DNA of 46,393 nucleotides from a virus, in IMG/VR virus record IMGVR_UViG_3300043411_003039, positions 1 to 46,393 of that record. One strand, given 5' to 3'. A model generated the notes under the pieces. The model had not been told where the DNA came from and did not search any database. It was given only the letters and a program-made list of their open reading frames with translations. The position numbers and the translations under genes were made by a program. Below, piece by piece: positions 1 through 46,393 of this stretch; the stretch's first letter is position 1; each line of letters begins with the position of its first letter.

Positions 1-22
1 ATAAATTTATATTATAATCTAA

Positions 23-28
23 TATATA
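23..28 (+). promoter_or_regulatory. TATATA box before the zincin gene
   Basis: TATATA ends 4 nt before the ATG at 33, in the context AATATATAG. The same box recurs at many transcription-unit starts in this window. It resembles a T4-type late promoter (TATAAATA) placed so that the mRNA would have almost no leader. The promoter role is inferred from recurrence and position only. Confidence 0.5.
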
Positions 29-32
29 GTTT

Positions 33-746
33 ATGAAGCATTTGAAGTCATTTAAAATATATGAGGCTATCATTGTTCCTGATTTAATTGAAAGTGATTT
101 GGAGATTAATTCATATGATGATTTAATCATATATGGTCAAGAAAATGGGTTTGATGTTGTTGAATATGATGAATTTTATAATTCTTTAGATGATGTATCT
201 AAAAAAGATGCTCCCCCAAGAATAGGTGGTCCACCATTTTTTGCACTTTTTCATCCCGATCGAAAAAAGCCAATGTTTGTTGTTTCTGATCGTGGATTTT
301 TTGATGGTATGCCGATGCCTCCCCCAGGGATGGATAGAATGAAGATGGGTCGTGGGATGCCACCTCCGGGAATGATGCCACCTCCGGGAATGAGAATGGG
401 TCGTGGAATGCCACCAAGACCCCCATATAAAGAAATTATCAATGATATAATGGGACACGAGATGGTTCATAAATCCCAATCTGAGAGGAAAAAAATCGAA
501 TATGCACTTCCAAGTCCCAATGATAAGGAAAAGTATTTTTCAGATAAGGATGAAGTGATGGCATTTGCTTGGTCGATTGCTAATGAGATATCAAAGGGGT
601 CAAACTCAATTCAAGATTCTCTTAGAAAATTAGGACGTAATCAAATATGGAGAGAGATTAAATTAAATTGTGATTCTAAAATTCAAAATAGATATAAGAA
701 ATACATTTATATGTACTTAGAAGACAAATTTAAAAATGAAAAGTAG
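33..746 (+). CDS. Putative zincin metalloprotease with Pro/Gly/Met-rich insert, possible internal virion protein
   Basis: This 237-residue protein has an HExxH zinc-protease motif (H142, E143, H146) followed by an acidic DKDE segment (around residue 174) that could supply the third zinc ligand, as in short gluzincin-like proteases. Between about residues 93 and 131 lies a low-complexity stretch built from MPPPGM and RMGRGMPP units. The N-terminus (MKHLKSFKIYEA) resembles the capsid-targeting tag of T4 internal proteins, with IYE as a possible I-x-E cleavage site. No signal peptide or membrane segment is visible. A TATATA box lies just upstream and the next gene overlaps the end by 11 nt. The fold is inferred from one motif; packaging into the virion is a hypothesis. 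Confidence 0.5.
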   Translation: MKHLKSFKIYEAIIVPDLIESDLEINSYDDLIIYGQENGFDVVEYDEFYNSLDDVSKKDAPPRIGGPPFFALFHPDRKKPMFVVSDRGFFDGMPMPPPGMDRMKMGRGMPPPGMMPPPGMRMGRGMPPRPPYKEIINDIMGHEMVHKSQSERKKIEYALPSPNDKEKYFSDKDEVMAFAWSIANEISKGSNSIQDSLRKLGRNQIWREIKLNCDSKIQNRYKKYIYMYLEDKFKNEK

Positions 747-1158
747 TATTATCAATTTTAATGATTTTATTTCTAAGAAAATAAAAACAAAAATCGATTT
801 TTCTGATATTGAGGAATATTTTAGAGATTTGACTGATGAAAGGTATGGATTTGAAATCAGTATAGATATTGGAGAGTTCTCAAATATGCACGAAATTGAT
901 GATATTTCAGGTGATCAAAAATACCCAGAGTATTTACATCATGTTTTGAAGATAAAATCTAAAGATATTAGGAATTGGTTTCCGGATGTTCATCATGGTA
1001 GAACCTCAATGAATTTTAATAATTGGCAAAAAACAATTAGTCAAAATAATAATATTATAAATGGTATTAATCAAATGTCTTCTCAGTTGGGACTAAAAAT
1101 TGGTAGTATTAATATAAATGGAGATATTATTAGTGTTATTTTCATGGAAGAAATCTAA
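736..1158 (+). CDS. Small protein of the tagged paralogous family
   Basis: This 140-residue protein has no function I recognise. It begins MKSSIINFNDFISKK, like the other tagged proteins of the window, followed by the family core (DIEEYFRDLTDERYGFEIS: a short helix ending in an acidic turn, then a beta strand). The same order occurs in the genes at 29308, 29691, 33014, 33493 and 33972. Its start overlaps the zincin gene by 11 nt, so the two are probably co-transcribed and co-translated from the box at 23-28. The assignment rests on short motifs read by eye and is the most diverged of the set, together with that of 30176. Confidence 0.55.
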   Translation: MKSSIINFNDFISKKIKTKIDFSDIEEYFRDLTDERYGFEISIDIGEFSNMHEIDDISGDQKYPEYLHHVLKIKSKDIRNWFPDVHHGRTSMNFNNWQKTISQNNNIINGINQMSSQLGLKIGSININGDIISVIFMEEI

Positions 1159-1164
1159 TATATA
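1159..1164 (+). promoter_or_regulatory. TATATA box before the gene at 1169
   Basis: AATATATAG ends 4 nt before the ATG at 1169, with the same context and spacing as the box at 23-28. It overlaps the stop codon of the upstream gene. Likely a late promoter; inferred from recurrence. Confidence 0.45.
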
Positions 1165-1168
1165 GAGA

Positions 1169-1675
1169 ATGAAGATCATTAGAGGTCGATTGAAACCACA
1201 AGCCGGAACTACTTATGAGTTTATCTCTGTTAAGAGTAGAATCAAACACATGATTGAAAAAAATAAGAAAGATATTTTCGATTTTGTTATTGATGATGGT
1301 GGAAGAAGAGCTATTAAAACATTCGGTCCTGAGAATATAAATCCAGAATTGGTTGGTAAAGAAGTTCCTATCATTGATAATGATGTTTTTGCTAAATTCA
1401 AAGAAGATGGAACCATTGATATTATTCAAGGAGTTAAGGAAGAAGCCCTACCTAGATCATCAACTGTTGCTCAACTCAAAAGGTTAAGAAAAGCAACCAA
1501 AGGAATAGATATTGGTGATAGAATCGCAAAACTGAAGGGTGCTAATTTGAGCGGTATAACTAACCCAATTGATACTGGAATAGAATCATATGAAGACTTT
1601 GAAAAACATAACAAGAAATTCATTCCAGGTTGGAATATGAGACATTTGAAATCCCCATTTAGAGGAGAGAGCTAA
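1169..1675 (+). CDS. Hypothetical protein upstream of gp32
   Basis: This 168-residue, strongly basic protein has no domain I recognise. Its C-terminus (SYEDFEKHNKKFIPGWNMRHLKSPF) is aromatic and basic and could bind nucleic acid or protein. T4 also has small replication and late-transcription genes (59, 33) upstream of gene 32, so a role in replication or transcription is possible, but I see no similarity that supports either. A TATATA box lies 4 nt before the start. The gap of 86 nt to gp32 suggests that gp32 has its own promoter. Confidence 0.6.
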   Translation: MKIIRGRLKPQAGTTYEFISVKSRIKHMIEKNKKDIFDFVIDDGGRRAIKTFGPENINPELVGKEVPIIDNDVFAKFKEDGTIDIIQGVKEEALPRSSTVAQLKRLRKATKGIDIGDRIAKLKGANLSGITNPIDTGIESYEDFEKHNKKFIPGWNMRHLKSPFRGES

Positions 1676-1761
1676 TTGATATTTAGTCCCATAAACTTTT
1701 TTTAGACATTTCATATAAGATTTAATCAGGATTTACTGATAAAATAAAAAAACATAACGAA

Positions 1762-2718
1762 ATGGTAAACGAAATTGATGATCTATTTAACGGGAATTTG
1801 GATAATAAAATGTCTTTTTTAAATGAGCCGACAAAATCAAATACTGATGGTATTTATAGAGTCGATTTATCTAAAGCTAAAGACAAGAAAAAGGGGTACA
1901 GAAGTGTAATTAGATTTCTTCCAAACCTAACAAAGGAAGGTAAAGTGGCAGAGTCTGCTTTAGAAAAAATATCACACTATGTGGATATTAAACAAATGAA
2001 AGAACTTTCGGGATTCTTTGATTCTCCTAAGAATTTTGGAGAAAGATGTGCTTTGTCTGACTTGTATTATCAACTTATGAATTCTAAGAATGCTATTTTG
2101 CAAGAGAGAGCAAAAATGTTGAAGTATTCAAGAAAATATTATTCATATGTTCTTATTCTCGAAGATGAACAACAGCCAGATTTGGTTGGTAAAATAATGG
2201 TTTTCCAATATGGAAAAACTATTAAGGATAAAATCCAAGCTGAAAAGAATGGAGATATTTCTGGTGTTCCAGCTAACATTTTTGATTTAGCTAATGGTAA
2301 AGACTTTGTTTTAATGGTTAAAGAAATTTCTACTGGAGATGAAACATATCCAGATTATAAGATGTCAACATTTAAACCAGAGACATCATCTATACAAATA
2401 TACAACAAAGATAGAGGATTCAAACATGCTCCGACTCAAGATGGTAAAATTGATCCAAAGGCTCATTCAATTATCAAAGACTTTTTGATGGACAGAGCTC
2501 ATGAGTTAGAAGATTTTGGTCCAAAGAAACTTGATGATTCTCAGCAAAATAAAGTTAATGAGATTATCAATTTTATGACAGGTAAGTCTTCATCTTCTTA
2601 TCAATCTGAAACAAAACAGCCTTCATCAAATGATTTTGATTTTGAAGAAAGCTTGACTGGTGAGACAAAGAAGACCGAATCATCAGATGATGATGATTTT
2701 TTCTCGGACTTCAAATAA
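1762..2718 (+). CDS. Single-stranded DNA binding protein, gp32-like
   Basis: This 318-residue protein is the homologue of T4 gp32, which coats single-stranded DNA during replication, recombination and repair. The OB-fold core is recognisable: YRSVIRFLP matches the T4 segment ending in AVIRFLPS, and YYSYVLILEDEQQPDLVGK with the following FQYGKTIKDKI matches the T4 stretch around NILVVKDPAAPENEGK and YRFGKKIWDKI. The C-terminal 40 residues are Ser/Asp-rich and end in a DDDDFFSDFK acidic tail, which in T4 recruits replication partners. The zinc-ribbon Cys/His set of T4 gp32 is not evident, as the segment has only one Cys (GERCALSDLYY). There is no TATATA box upstream, which fits early or middle expression. 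A strong terminator follows. Confidence 0.93.
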   Translation: MVNEIDDLFNGNLDNKMSFLNEPTKSNTDGIYRVDLSKAKDKKKGYRSVIRFLPNLTKEGKVAESALEKISHYVDIKQMKELSGFFDSPKNFGERCALSDLYYQLMNSKNAILQERAKMLKYSRKYYSYVLILEDEQQPDLVGKIMVFQYGKTIKDKIQAEKNGDISGVPANIFDLANGKDFVLMVKEISTGDETYPDYKMSTFKPETSSIQIYNKDRGFKHAPTQDGKIDPKAHSIIKDFLMDRAHELEDFGPKKLDDSQQNKVNEIINFMTGKSSSSYQSETKQPSSNDFDFEESLTGETKKTESSDDDDFFSDFK

Positions 2719-2732
2719 GGAAAATATAAAAC

Positions 2733-2768
2733 AAAAAGGGGAGTATTATTGCTCCCCTTTTTGTTTTT
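2733..2768 (+). terminator. Rho-independent terminator after gp32
   Basis: AAAAAGGGGAG (2733-2743) pairs with CTCCCCTTTTT (2752-2762) around an 8-nt loop and is followed by more T residues. It starts 14 nt after the gp32 stop codon and separates gp32 from the next gene. The flanking A and T runs would let it work in both directions. Confidence 0.85.
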
Positions 2769-2817
2769 TAAACTATTTACTGTGTTTTCTATATAATATC
2801 AAATATATTTTAATGAC

Positions 2818-3750
2818 ATGAACTTAATCAATAAGGAATTTAGAGAGGTTGGTGCAAAAGAAACATTTAGAATTATTGATGTTCATAAAAATATAGCTAT
2901 AACTGATTCGAGGGAGAAAGTTGATGTCTCTAGACTACAGGATCCTAGATTTTATGTAATGATTGGACCTACTCAGTTGATTTCAGAAAATGTTGATGGT
3001 AAGAAGTTTAATATTAATCTTGATAGTGATTATATTGATCCAAATCAATTTTTGAATAGTAACAATACTCTTAAATTGTTTGCAGATACGATAAAGTCTA
3101 TACCAACTGAGAATTTACCACAAGATGATGTAAATATACCAGTAACTGGATATGTAAATAAGAATAGTAATATGCCAGCTAACAACGATAGTGCTATTAT
3201 TATAGATAATGATTATGATGAGGCCGCTGAGATAGCTAGAAAATATGGAGTCTCAAGTGTTGGTGATAGTATTAGATCTCAGAATGAGAAATTTGCTGAA
3301 TTTATAGATCCGGAAGAATTTTCGGATGAAATAACTCGTCCTGTATCTATAAGTCAAGTACCCGAATTACCGAATACAAATTCAAATAATGTAAAATCAG
3401 ATCCACCACCTACTCAACATATTAGAGTCGATGATCCAGTTACAAGTATGTTTAGAAACGTAAAGAGAACAGTTGATTTTAGCCTTGATATCAAGCTTGA
3501 GAATAAAATTCCTAGGTTGGATTTTATTGAAATGATGGAAGATTCATATCAAATTTCAATTATAGAATTTTTAGCTGAGGAATTTACTGAGGAACTTTTG
3601 AAAAATCCTAATGGGTTAAAAAAGATGGTATCAGATAAAATTCGTTCTTTAGTTTATAAAAATGAAAAAGTACCTAAATCAAAAGTGGTTAGGAAGAAAT
3701 CTACAACTCCTAGAAAAAAAGCTATTAAAAAAACTATTGATAGTAAATGA
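2818..3750 (+). CDS. Hypothetical protein with Lys-rich tail
   Basis: This 310-residue protein has no family I recognise. It has an N-terminal globular region (about 1-110), a middle region rich in Asn, Pro and Asp (about 110-205), a helical region (about 210-280, MFRNVKRTVDFSLDIKLENK onward) and a basic tail (KKSTTPRKKAIKKTIDSK). A basic tail like this could bind DNA or an acidic surface. The next gene starts within the stop codon (ATGA), so the two form a pair. An AT-rich TATATT stretch at 2804-2809 is a weak copy of the recurrent box. A virion role is possible because tail genes follow, but this is only context. Confidence 0.6.
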   Translation: MNLINKEFREVGAKETFRIIDVHKNIAITDSREKVDVSRLQDPRFYVMIGPTQLISENVDGKKFNINLDSDYIDPNQFLNSNNTLKLFADTIKSIPTENLPQDDVNIPVTGYVNKNSNMPANNDSAIIIDNDYDEAAEIARKYGVSSVGDSIRSQNEKFAEFIDPEEFSDEITRPVSISQVPELPNTNSNNVKSDPPPTQHIRVDDPVTSMFRNVKRTVDFSLDIKLENKIPRLDFIEMMEDSYQISIIEFLAEEFTEELLKNPNGLKKMVSDKIRSLVYKNEKVPKSKVVRKKSTTPRKKAIKKTIDSK

Positions 3751-4139
3751 TACAAGAGATATATCTTAAAAAAGCTTATTCTATAAGAAAGGAATATCTA
3801 TCTATTGTTACAAATATTGAAGAGTATGAAATTTTTGCCAAAAAGCTTTTGGGATCTATTGGTGAAAAATCCAAAGATTTAGTCGATCTTCAAAAAAAGA
3901 TTACTGAGAAGAAAATTAATAGTATTGATATAGCCAAAGATGAGTTAATGAAAATAATTTTAAATCTTGAGGAAGAGGCTAATGGAATTGAGGTAATTGT
4001 TAATAACATGACCAAAAGAATTGATAAACTCAAAGGAGAAGAAACTTCTCTATACAGAGAGCTTAAGGAGAAATATCCTGATGTTTCTGACACTATTATA
4101 AAAAAAGAAATTCACGACTATATTGGAAAAAATACCTGA
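3747..4139 (+). CDS. Hypothetical coiled-coil protein
   Basis: This 130-residue protein is almost wholly helical and charged. Leu/Ile-rich heptads are visible over about residues 45-110 (DLVDLQKKITEKK through EEANGIEVIVNNMTKRIDKLK), so it is likely a coiled coil. Its start overlaps the stop of the preceding gene by 4 nt (ATGA), so the two products are probably made together and may interact. The stop codon lies inside the hairpin at 4135-4161. No function can be assigned; a scaffold or tail-assembly role is only possible. Confidence 0.6.
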   Translation: MIQEIYLKKAYSIRKEYLSIVTNIEEYEIFAKKLLGSIGEKSKDLVDLQKKITEKKINSIDIAKDELMKIILNLEEEANGIEVIVNNMTKRIDKLKGEETSLYRELKEKYPDVSDTIIKKEIHDYIGKNT

Positions 4140-4161
4140 CACAATGTCACTTCATGTCAGG
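4135..4161 (-). terminator. Terminator of the 42-codon cassette
   Basis: Read on the minus strand, CCTGACA pairs with TGTCAGG (4155-4161 with 4135-4141) around a 13-nt loop and is followed by TATTTTTT. It lies just after the minus-strand ORF 4163-4291. It also overlaps the stop codon of the plus-strand gene 3747-4139 and may help end that transcript. Confidence 0.65.
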
Positions 4162-4162
4162 A

Positions 4163-4291
4163 TTATTCTACGATTTTAGCCTTTCTCGAATATACCTTAT
4201 CCGATGGCTTTACCTTCTGAATCATCATTCTGCGAATGATTTGAGCGATATGCCTTTCGGACAGTTCTGATGTGTTTTTCGCTTTTTTCAT
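4163..4291 (-). CDS. Small basic 42-residue protein in its own host-type expression cassette
   Basis: This is a complete 42-codon ORF between two plus-strand units, encoding a basic peptide (MKKAKNTSELSERHIAQIIR to SRKAKIVE). Residues about 9-27 look like an amphipathic helix with paired Arg and Met. Counted by hand it is about 37 per cent G+C, and it uses codons that look uncommon in the neighbours (GCG, CGC, CTG, TCG). It has a full Bacteroidota-type promoter 4 nt before the ATG and a terminator hairpin after the stop. That points to a separately acquired gene expressed directly by host RNA polymerase, perhaps early or in host takeover. I do not recognise the family. The ORF is short, but the matched signals on both sides make chance unlikely. 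Confidence 0.65.
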   Translation of the reverse strand: MKKAKNTSELSERHIAQIIRRMMIQKVKPSDKVYSRKAKIVE

Positions 4292-4295
4292 AATA

Positions 4296-4326
4296 CAAAT
4301 ATACGAAAAATTCATGTATAATCCAA
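4296..4326 (-). promoter_or_regulatory. Bacteroidota-type promoter (-33 TTG, -7 TATATTTG)
   Basis: On the minus strand TTG (4326-4324) is separated by exactly 20 nt from TATATTTG (4303-4296). This matches the Bacteroidota housekeeping consensus TTG-N19-21-TAnnTTTG. The ATG of the 42-codon ORF begins 4 nt after the -7 box, so the mRNA would be nearly leaderless. Confidence 0.75.
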
Positions 4327-4356
4327 ATTATTTCTCTAGAAATGTCCCCTAATTAA

Positions 4357-4362
4357 TATATA
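4357..4362 (+). promoter_or_regulatory. TATATA box before the first structural gene
   Basis: TATATA ends 6 nt before the ATG at 4369. It heads the unit of tail/structural genes, which supports reading the box as a late promoter. Confidence 0.5.
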
Positions 4363-4368
4363 CTTTTA

Positions 4369-7083
4369 ATGAGACAATCGAGATTTATCAACATTGATAA
4401 AAACGTTTTATTAGAGTATATATATGATGATGACAATTTAATTAGTGAGGCTTATAATATACTTTATAATACCAAAACTAATATACCATCATTCACATCT
4501 TACTATGATAGTGAAATGAATAATGACTTATCAAGTAATGCCTATAATATAGATCCTATAAATGATAGGTGGGGTCCAATTATTTTGGATTCTAGCGTTC
4601 CTGATAAAATTGATGATAGTTTGGGATCTCTCCAAGTCAGGAATTTCCCATCGTCAGTACCAATTAGATATGATAGTATTAAGGTTCATATACCCATAGA
4701 TTGGACTTTTGGTGATTATAAGGGATTTTATATTCGAGTATATACATATGATTTTAATAATGATAAGGAAGTTGAATTTTCCAATTACTATTTTGATATA
4801 AGTAGTGTGGATCAAAGCTATCAAATGGGATTTTCTTCTCCTATTTTAATGATAAATGAAAACCAATGGGGTAAATTTCTAAGAATTGATTTTCCGTCCC
4901 CGACAAAGGTATCTGATCAAAGGGTTAATAATGTCACTAAGGATAACACTATTAATTATAATTTCAATTCAGGACTGGGAGTTTCTAAAAATGCCCCGGT
5001 CTTCATAGATTTTCATTTTATTGAGAAAATTGACACCATAAATGATAAAAAGTTTTTTATTTTAACTCCTAGAGTCACAACAAGCGTTCCTCAAACTCCA
5101 GACTTTGAAAATATTGGTATTGTTATAGAACCATCCTCACAAGGGGATTATTTTATAATATATGGTATGTACAATAATAGTCTAGCTGAATTGAATATTT
5201 TTCTCAATGAATCATACTATCTTGGTAATAGATACTATATTGAGTATACTATTGATTTATTTGAAAAAAATATAAAAACCAAATCTCAAACATATGTGAT
5301 AACTGAAAACTTCAATCAACCTATTGAATATAGACCTATAATTAAATTTTCTACTACGACAGCTGTAATTGATGTCACAATGAAACTGATAGATAATACT
5401 AGTGGGTCAGTTATATCAAGAAGATCGTCCTGGGGAATAAATGTTGAGAATATTTCAAAGTATTCTAGAAATTTATCAAAATTAAATCTTAGAAAAGCTA
5501 CAAAAACTGAAGTTTTTAATATAAAAGATATTCTTCAACCAACTACAAGTAATGATCCATTTGGAACGAAACCAATATTAATACTGGAAAAATTACCATT
5601 CAATTTGTATTCTAATGACTATTATGCCTATACGGGACCTGATAATGTTGTTTTTGAGAAAAAAAATTGGATTGGATTGAATAAGATTGTTATTTCACTT
5701 TATCCATTTGATAATATCTTGAAATTCTCAATATTAGAAAAGGGTGGATTTTTGGGATATCAAATTTATGATTTAAATAAAGTCACTAATATTAAGTTGG
5801 TTATTAAATCAGATGATAAAATTTTAGAATTTGATGTTTATAAGGATTCGGATGAAAATGAATTTGAGCTAGGAAAAGTGGTATTTAAAATACCTAAAAC
5901 TAAGTATAATGATCTTAGGAAAATAAACTCGATAGGATATAATATTTTTTATATTACAGGACTAAATGAAAATGAAGATCGAGATATAATTTATAGTGGT
6001 TTATTCATACCATATGATTCAGATGTAAATGTTAGAAAGCTAGAATCAGATTTTGCTATATCCCAATTACCAGCTCAGCCAAACCCATTGACTGAGAAAA
6101 CATTTGATGAAAGAAAGATTGAATCAATTTCTCAAACATCTAAAGATAAACTTAAACCTAGAGGAATTGGAAATAAAATACCACTTTTAGTTGACTCTAA
6201 GAATAGACAGAAATTTATTGATAAGGTTATACCATCGACAGTTTTCCGAAAGTATGAAGATAGTCCTATTAATATACCTAACGATTGGCCTAGTCAATAT
6301 AATGATCCTCAAATAAGTATCACAAGCGGTAAGATTTGGGTATTGAAGAAAAAGGCAATGGCTATTTTGAAGGGTGAACCAATTTATAGTGGGTCTAGAA
6401 ATATAACTGAATATGATCTTGCTCCAGGAGAGCCGGTTAGAAATGGGTCTTTGCTAAAGTTGGATCCTATCACAGGACAGCCTATAAGGAAAGATACTAT
6501 CATGATGATTCCCGATGAAAATGGAAGACATCGTATTGTTGACTCAGCTGTTCTTTATGATCATTATGTTGGTAAAAATGGAGAAATAATAAATGATAAA
6601 CCTAATAGAGATAATATATCCAATTATAAAGTTGCTTCTGGTGATGATGAACCATCTGCGGTAAGTGACTTTAAGGAAAGATATCCTAATTTAAATAATG
6701 TTAACTATTGGAAAAAATCTGAATGGCCAAATTTTGCAGTTAATATTTATGATAGGTATGAGGTTAAGAGTGTTGGTGTTTATTATTATCCTCAAAGAGA
6801 TCCGTCCATGGCTTGTCGAGGACTTCCTCTAGAAATACCATTTTCTGACCTTCTTCCGGTAGAGCTAAGGACTCCCTGGTTTCCATATATCAGACCAGTT
6901 GATAGATGTGCTAGGTTTGTGGAGTTATTTCCACATATTGTTCCTAAGAAGGATTGGGTACTTAGAGAAAATAGTTCTAATAGTTTTAATAAAATTAAGG
7001 CTGGAAATCCTACCAATCTTTCCCCACCTGACCAAGTAGATGATAGGGATAGAGTCTATTATATAGAAGAAATTAATATATAA
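4369..7083 (+). CDS. Large virion structural protein, paralogue of the next gene
   Basis: This 904-residue protein is probably a tail or baseplate component. Its first 550 or so residues match the next gene product block by block: NVLLEYIYDDDNLISEAYNI against DVLIEWTYDPNNVIQESYKI, FGDYKGFYIRVYTYD against FGEHQGVYFKIYTLD, and EYRPIIKFSTTTAVIDVTMK against EWRPIIKYSSTKAIIDVEMK. The last 300 residues are unique to this copy and include a Tyr/Pro/Trp-rich segment. It is beta-rich with no signal peptide or membrane segment. The gap to the next gene is only 3 nt. I do not recognise a named T4 homologue; the structural role rests on size, composition, late box and the tail-tube-like gene downstream. 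Confidence 0.6.
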   Translation: MRQSRFINIDKNVLLEYIYDDDNLISEAYNILYNTKTNIPSFTSYYDSEMNNDLSSNAYNIDPINDRWGPIILDSSVPDKIDDSLGSLQVRNFPSSVPIRYDSIKVHIPIDWTFGDYKGFYIRVYTYDFNNDKEVEFSNYYFDISSVDQSYQMGFSSPILMINENQWGKFLRIDFPSPTKVSDQRVNNVTKDNTINYNFNSGLGVSKNAPVFIDFHFIEKIDTINDKKFFILTPRVTTSVPQTPDFENIGIVIEPSSQGDYFIIYGMYNNSLAELNIFLNESYYLGNRYYIEYTIDLFEKNIKTKSQTYVITENFNQPIEYRPIIKFSTTTAVIDVTMKLIDNTSGSVISRRSSWGINVENISKYSRNLSKLNLRKATKTEVFNIKDILQPTTSNDPFGTKPILILEKLPFNLYSNDYYAYTGPDNVVFEKKNWIGLNKIVISLYPFDNILKFSILEKGGFLGYQIYDLNKVTNIKLVIKSDDKILEFDVYKDSDENEFELGKVVFKIPKTKYNDLRKINSIGYNIFYITGLNENEDRDIIYSGLFIPYDSDVNVRKLESDFAISQLPAQPNPLTEKTFDERKIESISQTSKDKLKPRGIGNKIPLLVDSKNRQKFIDKVIPSTVFRKYEDSPINIPNDWPSQYNDPQISITSGKIWVLKKKAMAILKGEPIYSGSRNITEYDLAPGEPVRNGSLLKLDPITGQPIRKDTIMMIPDENGRHRIVDSAVLYDHYVGKNGEIINDKPNRDNISNYKVASGDDEPSAVSDFKERYPNLNNVNYWKKSEWPNFAVNIYDRYEVKSVGVYYYPQRDPSMACRGLPLEIPFSDLLPVELRTPWFPYIRPVDRCARFVELFPHIVPKKDWVLRENSSNSFNKIKAGNPTNLSPPDQVDDRDRVYYIEEINI

Positions 7084-7086
7084 AAT

Positions 7087-8958
7087 ATGATAAAATCTAT
7101 ATTTAAGAAGGTTAATAGAGATGTTTTGATAGAATGGACATATGATCCTAATAATGTTATTCAGGAATCATATAAAATTTTAACAGATTCTAGAACAGGA
7201 ATGCGATCATATATTGGTGGGGATGTTACGATGACCAATAATGATATCACAAGTCAATTGGTTGATATTGATTTAGTTCAAGGTAAGTGGTCAAAAATTG
7301 ATTTGTATAAGTTGACATTCTTATCTGTTCAAGATTTTACGGGTGAGGGTGTTCGACACGATAGGCTAAAAATATACCTACCAACTAACTTCCAATTTGG
7401 TGAACATCAAGGTGTTTATTTTAAAATTTATACTCTAGATCATCAAAACAAAAAGATATTTGAAATATCTAATTTCTTTTTTGATCAGAACGATTTACAA
7501 AAATTAGATATCTTATCAACTTTTACACCACCACTTTTATATCAAGATCGAACTTGGGACAAATTTATTCAAGTTGATATTCCTTCTGTGTATGCTTTAG
7601 CTCTTCAAAGGACCGATGGATCAGCGACACAGGATTCCATTAACTACAATCTATCAGGTCCATTGGGGCTGTCATTGACATCTCCGATATTTATAGATTT
7701 TCAATTCATAAGTAAAATAGTTGATATTGGAGCTACAAAAACATATATAACATCTCAAAAACTCACTACACAAGTTCCCCAATTACCACAGATTGAGTCT
7801 TTGAAGTTGGTTATAGAGGAATCTAATCGAGGGGATTATTTTGAAATATACCCTGAGTATGATGGTAGTTTTTTTAATTTTGTGGAATTTATTGAAAGCT
7901 CTAAATCTGTTAATAAATTTTATATAACAGAATATACTATAACACTATTTGAGGAAAATGTCAAAGGGAGACCTGTAACCATAAGAATTGAAACTGAAGA
8001 AGATTTTTCTCAAAAAATTGAATGGAGGCCAATTATTAAGTATTCAAGTACGAAAGCCATAATTGATGTTGAAATGAAATTAATTAATAGGGTTGATGGT
8101 ACAATTGAGATTATCAAATCTGCTTATGGGATGATGCCTGATCAATTGTCTAAATACCTAATTAATTTAAAAAAGATATTAATTAGAGATGTTTTTAAGC
8201 CAAAAATATATTCAAAAAAGAAACTTGGTTTTTATGGATTGGATCAATTAGGCAAGGCTCCCCAGCCCGAAAATCGAATAAAAGTTCCTGTACCATCTCT
8301 TATAGATTTATTAAATATTGCAGCTTTTTCGGAATCAGCTACTAATCGAATATCACAAAATAAAATTGAAAATTACCACTATATGGGTAAGTTGAAATTG
8401 GGTGTTAGACCATTTGATAATATTTTTAGATTTCATATTTCATATAAAACTTCAGATTCTCTTATGCCTCTTGATTTAACAAATTGTCAAGACATAAAAC
8501 TAACTTTTAGAAATGATCGGAGTGAAATTGAATTTATTCAATATATGGATGAAAAAACATCCCCAAAAAATGGAGTTTGTCAATTTAGAGTTCCCGAATC
8601 TAGATTTTTAGATATTAAGAATTTATTAAATCCATCATCGTCAGAAAAGAAAATAAGTTCTAGTAGTTTATTTTATATAACAACAACGAATCAAGGTATT
8701 ACTAACACTATTTATTCTGGCATGTTTATCAATCTAGATAATATTAGTAATCTTGATGGTGATCTGTCTAATATACCAGGACAAAAGCCAGTTATATTAC
8801 AGGATCCGAATCCATCTGACGGAGTTGCAGTTGTAACTCGAAGAAGGAAAGATAAAATCCAAACAAGGGATCAGGTTACATCTTCTGCTAGAGGTAAAGG
8901 GTTTAAAACACCTCCACAAACAACAGTTTTGGGTGGTACATCCAATGGTAAAAAGTAA
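7087..8958 (+). CDS. Virion structural protein, tandem paralogue of the preceding gene
   Basis: This 623-residue protein is a shorter tandem paralogue of the gene at 4369. Conserved blocks occur at the same places, for example the DVLIEWTYDPNN start, the FFDQNDLQKLDI region, QVPQLPQIESLKLVIE and NIFRFHISYK. It lacks the long C-terminal extension and ends instead in a basic, Thr/Gly-rich tail (RRRKDKIQTRDQ to TSNGKK). It is very likely co-transcribed with its neighbour. The two may form adjacent rings or a heteromeric ring of the tail or baseplate. This is inference; no catalytic motif is visible. Confidence 0.6.
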   Translation: MIKSIFKKVNRDVLIEWTYDPNNVIQESYKILTDSRTGMRSYIGGDVTMTNNDITSQLVDIDLVQGKWSKIDLYKLTFLSVQDFTGEGVRHDRLKIYLPTNFQFGEHQGVYFKIYTLDHQNKKIFEISNFFFDQNDLQKLDILSTFTPPLLYQDRTWDKFIQVDIPSVYALALQRTDGSATQDSINYNLSGPLGLSLTSPIFIDFQFISKIVDIGATKTYITSQKLTTQVPQLPQIESLKLVIEESNRGDYFEIYPEYDGSFFNFVEFIESSKSVNKFYITEYTITLFEENVKGRPVTIRIETEEDFSQKIEWRPIIKYSSTKAIIDVEMKLINRVDGTIEIIKSAYGMMPDQLSKYLINLKKILIRDVFKPKIYSKKKLGFYGLDQLGKAPQPENRIKVPVPSLIDLLNIAAFSESATNRISQNKIENYHYMGKLKLGVRPFDNIFRFHISYKTSDSLMPLDLTNCQDIKLTFRNDRSEIEFIQYMDEKTSPKNGVCQFRVPESRFLDIKNLLNPSSSEKKISSSSLFYITTTNQGITNTIYSGMFINLDNISNLDGDLSNIPGQKPVILQDPNPSDGVAVVTRRRKDKIQTRDQVTSSARGKGFKTPPQTTVLGGTSNGKK

Positions 8959-8964
8959 TATATA
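8959..8964 (+). promoter_or_regulatory. TATATA box before the tail-tube-like gene
   Basis: TAATATATAGATAAA directly precedes the ATG at 8971 and shares the AATATATAG context seen at 23 and 1159. It overlaps the stop codon of the preceding structural gene and may give a strongly expressed tube protein its own late transcript. Confidence 0.5.
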
Positions 8965-8970
8965 GATAAA

Positions 8971-9570
8971 ATGAGGTTACACAGTCAAGGATCACAATTC
9001 GCATTTAACTTACCTCCCAACTTGATACCTAGTGAGATTATACAATCATATACTCCAATTCTAGAAAAGAATTGGATTCAATATGATAATGTTATTGACT
9101 ATTTAAACTCAACGATTAAGTCTGTTTCATTTCCAGGCATTTCTTTCAATATGCCAAAACAAAATTTAATGCGTGGTAAAATAAGGCAATATAAGCCAGC
9201 AACTAATTTGCAAGATATTGTTACAACTAGACAGCTTGATATAACATTCGCATCAGTAGATGCTGATATAAATTATTGGTTAGTTTTTGATATTGTGAGT
9301 AAAAATTATATTGATGTGAATAATTTATATGTTAAACCATTTACAATAACTGCGTTAGATATTCATAGAGATGGTATTTATAAGATAAATTTCTTTGAGA
9401 TTATCTTAAATTCCTTAGGAGATAATAAATTTGATTACTCTCAGCAAAAAGTAACTTCTAAAGAATTTACTATGACATTCAATTTTAATTTTTATGACAT
9501 TGAATTTTTATTAGATAAATCAAAAGTTCTCGAATTGGGTCAAGTTCCAACTATCATACAAAAGATATAA
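8971..9570 (+). CDS. Putative tail tube protein (gp19-like)
   Basis: This 199-residue protein has the size and beta-rich make-up of a myovirus tail tube subunit. A central segment (SVSFPGISFNMPKQNLMRGK, then TRQLDITFASVDADINYWLVF) resembles the layout of gp19-type tube proteins: a PGI-type loop, alternating strands, an aromatic-rich helix and a closing strand pair (KEFTMTFNFNFYDIEF). It has its own late-type box, in keeping with high expression. It is the last plus-strand gene before the converging sugar operon, and only about one base separates the two genes. A tail completion or adaptor protein of similar fold is the main alternative. Confidence 0.45.
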   Translation: MRLHSQGSQFAFNLPPNLIPSEIIQSYTPILEKNWIQYDNVIDYLNSTIKSVSFPGISFNMPKQNLMRGKIRQYKPATNLQDIVTTRQLDITFASVDADINYWLVFDIVSKNYIDVNNLYVKPFTITALDIHRDGIYKINFFEIILNSLGDNKFDYSQQKVTSKEFTMTFNFNFYDIEFLLDKSKVLELGQVPTIIQKI

Positions 9571-10305
9571 TTACTTTTTTTGTAGATATTCTTCAATCAG
9601 TCTGTATCTTTCTCGATTAGGCATTCCCCAGACATCCATATCAGAATTCCAATTTCTTGTGTACCACATATGAATTCCAATATCTTTAGATTTTTCAGAA
9701 ATTCTTGGATTTGTCGATTTGAATCTATCATCAAAATGTGGGTATAGATATCCGAATTTTGCACCAACTTCTTTCATAGCCCACATGAAAGCATAATAAG
9801 GTTCTTGCTCAAATTTGAAATTGGACCCCCCGTTTTTAGTAAAATTATATTCCCAGTTTTTAGAATATTCTTCTTTAAATTTAAGATTTTTATTGTTTAT
9901 CCATCCTAAATTATTATCATATCCAAACTTTATTCCTGATAGATCTATTTTTCTTAGAGTGTCCACCTTTCCTATCATTAGGAATGTGTTTATGGCAATT
10001 GGATTAGCTCCTCGATAGTGATGATATCCGTCTGGTATTCCCACTAAATCATAATCGTTCATCATTTCCACTGCTTTTTCTAATTCTTCTTTGGATTGAA
10101 TAAAGAAATCCTCATCCATATGGATGAAGTATTTACAATCTGTTTTTTTGACATCATCTATCCAATAAAACCAAGAGTTTGGCCAATTTTTTTGACCATC
10201 TATTATAATGTATTGAGATTTAGGAAATAGAGTTCGAATTATATTCTTTTGGTATGTAAGCCATTTTGTGTAAAGAGTAGTTGTGACAAAGACTATATTT
10301 TCCAT
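9571..10305 (-). CDS. Glycosyltransferase, GT-A type
   Basis: This 244-residue cytosolic protein is the last gene of the long sugar operon. It has a GT-A layout: an N-terminal strand (ENIVFVTTTLY), an acidic DxD-like metal and nucleotide-sugar site (IHMDEDFF, about residue 60), and an acceptor-side region with YHHYRGANP and NNLGWINN. No membrane helix is present. I chose the ATG at 10305, 5 nt after the stop of the preceding gene, because the longer reading begins with TTG inside that stop region. The donor sugar cannot be told from sequence. Confidence 0.7.
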   Translation of the reverse strand: MENIVFVTTTLYTKWLTYQKNIIRTLFPKSQYIIIDGQKNWPNSWFYWIDDVKKTDCKYFIHMDEDFFIQSKEELEKAVEMMNDYDLVGIPDGYHHYRGANPIAINTFLMIGKVDTLRKIDLSGIKFGYDNNLGWINNKNLKFKEEYSKNWEYNFTKNGGSNFKFEQEPYYAFMWAMKEVGAKFGYLYPHFDDRFKSTNPRISEKSKDIGIHMWYTRNWNSDMDVWGMPNRERYRLIEEYLQKK

Positions 10306-10310
10306 TATTA

Positions 10311-11078
10311 TTATATCCAAATAAACTTATCAGTTTTTATATCGATGGGATAAAAATCATTAGTGTCTTTTTTATTACAATTCAGCCATTTATTCGGTGA
10401 TATAGTTATATTTTCATCATCTCCAAGCCATCTAGCCCACCAAGAAAATGTTGATGCTGATATGATAGAATATTTGGCATAATAAAGGATTTTAAAATCA
10501 ATTATTACACTATTTGATATGATATCTATTTCGGGAAAATATGATTTTGAAAATTCTATATCATCAGTTATAATGACAAATGATAAATTTTTATCCTGAT
10601 TGACTAGACTCATGGACTGTGTATAAAATTCTTTAGGTACTAGCCAATCTTGTCCATTTATTTTATTATCACCACCCCTTATGTGGATATAGCAATATTC
10701 ATCAATTGGATATTTTTCTAAAATATTTTTAGTCTCATTGTCCATTTCAATTTTAAACCAAGATTTTATATCATCTTCGTATCCAATAAAATATTTTTCT
10801 GTTTGAAAAAATCCCAAGAGATTTGTAAAATCTTTTACATTGAAAATTGATTGGTCAAATATCTGAGACTGACTATCGTTATAGTGATGTTTAATTGTTC
10901 CATCACATATTCCTAAGTCAATTTCTGGAAAACATTTTTTAAGATTTCCGACATAGGGTATATGAAAATTAAAATTATTTTTGGATGCGACAATTCTACA
11001 TATAGAATATTGAAACATATGGTTTCCTAAAGCTATATTGGTTTCTTCATATACTTTATTAAATCCTACCGTTATCAT
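10311..11078 (-). CDS. GT11-family fucosyltransferase-like glycosyltransferase
   Basis: This 255-residue protein carries the landmarks of the GT11 alpha-1,2-fucosyltransferase family: an N-terminal ALGNHMFQYSI (usual form GLGNQMFQYA), a YIHIRGGD motif (usual HxRRxD, the GDP-fucose binding site) and the C-terminal SASTFSWWARWLG. The HIRGGD version replaces the second Arg of the motif, so donor use may differ. A second, more typical GT11 enzyme lies at 16227 in the same operon. It overlaps the downstream end of the aminotransferase gene by 20 nt. Confidence 0.85.
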   Translation of the reverse strand: MITVGFNKVYEETNIALGNHMFQYSICRIVASKNNFNFHIPYVGNLKKCFPEIDLGICDGTIKHHYNDSQSQIFDQSIFNVKDFTNLLGFFQTEKYFIGYEDDIKSWFKIEMDNETKNILEKYPIDEYCYIHIRGGDNKINGQDWLVPKEFYTQSMSLVNQDKNLSFVIITDDIEFSKSYFPEIDIISNSVIIDFKILYYAKYSIISASTFSWWARWLGDDENITISPNKWLNCNKKDTNDFYPIDIKTDKFIWI

Positions 11079-11796
11079 TGAAGTTTAACATTTTGGTTAA
11101 GCTTGGATACATCGTATGGTTTTGAGAATCTTCATTTACTTCAGGTCTATTATCCATTAGAATTATTCCTCTAGCTGCGTCTTCTGGTGTCATATACATA
11201 TGATATCCCATCATCCGAATGTGGTTCTCATCATCGTATGGGGTTGTTAAATCCCTACCATCATACGATGCTAATTTTATCCATTTATAAGCTTCTTCGT
11301 CATTTGTTAAAACCATACCACCTCGACCTATTGGTATTATTTTTTTGATCTGAAACGATAATATTTGTAAAATATTTCCGCCAATAAACATATCCTTTGT
11401 GAATCGACCGGCCCCGTCCCAGATTCTAGTCCCACCTATTTGATATGCTCCACTCCACTCCTTATCTTCCAATTTAAGAGTGTGATTACAATGTTTTATT
11501 TGCATAGGAACAGACACGTATGTTCTATCTGGAATTGATAGTACATCATATTCAAATATTTCACCGATGGATTGTAAATACTTAATTGATAGAAATAAAC
11601 CATTGGAGCAACAATCAATTGCCGCTGCATATTTACATCCGGCTAGTTGAGCAACTTTGTTTTCAAACATGTCAAGAACGTCTCTAGGATCCGACCAATT
11701 GTATCCCATAGATTTTATTGTATCTAGTTCTGGTCTTTGTAGTTCTTTAGGTAGTTTTCCTAATGGCCAAGCGTTGTATTTATATTTCGATTCCAT
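11059..11796 (-). CDS. DegT/DnrJ/EryC1/StrS sugar aminotransferase, short form
   Basis: PLP-dependent aminotransferase acting on nucleotide-linked keto-sugars. The fold-type I landmarks are present: an N-terminal substrate region, CSNGLFLSIKYL, the IWDGAGRF stretch at the place of the PLP-contacting Asp, and SFQIKKIIPIGRGGMVLTN carrying the likely Schiff-base lysine. At 245 residues it is well short of the usual 370-400, and the C-terminal small domain that normally follows is missing. It may be a compact phage form or may have lost activity. The upstream acetyltransferase overlaps it by 17 nt, and this pairing is typical of N-acetylated amino-sugar pathways. Confidence 0.8.
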   Translation of the reverse strand: MESKYKYNAWPLGKLPKELQRPELDTIKSMGYNWSDPRDVLDMFENKVAQLAGCKYAAAIDCCSNGLFLSIKYLQSIGEIFEYDVLSIPDRTYVSVPMQIKHCNHTLKLEDKEWSGAYQIGGTRIWDGAGRFTKDMFIGGNILQILSFQIKKIIPIGRGGMVLTNDEEAYKWIKLASYDGRDLTTPYDDENHIRMMGYHMYMTPEDAARGIILMDNRPEVNEDSQNHTMYPSLTKMLNFNDNGRI

Positions 11797-12310
11797 ATCC
11801 TAATTTTTTTGCATATTCCAGGATTTTTTCTGGATTGATTTTTTTAACTAATTTTGCTGGATTTCCTTTATACACTCCCCATTCTTCTGTGTCACCCATT
11901 AGTAGACTTCCAGCTGTGAGTAGAACCCCTCGTCTTAATATGGACCCTGGTAAAACTATGGAATTGGTTCCGATATTGGAAAATTCTTCCATTATTATTG
12001 GATTTGTAATTTGCTTACCTTTTAGTTCTTTGGGGATCATTGATCCAAATAATCCACTTCCATCAAATCTATCAGATGAACATATTATTCTTGCTCCTGA
12101 CATTATATTATTAAATCCTTTGGACTCGAAATATCCATCTGATCCTCCAATGCATGTGACATATGGTGATATGTGAACATAATTTCCTATTTTTAGTTTT
12201 GTGGTGCAATAGAAACCTTTATCTATGGATACATGATCGCCAATTTTAACTTGATCGGGTATTTTAAAAAATACATCACTATTAATTATGACGTCTATTC
12301 CTACGTTCAT
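11780..12310 (-). CDS. Left-handed beta-helix sugar O/N-acetyltransferase
   Basis: This 176-residue protein has hexapeptide-repeat sequence throughout ([LIV]GxxxxI units such as KIGDHVSIDKG, KIGNYVHISPY, NIGTNSIVLPG and RRGVLLTAG) and the usual C-terminal cap (WGVYKGNPAKLVKKI). These enzymes act as trimers and transfer an acetyl group from acetyl-CoA to a sugar amine or hydroxyl. Placed between an epimerase and an aminotransferase, it probably N-acetylates the amino group installed by the latter. It overlaps both neighbours by a few nucleotides, so translation is coupled. Confidence 0.85.
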   Translation of the reverse strand: MNVGIDVIINSDVFFKIPDQVKIGDHVSIDKGFYCTTKLKIGNYVHISPYVTCIGGSDGYFESKGFNNIMSGARIICSSDRFDGSGLFGSMIPKELKGKQITNPIIMEEFSNIGTNSIVLPGSILRRGVLLTAGSLLMGDTEEWGVYKGNPAKLVKKINPEKILEYAKKLGYGIEI

Positions 12311-13236
12311 TGGTTTTTTATACTTGTCTTATTTTTGAATTCATCTGTTTTTAGATATCTAGATAGCTCATCTATGCCATCTTCTAAAGTAAATTTTATT
12401 TTGTAATCTATTAGAGATTTTAATTTTGAGAAATCAACTTTATAATCTCTAGGATCATCCCAGTTTACGTATTCGATATTGAATAAAAACTTTTTTGATA
12501 AAATATCAACTATTTGTTTTTTGGTGTAGTTTAATGATTCATCTCCTATATTACATACTCCTGACATATTGATGTTGATAGCCGATAGTATTAAATTTGA
12601 AGCATCTTCAACATGTAGATATGGTCTCCAAGCTGATTCTCCATATACACTAACTGATCCATTCGTTAATATTTCATATACAAACTGGTTTATGGTTAGA
12701 TCTACTCTCATTCTGTGTGATACACCAAATAGAGTTGAGCATCTTAATACCAATGCTGATTTATTTTTTTCTAAGATATATTCTTCAGCTTTGATTTTGG
12801 AGTCCGAGTAGAGTCCTAGTGGATTTAATTCAGAATCTTCGTTAACTATTAGATCTGTCTTTCCATAATTGGAACATGTGCTTAGGAAAACAAGCTTCTT
12901 GTTATTTTCGTTACAGATGTCTGAAATAAATTTGGCCGGATCTGTATTTATTTTGTAGATTTGATCTTTGTGTTCTTTACAGACTGGTTCACCAACTAAA
13001 GCAGCTAGGTGAATGACTATATCGTTGTCAAAGATATAAGGCTTGAGATCATCGTAGTTGGTTACATCTCCTTTAATAAATTTATAATTTTTATTACTCT
13101 CAAGTGGTACAACACCATCTTGACCAAAGTATAAATTATCATATACAGTTACGAAATTATTATCAGATAGTAGAATCTCACTTAGTTTGGATCCAAAAAA
13201 TCCTGCTCCACCTGTTATTAATATTTTTTTATTCAT
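12307..13236 (-). CDS. NAD-dependent sugar epimerase/dehydratase (extended SDR)
   Basis: This 309-residue nucleotide-sugar epimerase or dehydratase has the Rossmann GGAGFFG motif at residues 9-15, the HLAALVGEP stretch, the catalytic Ser region (LSTCSNYG) and YSDSK as the YxxxK active-site pair. LRCSTLFG and WRPYLHVEDAS match the usual substrate-domain blocks. It could make a 4-keto or epimerised sugar for the downstream acetyltransferase and aminotransferase. It overlaps the dehydrogenase gene by 8 nt. The exact substrate cannot be told. Confidence 0.88.
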   Translation of the reverse strand: MNKKILITGGAGFFGSKLSEILLSDNNFVTVYDNLYFGQDGVVPLESNKNYKFIKGDVTNYDDLKPYIFDNDIVIHLAALVGEPVCKEHKDQIYKINTDPAKFISDICNENNKKLVFLSTCSNYGKTDLIVNEDSELNPLGLYSDSKIKAEEYILEKNKSALVLRCSTLFGVSHRMRVDLTINQFVYEILTNGSVSVYGESAWRPYLHVEDASNLILSAININMSGVCNIGDESLNYTKKQIVDILSKKFLFNIEYVNWDDPRDYKVDFSKLKSLIDYKIKFTLEDGIDELSRYLKTDEFKNKTSIKNQ

Positions 13237-14479
13237 GTTTTGAGTTACCTACTTTTATTAATCTAACACCATCTTGTTCTTTTATATACCTCCATGGATC
13301 TATAACTATGGATCCTATTGGGAATTTATATTCTAAAAAGATGTCATGGTTTGTTGCTATAAAAAATATAGATCTAGTTGAAATTGGAGCATCTCCACTA
13401 TCAATCCATGGATCATAAATTTTTACACTGGGTATGCTTTCTTCTAAAATATTTTTTAGAAGAATAGCAGTGCTTCCAACCACTAAGTTTGTTTCTTTTT
13501 TGAATGTTTTTCCTAAAATAACGATTTCTAATTCCGAATTTCTTTGCTCTTCAAGTATCAGTTTTGATAACCATTCTGTTTGATTTTCTCGACACTGCAT
13601 TAGGTTTTGATACCAATCAAAACTCAAATCAACATTTTTGGCTAGCCACGATAAAGCTATATTATCGCGTGGATGACAACCACCACCATCTCCCATTCCA
13701 CCTGTGAGGTATTTTGTGCTAATTAATCTTTCATTTGCTAAGAATAAACCCCCCATGACATTATCGCAATTGATATTATCTAATTTGTGGGATATTTCCA
13801 TAACGGTATTTGCTAAGCAAATTTTCATTGTTATGAATGTATTGTATGTGACTTTTATAAGTTCTGCCTCCTCAATAGTACATTTATAAATTTGTTTATT
13901 GTGGATAGTTTTATAGAAATCTTTGGCTACTTCATAAGCTGAATTATCATCAACTCCAAATAAAACAAATTCAGGTGACATAAAGTCTTTTATTGTTGTT
14001 CCCATTGCTATAAAAAATGGATTATAACATAGTTTAACATGATTATTTAGAATTGGCTTTATTTCCCTTCTTATTGTTCCTGGGAGAACTGTTGAGATTA
14101 TTATAACAATCTTGTCCTTCCCTTGTCTATTTATTTCTTCTGATAGATTTGTCATACCCGATATTAACCAATCGTAATTAAAATCGACTCTTTCTTCTGG
14201 TATTCGAGTTATCCCTTCATATTTTTCGGAATGTGGAGTTTGTATGGGGACAAATATTATATCTGATTTTTCAACAACTTCAGATATTGACGACCAATTT
14301 ATTTTATTATTGTTTAATAGATCCTGAGCTCCTTCTTCTCTATATGGTAATTTTTTTGACTTTAGTATATTTTCAATTTCGGGATTAATATCATATCCAT
14401 ATATGGTATGTCCTTGGTTTTCGGCTGCTAAAGCGCAGGGAAGTCCCAATTTTCCTAGTCCAATAAATCCGATATTCAT
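13229..14479 (-). CDS. UDP-glucose/GDP-mannose dehydrogenase family enzyme
   Basis: This 416-residue enzyme oxidises a nucleotide sugar to a uronic acid with two NAD+. It has the N-terminal Rossmann motif (GFIGLGKLGLP), the middle-domain Lys and Asn region (KVTYNTFITMKI), the catalytic cysteine in GGGCHPRDN and a C-terminal domain with LGKTFKKETN and KIYDPW. The length is normal for the family. Its NAD+ demand and its carboxylate product are both relevant to the transferase-NAD synthetase fusion immediately upstream in the operon (4-nt overlap). The UDP-GlcA, UDP-ManNAcA and GDP-ManA types cannot be told apart here. Confidence 0.9.
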   Translation of the reverse strand: MNIGFIGLGKLGLPCALAAENQGHTIYGYDINPEIENILKSKKLPYREEGAQDLLNNNKINWSSISEVVEKSDIIFVPIQTPHSEKYEGITRIPEERVDFNYDWLISGMTNLSEEINRQGKDKIVIIISTVLPGTIRREIKPILNNHVKLCYNPFFIAMGTTIKDFMSPEFVLFGVDDNSAYEVAKDFYKTIHNKQIYKCTIEEAELIKVTYNTFITMKICLANTVMEISHKLDNINCDNVMGGLFLANERLISTKYLTGGMGDGGGCHPRDNIALSWLAKNVDLSFDWYQNLMQCRENQTEWLSKLILEEQRNSELEIVILGKTFKKETNLVVGSTAILLKNILEESIPSVKIYDPWIDSGDAPISTRSIFFIATNHDIFLEYKFPIGSIVIDPWRYIKEQDGVRLIKVGNSKHE

Positions 14480-16230
14480 ATTTTGTTATTAATTTTTAAA
14501 ACGGGTATACTTACCATTTTGTGTTTGTTATTTTCGTGGAATTTTTTATATATATTTAATACTTCGAACTTTCTAGGGTCTAAATCCAGATCTTCTGTGG
14601 TCATTTTTTCCGCATCTTCCTCTGAGGAGGTAAAATCCATAGCCCATTCTAATTCTTCATAAGTTGCTCCGATTTGATCTTCATCATTTCTATCATCTTC
14701 CCAAAGTCCATCTGTTGGTTTCGCAGATAATATTTCTTCATTGATACCAAGATGTTTGGCCATTGATTTAACTTCGGATTTTTTTAGGTCTGCTATTGGT
14801 GATATATCAACACCACCATCACCATACTTTGTAAAAAATCCAATACCAAAATCTTCCACCTTATTTCCCGTTCCTACGACTATTCCTGATACATTTGCTG
14901 ATATTTGATATAGAGTCATCATTCTCATCCTAGATTTTGAATTAGCGTAGGATAGTTTGCTATTCAAGGAAATATTTCCTATTTTAATTTTGTCAAAAAC
15001 TGACTCGAATGTTTTAAAATTCTCACTCATATCAATTTCAACATCGAATATATTGTTGTATTTGCTCTTTAACCAATGAATGTGGTTTTTAGCCCTAGAT
15101 AATTGGTCTTTGTTTTGATTTATGGGAATTGAAACAACATATGTGTTAATTCCTGTCATTGCACATAGAGTTGATACTAGAGCTGAATCTATTCCACCTG
15201 AAATCCCCACAACTAGATTTTGTTTAAACTTCTTAGCGTAATTTTTTATCCATTTGATTATGTCCAAGTATTTATATTTGTCTAAAATATCCTTATACAT
15301 TTTTTCGGAGTCTAACTTTTTCATATCAAATGACAATGCCAATTCACATAGTTTTTCATTTTCGTTTAGAAGATCTTCAGTTACATCTTCAAATTTATCT
15401 ACAAATAGTACAGGTAGTCCTTTAAATATTTCTTCTTGATATTTGGTTCTTTTAACAATTGGTACTCTTCTCATGTATAGTGTTTCCCAGTTTCGATAAC
15501 AATCACAATCAATAGCATTTCCATCAGGACATATGACAAATTTATGATTTTTTATTCCTGATAAATATTTACGATAGTCTTCATCGCTTTCAAATTTATA
15601 CCCATCTATACTGACCCAATCTTTTCCGGAAAAGAATTCATTTATTTTTACCCTATCAGGATTCGATTTTATATTATGGTTTATGTATACTTTTTGGGTC
15701 GGTGTGGATTTATCATTTGACATTCCTCGTAGAATATTTAATCTACTTTCAGATCCATACATTAATCCGAATGGCATTGGAACTACCTTACCACCAAAAA
15801 ATCTAGAATTGGAAGCATATATAGATAAAATATTATTTGGTATTAAATCAAAAATTTCATTATCAATTGGGATGTCTTCATATCCTGTGAATATTATAAA
15901 ATTCATGTCGTATAGATGAGAGCATAGTTTTAGTAGATCTTGGTCGGCGTTATCAACGAGCATTTTATTTCTCATCGACCTATTGTTCATCCATCCCTCT
16001 ACTCCTGGATTTTCCATGTGGGTATGTATAACAGTTCCAGATGGTCTGTTATATAATCTTATATTATCAATAAATAGAGTCATATATGATTTACCAGAGT
16101 CTCTGATTAGTAGATACTTTTCTATAAATTCTGAATTTTTTAAATTAGCTGGTTTTGTATTTGAAAGTGTAATTGCTCCAAATGAATAATCACAGTTATT
16201 CATAAAATACCTAGATTCTAATAAATTCAT
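14476..16230 (-). CDS. Fusion of exostosin-like glycosyltransferase and NH3-dependent NAD+ synthetase
   Basis: This 584-residue protein joins two enzymes. Residues 1 to about 306 resemble exostosin/GT10-like transferases, with a C-terminal block of KFVICPDGNAIDCDCYRNWE and a following MRRVPIVKR. Residues about 324-584 are NadE-like: the PP-loop SGGIDSALVS, NSKSRMRMMTLYQ (compare NTKARMRM in E. coli NadE), VGTGNKVEDFG, FFTKYGDGGVDISPI, and KPTDGLW followed by DEDQIGATYEEL. All key NadE blocks appear intact. The ATG at 16230 overlaps the upstream stop by 4 nt; the longer form would need TTG. No glutaminase domain is present, so ammonia would be the nitrogen donor. The NadE part could also have been adapted to amidate a uronic acid. 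Confidence 0.88.
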   Translation of the reverse strand: MNLLESRYFMNNCDYSFGAITLSNTKPANLKNSEFIEKYLLIRDSGKSYMTLFIDNIRLYNRPSGTVIHTHMENPGVEGWMNNRSMRNKMLVDNADQDLLKLCSHLYDMNFIIFTGYEDIPIDNEIFDLIPNNILSIYASNSRFFGGKVVPMPFGLMYGSESRLNILRGMSNDKSTPTQKVYINHNIKSNPDRVKINEFFSGKDWVSIDGYKFESDEDYRKYLSGIKNHKFVICPDGNAIDCDCYRNWETLYMRRVPIVKRTKYQEEIFKGLPVLFVDKFEDVTEDLLNENEKLCELALSFDMKKLDSEKMYKDILDKYKYLDIIKWIKNYAKKFKQNLVVGISGGIDSALVSTLCAMTGINTYVVSIPINQNKDQLSRAKNHIHWLKSKYNNIFDVEIDMSENFKTFESVFDKIKIGNISLNSKLSYANSKSRMRMMTLYQISANVSGIVVGTGNKVEDFGIGFFTKYGDGGVDISPIADLKKSEVKSMAKHLGINEEILSAKPTDGLWEDDRNDEDQIGATYEELEWAMDFTSSEEDAEKMTTEDLDLDPRKFEVLNIYKKFHENNKHKMVSIPVLKINNKI

Positions 16231-16997
16231 ATTATTTGCCAATTTTTTGGTATTATATCGGATGTGTTCAGATTAGCATGATCACCAAACCATTTGGATG
16301 GAGATACTACAATTTTGTTTGGATTGTTGTTTATCCATGCTGCCCACCAACTAAATGAGGAATTAGCTATTATATTATTTTTACACATTGACATTAGCCA
16401 TAGATTTTCTATATCAGATAGATTATTTATAAAAATTGTGTTGTCGTATTTTAAATTTGATTTACACCATTCGATATCATCAGAAAATACCAAGATCCTA
16501 TCATAATTTTTTATCAACTCTAATCCTTGATTATAGTAATCAATACTTTGAACTGGGTGATACCCATTTGATGATACATAGTCTGTTCTTCTGATATGAA
16601 TGGATACAGAATTGTCTGTTAAAATGGAATTTAATTTGTTTGAAGTCTCAACATCTGGTTTTAATATTTCTCGTATTTGAGATGAATATTTGTGAAAGTA
16701 TTTTTCAGATTGCCAATACCCATCAAGATAGTAGTTATTATTTTGTACCACATTTATATCAGAAAATTTGAAAGAATCGGTTATTCTTATAAATCTTTCG
16801 CCAGAATTTTTATATTGATTCCAATTTAGGCTTGGAAATTTATCTAATTCGAACTTTCTTGGAGTTACCCCAGATTGGTTATTATAGAATCCTAGATCTA
16901 GAAATAGTTCTGTTTGGAATTTATTTGATAGGCTATGTCCGTGAGACCATTGAAATAATTGATTGCCTAAACCACCTTGTAATTTGACAACGATCAT
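16227..16997 (-). CDS. GT11-family alpha-1,2-fucosyltransferase-like enzyme
   Basis: This 256-residue protein is a clear GT11 glycosyltransferase: VKLQGGLGNQLFQWSHG at the N-terminus, SIHIRRTDYVSSNGYH carrying the HxRRxD donor-binding motif, LVFSDDIEWCK and the C-terminal NSSFSWWAAWIN. Family members mostly transfer fucose from GDP-fucose to galactose, but no GDP-fucose synthesis genes are visible, so the donor would come from the host or lie outside the window. The length is near the family norm, and it shares 4-nt overlaps with both neighbours. Confidence 0.93.
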   Translation of the reverse strand: MIVVKLQGGLGNQLFQWSHGHSLSNKFQTELFLDLGFYNNQSGVTPRKFELDKFPSLNWNQYKNSGERFIRITDSFKFSDINVVQNNNYYLDGYWQSEKYFHKYSSQIREILKPDVETSNKLNSILTDNSVSIHIRRTDYVSSNGYHPVQSIDYYNQGLELIKNYDRILVFSDDIEWCKSNLKYDNTIFINNLSDIENLWLMSMCKNNIIANSSFSWWAAWINNNPNKIVVSPSKWFGDHANLNTSDIIPKNWQII

Positions 16998-19552
16998 ATT
17001 TTAAATTTGGGATCCTCTAAATCCTTAATTGAAATGAATTTAACTCCACGGTCAATTAGGTTTTGATTGTTCTTTTTTATCTCCTCATAGAAGTTCCAAG
17101 CCAATACAATAATAACATCTGGTAGATTGTTATAACAATGTTCTTTTGATACTATTGGTATATTTACACCGGGTATGAATTTACCTACCTTTAGAGTGTT
17201 ATCTTCTACAGTATAATCAATAAATTTATTGTCTATTCCGAAAAAGTTTAGAGCTGTCGTTGCCTTGGCTGGTGATCCATATGATGATATCTTATAAATT
17301 TCTTTCAATTTGGATATGTTTGATAGTACAACGGATTTTAGTTCATTTACCATTTTTGAAAACCCTAAATATGTAGAATAGTCGTTTATTCCAAATTTTT
17401 CTTCCTTTTCGAGGAATTTAAAAACACTATCGTCAATTAGAGTGTTTTTAGATGCGTATACCCTGATGGATCCTCCATGGGTGTTAACATGTTCGACTCT
17501 ATTAATCGATATTCCTAGATTTTTGAAAAAGTTATTTAGAGAAGTGACTGACCAATAATTTGTGTGTTCATGATATATGTTGTCAAAAGTTAGATCTTTT
17601 ATTGTGTTCATTAAATATTGAACTTCAATTACAAAGTATCCATCATCTTTAAGAATTTTAAAAGCATTTAGGCATATTTCTTTTAGTTTATCAGAATGTG
17701 CAAAGACATTAAATGCTGTAACAACATCAACTTTCCTTAGATTGGATATCATATTAGCACATTCCTCATCAAAATATGAATTTATTGTATCAATACCATT
17801 ATCGTTAGCTAATTTACAAATGTTTTTTGCTGGTTCGATTCCTAGAACTTTAACACCTTTGCTTTTCATAGGTTTTAGAAATACACCATCATTACTTCCA
17901 ATATCTACAACAAATGAATTGGGGTTTAAGGATAAAGTATCAAATATTGAATTTGATAGATTTTCGAAATGCTTTCTAAATGACTCAGTTGTAGATGATA
18001 CATATAAGTAATCATCAAACATTTCTTTTGGATTTACAACGTAATTCAATTGGACATTTTTACAATTATCACAGTAGTCTATTTCCAAAGGATATTTTTT
18101 ACATCCATCATTGGGATTTAGAAGTAGATTATTTGCTAATGGAACTCTTCCTAGTGAAAGTACTTTTTTCATGTGAATATTGTTACATGATCTACATTCT
18201 TGTTTAAATCCAGACATTAGGTCTAATCTAAATTCCTCATTCACCAATTCATAGGGAATGGTGTGTGTTATTCCATAATTGTCATGTTCTCTTTCTCCAC
18301 GAACCAAATTTAGAAACACAGAATCTTCTAGAAACACCATTGTATGTGCTACATTGGGTTTTATCACTGCCATGTCTCCAGCTTTTATAAGTCTAGTTTC
18401 AATTACGGAATTTTCTGTGGATAGGTCTTTTATAACACTAACATATCTACCCTTGACTAGGAGACATTTTTGTTCTTGTATTGGATGATAGTGATTTGCT
18501 CTAACACTTCCAGTTTTTGACTCAATGTATCCAATAAGATTTATTGGTTCTGTTAGTTCATAATTAGATATTTTTCCACGATCATCAATATATTCTTTTT
18601 CCCCTCTATATGTGTATTCTAGGTCCTCTTTGACTTCTTGAGTGGACCATTTAGTGATCATCTCTCGAAGGGAATCTTCTATGTTATAGAGAAATTTAAA
18701 TCCTGTAGATATTAGTTTTTTATTGGATATTGTGTATCCAAGATTTGGAATTTCATCCTTAGTTTCGATTATTTTAACATTAGGATTTATTTTTTTACAC
18801 AATACAGCTACATCCTTGACCGTCATCGTTTCTTTTGAAACATGAAAAATATCTTTGGATATTGAATTCTCAGACATGAATTTAATACATCTAGCAACAT
18901 CGATTAGTGGAACTAAGCTTTTTAGTTGAACCCCACCTGAAAATAATTTTATTACTCCATTTTGAGAAGCTATTTTTGAGAATAAATTTGGCATAATATT
19001 AATTCTCATTGTATCAGTAGAATATCCATATACAGATGCTAATCGAAGTATGATGTAATTTTTGTCAGAATTTATTAGATCTTTTTCAGATTGAAATTTA
19101 CCACGAGCATATGTTAACATCGGACACGGTGTTACGGACTCATCGATATTGATCATTGTTTTGTCAAATCCCTCATATACAACATGTGTGGATGGGAATA
19201 TGATTTTTGCATCAGGTTTAGAGTACTTTATGACATTTCTAGTTCCTTCTACTCCAACATTTGTGATTTCTAAATCCTTTGCAGAATTTGATTCAGTTTT
19301 TGTATATGCGACATCGGTTATTCCAGCTAAGTGGACAATGACATCAGCGTCGGATAGTTCCTTAGATATTATGTCTTCATCAAATAGAGAAGCTTGGATA
19401 AAATTTATTCCCCAACATCTCAATTGATTGACCCTTTCGGAAACAAATTTTGAATCAATGACTGTTATATTTTTATATCTAGATTCTCCTGAGTAAATTT
19501 TGCACAATTCTGTGCCTATGTATCCTAGGCCACCCGTTATTACTATTTTCAT
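16994..19552 (-). CDS. Three-domain fusion: sugar epimerase, cupin isomerase-like and C-methyltransferase
   Basis: This 852-residue protein combines three sugar-modifying enzymes. Residues 1 to about 310 are an extended SDR (GGLGYIG; PSTHVVYEG; YARGK as YxxxK). Residues about 315-450 are a cupin domain (NHYHPIQEQK, then PNVAHTMVF). Residues about 453-852 are a NovU/TylCIII-type C-methyltransferase: a zinc-binding CRSC and CDNC region, a SAM site (VVDIGSNDGVFLK), YHEHTNYWS and the C-terminal SYGSPAKATT block. Together they could epimerise, isomerise and C-methylate a nucleotide-linked keto-sugar. I chose the ATG at 19552, right at the Rossmann strand; the longer reading starts with TTG. The gap of 29 nt to the upstream gene is one of the largest inside this operon. 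Confidence 0.9.
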   Translation of the reverse strand: MKIVITGGLGYIGTELCKIYSGESRYKNITVIDSKFVSERVNQLRCWGINFIQASLFDEDIISKELSDADVIVHLAGITDVAYTKTESNSAKDLEITNVGVEGTRNVIKYSKPDAKIIFPSTHVVYEGFDKTMINIDESVTPCPMLTYARGKFQSEKDLINSDKNYIILRLASVYGYSTDTMRINIMPNLFSKIASQNGVIKLFSGGVQLKSLVPLIDVARCIKFMSENSISKDIFHVSKETMTVKDVAVLCKKINPNVKIIETKDEIPNLGYTISNKKLISTGFKFLYNIEDSLREMITKWSTQEVKEDLEYTYRGEKEYIDDRGKISNYELTEPINLIGYIESKTGSVRANHYHPIQEQKCLLVKGRYVSVIKDLSTENSVIETRLIKAGDMAVIKPNVAHTMVFLEDSVFLNLVRGEREHDNYGITHTIPYELVNEEFRLDLMSGFKQECRSCNNIHMKKVLSLGRVPLANNLLLNPNDGCKKYPLEIDYCDNCKNVQLNYVVNPKEMFDDYLYVSSTTESFRKHFENLSNSIFDTLSLNPNSFVVDIGSNDGVFLKPMKSKGVKVLGIEPAKNICKLANDNGIDTINSYFDEECANMISNLRKVDVVTAFNVFAHSDKLKEICLNAFKILKDDGYFVIEVQYLMNTIKDLTFDNIYHEHTNYWSVTSLNNFFKNLGISINRVEHVNTHGGSIRVYASKNTLIDDSVFKFLEKEEKFGINDYSTYLGFSKMVNELKSVVLSNISKLKEIYKISSYGSPAKATTALNFFGIDNKFIDYTVEDNTLKVGKFIPGVNIPIVSKEHCYNNLPDVIIVLAWNFYEEIKKNNQNLIDRGVKFISIKDLEDPKFKI

Positions 19553-19581
19553 AAGATTTATATTTTTGATATTTATATTGT

Positions 19582-20169
19582 TTATACTCTTGTCCACCAA
19601 ACATATCCCCTTTCTACATTTAATTCTAAGTTAAATTCTTTTATAAATTCATCTACTGCTTTTTTGACTCCGAGGAAATTTGGATGATCATAATCATGTC
19701 CTGATAAAATTCCACCTTTTTTTATTTTGTGTATCCAATTTCTTGTATCCTGATATACTGCATCATATGAGTGTTCAGCATCTATAAATACCATGTCTAA
19801 TTTGTGATCTATTATACTTAAAGAATTTGTACTATTTTCTCGAATGAATTTTATTCTATTTTCAAATTTTTGTAGTCTATTTTTAGCAAATTGAAATAGA
19901 CTTTCATAATCTGATTGATTAAAGGGAATTCCATTTAATTTTTTGAAACTATCGGTAGTTGTATTAGACAATAAATAAGAATCTATTGCATATGCTAATT
20001 CAATTTTTGTGTTGTTTAGTATTTCTTCTAGATGTCCACCAAAAGCTACACCAATTTCGGCAAAATACCTAAATTGATTTTCATTTATGATTTTACTTAC
20101 TATTCCATAATAAGTATTTCCCCATCCTATATCTGCTGAATTAGCATGGTCTTGTATATTATAGTCCAT
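19582..20169 (-). CDS. SAM-dependent methyltransferase, Methyltransf_24 type
   Basis: This 195-residue class I methyltransferase-like protein has EIGVAFGGHLEEIL as SAM motif I, a Rossmann order of strands, and the family hallmark DMVFIDAEHSYDAVYQD followed by GGILSGHDYDHP. This group often has O-methyltransferase or hydroxylase-like members in glycan clusters. It overlaps the upstream GT47-like gene by 11 nt. The acceptor is unknown; a sugar hydroxyl is the likely target by context. A similar domain is fused to a glycosyltransferase-like domain at 34451. Confidence 0.8.
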   Translation of the reverse strand: MDYNIQDHANSADIGWGNTYYGIVSKIINENQFRYFAEIGVAFGGHLEEILNNTKIELAYAIDSYLLSNTTTDSFKKLNGIPFNQSDYESLFQFAKNRLQKFENRIKFIRENSTNSLSIIDHKLDMVFIDAEHSYDAVYQDTRNWIHKIKKGGILSGHDYDHPNFLGVKKAVDEFIKEFNLELNVERGYVWWTRV

Positions 20170-20980
20170 TTATTATTGTAATAATTTTTTTAGATAGTGA
20201 ATTGTATTCGTAGTAGTTTTGATATATATAATCCCCATGACTTCTCATTTCTTGGATTTTATCATCAGATATTTTTGATAATATATTGTCAATTTGGTCA
20301 ATATTGCTTTCATGGATCAGAATACATGCTTTTTCAAATTCAATTTCTTTTTCAAATGGTATCCATTTTTCATCATAAATAAATACTGGAATTGTACCTG
20401 ACTGTAGACACTCACATATTTTGAATGTTGTGGGGCTTCTACCATTAGCACATAGAAAAAATTTTGATCTTTCTAAATGATCGTAATAGGACGATGAATC
20501 TATATTTCTCCCAACAACATATTTGTTCTTGGGTAGGATATCCATTATTCTTTGTTGAGTTGGATGGTCATAAGTTCCTTTATATCTACCAAAAAAAGAA
20601 CAAAATATATCTCTATCTCTATTTTTATTTATATTTGGTCTTGGTAAACACGTTGTGGGTAAAATAAAATCATATATTTTATTTTGAGCCAGTGAAAATA
20701 CATAAAGATCGAGGTTTGATATATTATTTAATATTCCATCATCATATTGGACTAAAGTAAAATATTTTTTAGATCGGTCTAGGTGATTGATATAGTTTTG
20801 AAGATCAGAGATGTCCCCATTTCCAAAATTTCTATTTACATAGAATGCTGTCCAAAAAATTGGAAGATATTCCAATTTGGTTTGGATATTATTTAGTGTA
20901 TAGAATTCATAGAAAAATTCCTCAAATATCTTATAGTTATATTTTGGATATTCTATGTTAATTTTAGGTCTTATGTCCAC
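20159..20980 (-). CDS. Exostosin-family (GT47-like) glycosyltransferase
   Basis: This 273-residue protein matches the C-terminal, donor-binding half of exostosin-like transferases: SKFFLCANGRSPTTFKICE and LQSGTIPVFIYDEKWIPFE, followed by an acidic helix. CSFFGRYKGTYDHPTQQR is the usual loop before the second Rossmann domain. The start is GTG at 20980, inside the end of the upstream gene; no nearby ATG keeps the first strands. It is cytosolic, without a signal or anchor, unlike eukaryotic exostosins. The donor is unknown. Confidence 0.82.
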   Translation of the reverse strand: MDIRPKINIEYPKYNYKIFEEFFYEFYTLNNIQTKLEYLPIFWTAFYVNRNFGNGDISDLQNYINHLDRSKKYFTLVQYDDGILNNISNLDLYVFSLAQNKIYDFILPTTCLPRPNINKNRDRDIFCSFFGRYKGTYDHPTQQRIMDILPKNKYVVGRNIDSSSYYDHLERSKFFLCANGRSPTTFKICECLQSGTIPVFIYDEKWIPFEKEIEFEKACILIHESNIDQIDNILSKISDDKIQEMRSHGDYIYQNYYEYNSLSKKIITIINGL

Positions 20981-21693
20981 TGCTTTACTTTATTTACTAT
21001 TGTATTAACAACATGATTACTATTATTGGATTGTGATACCCAATGACTATTATTCCCTAGTCTGTGATTATACCTTAATCCTTCAACTATGTGGAATTTA
21101 GCATCATCTATATTTTTGAACCACAGATATATTAAATAGTAGGCATCTGCTGCATATGATTCAATTATTTCACTTTCGAGAGAGACGCAATTTAGATATG
21201 TGTTTTTATTAAAAAAATAGTTTCCAGTATTTAAAATACAATCCCATGGTATAGTTCTACCTGACGTGACTTTATTAATGTATAGTGATTTATTTAGAAC
21301 TGTATTGGAATAGATAGTGTAATCAAGTAGGGGTGAGCTGCACATAGCATGACTAGGGGCATATATTGTTTTTTCATCTCTTAACCCATTAAGAGAATCT
21401 AGGTATTGAATTGATATATCATTATCAGAATCTAGAAGTATTATCCACTCATTTTTTGATCTCTCAACACATTTTAGCTTATTTAGAAAAGATCCTAGAT
21501 TTTTTTCATTTCTGTGAATTACTATTTTTGAGCTTAGGTTTGAAGCCTTTGAAACTAAATCATTATAGATAACCATATTTGAATGGTCGTCATTTATTAG
21601 TATTTCTGATATTCTCTCGTCCGAAAGGACTTTAATAAAAGATTCTATAACATAATCACTTCTATTATAGTTAGGTATTGCTAATGTTATCAT
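20971..21693 (-). CDS. Glycosyltransferase family 2
   Basis: This 240-residue GT-A transferase has the family 2 start ITLAIPNYNRSDYVIESF, the strand ILINDDHS and the DxD-type site ILLDSDNDIS (about residue 95). The ATG at 21693 overlaps the FkbM gene stop by 4 nt (ATGA) and places the first strand at the N-terminus; the longer reading adds eight residues that do not belong to the fold. There are no membrane helices, so it acts in the cytosol. Donor and acceptor are unknown. Confidence 0.85.
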   Translation of the reverse strand: MITLAIPNYNRSDYVIESFIKVLSDERISEILINDDHSNMVIYNDLVSKASNLSSKIVIHRNEKNLGSFLNKLKCVERSKNEWIILLDSDNDISIQYLDSLNGLRDEKTIYAPSHAMCSSPLLDYTIYSNTVLNKSLYINKVTSGRTIPWDCILNTGNYFFNKNTYLNCVSLESEIIESYAADAYYLIYLWFKNIDDAKFHIVEGLRYNHRLGNNSHWVSQSNNSNHVVNTIVNKVKQWT

Positions 21694-22295
21694 TTTATGT
21701 ATAAAGCATCTCCCCATTCAAATTCGGTCATGGATGTTTCTACCCTTCGGAATCCAAAGTTTGAAACATATTCATCTATTTCGGATAGCAATGCGCAATT
21801 TTTGTATAATGTATTTGTGTTTATCTCTGTGTAGATAAATTCAAATTCATTTAGTAAATCACCGAATCCCATTAATGCTAGTAATTCGGCGCCTTGTATA
21901 TCTAAATTTATAAAATTATAATTCTGTAAATTTATTTTATTTTCAAGTATTAGGGTATCCATTCTTTTTGATGGTACTTCAACTATATCACTAACATATA
22001 TATGTGGATGGTGAATTTTATGTCTATCTAATTCGAGGATAGATGATGACTGTCCATTATTTGTTACATTCAATTTGTATATTTCCCCATCGACATTTGA
22101 TATAGCATAATTAAAAACTGATTCTCCATTTAATTTTATTGACTCAAATATTATTGGATTTGCTTCGATCCATATGGTATTTGATAGTCCATTTCTATTA
22201 TATTCGATTTTTTCTTCCATCAAGTGGGCCCCAATATGTATGATTCCCTTCGGGGATCCATATTTTTTTACTATTTCGGTGAAATTTATTAACAT
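21690..22295 (-). CDS. FkbM-family methyltransferase
   Basis: This 201-residue SAM-dependent O-methyltransferase of the FkbM type has motif I as IIHIGAHLMEE, an acidic end of strand 2 (WIEANP), the ISNVDGEI block and the family signature NLDIQGAELLALMG. FkbM enzymes methylate hydroxyls on sugars and polyketides; in this operon a sugar target is likely. The start overlaps the upstream gene stop by one base (TAATG) and the stop overlaps the next start by 4 nt. Confidence 0.87.
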   Translation of the reverse strand: MLINFTEIVKKYGSPKGIIHIGAHLMEEKIEYNRNGLSNTIWIEANPIIFESIKLNGESVFNYAISNVDGEIYKLNVTNNGQSSSILELDRHKIHHPHIYVSDIVEVPSKRMDTLILENKINLQNYNFINLDIQGAELLALMGFGDLLNEFEFIYTEINTNTLYKNCALLSEIDEYVSNFGFRRVETSMTEFEWGDALYIK

Positions 22296-22942
22296 TATAA
22301 TATTTGATTTAGATCATATTTTTTGGTATTGAAATTGCTTTGTGTGTGTACTCTATGAAGAACTAGAACATTTGGAATATTCATAAATGTTTTACCCATC
22401 CTCATTAATCTTAGCCAAAAATCAAAATCTTCAATTCCGTCGATATCTTCTCTCCATCCATTGTTTTCTAGAGCAATTGACTTTTTGAAAATAGCACTAG
22501 TGTTAGCAACTTGATTATTTCCGCTGAGTGAGAGGGATTTTATTGTCTCGTTTGTCATTGACAAATTTGGAGATCCAATTATGTTACCATTCTCATTAAT
22601 ATAGTTGATAAAGGTTCCAATTACATCGAATTCTTTGGTGTAGTTAATTTGGCTTTCGAGCTTTATGTCTATCCAGATATCATCATCATCCTGAATAGAG
22701 ATCCAATCATATTTGGCTTCCCCTATTAACTTATTAAGTGTCTTTGACTTACTAGGTTGGTCATATTCAAATATTTTGATTCTACTATCTTCGAAAGATT
22801 CAATTATCTCTTTCGATCCATCTGTTGTTCCATTTAATCCAATGAGAAGTTCAAATTCTGTGAATGTTTGATCAAGAACAGATTTGATTGATTGTTTTAA
22901 ATATCTTTCTCCATTATGAGTTGCTAATAAAATTGATATCAT
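22295..22942 (-). CDS. Glycosyltransferase family 2
   Basis: This 215-residue protein is a compact and typical GT2: MISILLATHNGERYLKQSIKS, LIGLNGTTDGSKEII, the DxD site SIQDDDDIW (about residues 82-90) and the acceptor-side motif IDGIEDFDFWLRL (ED near the catalytic base). It is soluble and lacks the C-terminal helices of membrane GT2 enzymes. It overlaps the upstream gene by 4 nt. Confidence 0.93.
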   Translation of the reverse strand: MISILLATHNGERYLKQSIKSVLDQTFTEFELLIGLNGTTDGSKEIIESFEDSRIKIFEYDQPSKSKTLNKLIGEAKYDWISIQDDDDIWIDIKLESQINYTKEFDVIGTFINYINENGNIIGSPNLSMTNETIKSLSLSGNNQVANTSAIFKKSIALENNGWREDIDGIEDFDFWLRLMRMGKTFMNIPNVLVLHRVHTQSNFNTKKYDLNQIL

Positions 22943-23460
22943 ATGTGGGCTACTAGTATGTCATTTTTTTCAACACCATCTTCATATGTGAATTTGTAGT
23001 TTGGATTTATTTCTAATAACTTATTGATGATATCATCCTTATAAAATCCATGTACAGGATTGGGAAGTTCCCAACACCTCATATCATCTATCATTATGGT
23101 GTGATCTTTTATAGAGTGTTTTTTTATTACGTCTAGCTCTTGGATAAGAGGGGACCAATAATCTCCGAGGGCTGTATCCTCACAGGAGTGATGGCCATCT
23201 AACCAGAAAGTTATTTTTTCATTTATTTTTTCAATTACATCTGGTAGCATTTTATATGAATCTCCTTTAATAACTTGAACATTGTTTAGATGACTGAATT
23301 TAGATTCACATATTTTGTGATACTTGTCAGAAAGTTCTATAGATATTATATTTTTGAATCCAGCATCTAATGCTTGATTTATTCCATCTCCCCAGAATGA
23401 TCCAGTCTCAATGAAGTATTGATTCAGGTATTTTTCAAAGTTTTCTTTTTTGGAAGGCAT
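22939..23460 (-). CDS. Methyltransferase-like Rossmann protein
   Basis: This 173-residue protein has a class I methyltransferase outline: FIETGSFWGDGINQALDAGF in place of motif I, IISIELSDKYH at the end of strand 2 (acidic Glu for the ribose), VIKGDS at motif II and FWLDGHHSCEDTAL at the motif IV position. The Gly-rich loop is atypical, so SAM binding is probable but not certain. It lies between a GT6 and a GT2 gene with 1- and 4-nt overlaps, so a role in sugar methylation is likely by context. Confidence 0.65.
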   Translation of the reverse strand: MPSKKENFEKYLNQYFIETGSFWGDGINQALDAGFKNIISIELSDKYHKICESKFSHLNNVQVIKGDSYKMLPDVIEKINEKITFWLDGHHSCEDTALGDYWSPLIQELDVIKKHSIKDHTIMIDDMRCWELPNPVHGFYKDDIINKLLEINPNYKFTYEDGVEKNDILVAHI

Positions 23461-24137
23461 TATTTTCTTATTTCTGAATGATTTTTGTTTAAGGCTAGTA
23501 GTCTTTTCTCAAATGGTATATTGACACTTTCTGGATAACAATAACTAGGACTTAATATTTTTGTTGGTGGATTGTCTATGAGGTATCTATTAATATGGCT
23601 CTCATCGTGCCAAATAGCTATAATCTTGTTTTTAAAATCCTCTTCGATATTTTTAGATATTATTTCGGACATCTTTAGATATGTGGATGATGATCCTCCA
23701 TTGAATCCACCTGCAAAATATTGCATGGATTCGGATTTATCAACAAAGGCTAAAGATTGTGGTCTATTTTCGGGTGTTCCTCTTTGGCCACAATATCCGG
23801 GATGTTGAGTTGCAACTAGGTCACTTAATATTTCATCTCCAACATGACCAACGAATTTCATATCGACATCACAATAATATAAATAATCCATTTCTGATAG
23901 GTCAGACTTGCTATCATTGAATATTTCATATCTACCTAGCGTCATCCATGGCCATGGCTTATGGTCAACATTTATTATTTTATATTTTCTACGAGAATCA
24001 ATATCAAAATTTTGATTTGTGAATATAAAATAGGTAACATCCAATGCATTTAAGAAAAACTTATCTGCACTTGATATTAGGGGTTGTAAAAATTGAGTGT
24101 ATTTATTTGTCGCTATTAATAAAAGACCAATCTTCAT
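23460..24137 (-). CDS. GT6-family glycosyltransferase (ABO / alpha-1,3-galactosyltransferase type)
   Basis: This 225-residue protein carries the GT6 signature in order: LLIATNKY at the start, the metal site YYCDVDMKFVGHVG, ATQHPGY, the acceptor and donor region YFAGGFNGG, and the C-terminal WHDESHINRYL followed by PPTKILSPSYCYPE. GT6 enzymes transfer Gal or GalNAc with retention. The metal motif is D-V-D as in vertebrate members; many bacterial members are reported to have N-x-N. The ATG at 24137 starts exactly at the first strand; an ATG at 24170 would add a tail of unrelated residues. It overlaps the end of the GT2 gene by 35 nt. Confidence 0.9.
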   Translation of the reverse strand: MKIGLLLIATNKYTQFLQPLISSADKFFLNALDVTYFIFTNQNFDIDSRRKYKIINVDHKPWPWMTLGRYEIFNDSKSDLSEMDYLYYCDVDMKFVGHVGDEILSDLVATQHPGYCGQRGTPENRPQSLAFVDKSESMQYFAGGFNGGSSSTYLKMSEIISKNIEEDFKNKIIAIWHDESHINRYLIDNPPTKILSPSYCYPESVNIPFEKRLLALNKNHSEIRK

Positions 24138-24861
24138 GTGTGCGAAAAGATTTTTTGGCAAAAATCTCATCAGCTACAGATTTTTGTAATGTTGGATCCA
24201 CAAAGTGATCATTTTGTTGATGTAGTCGGTAGTAGTATACTGGATTTGGATTAAATTTAACTCTTTTGAATCCCGCAATTTCCATTAATGGGGTCATAAT
24301 AGCAACATCATATGTTATTGTATAGAATTCTCCATTTTTATTTTTATAACAATTTAATTCCGGATCTTGTTTAATTAGCTCTTTGTATAGTTTATATTTA
24401 AATGTTCTAATGTGTGATGCCCAATATCCACCTTTTCTAAGATTTTTAAATTCCTGTTCCGTATATGGCTTACAGTGTCCGATAGTTCCATTAGGCCACA
24501 TATACTGCCCATATGTTAATAGTGTTTCATCTTGATATAAATTGTTTATTATGTCATTAGCATCTGCTCTTATCAGAAAATCATCACCATCTAAAATACA
24601 AATAATGTCTTCGTCGTCTAAATTAGATTCTACTATTCCGTTATGAATGTTCGGGAGAGCGGTTACTCTTTCGATATTCTTTCGAATTTGAAATCTATTA
24701 TCGGATGGAATATTTTGTGATGTCTCATCTGTTGATGCGTCATCACAAAATATTCCAATCCAATTTTTATAGTTTTGGCTTATAAGTGTATTCGAGCATT
24801 GGCTTATATAATCCTTTACATTTCTAAATGGAATTATAAATACAAGTCTATTATTTATCAC
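24103..24861 (-). CDS. Glycosyltransferase family 2
   Basis: This 252-residue GT-A protein has the start RLVFIIPFRNVKDYISQC, GIFCDDASTDETSQN and the DxD site IICILDGDDFLI (about residues 87-97). The C-terminal half has the acceptor-side pattern of short soluble GT2 enzymes (YDVAIMTPLMEIAG, NPVYYYRLHQQND). The start is GTG at 24861, overlapping the clpC stop by 11 nt, so translation is coupled to the ATPase gene; no other start keeps the first strand. Confidence 0.88.
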   Translation of the reverse strand: MINNRLVFIIPFRNVKDYISQCSNTLISQNYKNWIGIFCDDASTDETSQNIPSDNRFQIRKNIERVTALPNIHNGIVESNLDDEDIICILDGDDFLIRADANDIINNLYQDETLLTYGQYMWPNGTIGHCKPYTEQEFKNLRKGGYWASHIRTFKYKLYKELIKQDPELNCYKNKNGEFYTITYDVAIMTPLMEIAGFKRVKFNPNPVYYYRLHQQNDHFVDPTLQKSVADEIFAKKSFRTHEDWSFINSDK

Positions 24862-26962
24862 TTTTAAGTTTTTTTCTTTTTTTCTTATCTGTAACTTCCG
24901 TTTTGTCTGATTCAGAGTTATATGATAAATTCAAAATAGATCCTTCTTTGGGAGAATTTTCCATTATGAAGTCTGTTATATAATCATCTACCCATCTTTG
25001 AATAGCTCTTTTAAGTGGTCTAGCTCCATATTGTGGATCATATCCAACTTTGATCAAATGATTCTTTAGACTCTCATCAATCACTAGATCGAATCCAATG
25101 TTTTTTGCTCGTGTGAATGTTTTTGTTAATTCGAGATCAACAATTTTTATTATTTCATCTCTACCTAGATCTTTGAAATATATTATTCCATCGAGCCTAT
25201 TTATAAATTCAGGGGCGAATTTCTTCTTTAATTCTTTTTCGATTACAGACTTAATGTTGCTATCATTTGAACCTAGTTTGGCGTTTGTGTTAAATCCAAC
25301 TCCGGATCCAAAGTCTTTAGCTATTCTAGTTCCGACATTTGATGTCATTAGAATTATGCAATTTTTAAAGCTAACTTTTCTTCCGTGTGAATCTGACATG
25401 TGCCCATCATCCAACATTTGGAGGAATAGGTTTAATACATCTGGATGGGCTTTTTCCACTTCGTCAAATAAAACAACAGAGTATGGTTTTCTTCTTATTT
25501 TATCAAGAAAATTTGAATCATCATATCCGATATATCCTTGTGGTGATCCAATTATTTTATTGATAGAGAATTTTTCCATATACTCTGACATATCAATTCT
25601 AGTTAATGAGTCGTCGGAATCGAAAAGATATCTAGCCAATTGTTTAGCTAATTCAGTTTTACCAACACCAGAATTTCCAATTAAAATACCTGAGTATACA
25701 GGCTTGTTTTCATCCTTCATTCCAACTCTTCCTCTTTGAATCGCTCTTACTACTTCACGAACAGCTTCATCTTGACCAACAACACGACTAGACACAACCT
25801 CATACATTTTAGATAGTTTTTGGTTTTCTGTCTCACTAACTTTGGATAGTGGTATTCCAGTCATCATCGATACGACTTGTGCTACATTTTCCTCATCTAC
25901 CATTTGTCTATTTTCTTTCGAATCTTCTTCCCATTTTATTCTAGCATCATCTAGTAATTTATTTAATTTTCTTTCGGTGTCTCTTAATTTTGCTGCCTCT
26001 TCATACTTTTGAGCCTTAACAATTTCATTTTTTTTGTCTTTGACTTCTTGTATTTGACTTTCAATATCAAGCATTTCTTTAGGAACTTGTATATTGGAAA
26101 TATGAACTCTTGACCCAGCTTCATCCAATGCATCAAGTGCTTTGTCTGGTAGGAATCGATCTGTCATATATCTAGAGGTTAATTCAACACATGCTTTTAT
26201 GGCACTTTCTGTGTAGTAGACATTGTGATGAGATTCATATTTATCCTTAACATTATTAAGGATTTCTAATGTTTCATCTTCTGAGGCGGGTTCAACCATT
26301 ACTTTTTGAAACCTCCTTTCCAATGCACCATCTTTTTCGATATATCTACGGAATTCATCTATCGTAGTTGCTCCAATGATTTGAAGTTCTCCTCTTGCTA
26401 GGGCGGGTTTGAATATATTAGATGCATCGAGTGTTCCTGACGCGCCACCAGCACCAATTATTGTATGAATTTCATCTATAAAAAGAATGACATCATGATT
26501 TTTCTCTAATTCAGACATTAAAGCTTTTATTCTTTCTTCAAATTGGCCACGATATTTTGTTCCAGCTACCATTGAGGCTAGATCCAACATCACAATTCTT
26601 TTATTGAATAGAATTCTTGAGCACTTTCTTTGATTGATTCTTATGGCTAACCCTTCAGCGATAGCTGATTTACCAACCCCAGGCTCACCAATTAGAATAG
26701 GTGAGTTCTTTTTTCTTCTAGCGAGAATTTGAGAAACTCTCTCGATTTCTTTTCCCCTCCCAACAATAGGATCCAATTTTCCCTCATCAGCAAGTCGAGT
26801 TAGATCCCGACTATATGTATCCAAAACGGGTGTTTTAGACGATTGGGTACTAGTTGGTTTTTTATTTCTTCCAAAATCATCAATATCATCATCGTCCTCT
26901 ATTGAGTTTGTTATTTCTTGAGTTTTTTTGATGTAGTCTATGTTCATGTTCTTTTTTTCCAT
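24851..26962 (-). CDS. clpC: ClpC-like AAA+ unfoldase lacking the N-domain
   Basis: This 703-residue protein is closely similar to Bacteroidota ClpC from the linker onward. D1 has Walker A GEPGVGKSA, pore loop GTKYRGQFEER, Walker B VILFIDEIH and the GALERRF arginine finger. The middle domain has the UVR-like QKYEEAAKLRD. D2 has GNSGVGKTE, pore loop GYIGYDD, VVLFDEVEKAHPD and sensor 2 GARPLKRAIQ. The GSGVGFN loop is at the place of the ClpP-docking VGF of ClpC, so docking to host ClpP looks possible. The Clp_N repeats (about 150 residues) are replaced by some 50 acidic residues, so adaptor and substrate choice must differ. It heads the 17-kb sugar operon. Host origin is likely. Confidence 0.93.
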   Translation of the reverse strand: MEKKNMNIDYIKKTQEITNSIEDDDDIDDFGRNKKPTSTQSSKTPVLDTYSRDLTRLADEGKLDPIVGRGKEIERVSQILARRKKNSPILIGEPGVGKSAIAEGLAIRINQRKCSRILFNKRIVMLDLASMVAGTKYRGQFEERIKALMSELEKNHDVILFIDEIHTIIGAGGASGTLDASNIFKPALARGELQIIGATTIDEFRRYIEKDGALERRFQKVMVEPASEDETLEILNNVKDKYESHHNVYYTESAIKACVELTSRYMTDRFLPDKALDALDEAGSRVHISNIQVPKEMLDIESQIQEVKDKKNEIVKAQKYEEAAKLRDTERKLNKLLDDARIKWEEDSKENRQMVDEENVAQVVSMMTGIPLSKVSETENQKLSKMYEVVSSRVVGQDEAVREVVRAIQRGRVGMKDENKPVYSGILIGNSGVGKTELAKQLARYLFDSDDSLTRIDMSEYMEKFSINKIIGSPQGYIGYDDSNFLDKIRRKPYSVVLFDEVEKAHPDVLNLFLQMLDDGHMSDSHGRKVSFKNCIILMTSNVGTRIAKDFGSGVGFNTNAKLGSNDSNIKSVIEKELKKKFAPEFINRLDGIIYFKDLGRDEIIKIVDLELTKTFTRAKNIGFDLVIDESLKNHLIKVGYDPQYGARPLKRAIQRWVDDYITDFIMENSPKEGSILNLSYNSESDKTEVTDKKKRKKLKSDK

Positions 26963-26991
26963 ACTGTTATTTTGTATTTGGTTCTGTTTGT

Positions 26992-27339
26992 TTAGTCAAG
27001 AATTCGATTTAGTGTATTATCTCTTCTTTCTTGTAGGCTTAATTCCCTAAATCTATCACAAGAAAATGTAGATTTAATTTCTGTGTCAGATATATCAATC
27101 ATTTTGATGTAACATCCAATTGCTTCATATCTAGATGTGAAAAAATCAATTTTATATGATGATGATGATATTTGAGAAGGATTCATTGATTGACTATCCC
27201 ACATATCCGTAAATATTTTTTTATAGTTTGGATACTTATTGACGTCAAATGTTAGTGATATTGTTGGAGATTTAAACATATCATATTGTATGTCTTCCCC
27301 TTTGAGGTTAAGTATATTATTTTTAATTTTAACTAACAT
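26992..27339 (-). CDS. Hypothetical small protein upstream of clpC
   Basis: This 115-residue protein has no family I recognise. It has alternating strands (NNILNLKGEDIQYDMF, SPTISLTFDVNKY, SYKIDFFTSRYEA, GCYIKMIDISDTEI) that suggest a small beta-rich fold, and a helical C-terminus (LSLQERRDNTLNRILD). It lies 29 nt upstream of clpC in the same direction, so it may be the first gene of that operon. It diverges from the gene at 27410. The AT-rich TATAAA 6 nt before its ATG is a weak match to the late box. Confidence 0.6.
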   Translation of the reverse strand: MLVKIKNNILNLKGEDIQYDMFKSPTISLTFDVNKYPNYKKIFTDMWDSQSMNPSQISSSSYKIDFFTSRYEAIGCYIKMIDISDTEIKSTFSCDRFRELSLQERRDNTLNRILD

Positions 27340-27399
27340 TAGTTTTATATTGAGATACCCTCCATTGGTTTGAATTCAGAAGTTGATTGAAAAAAATAA

Positions 27400-27406
27400 T
27401 ATATAT
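27400..27406 (+). promoter_or_regulatory. TATATAT box deciding the start at 27410
   Basis: TATATAT ends 3 nt before the ATG at 27410. It places the box inside the longer TTG-initiated reading frame, which argues that the ATG is the true start. Same class as the other late-type boxes. Confidence 0.45.
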
Positions 27407-27409
27407 CTT

Positions 27410-29311
27410 ATGCTAAATTGGAATGATTTTTATAACTTGAATGAAAATTTAGATAAAGGTAAATCGATACTTAAGGGGCTAAAAATTCCCGAAACAAATG
27501 ATGACTTTCTCAAATTGAGAAAACTTTTATCTAGAAACACAGGATATATCGGTAAATTTACAGAGTGGTTATTCGTAAACAAAATACCATACAATAGACT
27601 AGAAGATCTTTATAAGACAATAAAGCAAAATTCTTTATCTAAACCTATTGATCAATATAAAAATCCAGAACAGATTATTGATGAGATTGTTAGATCAAAT
27701 GCTGACACTTCTGTTAATCAGATCATCAAGGCCATACCATCAAGGACTAGGGAGGAAATAAAAGAAGGGGATGAAGAAGGGTGGAAAAAATTCTTAGCTT
27801 TTTTAAAAGTAAATGCTAATAATAAGGATAAGATTATTGATTTTTTGTCCAAAAAGGGTGGTAGATATGGTGATTATGATGACTATGATGTAATTGATAC
27901 AATGATTGATGACATTAAGAAATTTTTGGATTTTCCATCATATGAGAAAATATCAGCTGATTCCAAAAAGAAAGATAAGGATATAGGATTCATATTTGAA
28001 AATGATAAATATTTAATAATATCCACTAACTATGATGGTATAAAAAAGTATGGAAGTTCATACTGGTGCATTACAGAAGATGAGAGTACTTTTGATGACT
28101 ATAATGATGAAGGAATTCAATTGATTGTCTATTTCAAGGATAAGAATCCATTTGATGAAAAGTCAATAATGGGCATTAGTTTGAGCATCGAAGATATTGA
28201 TTTCGTAGCCAATGCTGCTCACTGGGAAGATGATACAGAATGTTTGAGAGATGGAAGGTCTCTTTTGAATATTGCTAAAAAGGATCCCCAATTTATATTA
28301 AATGTTATTACTTCTATTGATAGATTTGGTAGAGAAGAGGATGATTATGGATATGGACATGTTCCTGTTAAGACTAGAATTGTTATGAATCCAGAAATGC
28401 TTAATATTATCATTGATAGAATCGGTGATTATTCAAAATATGTTGAAGATATTTTAAAATATTCGGAAGATGATAGGCATCGAAATGATGAAAACATATC
28501 TAAATGTCTTAATATTTTAATATCCAAGTCAAAAGAGAATAACAAATCACTTACTATAAGTGATTTTGATAATTTTGCCTCCCTATCTCATTTTCAATTA
28601 AGTGATGAGAATGTGAATCATGTTGTAGTTTCTAATTCATCCAAGATCAAGAAGGATTCACGTTCTTTTCTTCATCATATTATGGATGATATAGATCTTT
28701 CTGATTTATCTAGAGTAAATCCATTTTTTAATAGCTTGTTGAATAATAAAATAATGTCTGTTAAGCAGATTATAGATTCTGGAGTTGGTTATGTTAAATT
28801 ATTGCTTTATCTATCAGGTAAATGTTCCATGTCTGATGCTAAAGACGATCTAATAGAGGCAATGTCTTATGGCATGAACCTAGATTTAGGAATTAATGAA
28901 GAGGAATTTATAAGATGGATGATTGATAATGATGAGATCAAGACAGAATCAGGCGCATTTTTTGACAAAATATGTAAAACAATTACCAAAGATGAGGTTT
29001 CTAAAATGGAAAAAGAATTCTTTGGAGAGTTTGTAAAACATACTAAACAAATTAATGTTTCCAATATCAATAGAATAATTCCAATGTTGAGTGATAGTAA
29101 TGCAATAAAGTATGCTAAGAGCATTCTATCTATTCCTAAAGATTTTGAAAAGTTATTTAATATAAATATCACTAGAAAAAGTGAGGATGAGATAAAAGAA
29201 CTGAATCGAATTGATCAAGAGAAGAAAGATAAAATTGAACAAGAAAGAAAAGCTAAAAAGGCCACAAATGTTGTACCAAGCCGTCCCCAACATCGAAGAA
29301 GAGACAGATGA
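27410..29311 (+). CDS. Large hypothetical protein with WC motif, possible internal virion protein
   Basis: This 633-residue acidic, mostly helical protein has no domain I can name. The N-terminus (MLNWNDFYNLNENLDKG) looks like the capsid-targeting tags of this window, with LNE as a possible cleavage site. A conspicuous segment near residues 216-260 (KYGSSYWCITEDESTFDDY, then a GIQLIVYFKDKNP strand) resembles a recurrent phage module in which a G-S-x-W-C turn is followed by a YxxY-like strand pair. The C-terminus is a charged helix with a basic end (RPQHRRRDR). I moved the start from TTG at 27383 to the ATG that follows a TATATAT box. The next small tagged gene starts in its stop codon. Confidence 0.6.
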   Translation: MLNWNDFYNLNENLDKGKSILKGLKIPETNDDFLKLRKLLSRNTGYIGKFTEWLFVNKIPYNRLEDLYKTIKQNSLSKPIDQYKNPEQIIDEIVRSNADTSVNQIIKAIPSRTREEIKEGDEEGWKKFLAFLKVNANNKDKIIDFLSKKGGRYGDYDDYDVIDTMIDDIKKFLDFPSYEKISADSKKKDKDIGFIFENDKYLIISTNYDGIKKYGSSYWCITEDESTFDDYNDEGIQLIVYFKDKNPFDEKSIMGISLSIEDIDFVANAAHWEDDTECLRDGRSLLNIAKKDPQFILNVITSIDRFGREEDDYGYGHVPVKTRIVMNPEMLNIIIDRIGDYSKYVEDILKYSEDDRHRNDENISKCLNILISKSKENNKSLTISDFDNFASLSHFQLSDENVNHVVVSNSSKIKKDSRSFLHHIMDDIDLSDLSRVNPFFNSLLNNKIMSVKQIIDSGVGYVKLLLYLSGKCSMSDAKDDLIEAMSYGMNLDLGINEEEFIRWMIDNDEIKTESGAFFDKICKTITKDEVSKMEKEFFGEFVKHTKQINVSNINRIIPMLSDSNAIKYAKSILSIPKDFEKLFNINITRKSEDEIKELNRIDQEKKDKIEQERKAKKATNVVPSRPQHRRRDR

Positions 29312-29694
29312 TAAAACTATTTGAAGATTATATATCTGATCGCGTTACACAAGAAAAATCAGAATTGAATCTTGTTAGAGATATTCTAACTGATTTAGAG
29401 GATGAGTATGGTATTGGTGTCTACTTTAATGTTCCAGCAATAACCTATTTTGCGGTAATTAGTATTTCTACATCCTCATTTTGTAATATCGCCCCTCATG
29501 ATCTAATTAGAACTGTTGATAGAATAGATAGTATGTTAGATCACAAATATGAAGTTCAGTTTAGATTGGTGTTTAAAAATAAAATGGGACATTCTAAGGT
29601 ATTAAGAGGTGGTGGTAAATATAATAATTCTGTAATTTCTGAAGATGGATTTTATTTTGAGTCGGGATCAATTTGGATTAGATATAAATCATGA
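29308..29694 (+). CDS. Small tagged family protein
   Basis: This 128-residue protein starts MIKLFEDYISDRV, almost the same as the minus-strand protein at 32682-32996 (MIKLFEEYSRNRL), followed by the family core LNLVRDILTDLEDEYGIGVYFN. The rest is a predicted alpha/beta region ending in strands (FYFESGSIWIRYK). The start overlaps the stop of the preceding gene (ATGA) and its stop overlaps the next family member, so three tagged genes form one operon. No catalytic motif is seen. Function unknown; an injected internal protein is my inference. Confidence 0.65.
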   Translation: MIKLFEDYISDRVTQEKSELNLVRDILTDLEDEYGIGVYFNVPAITYFAVISISTSSFCNIAPHDLIRTVDRIDSMLDHKYEVQFRLVFKNKMGHSKVLRGGGKYNNSVISEDGFYFESGSIWIRYKS

Positions 29695-30134
29695 TTAAAA
29701 ATTGGAAACTTTATTTAGAATCTAAGGAATTAGATTTAGTAAAGGATATACTTACTGAAATTGAAGACAGTTTTGAAATTTCAATTCAGTATGATACCGA
29801 TGATGTAAATTGGTTTGCTATTGTTGATCTTTATAATATAGATCTAAGTCCATCTAAAAATGATGACATGGTTAAATTTCTTGTTAAGATGTGTCAAAAG
29901 ATTGAACAAATGACAGATCAAAAATGTGAATTTAAATTGACATTTAGCTCAATACCAAAAAAAGGGGCTTTATCCGGTCCATTGGGAAAGCAAAATATAT
30001 CCAATAGTTATACTGTTTTATATGGCCCAGAATGTATAGAGTACGATTATGGGAAAAGGAATTCAGAAAGGAAGATTGATGATTTTAAATTTTTCGGTGG
30101 TACTATATGGATAAATGAGGAACTACCCGTTTAG
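29691..30134 (+). CDS. Small tagged family protein
   Basis: This 147-residue protein starts MIKNWKLYLESKE and continues with the family core LDLVKDILTEIEDSFEISIQY. Its C-terminus ends in strands like the preceding copy (FFGGTIWINEEL against ESGSIWIRYK), so the two are tandem duplicates. Its first codons share a 26-nt identical stretch with the gene at 30176 (29700-29725 and 30188-30213), a sign of recent exchange limited to the tag. It overlaps the preceding gene by 4 nt. Function unknown. Confidence 0.65.
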   Translation: MIKNWKLYLESKELDLVKDILTEIEDSFEISIQYDTDDVNWFAIVDLYNIDLSPSKNDDMVKFLVKMCQKIEQMTDQKCEFKLTFSSIPKKGALSGPLGKQNISNSYTVLYGPECIEYDYGKRNSERKIDDFKFFGGTIWINEELPV

Positions 30135-30165
30135 ATATATTTCAGCCTTTCGCAATTAGTTTTAA

Positions 30166-30171
30166 TATATA
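30166..30171 (+). promoter_or_regulatory. TATATA box before the gene at 30176
   Basis: TTAATATATATTAT directly precedes the ATG at 30176, with TATATA ending 4 nt before it. Same late-type box as elsewhere in the window. Confidence 0.45.
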
Positions 30172-30175
30172 TTAT

Positions 30176-30649
30176 ATGGGTATAAAGAATTGGAAACTTT
30201 ATTTAGAATCTAACCAAGACATGCTCGGGTATGACAAAAGGGATCGATACGACAATATAGTAAAAAATCAAAAACAACAATTAAAAAAGTTAATGGAGGA
30301 TTTGGAAGATTCGTTGGTGGAACTCACTGATTGGAGAGAATGTATTTTTTTTGATAATGACTATAATAAAGCCTATATTCCAATGATAAATATATTTGTC
30401 CGACTCCAAGAAGATGCGAGTGTGGATAAAGAATATCTAAATAATTTAGGTGGTCATGTGGATTTGCCAGAAGTGGATTTTGATAAATTTGAAAGTGAAG
30501 AACTTATTGAAGTAATAGGTTTTATTGAAGAAGGAATAGTTAGGTCACAAATAGAATATAAAAATGTTTCCTTTTATCTTGGGCTAGAAGATTGGAATGG
30601 AAATGTAGGTGATCTATGCTATTTGTTGGCTGTGAAAATAGATTTGTGA
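30176..30649 (+). CDS. Small tagged family protein, diverged
   Basis: This 157-residue acidic protein begins MGIKNWKLYLESNQ, the same tag as the gene at 29691, but the rest is diverged: the family helix appears as KKLMEDLEDSLVELTDW and is followed by a strand (RECIFFDNDYN). The pattern of a constant tag with a variable body fits cassette exchange at the first 30 codons. Its stop lies 1 nt from the stop of the converging endonuclease gene at 30651, so no terminator fits between them. Function unknown. Confidence 0.6.
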   Translation: MGIKNWKLYLESNQDMLGYDKRDRYDNIVKNQKQQLKKLMEDLEDSLVELTDWRECIFFDNDYNKAYIPMINIFVRLQEDASVDKEYLNNLGGHVDLPEVDFDKFESEELIEVIGFIEEGIVRSQIEYKNVSFYLGLEDWNGNVGDLCYLLAVKIDL

Positions 30650-30650
30650 T

Positions 30651-31547
30651 CTATTTATATTTCCATATGAAACCCTTTGATGTTCTGAACTTTCCTTTAC
30701 AACACGCTGATATACCACCACTATTACATCCTGTTAGTTCAGCCGCTAATTTTAGAGATTTGTATTCTTTTATGAAGTTCATATTTAAATCATATTGAAG
30801 AACCGATTTGGTATGCTTGTCGAATCTTCTATCTTCTCTTATGATATTAGTGTCTCCCTCAAATCTCCAGATGAATCCACCAACTGTTCTAACTTTATAG
30901 TTGCAACATTTTGCTATGTTTCCACTATCTAGTTTATTTTTTCTAGCAGATTCTCCCAATGATGGGTATTCTGAGATGAATCCCATTTCTAAATCATATT
31001 GAAGTACCTTTTTTGGATTTTGTATTAGAATATCTTTTAGCTTTTGTTCTTCTGTTTTGGAATCCTCATATCTTTTATTTGCTATTCTGAGTCTTTCTCT
31101 TTCATTTGGATCTTCGAATCTTATTTTTGATTTTTCGCTGATTTTATTTTTAGTTTCATCGGACATTATCCTTTTGTATGATTCATACCTTTTTAGGTGG
31201 GATTGTCTCATTTTTTCTTTAGTTTCTTCTGACATTTTCTTATTTTTATTGCCACCTGTTGCAGAATTTGTTAAATCACACCCAATTGATTTATAATGTT
31301 CTATGAAATATATTTCTCTTTCACAAGCAGTTTCGTAAGAAGATATATTTTCTTCAATAGATTCTATTATTGGATCAAGTCCTTGAGATTTTAATTTAGT
31401 AATCCAATAACATTTATGGGATTTTGATTTTTCGCTTCTGTGTGATTTTAATCTCTCTTTTAAGGTATTGAATGTTAGACCAACATATCGAATTTTGTTA
31501 TCTGTTGGGTCTATGAGTTTGTAAATAGTATATTTAATTTGTTCCAT
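30651..31547 (-). CDS. GIY-YIG homing endonuclease with NUMOD domains
   Basis: This 298-residue protein has an N-terminal GIY-YIG nuclease domain (YTIYKLIDPTDNKIRYVGLT, with degenerate first triplet, then LKERLKSHRS and the catalytic Glu region ETACEREIYFIEHY). It is followed by a NUMOD3 DNA-binding motif (MSEETKEKMRQSH) and two NUMOD1-type repeats (VLQYDLEMGFISEYPSLGES and VLQYDLNMNFIKEYKSLKLA, each ending in a GGFIWRF or KGFIWKY strand). It is free-standing, not inside an intron that I can see, and converges on the tagged gene at 30176. Such genes spread by cutting related phages lacking the insertion. Confidence 0.92.
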   Translation of the reverse strand: MEQIKYTIYKLIDPTDNKIRYVGLTFNTLKERLKSHRSEKSKSHKCYWITKLKSQGLDPIIESIEENISSYETACEREIYFIEHYKSIGCDLTNSATGGNKNKKMSEETKEKMRQSHLKRYESYKRIMSDETKNKISEKSKIRFEDPNERERLRIANKRYEDSKTEEQKLKDILIQNPKKVLQYDLEMGFISEYPSLGESARKNKLDSGNIAKCCNYKVRTVGGFIWRFEGDTNIIREDRRFDKHTKSVLQYDLNMNFIKEYKSLKLAAELTGCNSGGISACCKGKFRTSKGFIWKYK

Positions 31548-31581
31548 ATACTATTTATTAAATATTTACTCCCCCTAGAAG

Positions 31582-32367
31582 TTATCGTTTAATCATGAAT
31601 AGAAATGCCGAATTTGACATTCCTTTGATTTCCTCCTCCACTTCTTTAATTTCTTCTTTTCCCTGGCTAATAAGATCTGTACTATTTATCTTAATTTGAC
31701 CGGGAAGAGAAAAATCGTACCTTCCAACCAAATTACCCAATTGAACCTTTGACCAACCAATAACATATTTAATGAATAGATCATCTTTGAATAGATGTTC
31801 TGGTAAAATATCAGCATATGCTTCCATTACTACATCATGCTTGACAGCAGTCAATATATGTATTCTGTGACTCAATTGATTAAAGTGATATTTTAGAGTG
31901 TACTTATTTAATGTATTCATCATATCAGACATTGAGTCCAATATTGTTTTATAGACTCCCAATTCACCCACTGTAGTTACATAAGAACTTAAATAAGGTT
32001 GATTCGTGACACCTAAATTTACTGATAGATTTGGTGTATTGATTCCCAATTGAAACAAACTAGTTCCTCTCATTTCATAGAGGTAAATTACAGATTGTAT
32101 TTCACAGGGAACATTAATATAATTGTATTTCGTGAATTCATCAGTATGGAATGCTTCCTTAGCAATGAAAAAATACATTTTTTGAACAGCGTATTGATAA
32201 TTTCTATAAAACCATTTCATAGCTCTATTTTCTACTATCTGTCTAATTGCATTATCTGGAAGAGTTTTCGGTAGAGCACATGCAACAGTTAATTCTGTTT
32301 GAACAATGTCTATTAATTCTTCTATTGTTAATCCATCTTGGGATGGTACATAAGGATGGTCTGCCAT
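31582..32367 (-). CDS. Putative virion structural protein, neck/connector type
   Basis: This 261-residue protein has the look of a myovirus head-tail connector component: an N-terminal helix (DGLTIEELIDIVQTELTVAC), a mixed region with MKWFYRNYQYAVQKMYFF, and a conserved-looking C-terminal block (KYVIGWSKVQLGNLVGRYDF, followed by LPGQIKINS) ending in an acidic helix. The GYDFSLPG-like ending recalls proteins annotated as neck proteins in large phages, but I cannot tie it firmly to T4 gp13 or gp14. A TATATA box 4 nt before the ATG supports late expression. Confidence 0.5.
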   Translation of the reverse strand: MADHPYVPSQDGLTIEELIDIVQTELTVACALPKTLPDNAIRQIVENRAMKWFYRNYQYAVQKMYFFIAKEAFHTDEFTKYNYINVPCEIQSVIYLYEMRGTSLFQLGINTPNLSVNLGVTNQPYLSSYVTTVGELGVYKTILDSMSDMMNTLNKYTLKYHFNQLSHRIHILTAVKHDVVMEAYADILPEHLFKDDLFIKYVIGWSKVQLGNLVGRYDFSLPGQIKINSTDLISQGKEEIKEVEEEIKGMSNSAFLFMIKR

Positions 32368-32371
32368 ACTC

Positions 32372-32377
32372 TATATA
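32372..32377 (-). promoter_or_regulatory. TATATA box before the neck-like gene
   Basis: On the minus strand AATATATAGAGT directly precedes ATG at 32367. This is almost the same string as the box before the gene at 1169 (AATATATAGAGA), with the same 4-nt spacing. Confidence 0.5.
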
Positions 32378-32395
32378 TTATATCTGAGAATCGTT

Positions 32396-32996
32396 CTATT
32401 TAAGACAAATAGAGAGTCTAAGGTCAAGATTATAGATGTCTTTATAGGCATCCATGTCTAGGTCGTCCTCGTCCACTGACATCCAATCGATTTCCGTAAA
32501 TTCATAAGCAATTTCAATACCATTTCTAAAAAATAAATCACCGCATTTATAAGTACTTATATCCAATTGAGTAATACAATTTCTAATTGATTCAAGGAGA
32601 GCTTTCCAATTATCAATAATTATGTTATTATCTCCAATGATTTCTATAGCATAATAATCATTTTTAATGACTTGTTTTATTTCACCTTCTATGGGAGTAT
32701 CTAAAAAAAACACTAGGAACTTCTACATGGTATCCATTACCATCTTGATAGACCTCACTATTTGCACGAGCCCAATTAGTATCTTTACTTGGAATGTATC
32801 TGTAGACAACATTTGTCCATTTATATTTTTTAATACTATCGGTCCTGTATTTTATTGGAGTCTTAACATGTATTTTTGACTCTTCACATTCATAGCAAAG
32901 GACATCCAATCCAAATTCATCCTCAATAAAGGATTGAAAAACGTCTTCTATATCTCCTAATCTATTTCTAGAATATTCTTCAAATAGTTTTATCAT
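32396..32996 (-). pseudogene. Tagged family protein split by a one-base shift in an A8/T8 run
   Basis: Two overlapping minus-strand frames (32682-32996 and 32396-32713) read as one protein of about 200 residues. The first begins with the tag and family core (MIKLFEEYSRNRLGDIEDVF, FIEDEFGLDVLCY) and ends abruptly after VPSVFF; the second resumes with FFLDTPIEGEIK and ends in acidic alpha/beta sequence, with no ATG of its own (first usable codon GTG). The junction is a run of eight T on the coding strand (32703-32710). Removing one T joins the frames as VPSVFLDTPIEG. It could be a real broken gene, slippage-controlled expression or a homopolymer sequencing error. Confidence 0.6.
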
Positions 32997-33001
32997 TAAT
33001 T

Positions 33002-33009
33002 TATATATA
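33002..33009. promoter_or_regulatory. Shared TATATATA box between two divergent tagged genes
   Basis: The self-complementary TATATATA lies 5 nt from the ATG of the minus-strand gene (32996) and 4 nt from the ATG of the plus-strand gene (33014). Only 17 bases separate the two start codons. Because the box reads the same on both strands it could serve both genes. Confidence 0.5.
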
Positions 33010-33013
33010 ATTA

Positions 33014-33484
33014 ATGAAATATCTTTTAAAATTCAACGAATCAAACGATCCGAATATTGAATTAATACAAGATGTTTTTTTAGGATTGGAAGATGATTTG
33101 AATATTGGTGTTGTGGTTAAGTATTTTGAAGGTCCAGCAAAGGGTTCGACCGGCCTTGTTATTTCAGAGATTATTTCTTGTATCGATAACAGGATAATTA
33201 CACCAAGATTTATAACCTCTGTCATATCAGATGGTGATTATCATACTCAATTTAGAGGAAGTGAAAATTTTGATAGTGATATTTCTTTGATAAGAAAATA
33301 TATGAAATATAAAATATACCAAGTATCAATAGATTGGTCAGTTCTTAGACATAAATTTTCTGCATCAAATTTTTCGAATAGATTGCAAAAATATTATGAT
33401 GCTGTTGAATCGTATGGATTTATAAAAATCCATGACCAAATTGAAATTGGTCAAGTAGCTTTGATTATATTTGCACATGAATAA
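33014..33484 (+). CDS. Small tagged family protein
   Basis: This 156-residue protein starts MKYLLKFNESND, followed by the family core IELIQDVFLGLEDDLNIGVVV. The C-terminal half is longer than in the 29308 copy and is alpha/beta (RLQKYYDAVESYGFIKIHDQ, then QVALIIFAHE). The ATG is 4 nt after the shared TATATATA box. The next family member follows 8 nt after the stop. Function unknown; no metal- or nucleotide-binding motif is visible. Confidence 0.65.
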   Translation: MKYLLKFNESNDPNIELIQDVFLGLEDDLNIGVVVKYFEGPAKGSTGLVISEIISCIDNRIITPRFITSVISDGDYHTQFRGSENFDSDISLIRKYMKYKIYQVSIDWSVLRHKFSASNFSNRLQKYYDAVESYGFIKIHDQIEIGQVALIIFAHE

Positions 33485-33492
33485 TTATCAAG

Positions 33493-33975
33493 ATGAACTT
33501 TATACAAAAATATTATCAATTTCAGGAAGAAAGTAAAAAAAAGATGATAGATATTTTTAAAGACTATTTTGATCCTGAAATTAAAATTTGTGAAGAAATA
33601 TTTGATCTTTCTTTAGATATCCAAGATGAAGGATATGGTGTTGGATTTCTTATTACTGCTGGTGATAAAGGAAAGGATCCTATGGATATTGTAACTTGTT
33701 TATCTATTAATAAGCGTGGAGAAGTTGGATATATTGATCATGGAAAGGACATGGAGGCAAAGGCTGAAATTCTGAGTAGGGATCACAGAGTGGGATTTTT
33801 CATACGAATTGTTGCTAATAAATCCGATGAGGCTGAAAAAATAAGAAGAAAAATTATCATTGATGAGTTTATTCTTAAGATTCAATCATTTTTTCCCGAT
33901 CTTTGGATTAAACATAATTTGAATTCTGATATTGGAGAAAGTTTTTCTTCCATTATATGTGTAACAAGATTTTAA
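33493..33975 (+). CDS. Small tagged family protein
   Basis: This 160-residue protein starts MNFIQKYYQFQEES, then has a helix and the family core KICEEIFDLSLDIQDEGYGVGFLI. The C-terminal region holds a charged helix (KSDEAEKIRRKIIIDEFILK). It lies 8 nt after the stop of the gene at 33014 and is probably on the same transcript. It converges on the minus-strand member at 33972, overlapping its stop by 4 nt. Function unknown. Confidence 0.65.
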   Translation: MNFIQKYYQFQEESKKKMIDIFKDYFDPEIKICEEIFDLSLDIQDEGYGVGFLITAGDKGKDPMDIVTCLSINKRGEVGYIDHGKDMEAKAEILSRDHRVGFFIRIVANKSDEAEKIRRKIIIDEFILKIQSFFPDLWIKHNLNSDIGESFSSIICVTRF

Positions 33976-34427
33976 TATTTTATCTTAAAGAAGAGTGTTA
34001 ATTTATCACTCCAATCTTCCTTTTCTCCAAAATAATCTTCACTTCCCGCTTCCGGAGATTCTCCATTATCTGAGTAGTAAAATATTTCAGATTCTAGTAT
34101 GTCAAATTTTACTCTATCCACACACTCATCCAAAAGTTGCATTAATTTAGATATTTCTTGGAAGTAATTTGAGGCATCGCCAAATTCATTACCTGTTAGG
34201 GCGAAATTGTCATCCATTTTATAAGGAATGGTATAGCCATCTTCTCTTTTTAACTTTATAACTGAAGTGATTCCATTCGTTGAGTATTCGTAACCAACAT
34301 CCATATCTTTATTAAAATAAAATCTAACCTCCCAGTGATCAGATATTTCCGTAAATGCGTCTTTAAGAGATTCTAGCTTTTCTAAATCTGATTCTGTTTT
34401 ATTTTCAAATTTCTTTATATACTTCAT
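33972..34427 (-). CDS. Small tagged family protein
   Basis: This 151-residue protein starts MKYIKKFENKTESD, close to the MKYLLKFNESND of the gene at 33014, and continues with the family core LESLKDAFTEISDHWEVRFYF. The C-terminus is acidic, with a closing strand (DKLTLFFKIKY) like the IWIRYK ends of the plus-strand copies. A TATATATA box ends 5 nt before the ATG. It overlaps the end of the opposite-strand gene by 4 nt. Function unknown. Confidence 0.65.
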   Translation of the reverse strand: MKYIKKFENKTESDLEKLESLKDAFTEISDHWEVRFYFNKDMDVGYEYSTNGITSVIKLKREDGYTIPYKMDDNFALTGNEFGDASNYFQEISKLMQLLDECVDRVKFDILESEIFYYSDNGESPEAGSEDYFGEKEDWSDKLTLFFKIKY

Positions 34428-34432
34428 ATATC

Positions 34433-34440
34433 TATATATA
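34433..34440 (-). promoter_or_regulatory. TATATATA box before the gene at 34427
   Basis: On the minus strand TATATATA is followed by GATAT and the ATG at 34427, a 5-nt spacing. Same late-type box as elsewhere. Confidence 0.45.
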
Positions 34441-34450
34441 AATTCATTAA

Positions 34451-35758
34451 CTAAAAAATGGTTCTTATTTTCTCATAAATATCTTTGTCTCTGGTCCAAA
34501 TCCCTAGTCCACATGACCCACTTTTAATTAGCTTGTATCCATCCAACTCTGTGAAGAATCTACTAACTCCATCAAATATTTCAACATCGTGGAATAAAAC
34601 AACTCCAGATGTAGTTATAAACTTTGACCAATTTTGGAAATCTTGTTTAACAGATTCGTATGAGTGAAATCCATCGATATGTAGTATGTCTATTTCTTTT
34701 GTCCAAATTGTAGATATGTCAGTAAAATCACCTTTGATTATATTAGTACTGATTCCATATTTGTCTTTTAGATTTTTATATAACTCTAACACATGTTCTT
34801 TTGTGTCTCTTAGACCAGCGTGTGGATCCCCTTGGAACCAATCTATTCCATATACTTCTCCAATTTTTGAATACGCAAAGGTAAACATGGAAAATCCCCA
34901 ATCAACTCCTAATTCAACTGTTACCTTTGGTTTGAGGAGTTTTACCATATCAATAGCAAAATCATAGTGACCGACCCAAGCTGATTCTTTTTCAGAAATA
35001 TCTATTTTATACTCTTCTTTTACTTTATCACTAGTTAGATATTTCCAATTTTCTAATTTATGGTCTGGTATCATGTTTGGGAACAAATCCCTCCAATAGT
35101 AAGTGTATCTTAGATCACATCCACTATTTGTTATATTATCGATATTGTGTGATCTATCTATCCTTACTTTACTACCTGGGTATGATTCGGTTGAAAATCT
35201 AGTGGGGACCATATGATCCCATCCATCAATTTCAAATAATTTTGAGCTAAACCAGAAAAAAGTACCACTAAAATGCCAATCTGAATAGACCCACGGTGGT
35301 GATGGATAGTCGACTCTGAAAGTACCAGCAAATATTTTATCTTTTGAAAGGTGGTCTTCGACATCCTTTAAGCTTTCTTCACATAGATTAAAATAATACA
35401 TACTTGATATCCACTTATCAACATTTGGATTTTGGTAAGTTGATCCCTTACTATGGTGATAAAATGTAATACTTTCAGGGTCCATATTAGATCTTAGATC
35501 TTTAAGCTGATCGATAAAATATTCAGATTCTCGATTTTCAGAATTGTTTTTGACAAATCTAGCAATTGGGTGTCCTAGTTCTTTGGATATTTTTATTTTT
35601 GAATTTTCGTCAAGACTATCATTAGTCGAAATGTATATTATTTTATGTCCGTCGAATATTTCATAGTATAATTTTATGAATTTTAAATTTAGTCCCAATG
35701 ATTTTTCTAAGTCGTTAGGATCTTCTAGATATAGATATGATATTAAATTTTTAACCAC
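34451..35758 (-). CDS. Fusion of glycosyltransferase-like domain and Methyltransf_24 domain
   Basis: This 435-residue protein has two parts. Residues 1 to about 230 resemble a glycosyltransferase-like domain found in surface-glycan genes (ITFYHHSKGSTYQNP, KDKIFAGTFRVDYP, HFSGTFFWFSSKLFE). Residues about 245-435 are a class I methyltransferase of the same type as at 19582 (VTVELGVDWGFSMFTFA as motif I, DILHIDGFHSYESVKQDF and SGVVLFHDVEIFDG). The start is GTG inside the stop of the upstream gene, so translation is coupled. It is the last gene of the chaperone operon. Substrates are unknown; the coupling suggests a sugar is added and then methylated. Confidence 0.75.
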   Translation of the reverse strand: MVKNLISYLYLEDPNDLEKSLGLNLKFIKLYYEIFDGHKIIYISTNDSLDENSKIKISKELGHPIARFVKNNSENRESEYFIDQLKDLRSNMDPESITFYHHSKGSTYQNPNVDKWISSMYYFNLCEESLKDVEDHLSKDKIFAGTFRVDYPSPPWVYSDWHFSGTFFWFSSKLFEIDGWDHMVPTRFSTESYPGSKVRIDRSHNIDNITNSGCDLRYTYYWRDLFPNMIPDHKLENWKYLTSDKVKEEYKIDISEKESAWVGHYDFAIDMVKLLKPKVTVELGVDWGFSMFTFAYSKIGEVYGIDWFQGDPHAGLRDTKEHVLELYKNLKDKYGISTNIIKGDFTDISTIWTKEIDILHIDGFHSYESVKQDFQNWSKFITTSGVVLFHDVEIFDGVSRFFTELDGYKLIKSGSCGLGIWTRDKDIYEKIRTIF

Positions 35759-36857
35759 AGAAGTTTAAGTTATTTTGTATTCTTGGGACATAGAAGTCTG
35801 GTATTTTTCCTTCGGATAGTATTCTTAGGCATAAATCTTTAGATTCTTGAGTTCGACCACTATAAAAGCAACAGATCGAAAACTCATCTAGGAGTCCATA
35901 CTCATAGATCCATTTTTCAACAAAGAGTCCATCCTTAGGTATATTCAATTTATCTATTATTGATTTGCCGGCCATATATCCTTGGTTGTTCCATCCGTTC
36001 AGTCGACATATTTGCATTATCCAATATATTGGTTCAAGACGATGAGGTGAGTGTTCAAATGATTTATAAAAATCTTGTAGAACTTCTTCTTTTGTGTAGT
36101 CAGATTCATTTTTTATTTTAGCTATATTATATAAGCTAACAAATTCTTCTTCTCTCCAAAATCCTTGAGTTGATCTGATTCTATAGTTTTTTATGGCTGA
36201 TTCTTTTTCATTACAATCTCTATAGCTTTGAGCCAAATAGAAAGTATATCTTGATCTTAAGTAATCACCAACATTTGGATTTAGAATTTCATTTTCGAGA
36301 ATAATTGCATCATTTTTATATTTTTGAGGACCACTTTTATTTCGATCAGAATCTTGTATGGGTTGATTTTTAAATCCTTCAACTTGACCTAAAGATCCTG
36401 ATATATCCATTGCTAAAAATTCATGGACAGCCCCCTCATATCTAAAGTTCTTTTTATTGGATATTAATTGTGGTCGCGGATATATAATGCCACCAAGCAT
36501 TGACAAAACATTATAGATATCTGAACTCAAATTGGACTTGAATTCGGATATATTGAAATCGGGATCAAAAATTAAAATCTCATCCGCATCAATCATTAAA
36601 GAATAATCAATGTGATCAACTTCTCTCATTTTTGAGAGTGCTAGTGATCTATTATGTGAGAAGTTTATCCACTCATTTTCAATTACCTCACCCGGAATGT
36701 TATTTTCGATCAACCACTTTCTTATTACATCTTGAGTTCCATCTGTTGATCCTGTGTCAGATATTAGTACATAATCTATTATTGGCTTAACCGAGTCTAG
36801 ACATCTAGTTATTATATGTGATTCATTTTTGACAATTAAGCATAATCCAATGTTCAT
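35751..36857 (-). CDS. Glycosyltransferase family 2 with helical-repeat C-terminus
   Basis: This 368-residue protein has a GT2 domain ([36 protein letters not shown], the DxD site [12 protein letters not shown] and [10 protein letters not shown]) followed by about 170 residues of helical, TPR-like repeats ([20 protein letters not shown], then [12 protein letters not shown]). This layout is that of SunS-like and other protein-targeting transferases, where the repeats bind the acceptor. It overlaps dnaJ by 4 nt, so glycosylation and chaperone genes are translationally coupled. A protein acceptor is my inference. Confidence 0.85.
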
Positions 36858-37900
36858 TTAAAATTGTCTTGACCTTTAAGATTTAGTAATATTTCTTTTT
36901 GGTCTCTTGTTATATTTTTTGGTATTCTGATTGAAATTCGGATATATAGATCGCCTGTTCTCCAATTGTGGACAGGCACTCCCTTTCCGGATATCTTTAT
37001 TACTTTACCATGTTGTGTTCCGGGTGTAATAGTGAATGAAATTTCACCCTGTGGTGACTTTATTTTAAATTCTCGTCCTAGTATTGATTCAATTACCGAT
37101 ATTTCCTGATCATAGATCAAGTTATTTTCTTCTCTTTTAAAATTAGGATCTGGAATTTCTTCGGCAAATATTTGAAGATCCCCAAAATCACCACCCTTTA
37201 TCCAATTACCATATCCAGGCATTGTCATTTGTGTTCCCTCGACTGCTCCTTTTGGAATTTGGATATCAATAATTTCTTGTTTTGGTGAGGTTGCCATACC
37301 ATGACAAGTTTTACATGGTTCACGGGACACTTTTCCTTCTCCACTACACATTGTGCAAATTACAGTTTGTTTAACTGTACCAAATGGAGTCTGCTGAACT
37401 ATGGATCGATGTCCAGATCCTTGACACGGACCACATGTGGACATATCTTTACCTCCTTTACCATCACAAGATTTGCATTTATCTTGTCTTGTGAATTTTA
37501 TTTTCTTATTTGCACCAGATATAACTTCCTCGAGGGTCAATTCTACTTTTATTCTTAGGTCTGATCCCTTTCTTCTTCTAGATCTATTTCCGAATCCACT
37601 CCCATTACCAAAAATATCTCCGAATTGTGAGAATATATCTTCCATATTGAATCCATGTCCTCTTCCACTAAAAGGATTTCCTCCACCGGTTGATCCAAAC
37701 TGATCATATTGTTGCTTTTTCTGTGGATCTGATAGAACTTCAAAAGCTTCGGCACATTCTTTGAATTTTTCCTCAGCCTCTTTGTTATCGGGATTTTTAT
37801 CGGGATGGTACGTCATAGCCATCTTCCGATAGGATTTTTTTATCTCATCTTGAGAAGCTGATTTATCAACATTTAATATTTTATAATAGTCTTTACTCAT
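36854..37900 (-). CDS. dnaJ: DnaJ (Hsp40) co-chaperone
   Basis: This 348-residue protein has the full type I DnaJ layout. The J-domain (1 to about 70) holds HPD at 32-34, which stimulates the DnaK ATPase. A Gly/Phe-rich linker with [13 protein letters not shown] and [12 protein letters not shown] follows. The zinc-finger domain has four CxxC units: [24 protein letters not shown] and CKTCHGMA, the last departing from CxGxG. The C-terminal substrate domains include [16 protein letters not shown]. It is slightly shorter than the bacterial norm of about 375. Its partners GrpE (same operon) and DnaK (41756) are both in the window. It overlaps both neighbours by 4-8 nt. Confidence 0.96.
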
Positions 37901-38429
37901 TTATTTCTTCAATTTTTAAATCCCTAAGAGTTGATTTTATGTCGGAAATTTCTTGAACTTCCGAAATCTTCATTGCTACAAAATCTTCACATATTATAGA
38001 TAGTATATTAGAATACCTATCGATATTTTCAAAATCATCTAAGATATGTAAATTTTTGGATATTTTATCTTTGAAAAATGGAACAATTTCATTTAGATTA
38101 AATTTATATTGAAATATTTTCAGTCTACCATCACTAAATAAGCTAGGTATATTTATAAAAAACTTAGAATATACTTTTCTTATAAATGGTATTACTAGAG
38201 ATAGTATATTGTCTTTGATATAGAAGACATTCTTGGAACCATATGTCACTTCTTTAGTGAAAAACTCATCATTAAAATATTGATGATAATTGTCAATAAG
38301 GTCTTTGATTACTAATTTAAATTTATTTGAGTTATCCTCATCCATTGATTTTGTTATCAATAGAATATATTCCTCAGTATCGAATTCTTTAAGAGAATTT
38401 CTCAACGGTCGTTGATTGGAAAGTATCAT
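37893..38429 (-). CDS. Hypothetical protein between dnaJ and grpE
   Basis: This 178-residue protein has no family I recognise. It is helical with aromatic-rich strands ([33 protein letters not shown]) and an acidic C-terminal helix. It is embedded in a chaperone operon with 8- and 4-nt overlaps to dnaJ and grpE, which suggests a product working with them, for example a client adaptor or phage-specific cofactor. That is context only. Confidence 0.6.
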
Positions 38430-38860
38430 CTCGATATTATTACTTTTGGATATCTTATTATTTTGTCTCCGATTTTATATCCTTTGGATACAACATCAAT
38501 TATCTTTTCTTCTCCTGTTTCTACTACACTAATGACTTCATGAATATCAGGATTGTATTTTACAGATTCAATTTCTTGAATACCTTGAGAATCTAAGAAA
38601 TTTTTTAATTTATGGATTATTAAATCTATCCCACTGGGCACAGATTTAAATGATTTTAGGGCAATATTCAGATCATTGTCCATATCTAGAATAGCACTGA
38701 TCATTGCAGTTTTAGTCATAATCACTGACTCTTCCTTTTCCCTTTTTATTCTCTTCTTTAGATTATCCATATCAGCATACAGTCTAGTATACATATCTTT
38801 CCAATCTATGGATTCTTCCTTGATTTCTTCCTTATTTTCGAGTACTTCTTTCTTTTCCAT
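38426..38860 (-). CDS. grpE: GrpE nucleotide exchange factor
   Basis: This 144-residue protein is a short GrpE, which releases ADP from DnaK. It has an acidic start, the long dimer helix (WKDMYTRLYADMDNLKKRIK, then REKEESVIM), the conserved LDMDNDLNIAL and GIDLIIHKLKNFLDSQGIQ blocks and the C-terminal beta domain (KYNPDIHEVISV, then IDVVSKGYKIGDKIIRYPKV). Bacterial GrpE is usually 180-200 residues; here the N-terminal tail is shortened. It overlaps the genes on both sides by 1-4 nt. Confidence 0.95.
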   Translation of the reverse strand: MEKKEVLENKEEIKEESIDWKDMYTRLYADMDNLKKRIKREKEESVIMTKTAMISAILDMDNDLNIALKSFKSVPSGIDLIIHKLKNFLDSQGIQEIESVKYNPDIHEVISVVETGEEKIIDVVSKGYKIGDKIIRYPKVIISR

Positions 38861-39345
38861 TAGTAGTTAAATGATAATAGTTTTTTAATAGAATTTGAAT
38901 TTAGGAAATCGTATGTTCCAAATTGATCAGTCACTTGTGTTATTTCTAGTTTTTCAATTCCATTTTTAATTTCTTCCATATAAATTTCCAAATCCTTAAT
39001 TCCTTTTTTGTAAGATGAATCTGATTCCCAATATACGGGAAATTTATCTAAAAATTTATCTATTGCTGAGGATAGTGTTTTTTTCCTTATTAGGATCTGG
39101 TTTTGGTTATTTATTGATTTGTTAGTTAGTAGGTCGACGATAAATGTGTTAAATTTGTGAATTAGATTATCAGTTTCAATAACTTTTAAAATGCCAATTA
39201 TTAGAGCATCTCTTTCTGATATTTCAAATTCTTTGTTTTCTTTTAGAATTTTTTCACCTTCTTTGTCAGATCCAAGGATATAATAGACATAATTATCCCA
39301 AGAACACCTCTTCACTATATCTTCTGGAGTGATCAGTATTTTCAT
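38860..39345 (-). CDS. Hypothetical protein heading the grpE-dnaJ operon
   Basis: This 161-residue helical protein of unknown family is the first gene of the operon that includes grpE and dnaJ. It begins KILITPEDIVKRCSWDNYVY and has a central charged helix (KTLSSAIDKFLDKFPVYW) and a C-terminal helix with LEIYMEEIKNGIEKLE. Its stop overlaps the grpE start by one base (TAATG). It diverges from the gene at 39410. Its place suggests a link with the chaperones, but no motif supports a function. Confidence 0.6.
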   Translation of the reverse strand: MKILITPEDIVKRCSWDNYVYYILGSDKEGEKILKENKEFEISERDALIIGILKVIETDNLIHKFNTFIVDLLTNKSINNQNQILIRKKTLSSAIDKFLDKFPVYWESDSSYKKGIKDLEIYMEEIKNGIEKLEITQVTDQFGTYDFLNSNSIKKLLSFNY

Positions 39346-39395
39346 ATGTTAACTTAAGTTTATTAAATATATGAAAATTCAGAGCCTAAGTTTAA

Positions 39396-39401
39396 TATAT
39401 A
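39396..39401 (+). promoter_or_regulatory. TATATA box before the start at 39410
   Basis: TTTAATATATAAATTTCCA precedes the ATG at 39410. The spacing of 8 nt is wider than at the other sites, so this is a weaker case. It lies inside the longer ORF that could begin at 39371. Confidence 0.35.
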
Positions 39402-39409
39402 AATTTCCA

Positions 39410-40639
39410 ATGGTTACCTATAATGAGTTTATCTTCGAGAGATTAATATCTGAGTCTGTTTTTCAATATTCGGATGGATTTCATAAAATTTTATCTAGAA
39501 TAAATTTACCTATTGCTAAAAGTCTTATTGGTATTAAAGGGAAAGATATAAATGCTCCTCAAAACTATATTGATATAATTTTAGATGAAGATGATATGAT
39601 CACATTTATTTCCGATGCTAAAGCAAGTGAAATATTGGATAAGAGAGAAATATTATACATTGTGAGTGATGAAGAAAAATTCCTAACAAAATCTATTAAA
39701 AATAAAGATACTTTTGATAGATTGGGTGTTCAACTAGATGGTGATTTTTTCAATGGTCCGGAAGAGGATGATATTGGTAGAATTATAGCTGAAACTATTG
39801 GAAATAATGGCAGTTCCTATGTTTTGTTTGAATATACATCCCCCGTTGATGCTGGTAAAGTGGGTAAAAAGGGAGTATTAAACAAAAATTGTTTGTCTCC
39901 TACTGAAGAAATTGATTTATCGAAACTTTGGGGATCGAATAGAAACAAAGTTAAAGTTGGTAGATTTGTTAGAAGTGTATTAAAAGCAAATGATATATCA
40001 TTTAATGATAGAGATATTGAGGGGTTTGTGAATTCTTATAAATCGGAAATTGAATTGATAAATAATGCTTTTATGAAGTTTGATGTTGTTGAGGGTAATT
40101 TAATTGCTAAGTATTATAACCATGAAACATATAAGCTATCTCTCAATGGGACTTTAGGTAATTCTTGTATGAAAAATAAATCAGATGATTATTTTGATAT
40201 CTATGTAGAAAATCCAGATAAGGTCAAGTTAGTAATTCTTTATGATGAAAATGGATCGATATCGGATGGGAAATACACATCATCTCGTATTCAAGCTAGA
40301 GCTTTATTATGGAAAACTGATCAGGGAGATATGATTATGGATCGAATCTATACAAATTATGATAAAGATGTTGAGCTGTTTAAAAAATTTGCTGAGAAAA
40401 ATGATTGGTGGAGTAAAAAACATCAAAATTCATCTTGTAATTTTGTGGCCCAAAGAGGAGAGGACTCTAAGAACCCTATTTATACGATAAAAGTTTCCAA
40501 ATTTGATTTTGACTATTATCCCTATCTAGATACCTTTCCGTATTTTGATAAAGTAAATGGTATATTAACTAACCAAGAGAGCAGGTCTGGCATTACTCAC
40601 ATTATGGGTAATACAGATGGGTCTATTTCTCCAAAATAA
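39410..40639 (+). CDS. Hypothetical protein with the clearest T4-like capsid-targeting N-terminus
   Basis: This 409-residue protein has no catalytic domain I can name. Its N-terminus, MVTYNEFIFERLISES, closely parallels the T4 internal-protein tag MKTYQEFIAEA, with FIFE at the place of the FIAE cleavage site. The C-terminal third carries a Cys-containing LGNSCMKNKSDDYFDIY segment followed by KVKLVILYDENGS, RALLWKT and MDRIYTNYDKDVELFKKFAE; its layout recalls the WC module of the gene at 27410. I chose the ATG at 39410, after a TATATA box, over the one at 39371, which would bury the tag. It overlaps the reading frame of the next gene only if that one starts upstream. Confidence 0.6.
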   Translation: MVTYNEFIFERLISESVFQYSDGFHKILSRINLPIAKSLIGIKGKDINAPQNYIDIILDEDDMITFISDAKASEILDKREILYIVSDEEKFLTKSIKNKDTFDRLGVQLDGDFFNGPEEDDIGRIIAETIGNNGSSYVLFEYTSPVDAGKVGKKGVLNKNCLSPTEEIDLSKLWGSNRNKVKVGRFVRSVLKANDISFNDRDIEGFVNSYKSEIELINNAFMKFDVVEGNLIAKYYNHETYKLSLNGTLGNSCMKNKSDDYFDIYVENPDKVKLVILYDENGSISDGKYTSSRIQARALLWKTDQGDMIMDRIYTNYDKDVELFKKFAEKNDWWSKKHQNSSCNFVAQRGEDSKNPIYTIKVSKFDFDYYPYLDTFPYFDKVNGILTNQESRSGITHIMGNTDGSISPK

Positions 40640-40643
40640 TTAC

Positions 40644-40651
40644 TATATTTG
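40644..40651 (+). promoter_or_regulatory. Candidate -7 box TATATTTG
   Basis: TATATTTG lies 4 nt before the ATG at 40656. The 15 bases from the box through the ATG are identical to those of the promoter at 4296-4326. There is no TTG 19-21 nt upstream, so this is a partial match to the Bacteroidota promoter. Confidence 0.4.
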
Positions 40652-40655
40652 TATT

Positions 40656-40880
40656 ATGGGTAAAAGGGCAATATTGAGAGATGGTGCGATAAAGATTATT
40701 AGTTCTTGTCAAGAATGTCCATTTTCCAATCTTAAAACAACATCATCTATTAAAAATAGATGGTCTCCCTTATGGGTTTGTCAAAAATTTCATTTTGAAA
40801 TTGGTAACTCAAGTGTTGTTGATAGTGGGTGTAAGCTAGGTGATTTAAGAGATCTTAAAATTAGTATCATATCTCGATAA
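40656..40880 (+). CDS. Small Cys-rich hypothetical protein
   Basis: This 74-residue protein has four Cys in a spaced pattern (SSCQECPFSNL, then PLWVCQKFHFE and SGCKLGDL) that could bind one zinc ion. I used the ATG at 40656, directly after a TATATTTG box, rather than the one at 40617 inside the end of the preceding gene. The next gene starts in its stop codon (TAATG). Function unknown. Confidence 0.65.
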   Translation: MGKRAILRDGAIKIISSCQECPFSNLKTTSSIKNRWSPLWVCQKFHFEIGNSSVVDSGCKLGDLRDLKISIISR

Positions 40881-41389
40881 TGGATTATATAGACCAAGTT
40901 ACTAAATTTATTACGGGTAAAATACCCAAAGAGCATCTTATTGGACTGATACAGGATAAAAATTATATCTACTTTAAGAAAGTTAAGAATAGAAAAGGAA
41001 AGTTTGATGATAAGTTAAGTGTTTTCCATGAGATAGGACGTTATTTAACAGCTACTCGTAGGGATAGGAAAAATATTAATTTGGGATCGCCAAGGAAAAT
41101 TGATAATCTTAATGACTTTGATATCATGAAAGAGATTTTGTCTCGGGAATTTTTAAGAATTTTATTTTATGATTGGGCTGAGAAAAATTTAGTTTCTGAT
41201 GAGTTAGAATATATGAAATATTTATGTTTTGATTATTTTAAAGAAGAAGAAGAAAAATTCCATCTTAGAAATAAGAAAAAAGGTATTTCATATCCACATA
41301 TAACTCAAATTGATCAATCTTTGGAATTTCATCTAAGTGAGGTCGGGTTATCGTTCCGTGACACAGTTAAATTCATTAATAGCCTATGA
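40880..41389 (+). CDS. Hypothetical protein
   Basis: This 169-residue, charged, mainly helical protein has no family I recognise. Features seen are DKLSVFHEIGRYLTATRRDR (a basic helix) and SREFLRILFYDWAEKN. It is coupled by 1-nt and 4-nt overlaps to the Cys-rich gene before it and the HNH gene after it, so the three form a small operon. Confidence 0.6.
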   Translation: MDYIDQVTKFITGKIPKEHLIGLIQDKNYIYFKKVKNRKGKFDDKLSVFHEIGRYLTATRRDRKNINLGSPRKIDNLNDFDIMKEILSREFLRILFYDWAEKNLVSDELEYMKYLCFDYFKEEEEKFHLRNKKKGISYPHITQIDQSLEFHLSEVGLSFRDTVKFINSL

Positions 41390-41706
41390 ATAAGAAAGAG
41401 ATAAGAAAGAGGTTCCGTGACTCTGTTTTTGGGAGAGATAAATTTACCTGTAGGGTTTGTGGATGTAAGAGACTGCCTGAAGATTTAGACTCACATCATG
41501 TAGTTGATAGAAGTCTGATGGTTAACGGTGGCTATGTTATGAGTAATGGCATAACCGTGTGTAAAGAAGTTTGTCATATGAAGGTGGAGTTATTCCATAT
41601 TAGTGGTGGTAAAGAGTGGGAATTAGGATTACATCCTGATGATTTATATAGAATGATTGGAAGTAGTAAGGAAAAGGCTATACAAGATTCGATTAATTTA
41701 AAATAG
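41386..41706 (+). CDS. HNH endonuclease
   Basis: This 106-residue protein has an HNH nuclease domain: a first zinc pair CRVCGC, the DSHHVVDRS core with the catalytic His, an Asn in SNGITVC and the final CHMKVELFH. It is about the size of a minimal HNH protein without a DNA-binding extension. It could be a free-standing homing-type endonuclease or a DNA-processing nuclease used with the terminase or in host DNA breakdown. It overlaps the preceding gene by 4 nt and ends in a terminator shared with dnaK. Confidence 0.88.
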   Translation: MNKKEIRKRFRDSVFGRDKFTCRVCGCKRLPEDLDSHHVVDRSLMVNGGYVMSNGITVCKEVCHMKVELFHISGGKEWELGLHPDDLYRMIGSSKEKAIQDSINLK

Positions 41707-41744
41707 AAAAAGGGAACAAAATTATATGCTCCCTTTTTCTATTT
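41701..41744. terminator. Bidirectional terminator between the HNH gene and dnaK
   Basis: AAATAGAAAAAGGGA (41701-41715) pairs perfectly over 15 bp with its complement at 41730-41744 around a 14-nt loop. The A and T arms supply a T tract on either strand. It overlaps the HNH stop codon and lies 12 nt from the dnaK stop, so it serves both converging genes. Confidence 0.85.
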
Positions 41745-41755
41745 TAAATTTGATA

Positions 41756-43618
41756 TTACTTTACCTCGTCATAGTTCACATCTTGGACTGGCTCTCCCTC
41801 ACTTGTTGGTGGGGTAGTTGATTGGTATAAATTCGTGCTGATTCTTGACCAGTGATCATTTAACTCAGACATGAATCTATCTACCTCTTCAAGATTTTGA
41901 GATGTGTGTGCTGATTTCAAACCATCAACAGACGATTTTAGGTCTGACTTATCTTGATCAGATAGTTTCTCATCAAATTCTTTAATCTGCTTTTCTGTTT
42001 GGAAAATTAGAGCGTCAGCTTGGTTTAGCTTATCGATTTTTTCCTTTTCCAATTTATCCGTTTCAGCATTTTCTTCAGCTTCTCTTTTCATTCTTTCAAC
42101 CTCTTCTTTAGATAGTTGTGATCCACCCTCAATTCTAATCTTGTTTTCTTTTCCAGTTGATTTATCCTTCGCGTGGACAGATAGAATACCATTTACATCC
42201 ATATCTAGAGATATTTCAATTTGAGGAATTCCTCTTGGGGCTGGCATAATTCCATCAAGATGGAATCTTCCTAGACTTCGATTGTCCTTGGCCATTGGTC
42301 GTTCTCCTTGAAGAATATGAACCTCAACACTTGGTTGGTTATCTGAAGCCGTTGAGAAGGTTTCAGATTTTCTAGTTGGGATTGTTGTATTAGCATCTAT
42401 TAGCTTTGTAAATACCCCACCCATTGTTTCTATTCCAAGAGAGAGTGGTGTAACATCTAATAGAAGAACGTCCTTTATACTACCAGTCATGACAGCTCCT
42501 TGTATAGCTGCTCCTATTGCAACGACCTCATCGGGATTCACGGACTTATTAGGTTTTTTACCAAACATCTTCTCAATAGCTTCTTGAATGGATGGTATTC
42601 TAGTTGATCCGCCTACTAGGATTATTTCATCAATATCACTCTCTTTTATATTAGCCTTTTTCAATGCTGTCTTAGCACATGCAATAGTTCTATCGACCAA
42701 TTTACTAGTCATTTGGTCGAATTTGGCTCTTGTTAGCTTTTTAACGAAATGCTTAGGAGTGTTGTCGATAGAGGTTATATATGGTAGATTTATTTCACTT
42801 TCAGTTGTCGAGCTTAATTCGATCTTTGCTTTCTCAGCAGCGTCCCTCAGCCTTTGTAGAGACATTGGATCTTTTGATAGATCGACATTGTGTTCAGATT
42901 TGAAATCTGCTACCATCCAATTGATAATTTCATTATCAAAGTCATCGCCTCCTAGGTGGACATCACCATCAGTTGACTTAACTTCAAAAACACCGTCTCC
43001 TATTTCTAGTACGGATACATCATGGGTTCCACCACCTGTGTCGAATACTAATATCTTTGACTCTTTATCTTTTTTATCAAGTCCATAGGCTAACGCAGCA
43101 GCGGTTGGCTCATTGATAATTCTTTCAACTGTCAATCCAGCAATTTCTCCAGCCTCTTTAGTTGCATTTCTCTCAGCATCTCCGAAATAAGCAGGAACTG
43201 TTATAATTGCTCTAGTTACCTCATGTCCAAGATAGTCTTCTGCGGTTTTTTTCATTTTTTGAAGTATCATAGCTGATATTTCTTGTGGTGTATAGACTTT
43301 ACCATCTATATCAACTCCCGGAAGATTTGATTTGGTCTTGACAACCTTATAGGGTACTGATTTAATATCTGATGTACAGTTTGTGAAATCTTTACCGATG
43401 AATCTCTTAATTGAGAATATAGTCTTTGTTGGATTTGTGACAGCTTGTCTTTTAGCTGGATCTCCAATTTTTCTATCAGAATCTGTAAATCCAATTACTG
43501 ATGGGGTTGTTCTTTTTCCTTCTGAGTTTGTTATTACAACCGGATCACCGTTTTCAACAACAGCTACAGCTGAGTTAGTGGTTCCCAAATCTATCCCGAT
43601 AATTACGTTTTTATTCAT
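41756..43618 (-). CDS. dnaK: DnaK (Hsp70) chaperone
   Basis: This 620-residue protein is a full-length Hsp70. The ATPase domain has GIDLGTTNS, the [12 protein letters not shown] phosphate loop, [12 protein letters not shown] and [12 protein letters not shown]. The linker is [13 protein letters not shown], and the substrate domain has [19 protein letters not shown]. The lid is helical and the end is NYDEVK, of the form seen in Bacteroidota DnaK. Everything needed for activity appears intact, with GrpE and DnaJ in a separate operon. It is transcribed alone from an unrecognised promoter: no TATATA box lies next to its ATG. A host origin is likely. Confidence 0.97.
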
Positions 43619-43695
43619 GTTTTATTTATTTTTTAATTATGTTCTATCAAAAATTGTGCCAAAGTGTATATGGTACAAATGCATATCAGATTTAA

Positions 43696-43702
43696 TATAT
43701 AT
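43696..43702 (+). promoter_or_regulatory. TATATAT box before the 42-codon ORF at 43709
   Basis: TTTAATATATATTTTCAA precedes the ATG at 43709, with the box ending 6 nt before it. Same late-type box; here it would drive a small ORF or the endonuclease downstream. Confidence 0.35.
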
Positions 43703-43708
43703 TTTCAA

Positions 43709-43837
43709 ATGGGTAAAGTTGTCAAAAATTTTGACAAAGACACACTCAGTAAATATTTCATGTCGAAATATGTGCCTTTTTTATTTTTATATATACAATA
43801 TGAAATATTATGTATATGTGTACTTAAACCCACTTAA
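43709..43837 (+). CDS. Small ORF, possibly a gene start cut off by the endonuclease gene
   Basis: A 42-codon frame with a TATATAT box 6 nt upstream begins MGKVVKNFDKDTLSKYFMSK and then turns into hydrophobic, Cys-containing sequence where it overlaps the start of the GIY-YIG gene in another frame. The first 25 or so codons look like real protein and the rest like overlap. It could be the remaining 5' end of a gene split by arrival of the endonuclease, or a leader ORF. It also contains the perfect inverted repeat 43719-43737. Confidence 0.3.
   Translation: MGKVVKNFDKDTLSKYFMSKYVPFLFLYIQYEILCICVLKPT
43719..43737. repeat. Perfect 19-nt inverted repeat TTGTCAAAA-A-TTTTGACAA
   Basis: TTGTCAAAA and its complement flank a single A, giving a 9-bp dyad about 100 nt upstream of dnaK and 60 nt upstream of the endonuclease gene. 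Such dyads can be operators for dimeric regulators, for example at a heat-shock-type gene, but it may also be chance in AT-rich DNA. Confidence 0.4.
43788..43795 (+). promoter_or_regulatory. TATATATA box before the GIY-YIG gene
   Basis: TATATATA ends 4 nt before the ATG at 43800. It supports that ATG as the start instead of an upstream one lying opposite dnaK. Confidence 0.45.
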
Positions 43838-44897
43838 ACCCGGTAAATATGAATATGGTGATATATCTTTTGATTTTGAGCCATTCTACGTAGGAAAAGG
43901 ATTTGGTAAAAGACATCTATATCATATTAATAAAGTCAAGAATAAGAACAAATTTAAAACTAGTGTTAAGTTTGATATTATTACTGATATAGTATTTAGT
44001 AAACTAGATCCATTAATTATTAAATTAAGAGAGAATTTAACTGAGGATGAATCTCTCACTCTAGAAAAAGATACTATCCTAAAAATAGGAAGAATGGATT
44101 TATCAAGAGGTCCATTATCAAATCTTAATAATGGCGGACAAAAACCACAAGATGGATATAAACATTCTGAAGAAACAAAGAAGAAGATAAGACAATCTTA
44201 TAATTATACATATCCCTTTTGGAAAATAATATCCCCGGATGGGAAGGTGTATGAAAATTCAAGTCTAATAGACATATGTAGAGATCACAATTTGGAATAT
44301 AGGAAGATGAGAAAATTCGCTAATAGGGGTAAAATGAAAATTCATAAAAACAATCCTAAAATTGAAACACTAAATTGTGAAGGTTGGGAGGTCCTAAATA
44401 TGAATGAGAAGAAAAAAAAGCCTAAAATGACTTTAAAATACTTACTCATAGATCCCGAAGGAAAGGAGTTTCCAATCTATACTCACGAATCCGCTACTGA
44501 GAAAGCAAAAAATCTAAACTTAAATTTCAGAATATTAAAGTTATATAGAAATAGGGGCAAAATTCAAATAAGAAATATCAAAAAGTGTATTAATGAGACA
44601 TCAATGAATTGCCAAAATTGGCAATTCATTGATGTCGTAAATAATGAAAATAAATATTATGTTTCCGATCGAAGAAAGATCGCGTGGAAGATAATATCTC
44701 CTAAGGGGGAAGTTTTCTTTGAAAAGAATTTATTAAAATTTTGTAAGGAAAATTCTCTTTCATATAGAACTTTCAATACTTTTAAAAATTTGGGTATCAT
44801 AAATCTATCAATAAGAAAGAATTATGGACGAGAAATAATAAATACAATAGGATGGCAATGTGAGGATATCAAGAATGTTGTTCCAACCATTTTCTAG
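43800..44897 (+). CDS. GIY-YIG homing endonuclease
   Basis: This 365-residue protein has an N-terminal GIY-YIG domain (YYVYVYLNPLK, then FYVGKGFGKRHLYHI, with a Glu-containing helix near LTEDESLTLEKD) and a NUMOD3 motif (HSEETKKKIRQS). Three DNA-binding repeats follow, starting at WKIISPDGKVYENSS, YLLIDPEGKEFPIYT and WKIISPKGEVFFEKN and each ending in a GW- or NWQF-type strand. The open frame extends upstream, but that part is antisense to dnaK; the ATG after the TATATATA box begins the domain. Its end overlaps the RNA ligase gene by 29 nt on the other strand. It is a mobile gene without intron or intein signs. Confidence 0.9.
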   Translation: MKYYVYVYLNPLKPGKYEYGDISFDFEPFYVGKGFGKRHLYHINKVKNKNKFKTSVKFDIITDIVFSKLDPLIIKLRENLTEDESLTLEKDTILKIGRMDLSRGPLSNLNNGGQKPQDGYKHSEETKKKIRQSYNYTYPFWKIISPDGKVYENSSLIDICRDHNLEYRKMRKFANRGKMKIHKNNPKIETLNCEGWEVLNMNEKKKKPKMTLKYLLIDPEGKEFPIYTHESATEKAKNLNLNFRILKLYRNRGKIQIRNIKKCINETSMNCQNWQFIDVVNNENKYYVSDRRKIAWKIISPKGEVFFEKNLLKFCKENSLSYRTFNTFKNLGIINLSIRKNYGREIINTIGWQCEDIKNVVPTIF

Positions 44898-46059
44898 CAT
44901 CCATAAGATTCTTAGTGTCAGTCAGAATTCGAGACTTTATTAGGTCTATCTTATCCCGACCATTTATAACACCCATTGCAATAGAAAATATCTTATTTTT
45001 GTGGTACTTTATTGCGAAGTCTTTTTTAGACCCATGATAGTCTGATACGAGATCATCGACCATATGAGATATATTTTTAATATAATTATTGATAATATTA
45101 TTTACCTTATCCACTTCTTCTTTTTTCAAAGGATCATTAAGTTGGGACATAATATCATCAATTTGCTCCTTGATAATAAGATCTATCAGGGTGTTCTCTC
45201 TTTGAAGGTCATTAGTATATAGACCATGAAGATTCATATACCAATCTGTTTTTATTTTGATCATTTTCCCATTTTCAAATTGGACTACCCATCCCTCACG
45301 ATCTGTAGATATTTTCTTTAAGTTAACCAAATTGTCTAAGGTATGTCCACCTTCGGACTCTACAACGGAGATTCCATCATATTGGTCCGAATAGTCATTG
45401 ATATCTAGATATTCGCCAGTTTTATTATCTCTGAGTTTTAGTAGGATTAGTTTTGTGTTTGTGTATGGTAAAACTATTCTATTTTTAGGTGACACAAATT
45501 CAAATACTGCAATGATATCATTTTCCAAAGACCACTTTACAAACCTTTGGATATTTGAGTCCTCATCATATATTTTTTGAATTTCTATGGCTTGATCGGA
45601 TTCAAAAGAAGCTTTGGATTTTGCTTTTATTTCACCATTTGGTAGCATAATAAATGATGCAATAGATCCATCTTCCTTATTGAAAATATTCTTTATTTTG
45701 TAGTCCTTTACTACGGAATACATCGAACATGGGGTTTGGTCTATATTGAAGAATTTGTCTAAAAGAAGATATCTTTTGAAAATTGTTCCATCTTCATTGA
45801 ATACAAATGTTAATCCCCTCATTTCATAGGACTTGATATCTTTCTGATCAGGTATAGGATTGTCAAAATGAGACCACATAGCTAATCTATAATTGAATAT
45901 TGAAATATCATATCCATCTATTTTATGCTTAGACTCATAGAAAATAAAATTATCATTAGTATCACATATTAGCCTAGCCTCCTCATATGAAGGTAGAAAA
46001 TATTTATGACCACTTGAGTTTTTTTCTAGAATAAATCTTGAGTAATTGAAAATTGACAT
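44869..46059 (-). CDS. T4 Rnl1-type RNA ligase with tag-like N-terminal extension
   Basis: This 396-residue ATP-dependent RNA ligase has the nucleotidyltransferase motif NKEDGSIASF with the AMP-accepting Lys near residue 128 (T4 K99 in KEDGS). Other matching blocks are YEMRGLTFVF, KSKASFESDQA, VFEFVSPKNRIVLPY, LLKLRDNKTGEYLD and EGWVVQFENG followed by IKIKTDWYMNLHG. T4 Rnl1 repairs tRNA cut by a host anticodon nuclease. The first 25 residues (MSIFNYSRFILEKNSSGHKY) have no counterpart in T4 Rnl1 and look like the capsid-targeting tags of the window (FILE as I-x-E). A TATATATA box lies 5 nt before the ATG at 46059; a longer TTG start is unlikely. It may be packaged, by inference. Confidence 0.92.
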   Translation of the reverse strand: MSIFNYSRFILEKNSSGHKYFLPSYEEARLICDTNDNFIFYESKHKIDGYDISIFNYRLAMWSHFDNPIPDQKDIKSYEMRGLTFVFNEDGTIFKRYLLLDKFFNIDQTPCSMYSVVKDYKIKNIFNKEDGSIASFIMLPNGEIKAKSKASFESDQAIEIQKIYDEDSNIQRFVKWSLENDIIAVFEFVSPKNRIVLPYTNTKLILLKLRDNKTGEYLDINDYSDQYDGISVVESEGGHTLDNLVNLKKISTDREGWVVQFENGKMIKIKTDWYMNLHGLYTNDLQRENTLIDLIIKEQIDDIMSQLNDPLKKEEVDKVNNIINNYIKNISHMVDDLVSDYHGSKKDFAIKYHKNKIFSIAMGVINGRDKIDLIKSRILTDTKNLMDARKWLEQHS

Positions 46060-46064
46060 GAAAT

Positions 46065-46072
46065 TATATATA
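46065..46072 (-). promoter_or_regulatory. TATATATA box before the RNA ligase gene
   Basis: On the minus strand TATATATA is followed by ATTTC and the ATG at 46059. It lies inside the longer TTG-initiated frame and so decides the start. Confidence 0.5.
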
Positions 46073-46146
46073 AAGAGCAAATATACTAATAATGAAATTT
46101 ATACAAAAAATGACATAAGGTATCTAAGTCCTAAATTTGGATAAGA

Positions 46147-46153
46147 TATATAT
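46147..46153 (+). promoter_or_regulatory. TATATAT box before the last gene
   Basis: TATATAT ends 6 nt before the ATG at 46160. It heads a unit divergent from the RNA ligase gene. Confidence 0.4.
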
Positions 46154-46159
46154 TCTGTT

Positions 46160-46393
46160 ATGTATAAAAAGGCTCTAATCTCCATTATTAAATTTTTAGC
46201 TGTCGATTTAAATGAAATCGTCGTTAGTATTCCTTTGGAGGATATAACATTTGATTCTATTGAGTGGGTTAAGCCAAGTAAGGTTATTCTTCATAAGATG
46301 ATTGGTGATTTAGATGTTGAGTATGATTTTGATGACCTAGATGATTTGACAAAAAGAGAAATTTATGTTTTTCTTGTTAAGAATTATCTGTAG
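46160..46393 (+). CDS. Small acidic hypothetical protein
   Basis: This 77-residue protein is complete and ends with the window. It has a hydrophobic N-terminal helix (KALISIIKFLAVDL), two strands (EIVVSIPLEDITF, SKVILHKMIG) and an acidic helix (EYDFDDLDDLTKREIYVFLV). A TATATAT box lies just upstream. No family is recognised; it diverges from the RNA ligase gene. Confidence 0.55.
   Translation: MYKKALISIIKFLAVDLNEIVVSIPLEDITFDSIEWVKPSKVILHKMIGDLDVEYDFDDLDDLTKREIYVFLVKNYL

Follow-up and report, generated by a model that had tools for sequence, protein, structure and literature searches.

A phage glycosyltransferase-NadE fusion and the recurrent pairing of viral NadE with a nucleotide-sugar dehydrogenase: a possible role in sugar amidation

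Domain organization of the fused protein

An open reading frame in a viral sugar operon joins a glycosyltransferase-like domain to a domain of the NAD+ synthetase (NadE) family, which raises the question of whether the NadE-like domain makes NAD+ or acts in the sugar pathway encoded around it. We analyzed the 46-kb virus record that carries this gene (the window); its relevant features are collected in Table 1.

The C-terminal domain matched Pfam PF02540 (155 bits against a cutoff of 21; residues 323 to 571) and PHROG 11189, "NAD synthetase" (268 bits; residues 318 to 580). The NadE blocks that the preliminary description had named in this half were all found, namely, SGGIDS, SRMRMM (at about residues 433 to 438), GFFTKYGDGGVD, and DEDQIGATYEEL. 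The N-terminal half had been called transferase-like, and this assignment was borne out by phmmer. Residues 112 to 317 matched the chlorella virus protein A075L ("AO75L"; PDB 8avq, 8asa, and 8q8i), a GT47 exostosin-type enzyme that itself has no NadE domain, with an E value of 6e-26, and a CPxGN...R.WE.LY..RVPI block is conserved in this half. Relatives of the GT47-like domain were found on L002, L093, L110, and L119. No Pfam family, glycosyltransferase or other, matched the N-terminal half above its cutoff, the best being RXYLT1_C with a subcutoff 19.5 bits. The asparagine-synthase domain, the mark of WbpS-type enzymes, gave no Pfam match in the 584-amino-acid protein.

Table 1. Features of the fused gene and its operon in the window
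Feature	Position	Strand	Basis or remarks
Fused GT47-like/NadE-like ORF	14476..16230	minus	584 aa; ATG at 16230, stop at 14476-14478, no interruption
GT47-like glycosyltransferase domain, N-terminal (residues ~1-305)	15316..16230	minus	phmmer match to PDB A075L
NadE-like domain, C-terminal (residues 318-584)	14479..15279	minus	PF02540 and phrog_11189
PP-loop SGGIDS (residues 344-349), ATP pyrophosphate binding	15184..15201	minus	Kept in all relatives compared
GFFTKYGDGGVD (residues 464-475)	14806..14841	minus	K468 and D475 align to deamido-NAD contacts (alignment)
HK (residues 570-571)	14518..14523	minus	Aligned to deamido-NAD contact positions (alignment)
UDP-glucose/GDP-mannose dehydrogenase-like gene (UGDH)	13229..14479	minus	Downstream of the fusion, ATGA overlap
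GT11 (fucosyltransferase-like) gene	16227..16997	minus	Directly upstream of the fusion, ATGA overlap
NAD-dependent nucleotide-sugar epimerase/dehydratase	12307..13236	minus	Profile matches
Hexapeptide-repeat acyltransferase-like gene	11780..12310	minus	Profile match
Short DegT/DnrJ aminotransferase-like gene	11059..11796	minus	Profile match
GT11-like gene	10311..11078	minus	Profile match
Fusion of epimerase, cupin-like middle, and sugar C-methyltransferase	16994..19600	minus	868 aa; 66% identical to an LR756502 protein

Genomic context and fused and unfused forms

The description of the gene as a glycosyltransferase-NadE fusion within a sugar operon held up, as the intact ORF has ATGA overlaps with sugar genes on both sides. 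Only sugar genes surround the fusion, and the operon contains no gene of the NAD pathway or of NAD salvage. A PADLOC scan for defense and counterdefense systems gave no hit in the operon. Elsewhere in the window, the region from 34451 to 46080 also codes for DnaJ, HSP70, and a T4-type RNA ligase.

With the whole fusion as the query, a scan of viral sequences gave no match. The nearest relative of the window in the phage collection was the 642-kb phage LR756502 (L002), which matched 98% of the fusion at 57% identity as two adjacent pieces. The halves are unfused there: the glycosyltransferase gene (12001 to 12987) and the NadE gene (13004 to 13765) lie 16 bases apart and are followed by the same UGDH. 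On L093, the GT47-like and NadE genes are likewise unfused, with a gap of 1 base. On L119, an independent viral contig, the two domains are fused at the same junction as in the window, and the proteins are 49% identical. The fusion is therefore not an assembly artifact of one contig, and the order GT47-NadE-UGDH is common to the fused (window and L119) and unfused (LR756502) forms, since the same arrangement was seen in each. A different glycosyltransferase domain, GT2-like, is fused to the front of NadE on L109, with UGDH next to it, and the NadE of L099, also beside UGDH, has an extra C-terminal domain of no recognized kind.

Pairing of NadE with UGDH in viruses

Three viral scans yielded 115 distinct NadE copies, often on fragmentary contigs, and the absence of UGDH was judged within the flank examined. 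UGDH abutted NadE in 60 copies, lay within 1.5 kb in 14, and was farther away in 8, with none in the flank in the remaining 33. Thus, 82 of the 115 viral NadEs had UGDH in the locus, compared to none of the 80 nearest cellular NadEs (within about 6 kb), so that no bacterial locus with the pair was found among the latter. NadE was directly beside UGDH or one gene off in all 10 of the annotated or published phage loci (S-SCSM2R, HTVC008M, S-SSM7, Bellamy, P-TIM68, Sf-FS3, three single-cell phage contigs, and LR756502).

Where a locus held both genes, UGDH was the immediate neighbor of NadE in 39 of 59 cases, against 9.6 expected under random placement, a model that ignores shared ancestry. This adjacency far exceeds what chance would give, and it occurred in both orders (upstream in 14 pairs and downstream in 25). 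The adjacency of epimerase (10 observed and 9.0 expected) and of GT11 (5 observed and 7.7 expected) to NadE was at chance level. On the tree, well-supported branches require the UGDH label to have changed at least twice. Among the viral records from the first of the three scans, 14 had no UGDH near NadE, and 5 of these carried one elsewhere. The reverse association was weaker, with NadE nearby in 15 of 80 viral UGDH loci and none nearby in 65. No alternative amidotransferase, including the asparagine-synthase (AsnB) type, was found among the commonest 25 of the 34 families represented in the 105 immediate neighbors of NadE-less viral UGDHs that were scanned.

The other immediate neighbors of NadE in UGDH-bearing viral loci were dominated by methyltransferases, epimerases, and glycosyltransferases, and the 25 commonest Pfam families of these neighbors included no NAD-pathway family. 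One methyltransferase family was present in 13 loci (L125, L134 to L139, and similar loci) and adjoined NadE in 11 of them; it sometimes separates NadE from UGDH, a hint that the sugar may be methylated. A cpn60 chaperonin-like gene lies directly before NadE in seven contigs (L117, L118, L122, L133, L140, L144, and L155), and four of these (L118, L122, L133, and L155) carry UGDH elsewhere.

Some phage NadEs have a different company. In Bacillus phage G, NadE is accompanied by an isochorismatase (nicotinamidase-like), a nicotinate phosphoribosyltransferase (PncB), and a nicotinate nucleotide adenylyltransferase (NadD), and in Xanthomonas phage X1, it lies near an NMN adenylyltransferase and a nicotinamide phosphoribosyltransferase. 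These salvage clusters resemble the window in that NadE is phage encoded, but their NadEs are only about 29 to 32% identical and, unlike that of the window, sit with nicotinamidase, phosphoribosyltransferase, or adenylyltransferase genes. True NAD contexts also occur within the clade of the window NadE, on L469 and L478 (with NUDIX and adenylyltransferase-like neighbors) and on L487 (with an isochorismatase neighbor).

Active-site residues of the NadE-like domain

The preliminary description had proposed that loss of the deamido-NAD contacts would speak against NAD synthesis. The contacts tested were those that we take to be R138 or R140, K171, D178, H258, and K259 of Bacillus subtilis NadE, numbered from Met1 (HAMAP/UniProt site list). 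The PP-loop and every tested contact position were invariant in 50 UGDH-linked viral, 14 other viral, and 80 cellular sequences. Loss of a contact as proof of a new specificity was thereby ruled out, as none was lost in the aligned sequences, and the conserved contacts are compatible with NAD synthesis.

The nearest cellular relatives, with 50 to 58% identity, came from Bacteroidota and marine archaea. The cellular gene was the only strong full-length NadE in 19 of the 20 genomes tested and is therefore presumably the housekeeping NAD synthetase of its genome. Two positions differed in frequency between viral and cellular copies: Q or H at position 146 was found in 62 of 71 viral and 3 of 80 cellular copies, and G at position 153 was found in 69 of 71 viral and 14 of 80 cellular copies. 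These differences also occur in viral copies without UGDH, and three viral NadEs of NAD-pathway context have M153. As a clean signature of sugar-linked NadEs, the two positions failed, since the UGDH-linked NadE of L163 has M146, as in its housekeeping relative L015, the NadE of L478 (in an NAD context) has Q146, and G153 occurs in some housekeeping NadEs. Because of these exceptions, Q/H146 and G153 may be no more than weak lineage markers. The L163 NadE groups with, and resembles, the housekeeping NadEs of Neomarinimicrobiota, and the alignment gives little or no sign that its specificity has changed. A change of substrate is not established by the sequences themselves.

The single tested cellular genome with extra NadEs, a Myxococcota metagenome-assembled genome (L013), has one at 5923 to 6744 in a nonsugar context and two other NadE loci. 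The extra copy was the only one of the 80 cellular NadEs with Q146, and no UGDH was found on its contig.

The viral dehydrogenases

The amidation proposal starts from a neighbor that makes a carboxylate, and this premise proved weaker than was stated. The catalytic Cys of the GGxCxP[KR]D motif is invariant, and the window UGDH reads GGGCHPRDN. However, Lys is found at the position of Tyr10 and Phe at that of Glu141 (Streptococcus pyogenes numbering; YNPFFIAMG). Tyr10 is reported to be 98% conserved and to catalyze thioester hydrolysis, and both residues have roles in the final oxidation steps (PMC4794789). A structure of human UGDH with the E161Q mutation has the thiohemiacetal intermediate bound (PMC3184952), and by our own reading human E161 equals Glu141. 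Glu141 is invariant in characterized relatives and its equivalent is kept in 51 of 61 NadE-adjacent viral UGDHs. The Tyr10 position is K or R in nearly all of the viral UGDH-like proteins examined (all those with a readable motif; about 158 distinct). The final oxidation or hydrolysis step of the viral dehydrogenases may thus work differently, and the release of a free uronic acid by the window enzyme appears uncertain because both residues are replaced in it. Replacement of Glu141 by F or Y is seen in a large subset of the approximately 158 distinct viral UGDH-like proteins, the one in the window among them.

Proposed role of the NadE-like domain and alternatives

Of the possible roles, we lean toward one in which the NadE-like domain amidates an NDP-uronic acid with ammonia and belongs to the sugar pathway rather than the NAD+ pathway. 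The dehydrogenase next to it would oxidize a nucleotide sugar at C6, leaving a carboxylate there. If the PP-loop domain works as NadE does, it would adenylate this carboxylate with ATP, releasing PPi, and ammonia would displace AMP to give an NDP-hexuronamide. The fusions suggest that the GT47-like domain, or a GT2 domain in other phages, would then transfer the amidated sugar. The basis observed here for a sugar role is the domain content, the translational coupling, the recurrent cassette and fusions, and the contrast with phage NadEs of the NAD pathway. Amidation of a uronic acid had already been suggested for this gene; the recurrent UGDH adjacency, the two kinds of fused glycosyltransferase, and the NAD-pathway contrast argue for it, while the conserved deamido-NAD contacts and the window UGDH without Tyr10 and Glu141 argue against it. 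Also counting against it are the housekeeping-like L163 copy, the many viral UGDHs that have no NadE nearby, and the failure to find a bacterial cluster with the gene pair among the nearest cellular NadEs.

A working NAD+ synthetase that merely rides in the sugar cluster, raising NAD+ during infection for the virus's own dehydrogenase and epimerases or against host NADases, is the strongest competitor, although we consider it unlikely. The intact PP-loop and contacts, the presumed housekeeping function of the closest cellular relatives, and the housekeeping-like appearance of the UGDH-linked L163 copy are all in keeping with it. UGDH uses two NAD+ per turnover, which could be taken as a demand for the cofactor, but the enzyme reduces NAD+ without consuming it, so a synthetase is not its missing partner. 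NAD+ supply consequently predicts neither the specific adjacency to UGDH nor the fusions to glycosyltransferases, and the phage NadEs that make NAD keep company with salvage genes. The amidation of a sugar is favored over NAD+ supply because of these three features. The suggestion that the enzyme counters NADase-based defense found no support, given that neither the operon nor the tallied neighbor families include an NAD-pathway gene and PADLOC was negative in the operon.

Another sugar amide chemistry, with an amine other than ammonia or with a carboxylate other than that of the UGDH product (one that a later step introduces or that the glycan itself already bears), would draw on the same contextual evidence as amidation with ammonia. 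The NadEs of L467 and L413, which have epimerase and methyltransferase genes and no UGDH nearby, and the methyltransferase family that so often adjoins NadE would suit this chemistry. It is nevertheless improbable, as the ammonia-type active site is conserved, no amine-making partner recurs, and UGDH is by far the commonest neighbor of NadE. The closely spaced unfused genes of LR756502 and L093 are what would be expected if adjacent genes had simply lost the stop codon between them, leaving an inert fusion with independent halves, but this is very unlikely given its retention on L119 and the different glycosyltransferase fused on L109, and it would bear on the fusion alone and not on the NadE-UGDH pairing.

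Parts of the amidation proposal have precedents, as uronamide sugars made with AsnB-type enzymes and a substrate-shifted NadE homologue are already known. WbpS and WbqG, which are uronamide amidotransferases of the asparagine-synthase type (PMC7468200), reach the outcome proposed here, the conversion of a uronic acid to a uronamide in a surface-sugar pathway. The NadE of Francisella tularensis acts as an NMN synthetase (PMC3376133). This NadE homologue, adapted to another carboxylate, was the top PDB match, but its substrate is still a nicotinate nucleotide, unlike the proposed sugar. With ammonia-dependent NadEs in general (PF02540; B. subtilis 1EE1 and F. tularensis 3FIU), the window domain shares the fold family, the PP-loop, the ATP and deamido-NAD contact positions, and the ammonia-type single domain. 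In contrast to them, it is encoded next to UGDH within a sugar operon, forms one protein with a glycosyltransferase, and has no NAD-pathway neighbors.

The chances are about even for the broader proposition that the NadE fold has become, in phages of marine and fresh waters, an NDP-hexuronic acid amide synthetase, paired with a viral NDP-sugar dehydrogenase, whose product is passed by fusion to a glycosyltransferase. If so, many phage genes annotated as "NAD synthetase" would be sugar-amidating enzymes. Such annotations are found in cultured cyanophages and a pelagiphage (S-SSM7, Bellamy, P-TIM68, and HTVC008M), where the boosting of NAD+ is the natural reading, but the conserved dehydrogenase-NadE cassette suggests another job, which can be tested with short, clonable genes. 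Confirmation would extend the NadE family by a further reaction and give uronamide sugars a second route beside that of AsnB-type WbpS, and would advise caution against reading phage nadE as counterdefense by default. Neither the phage NadE-UGDH pair nor an action of NadE on uronic acids was found to be discussed in the open-access literature searched.

One gene annotated as "NAD synthetase", P-TIM68 gp170 (L007, 2614 to 3045), was rejected as such: it is a SegE-type GIY-YIG endonuclease, matching PF19835 with 185 bits.
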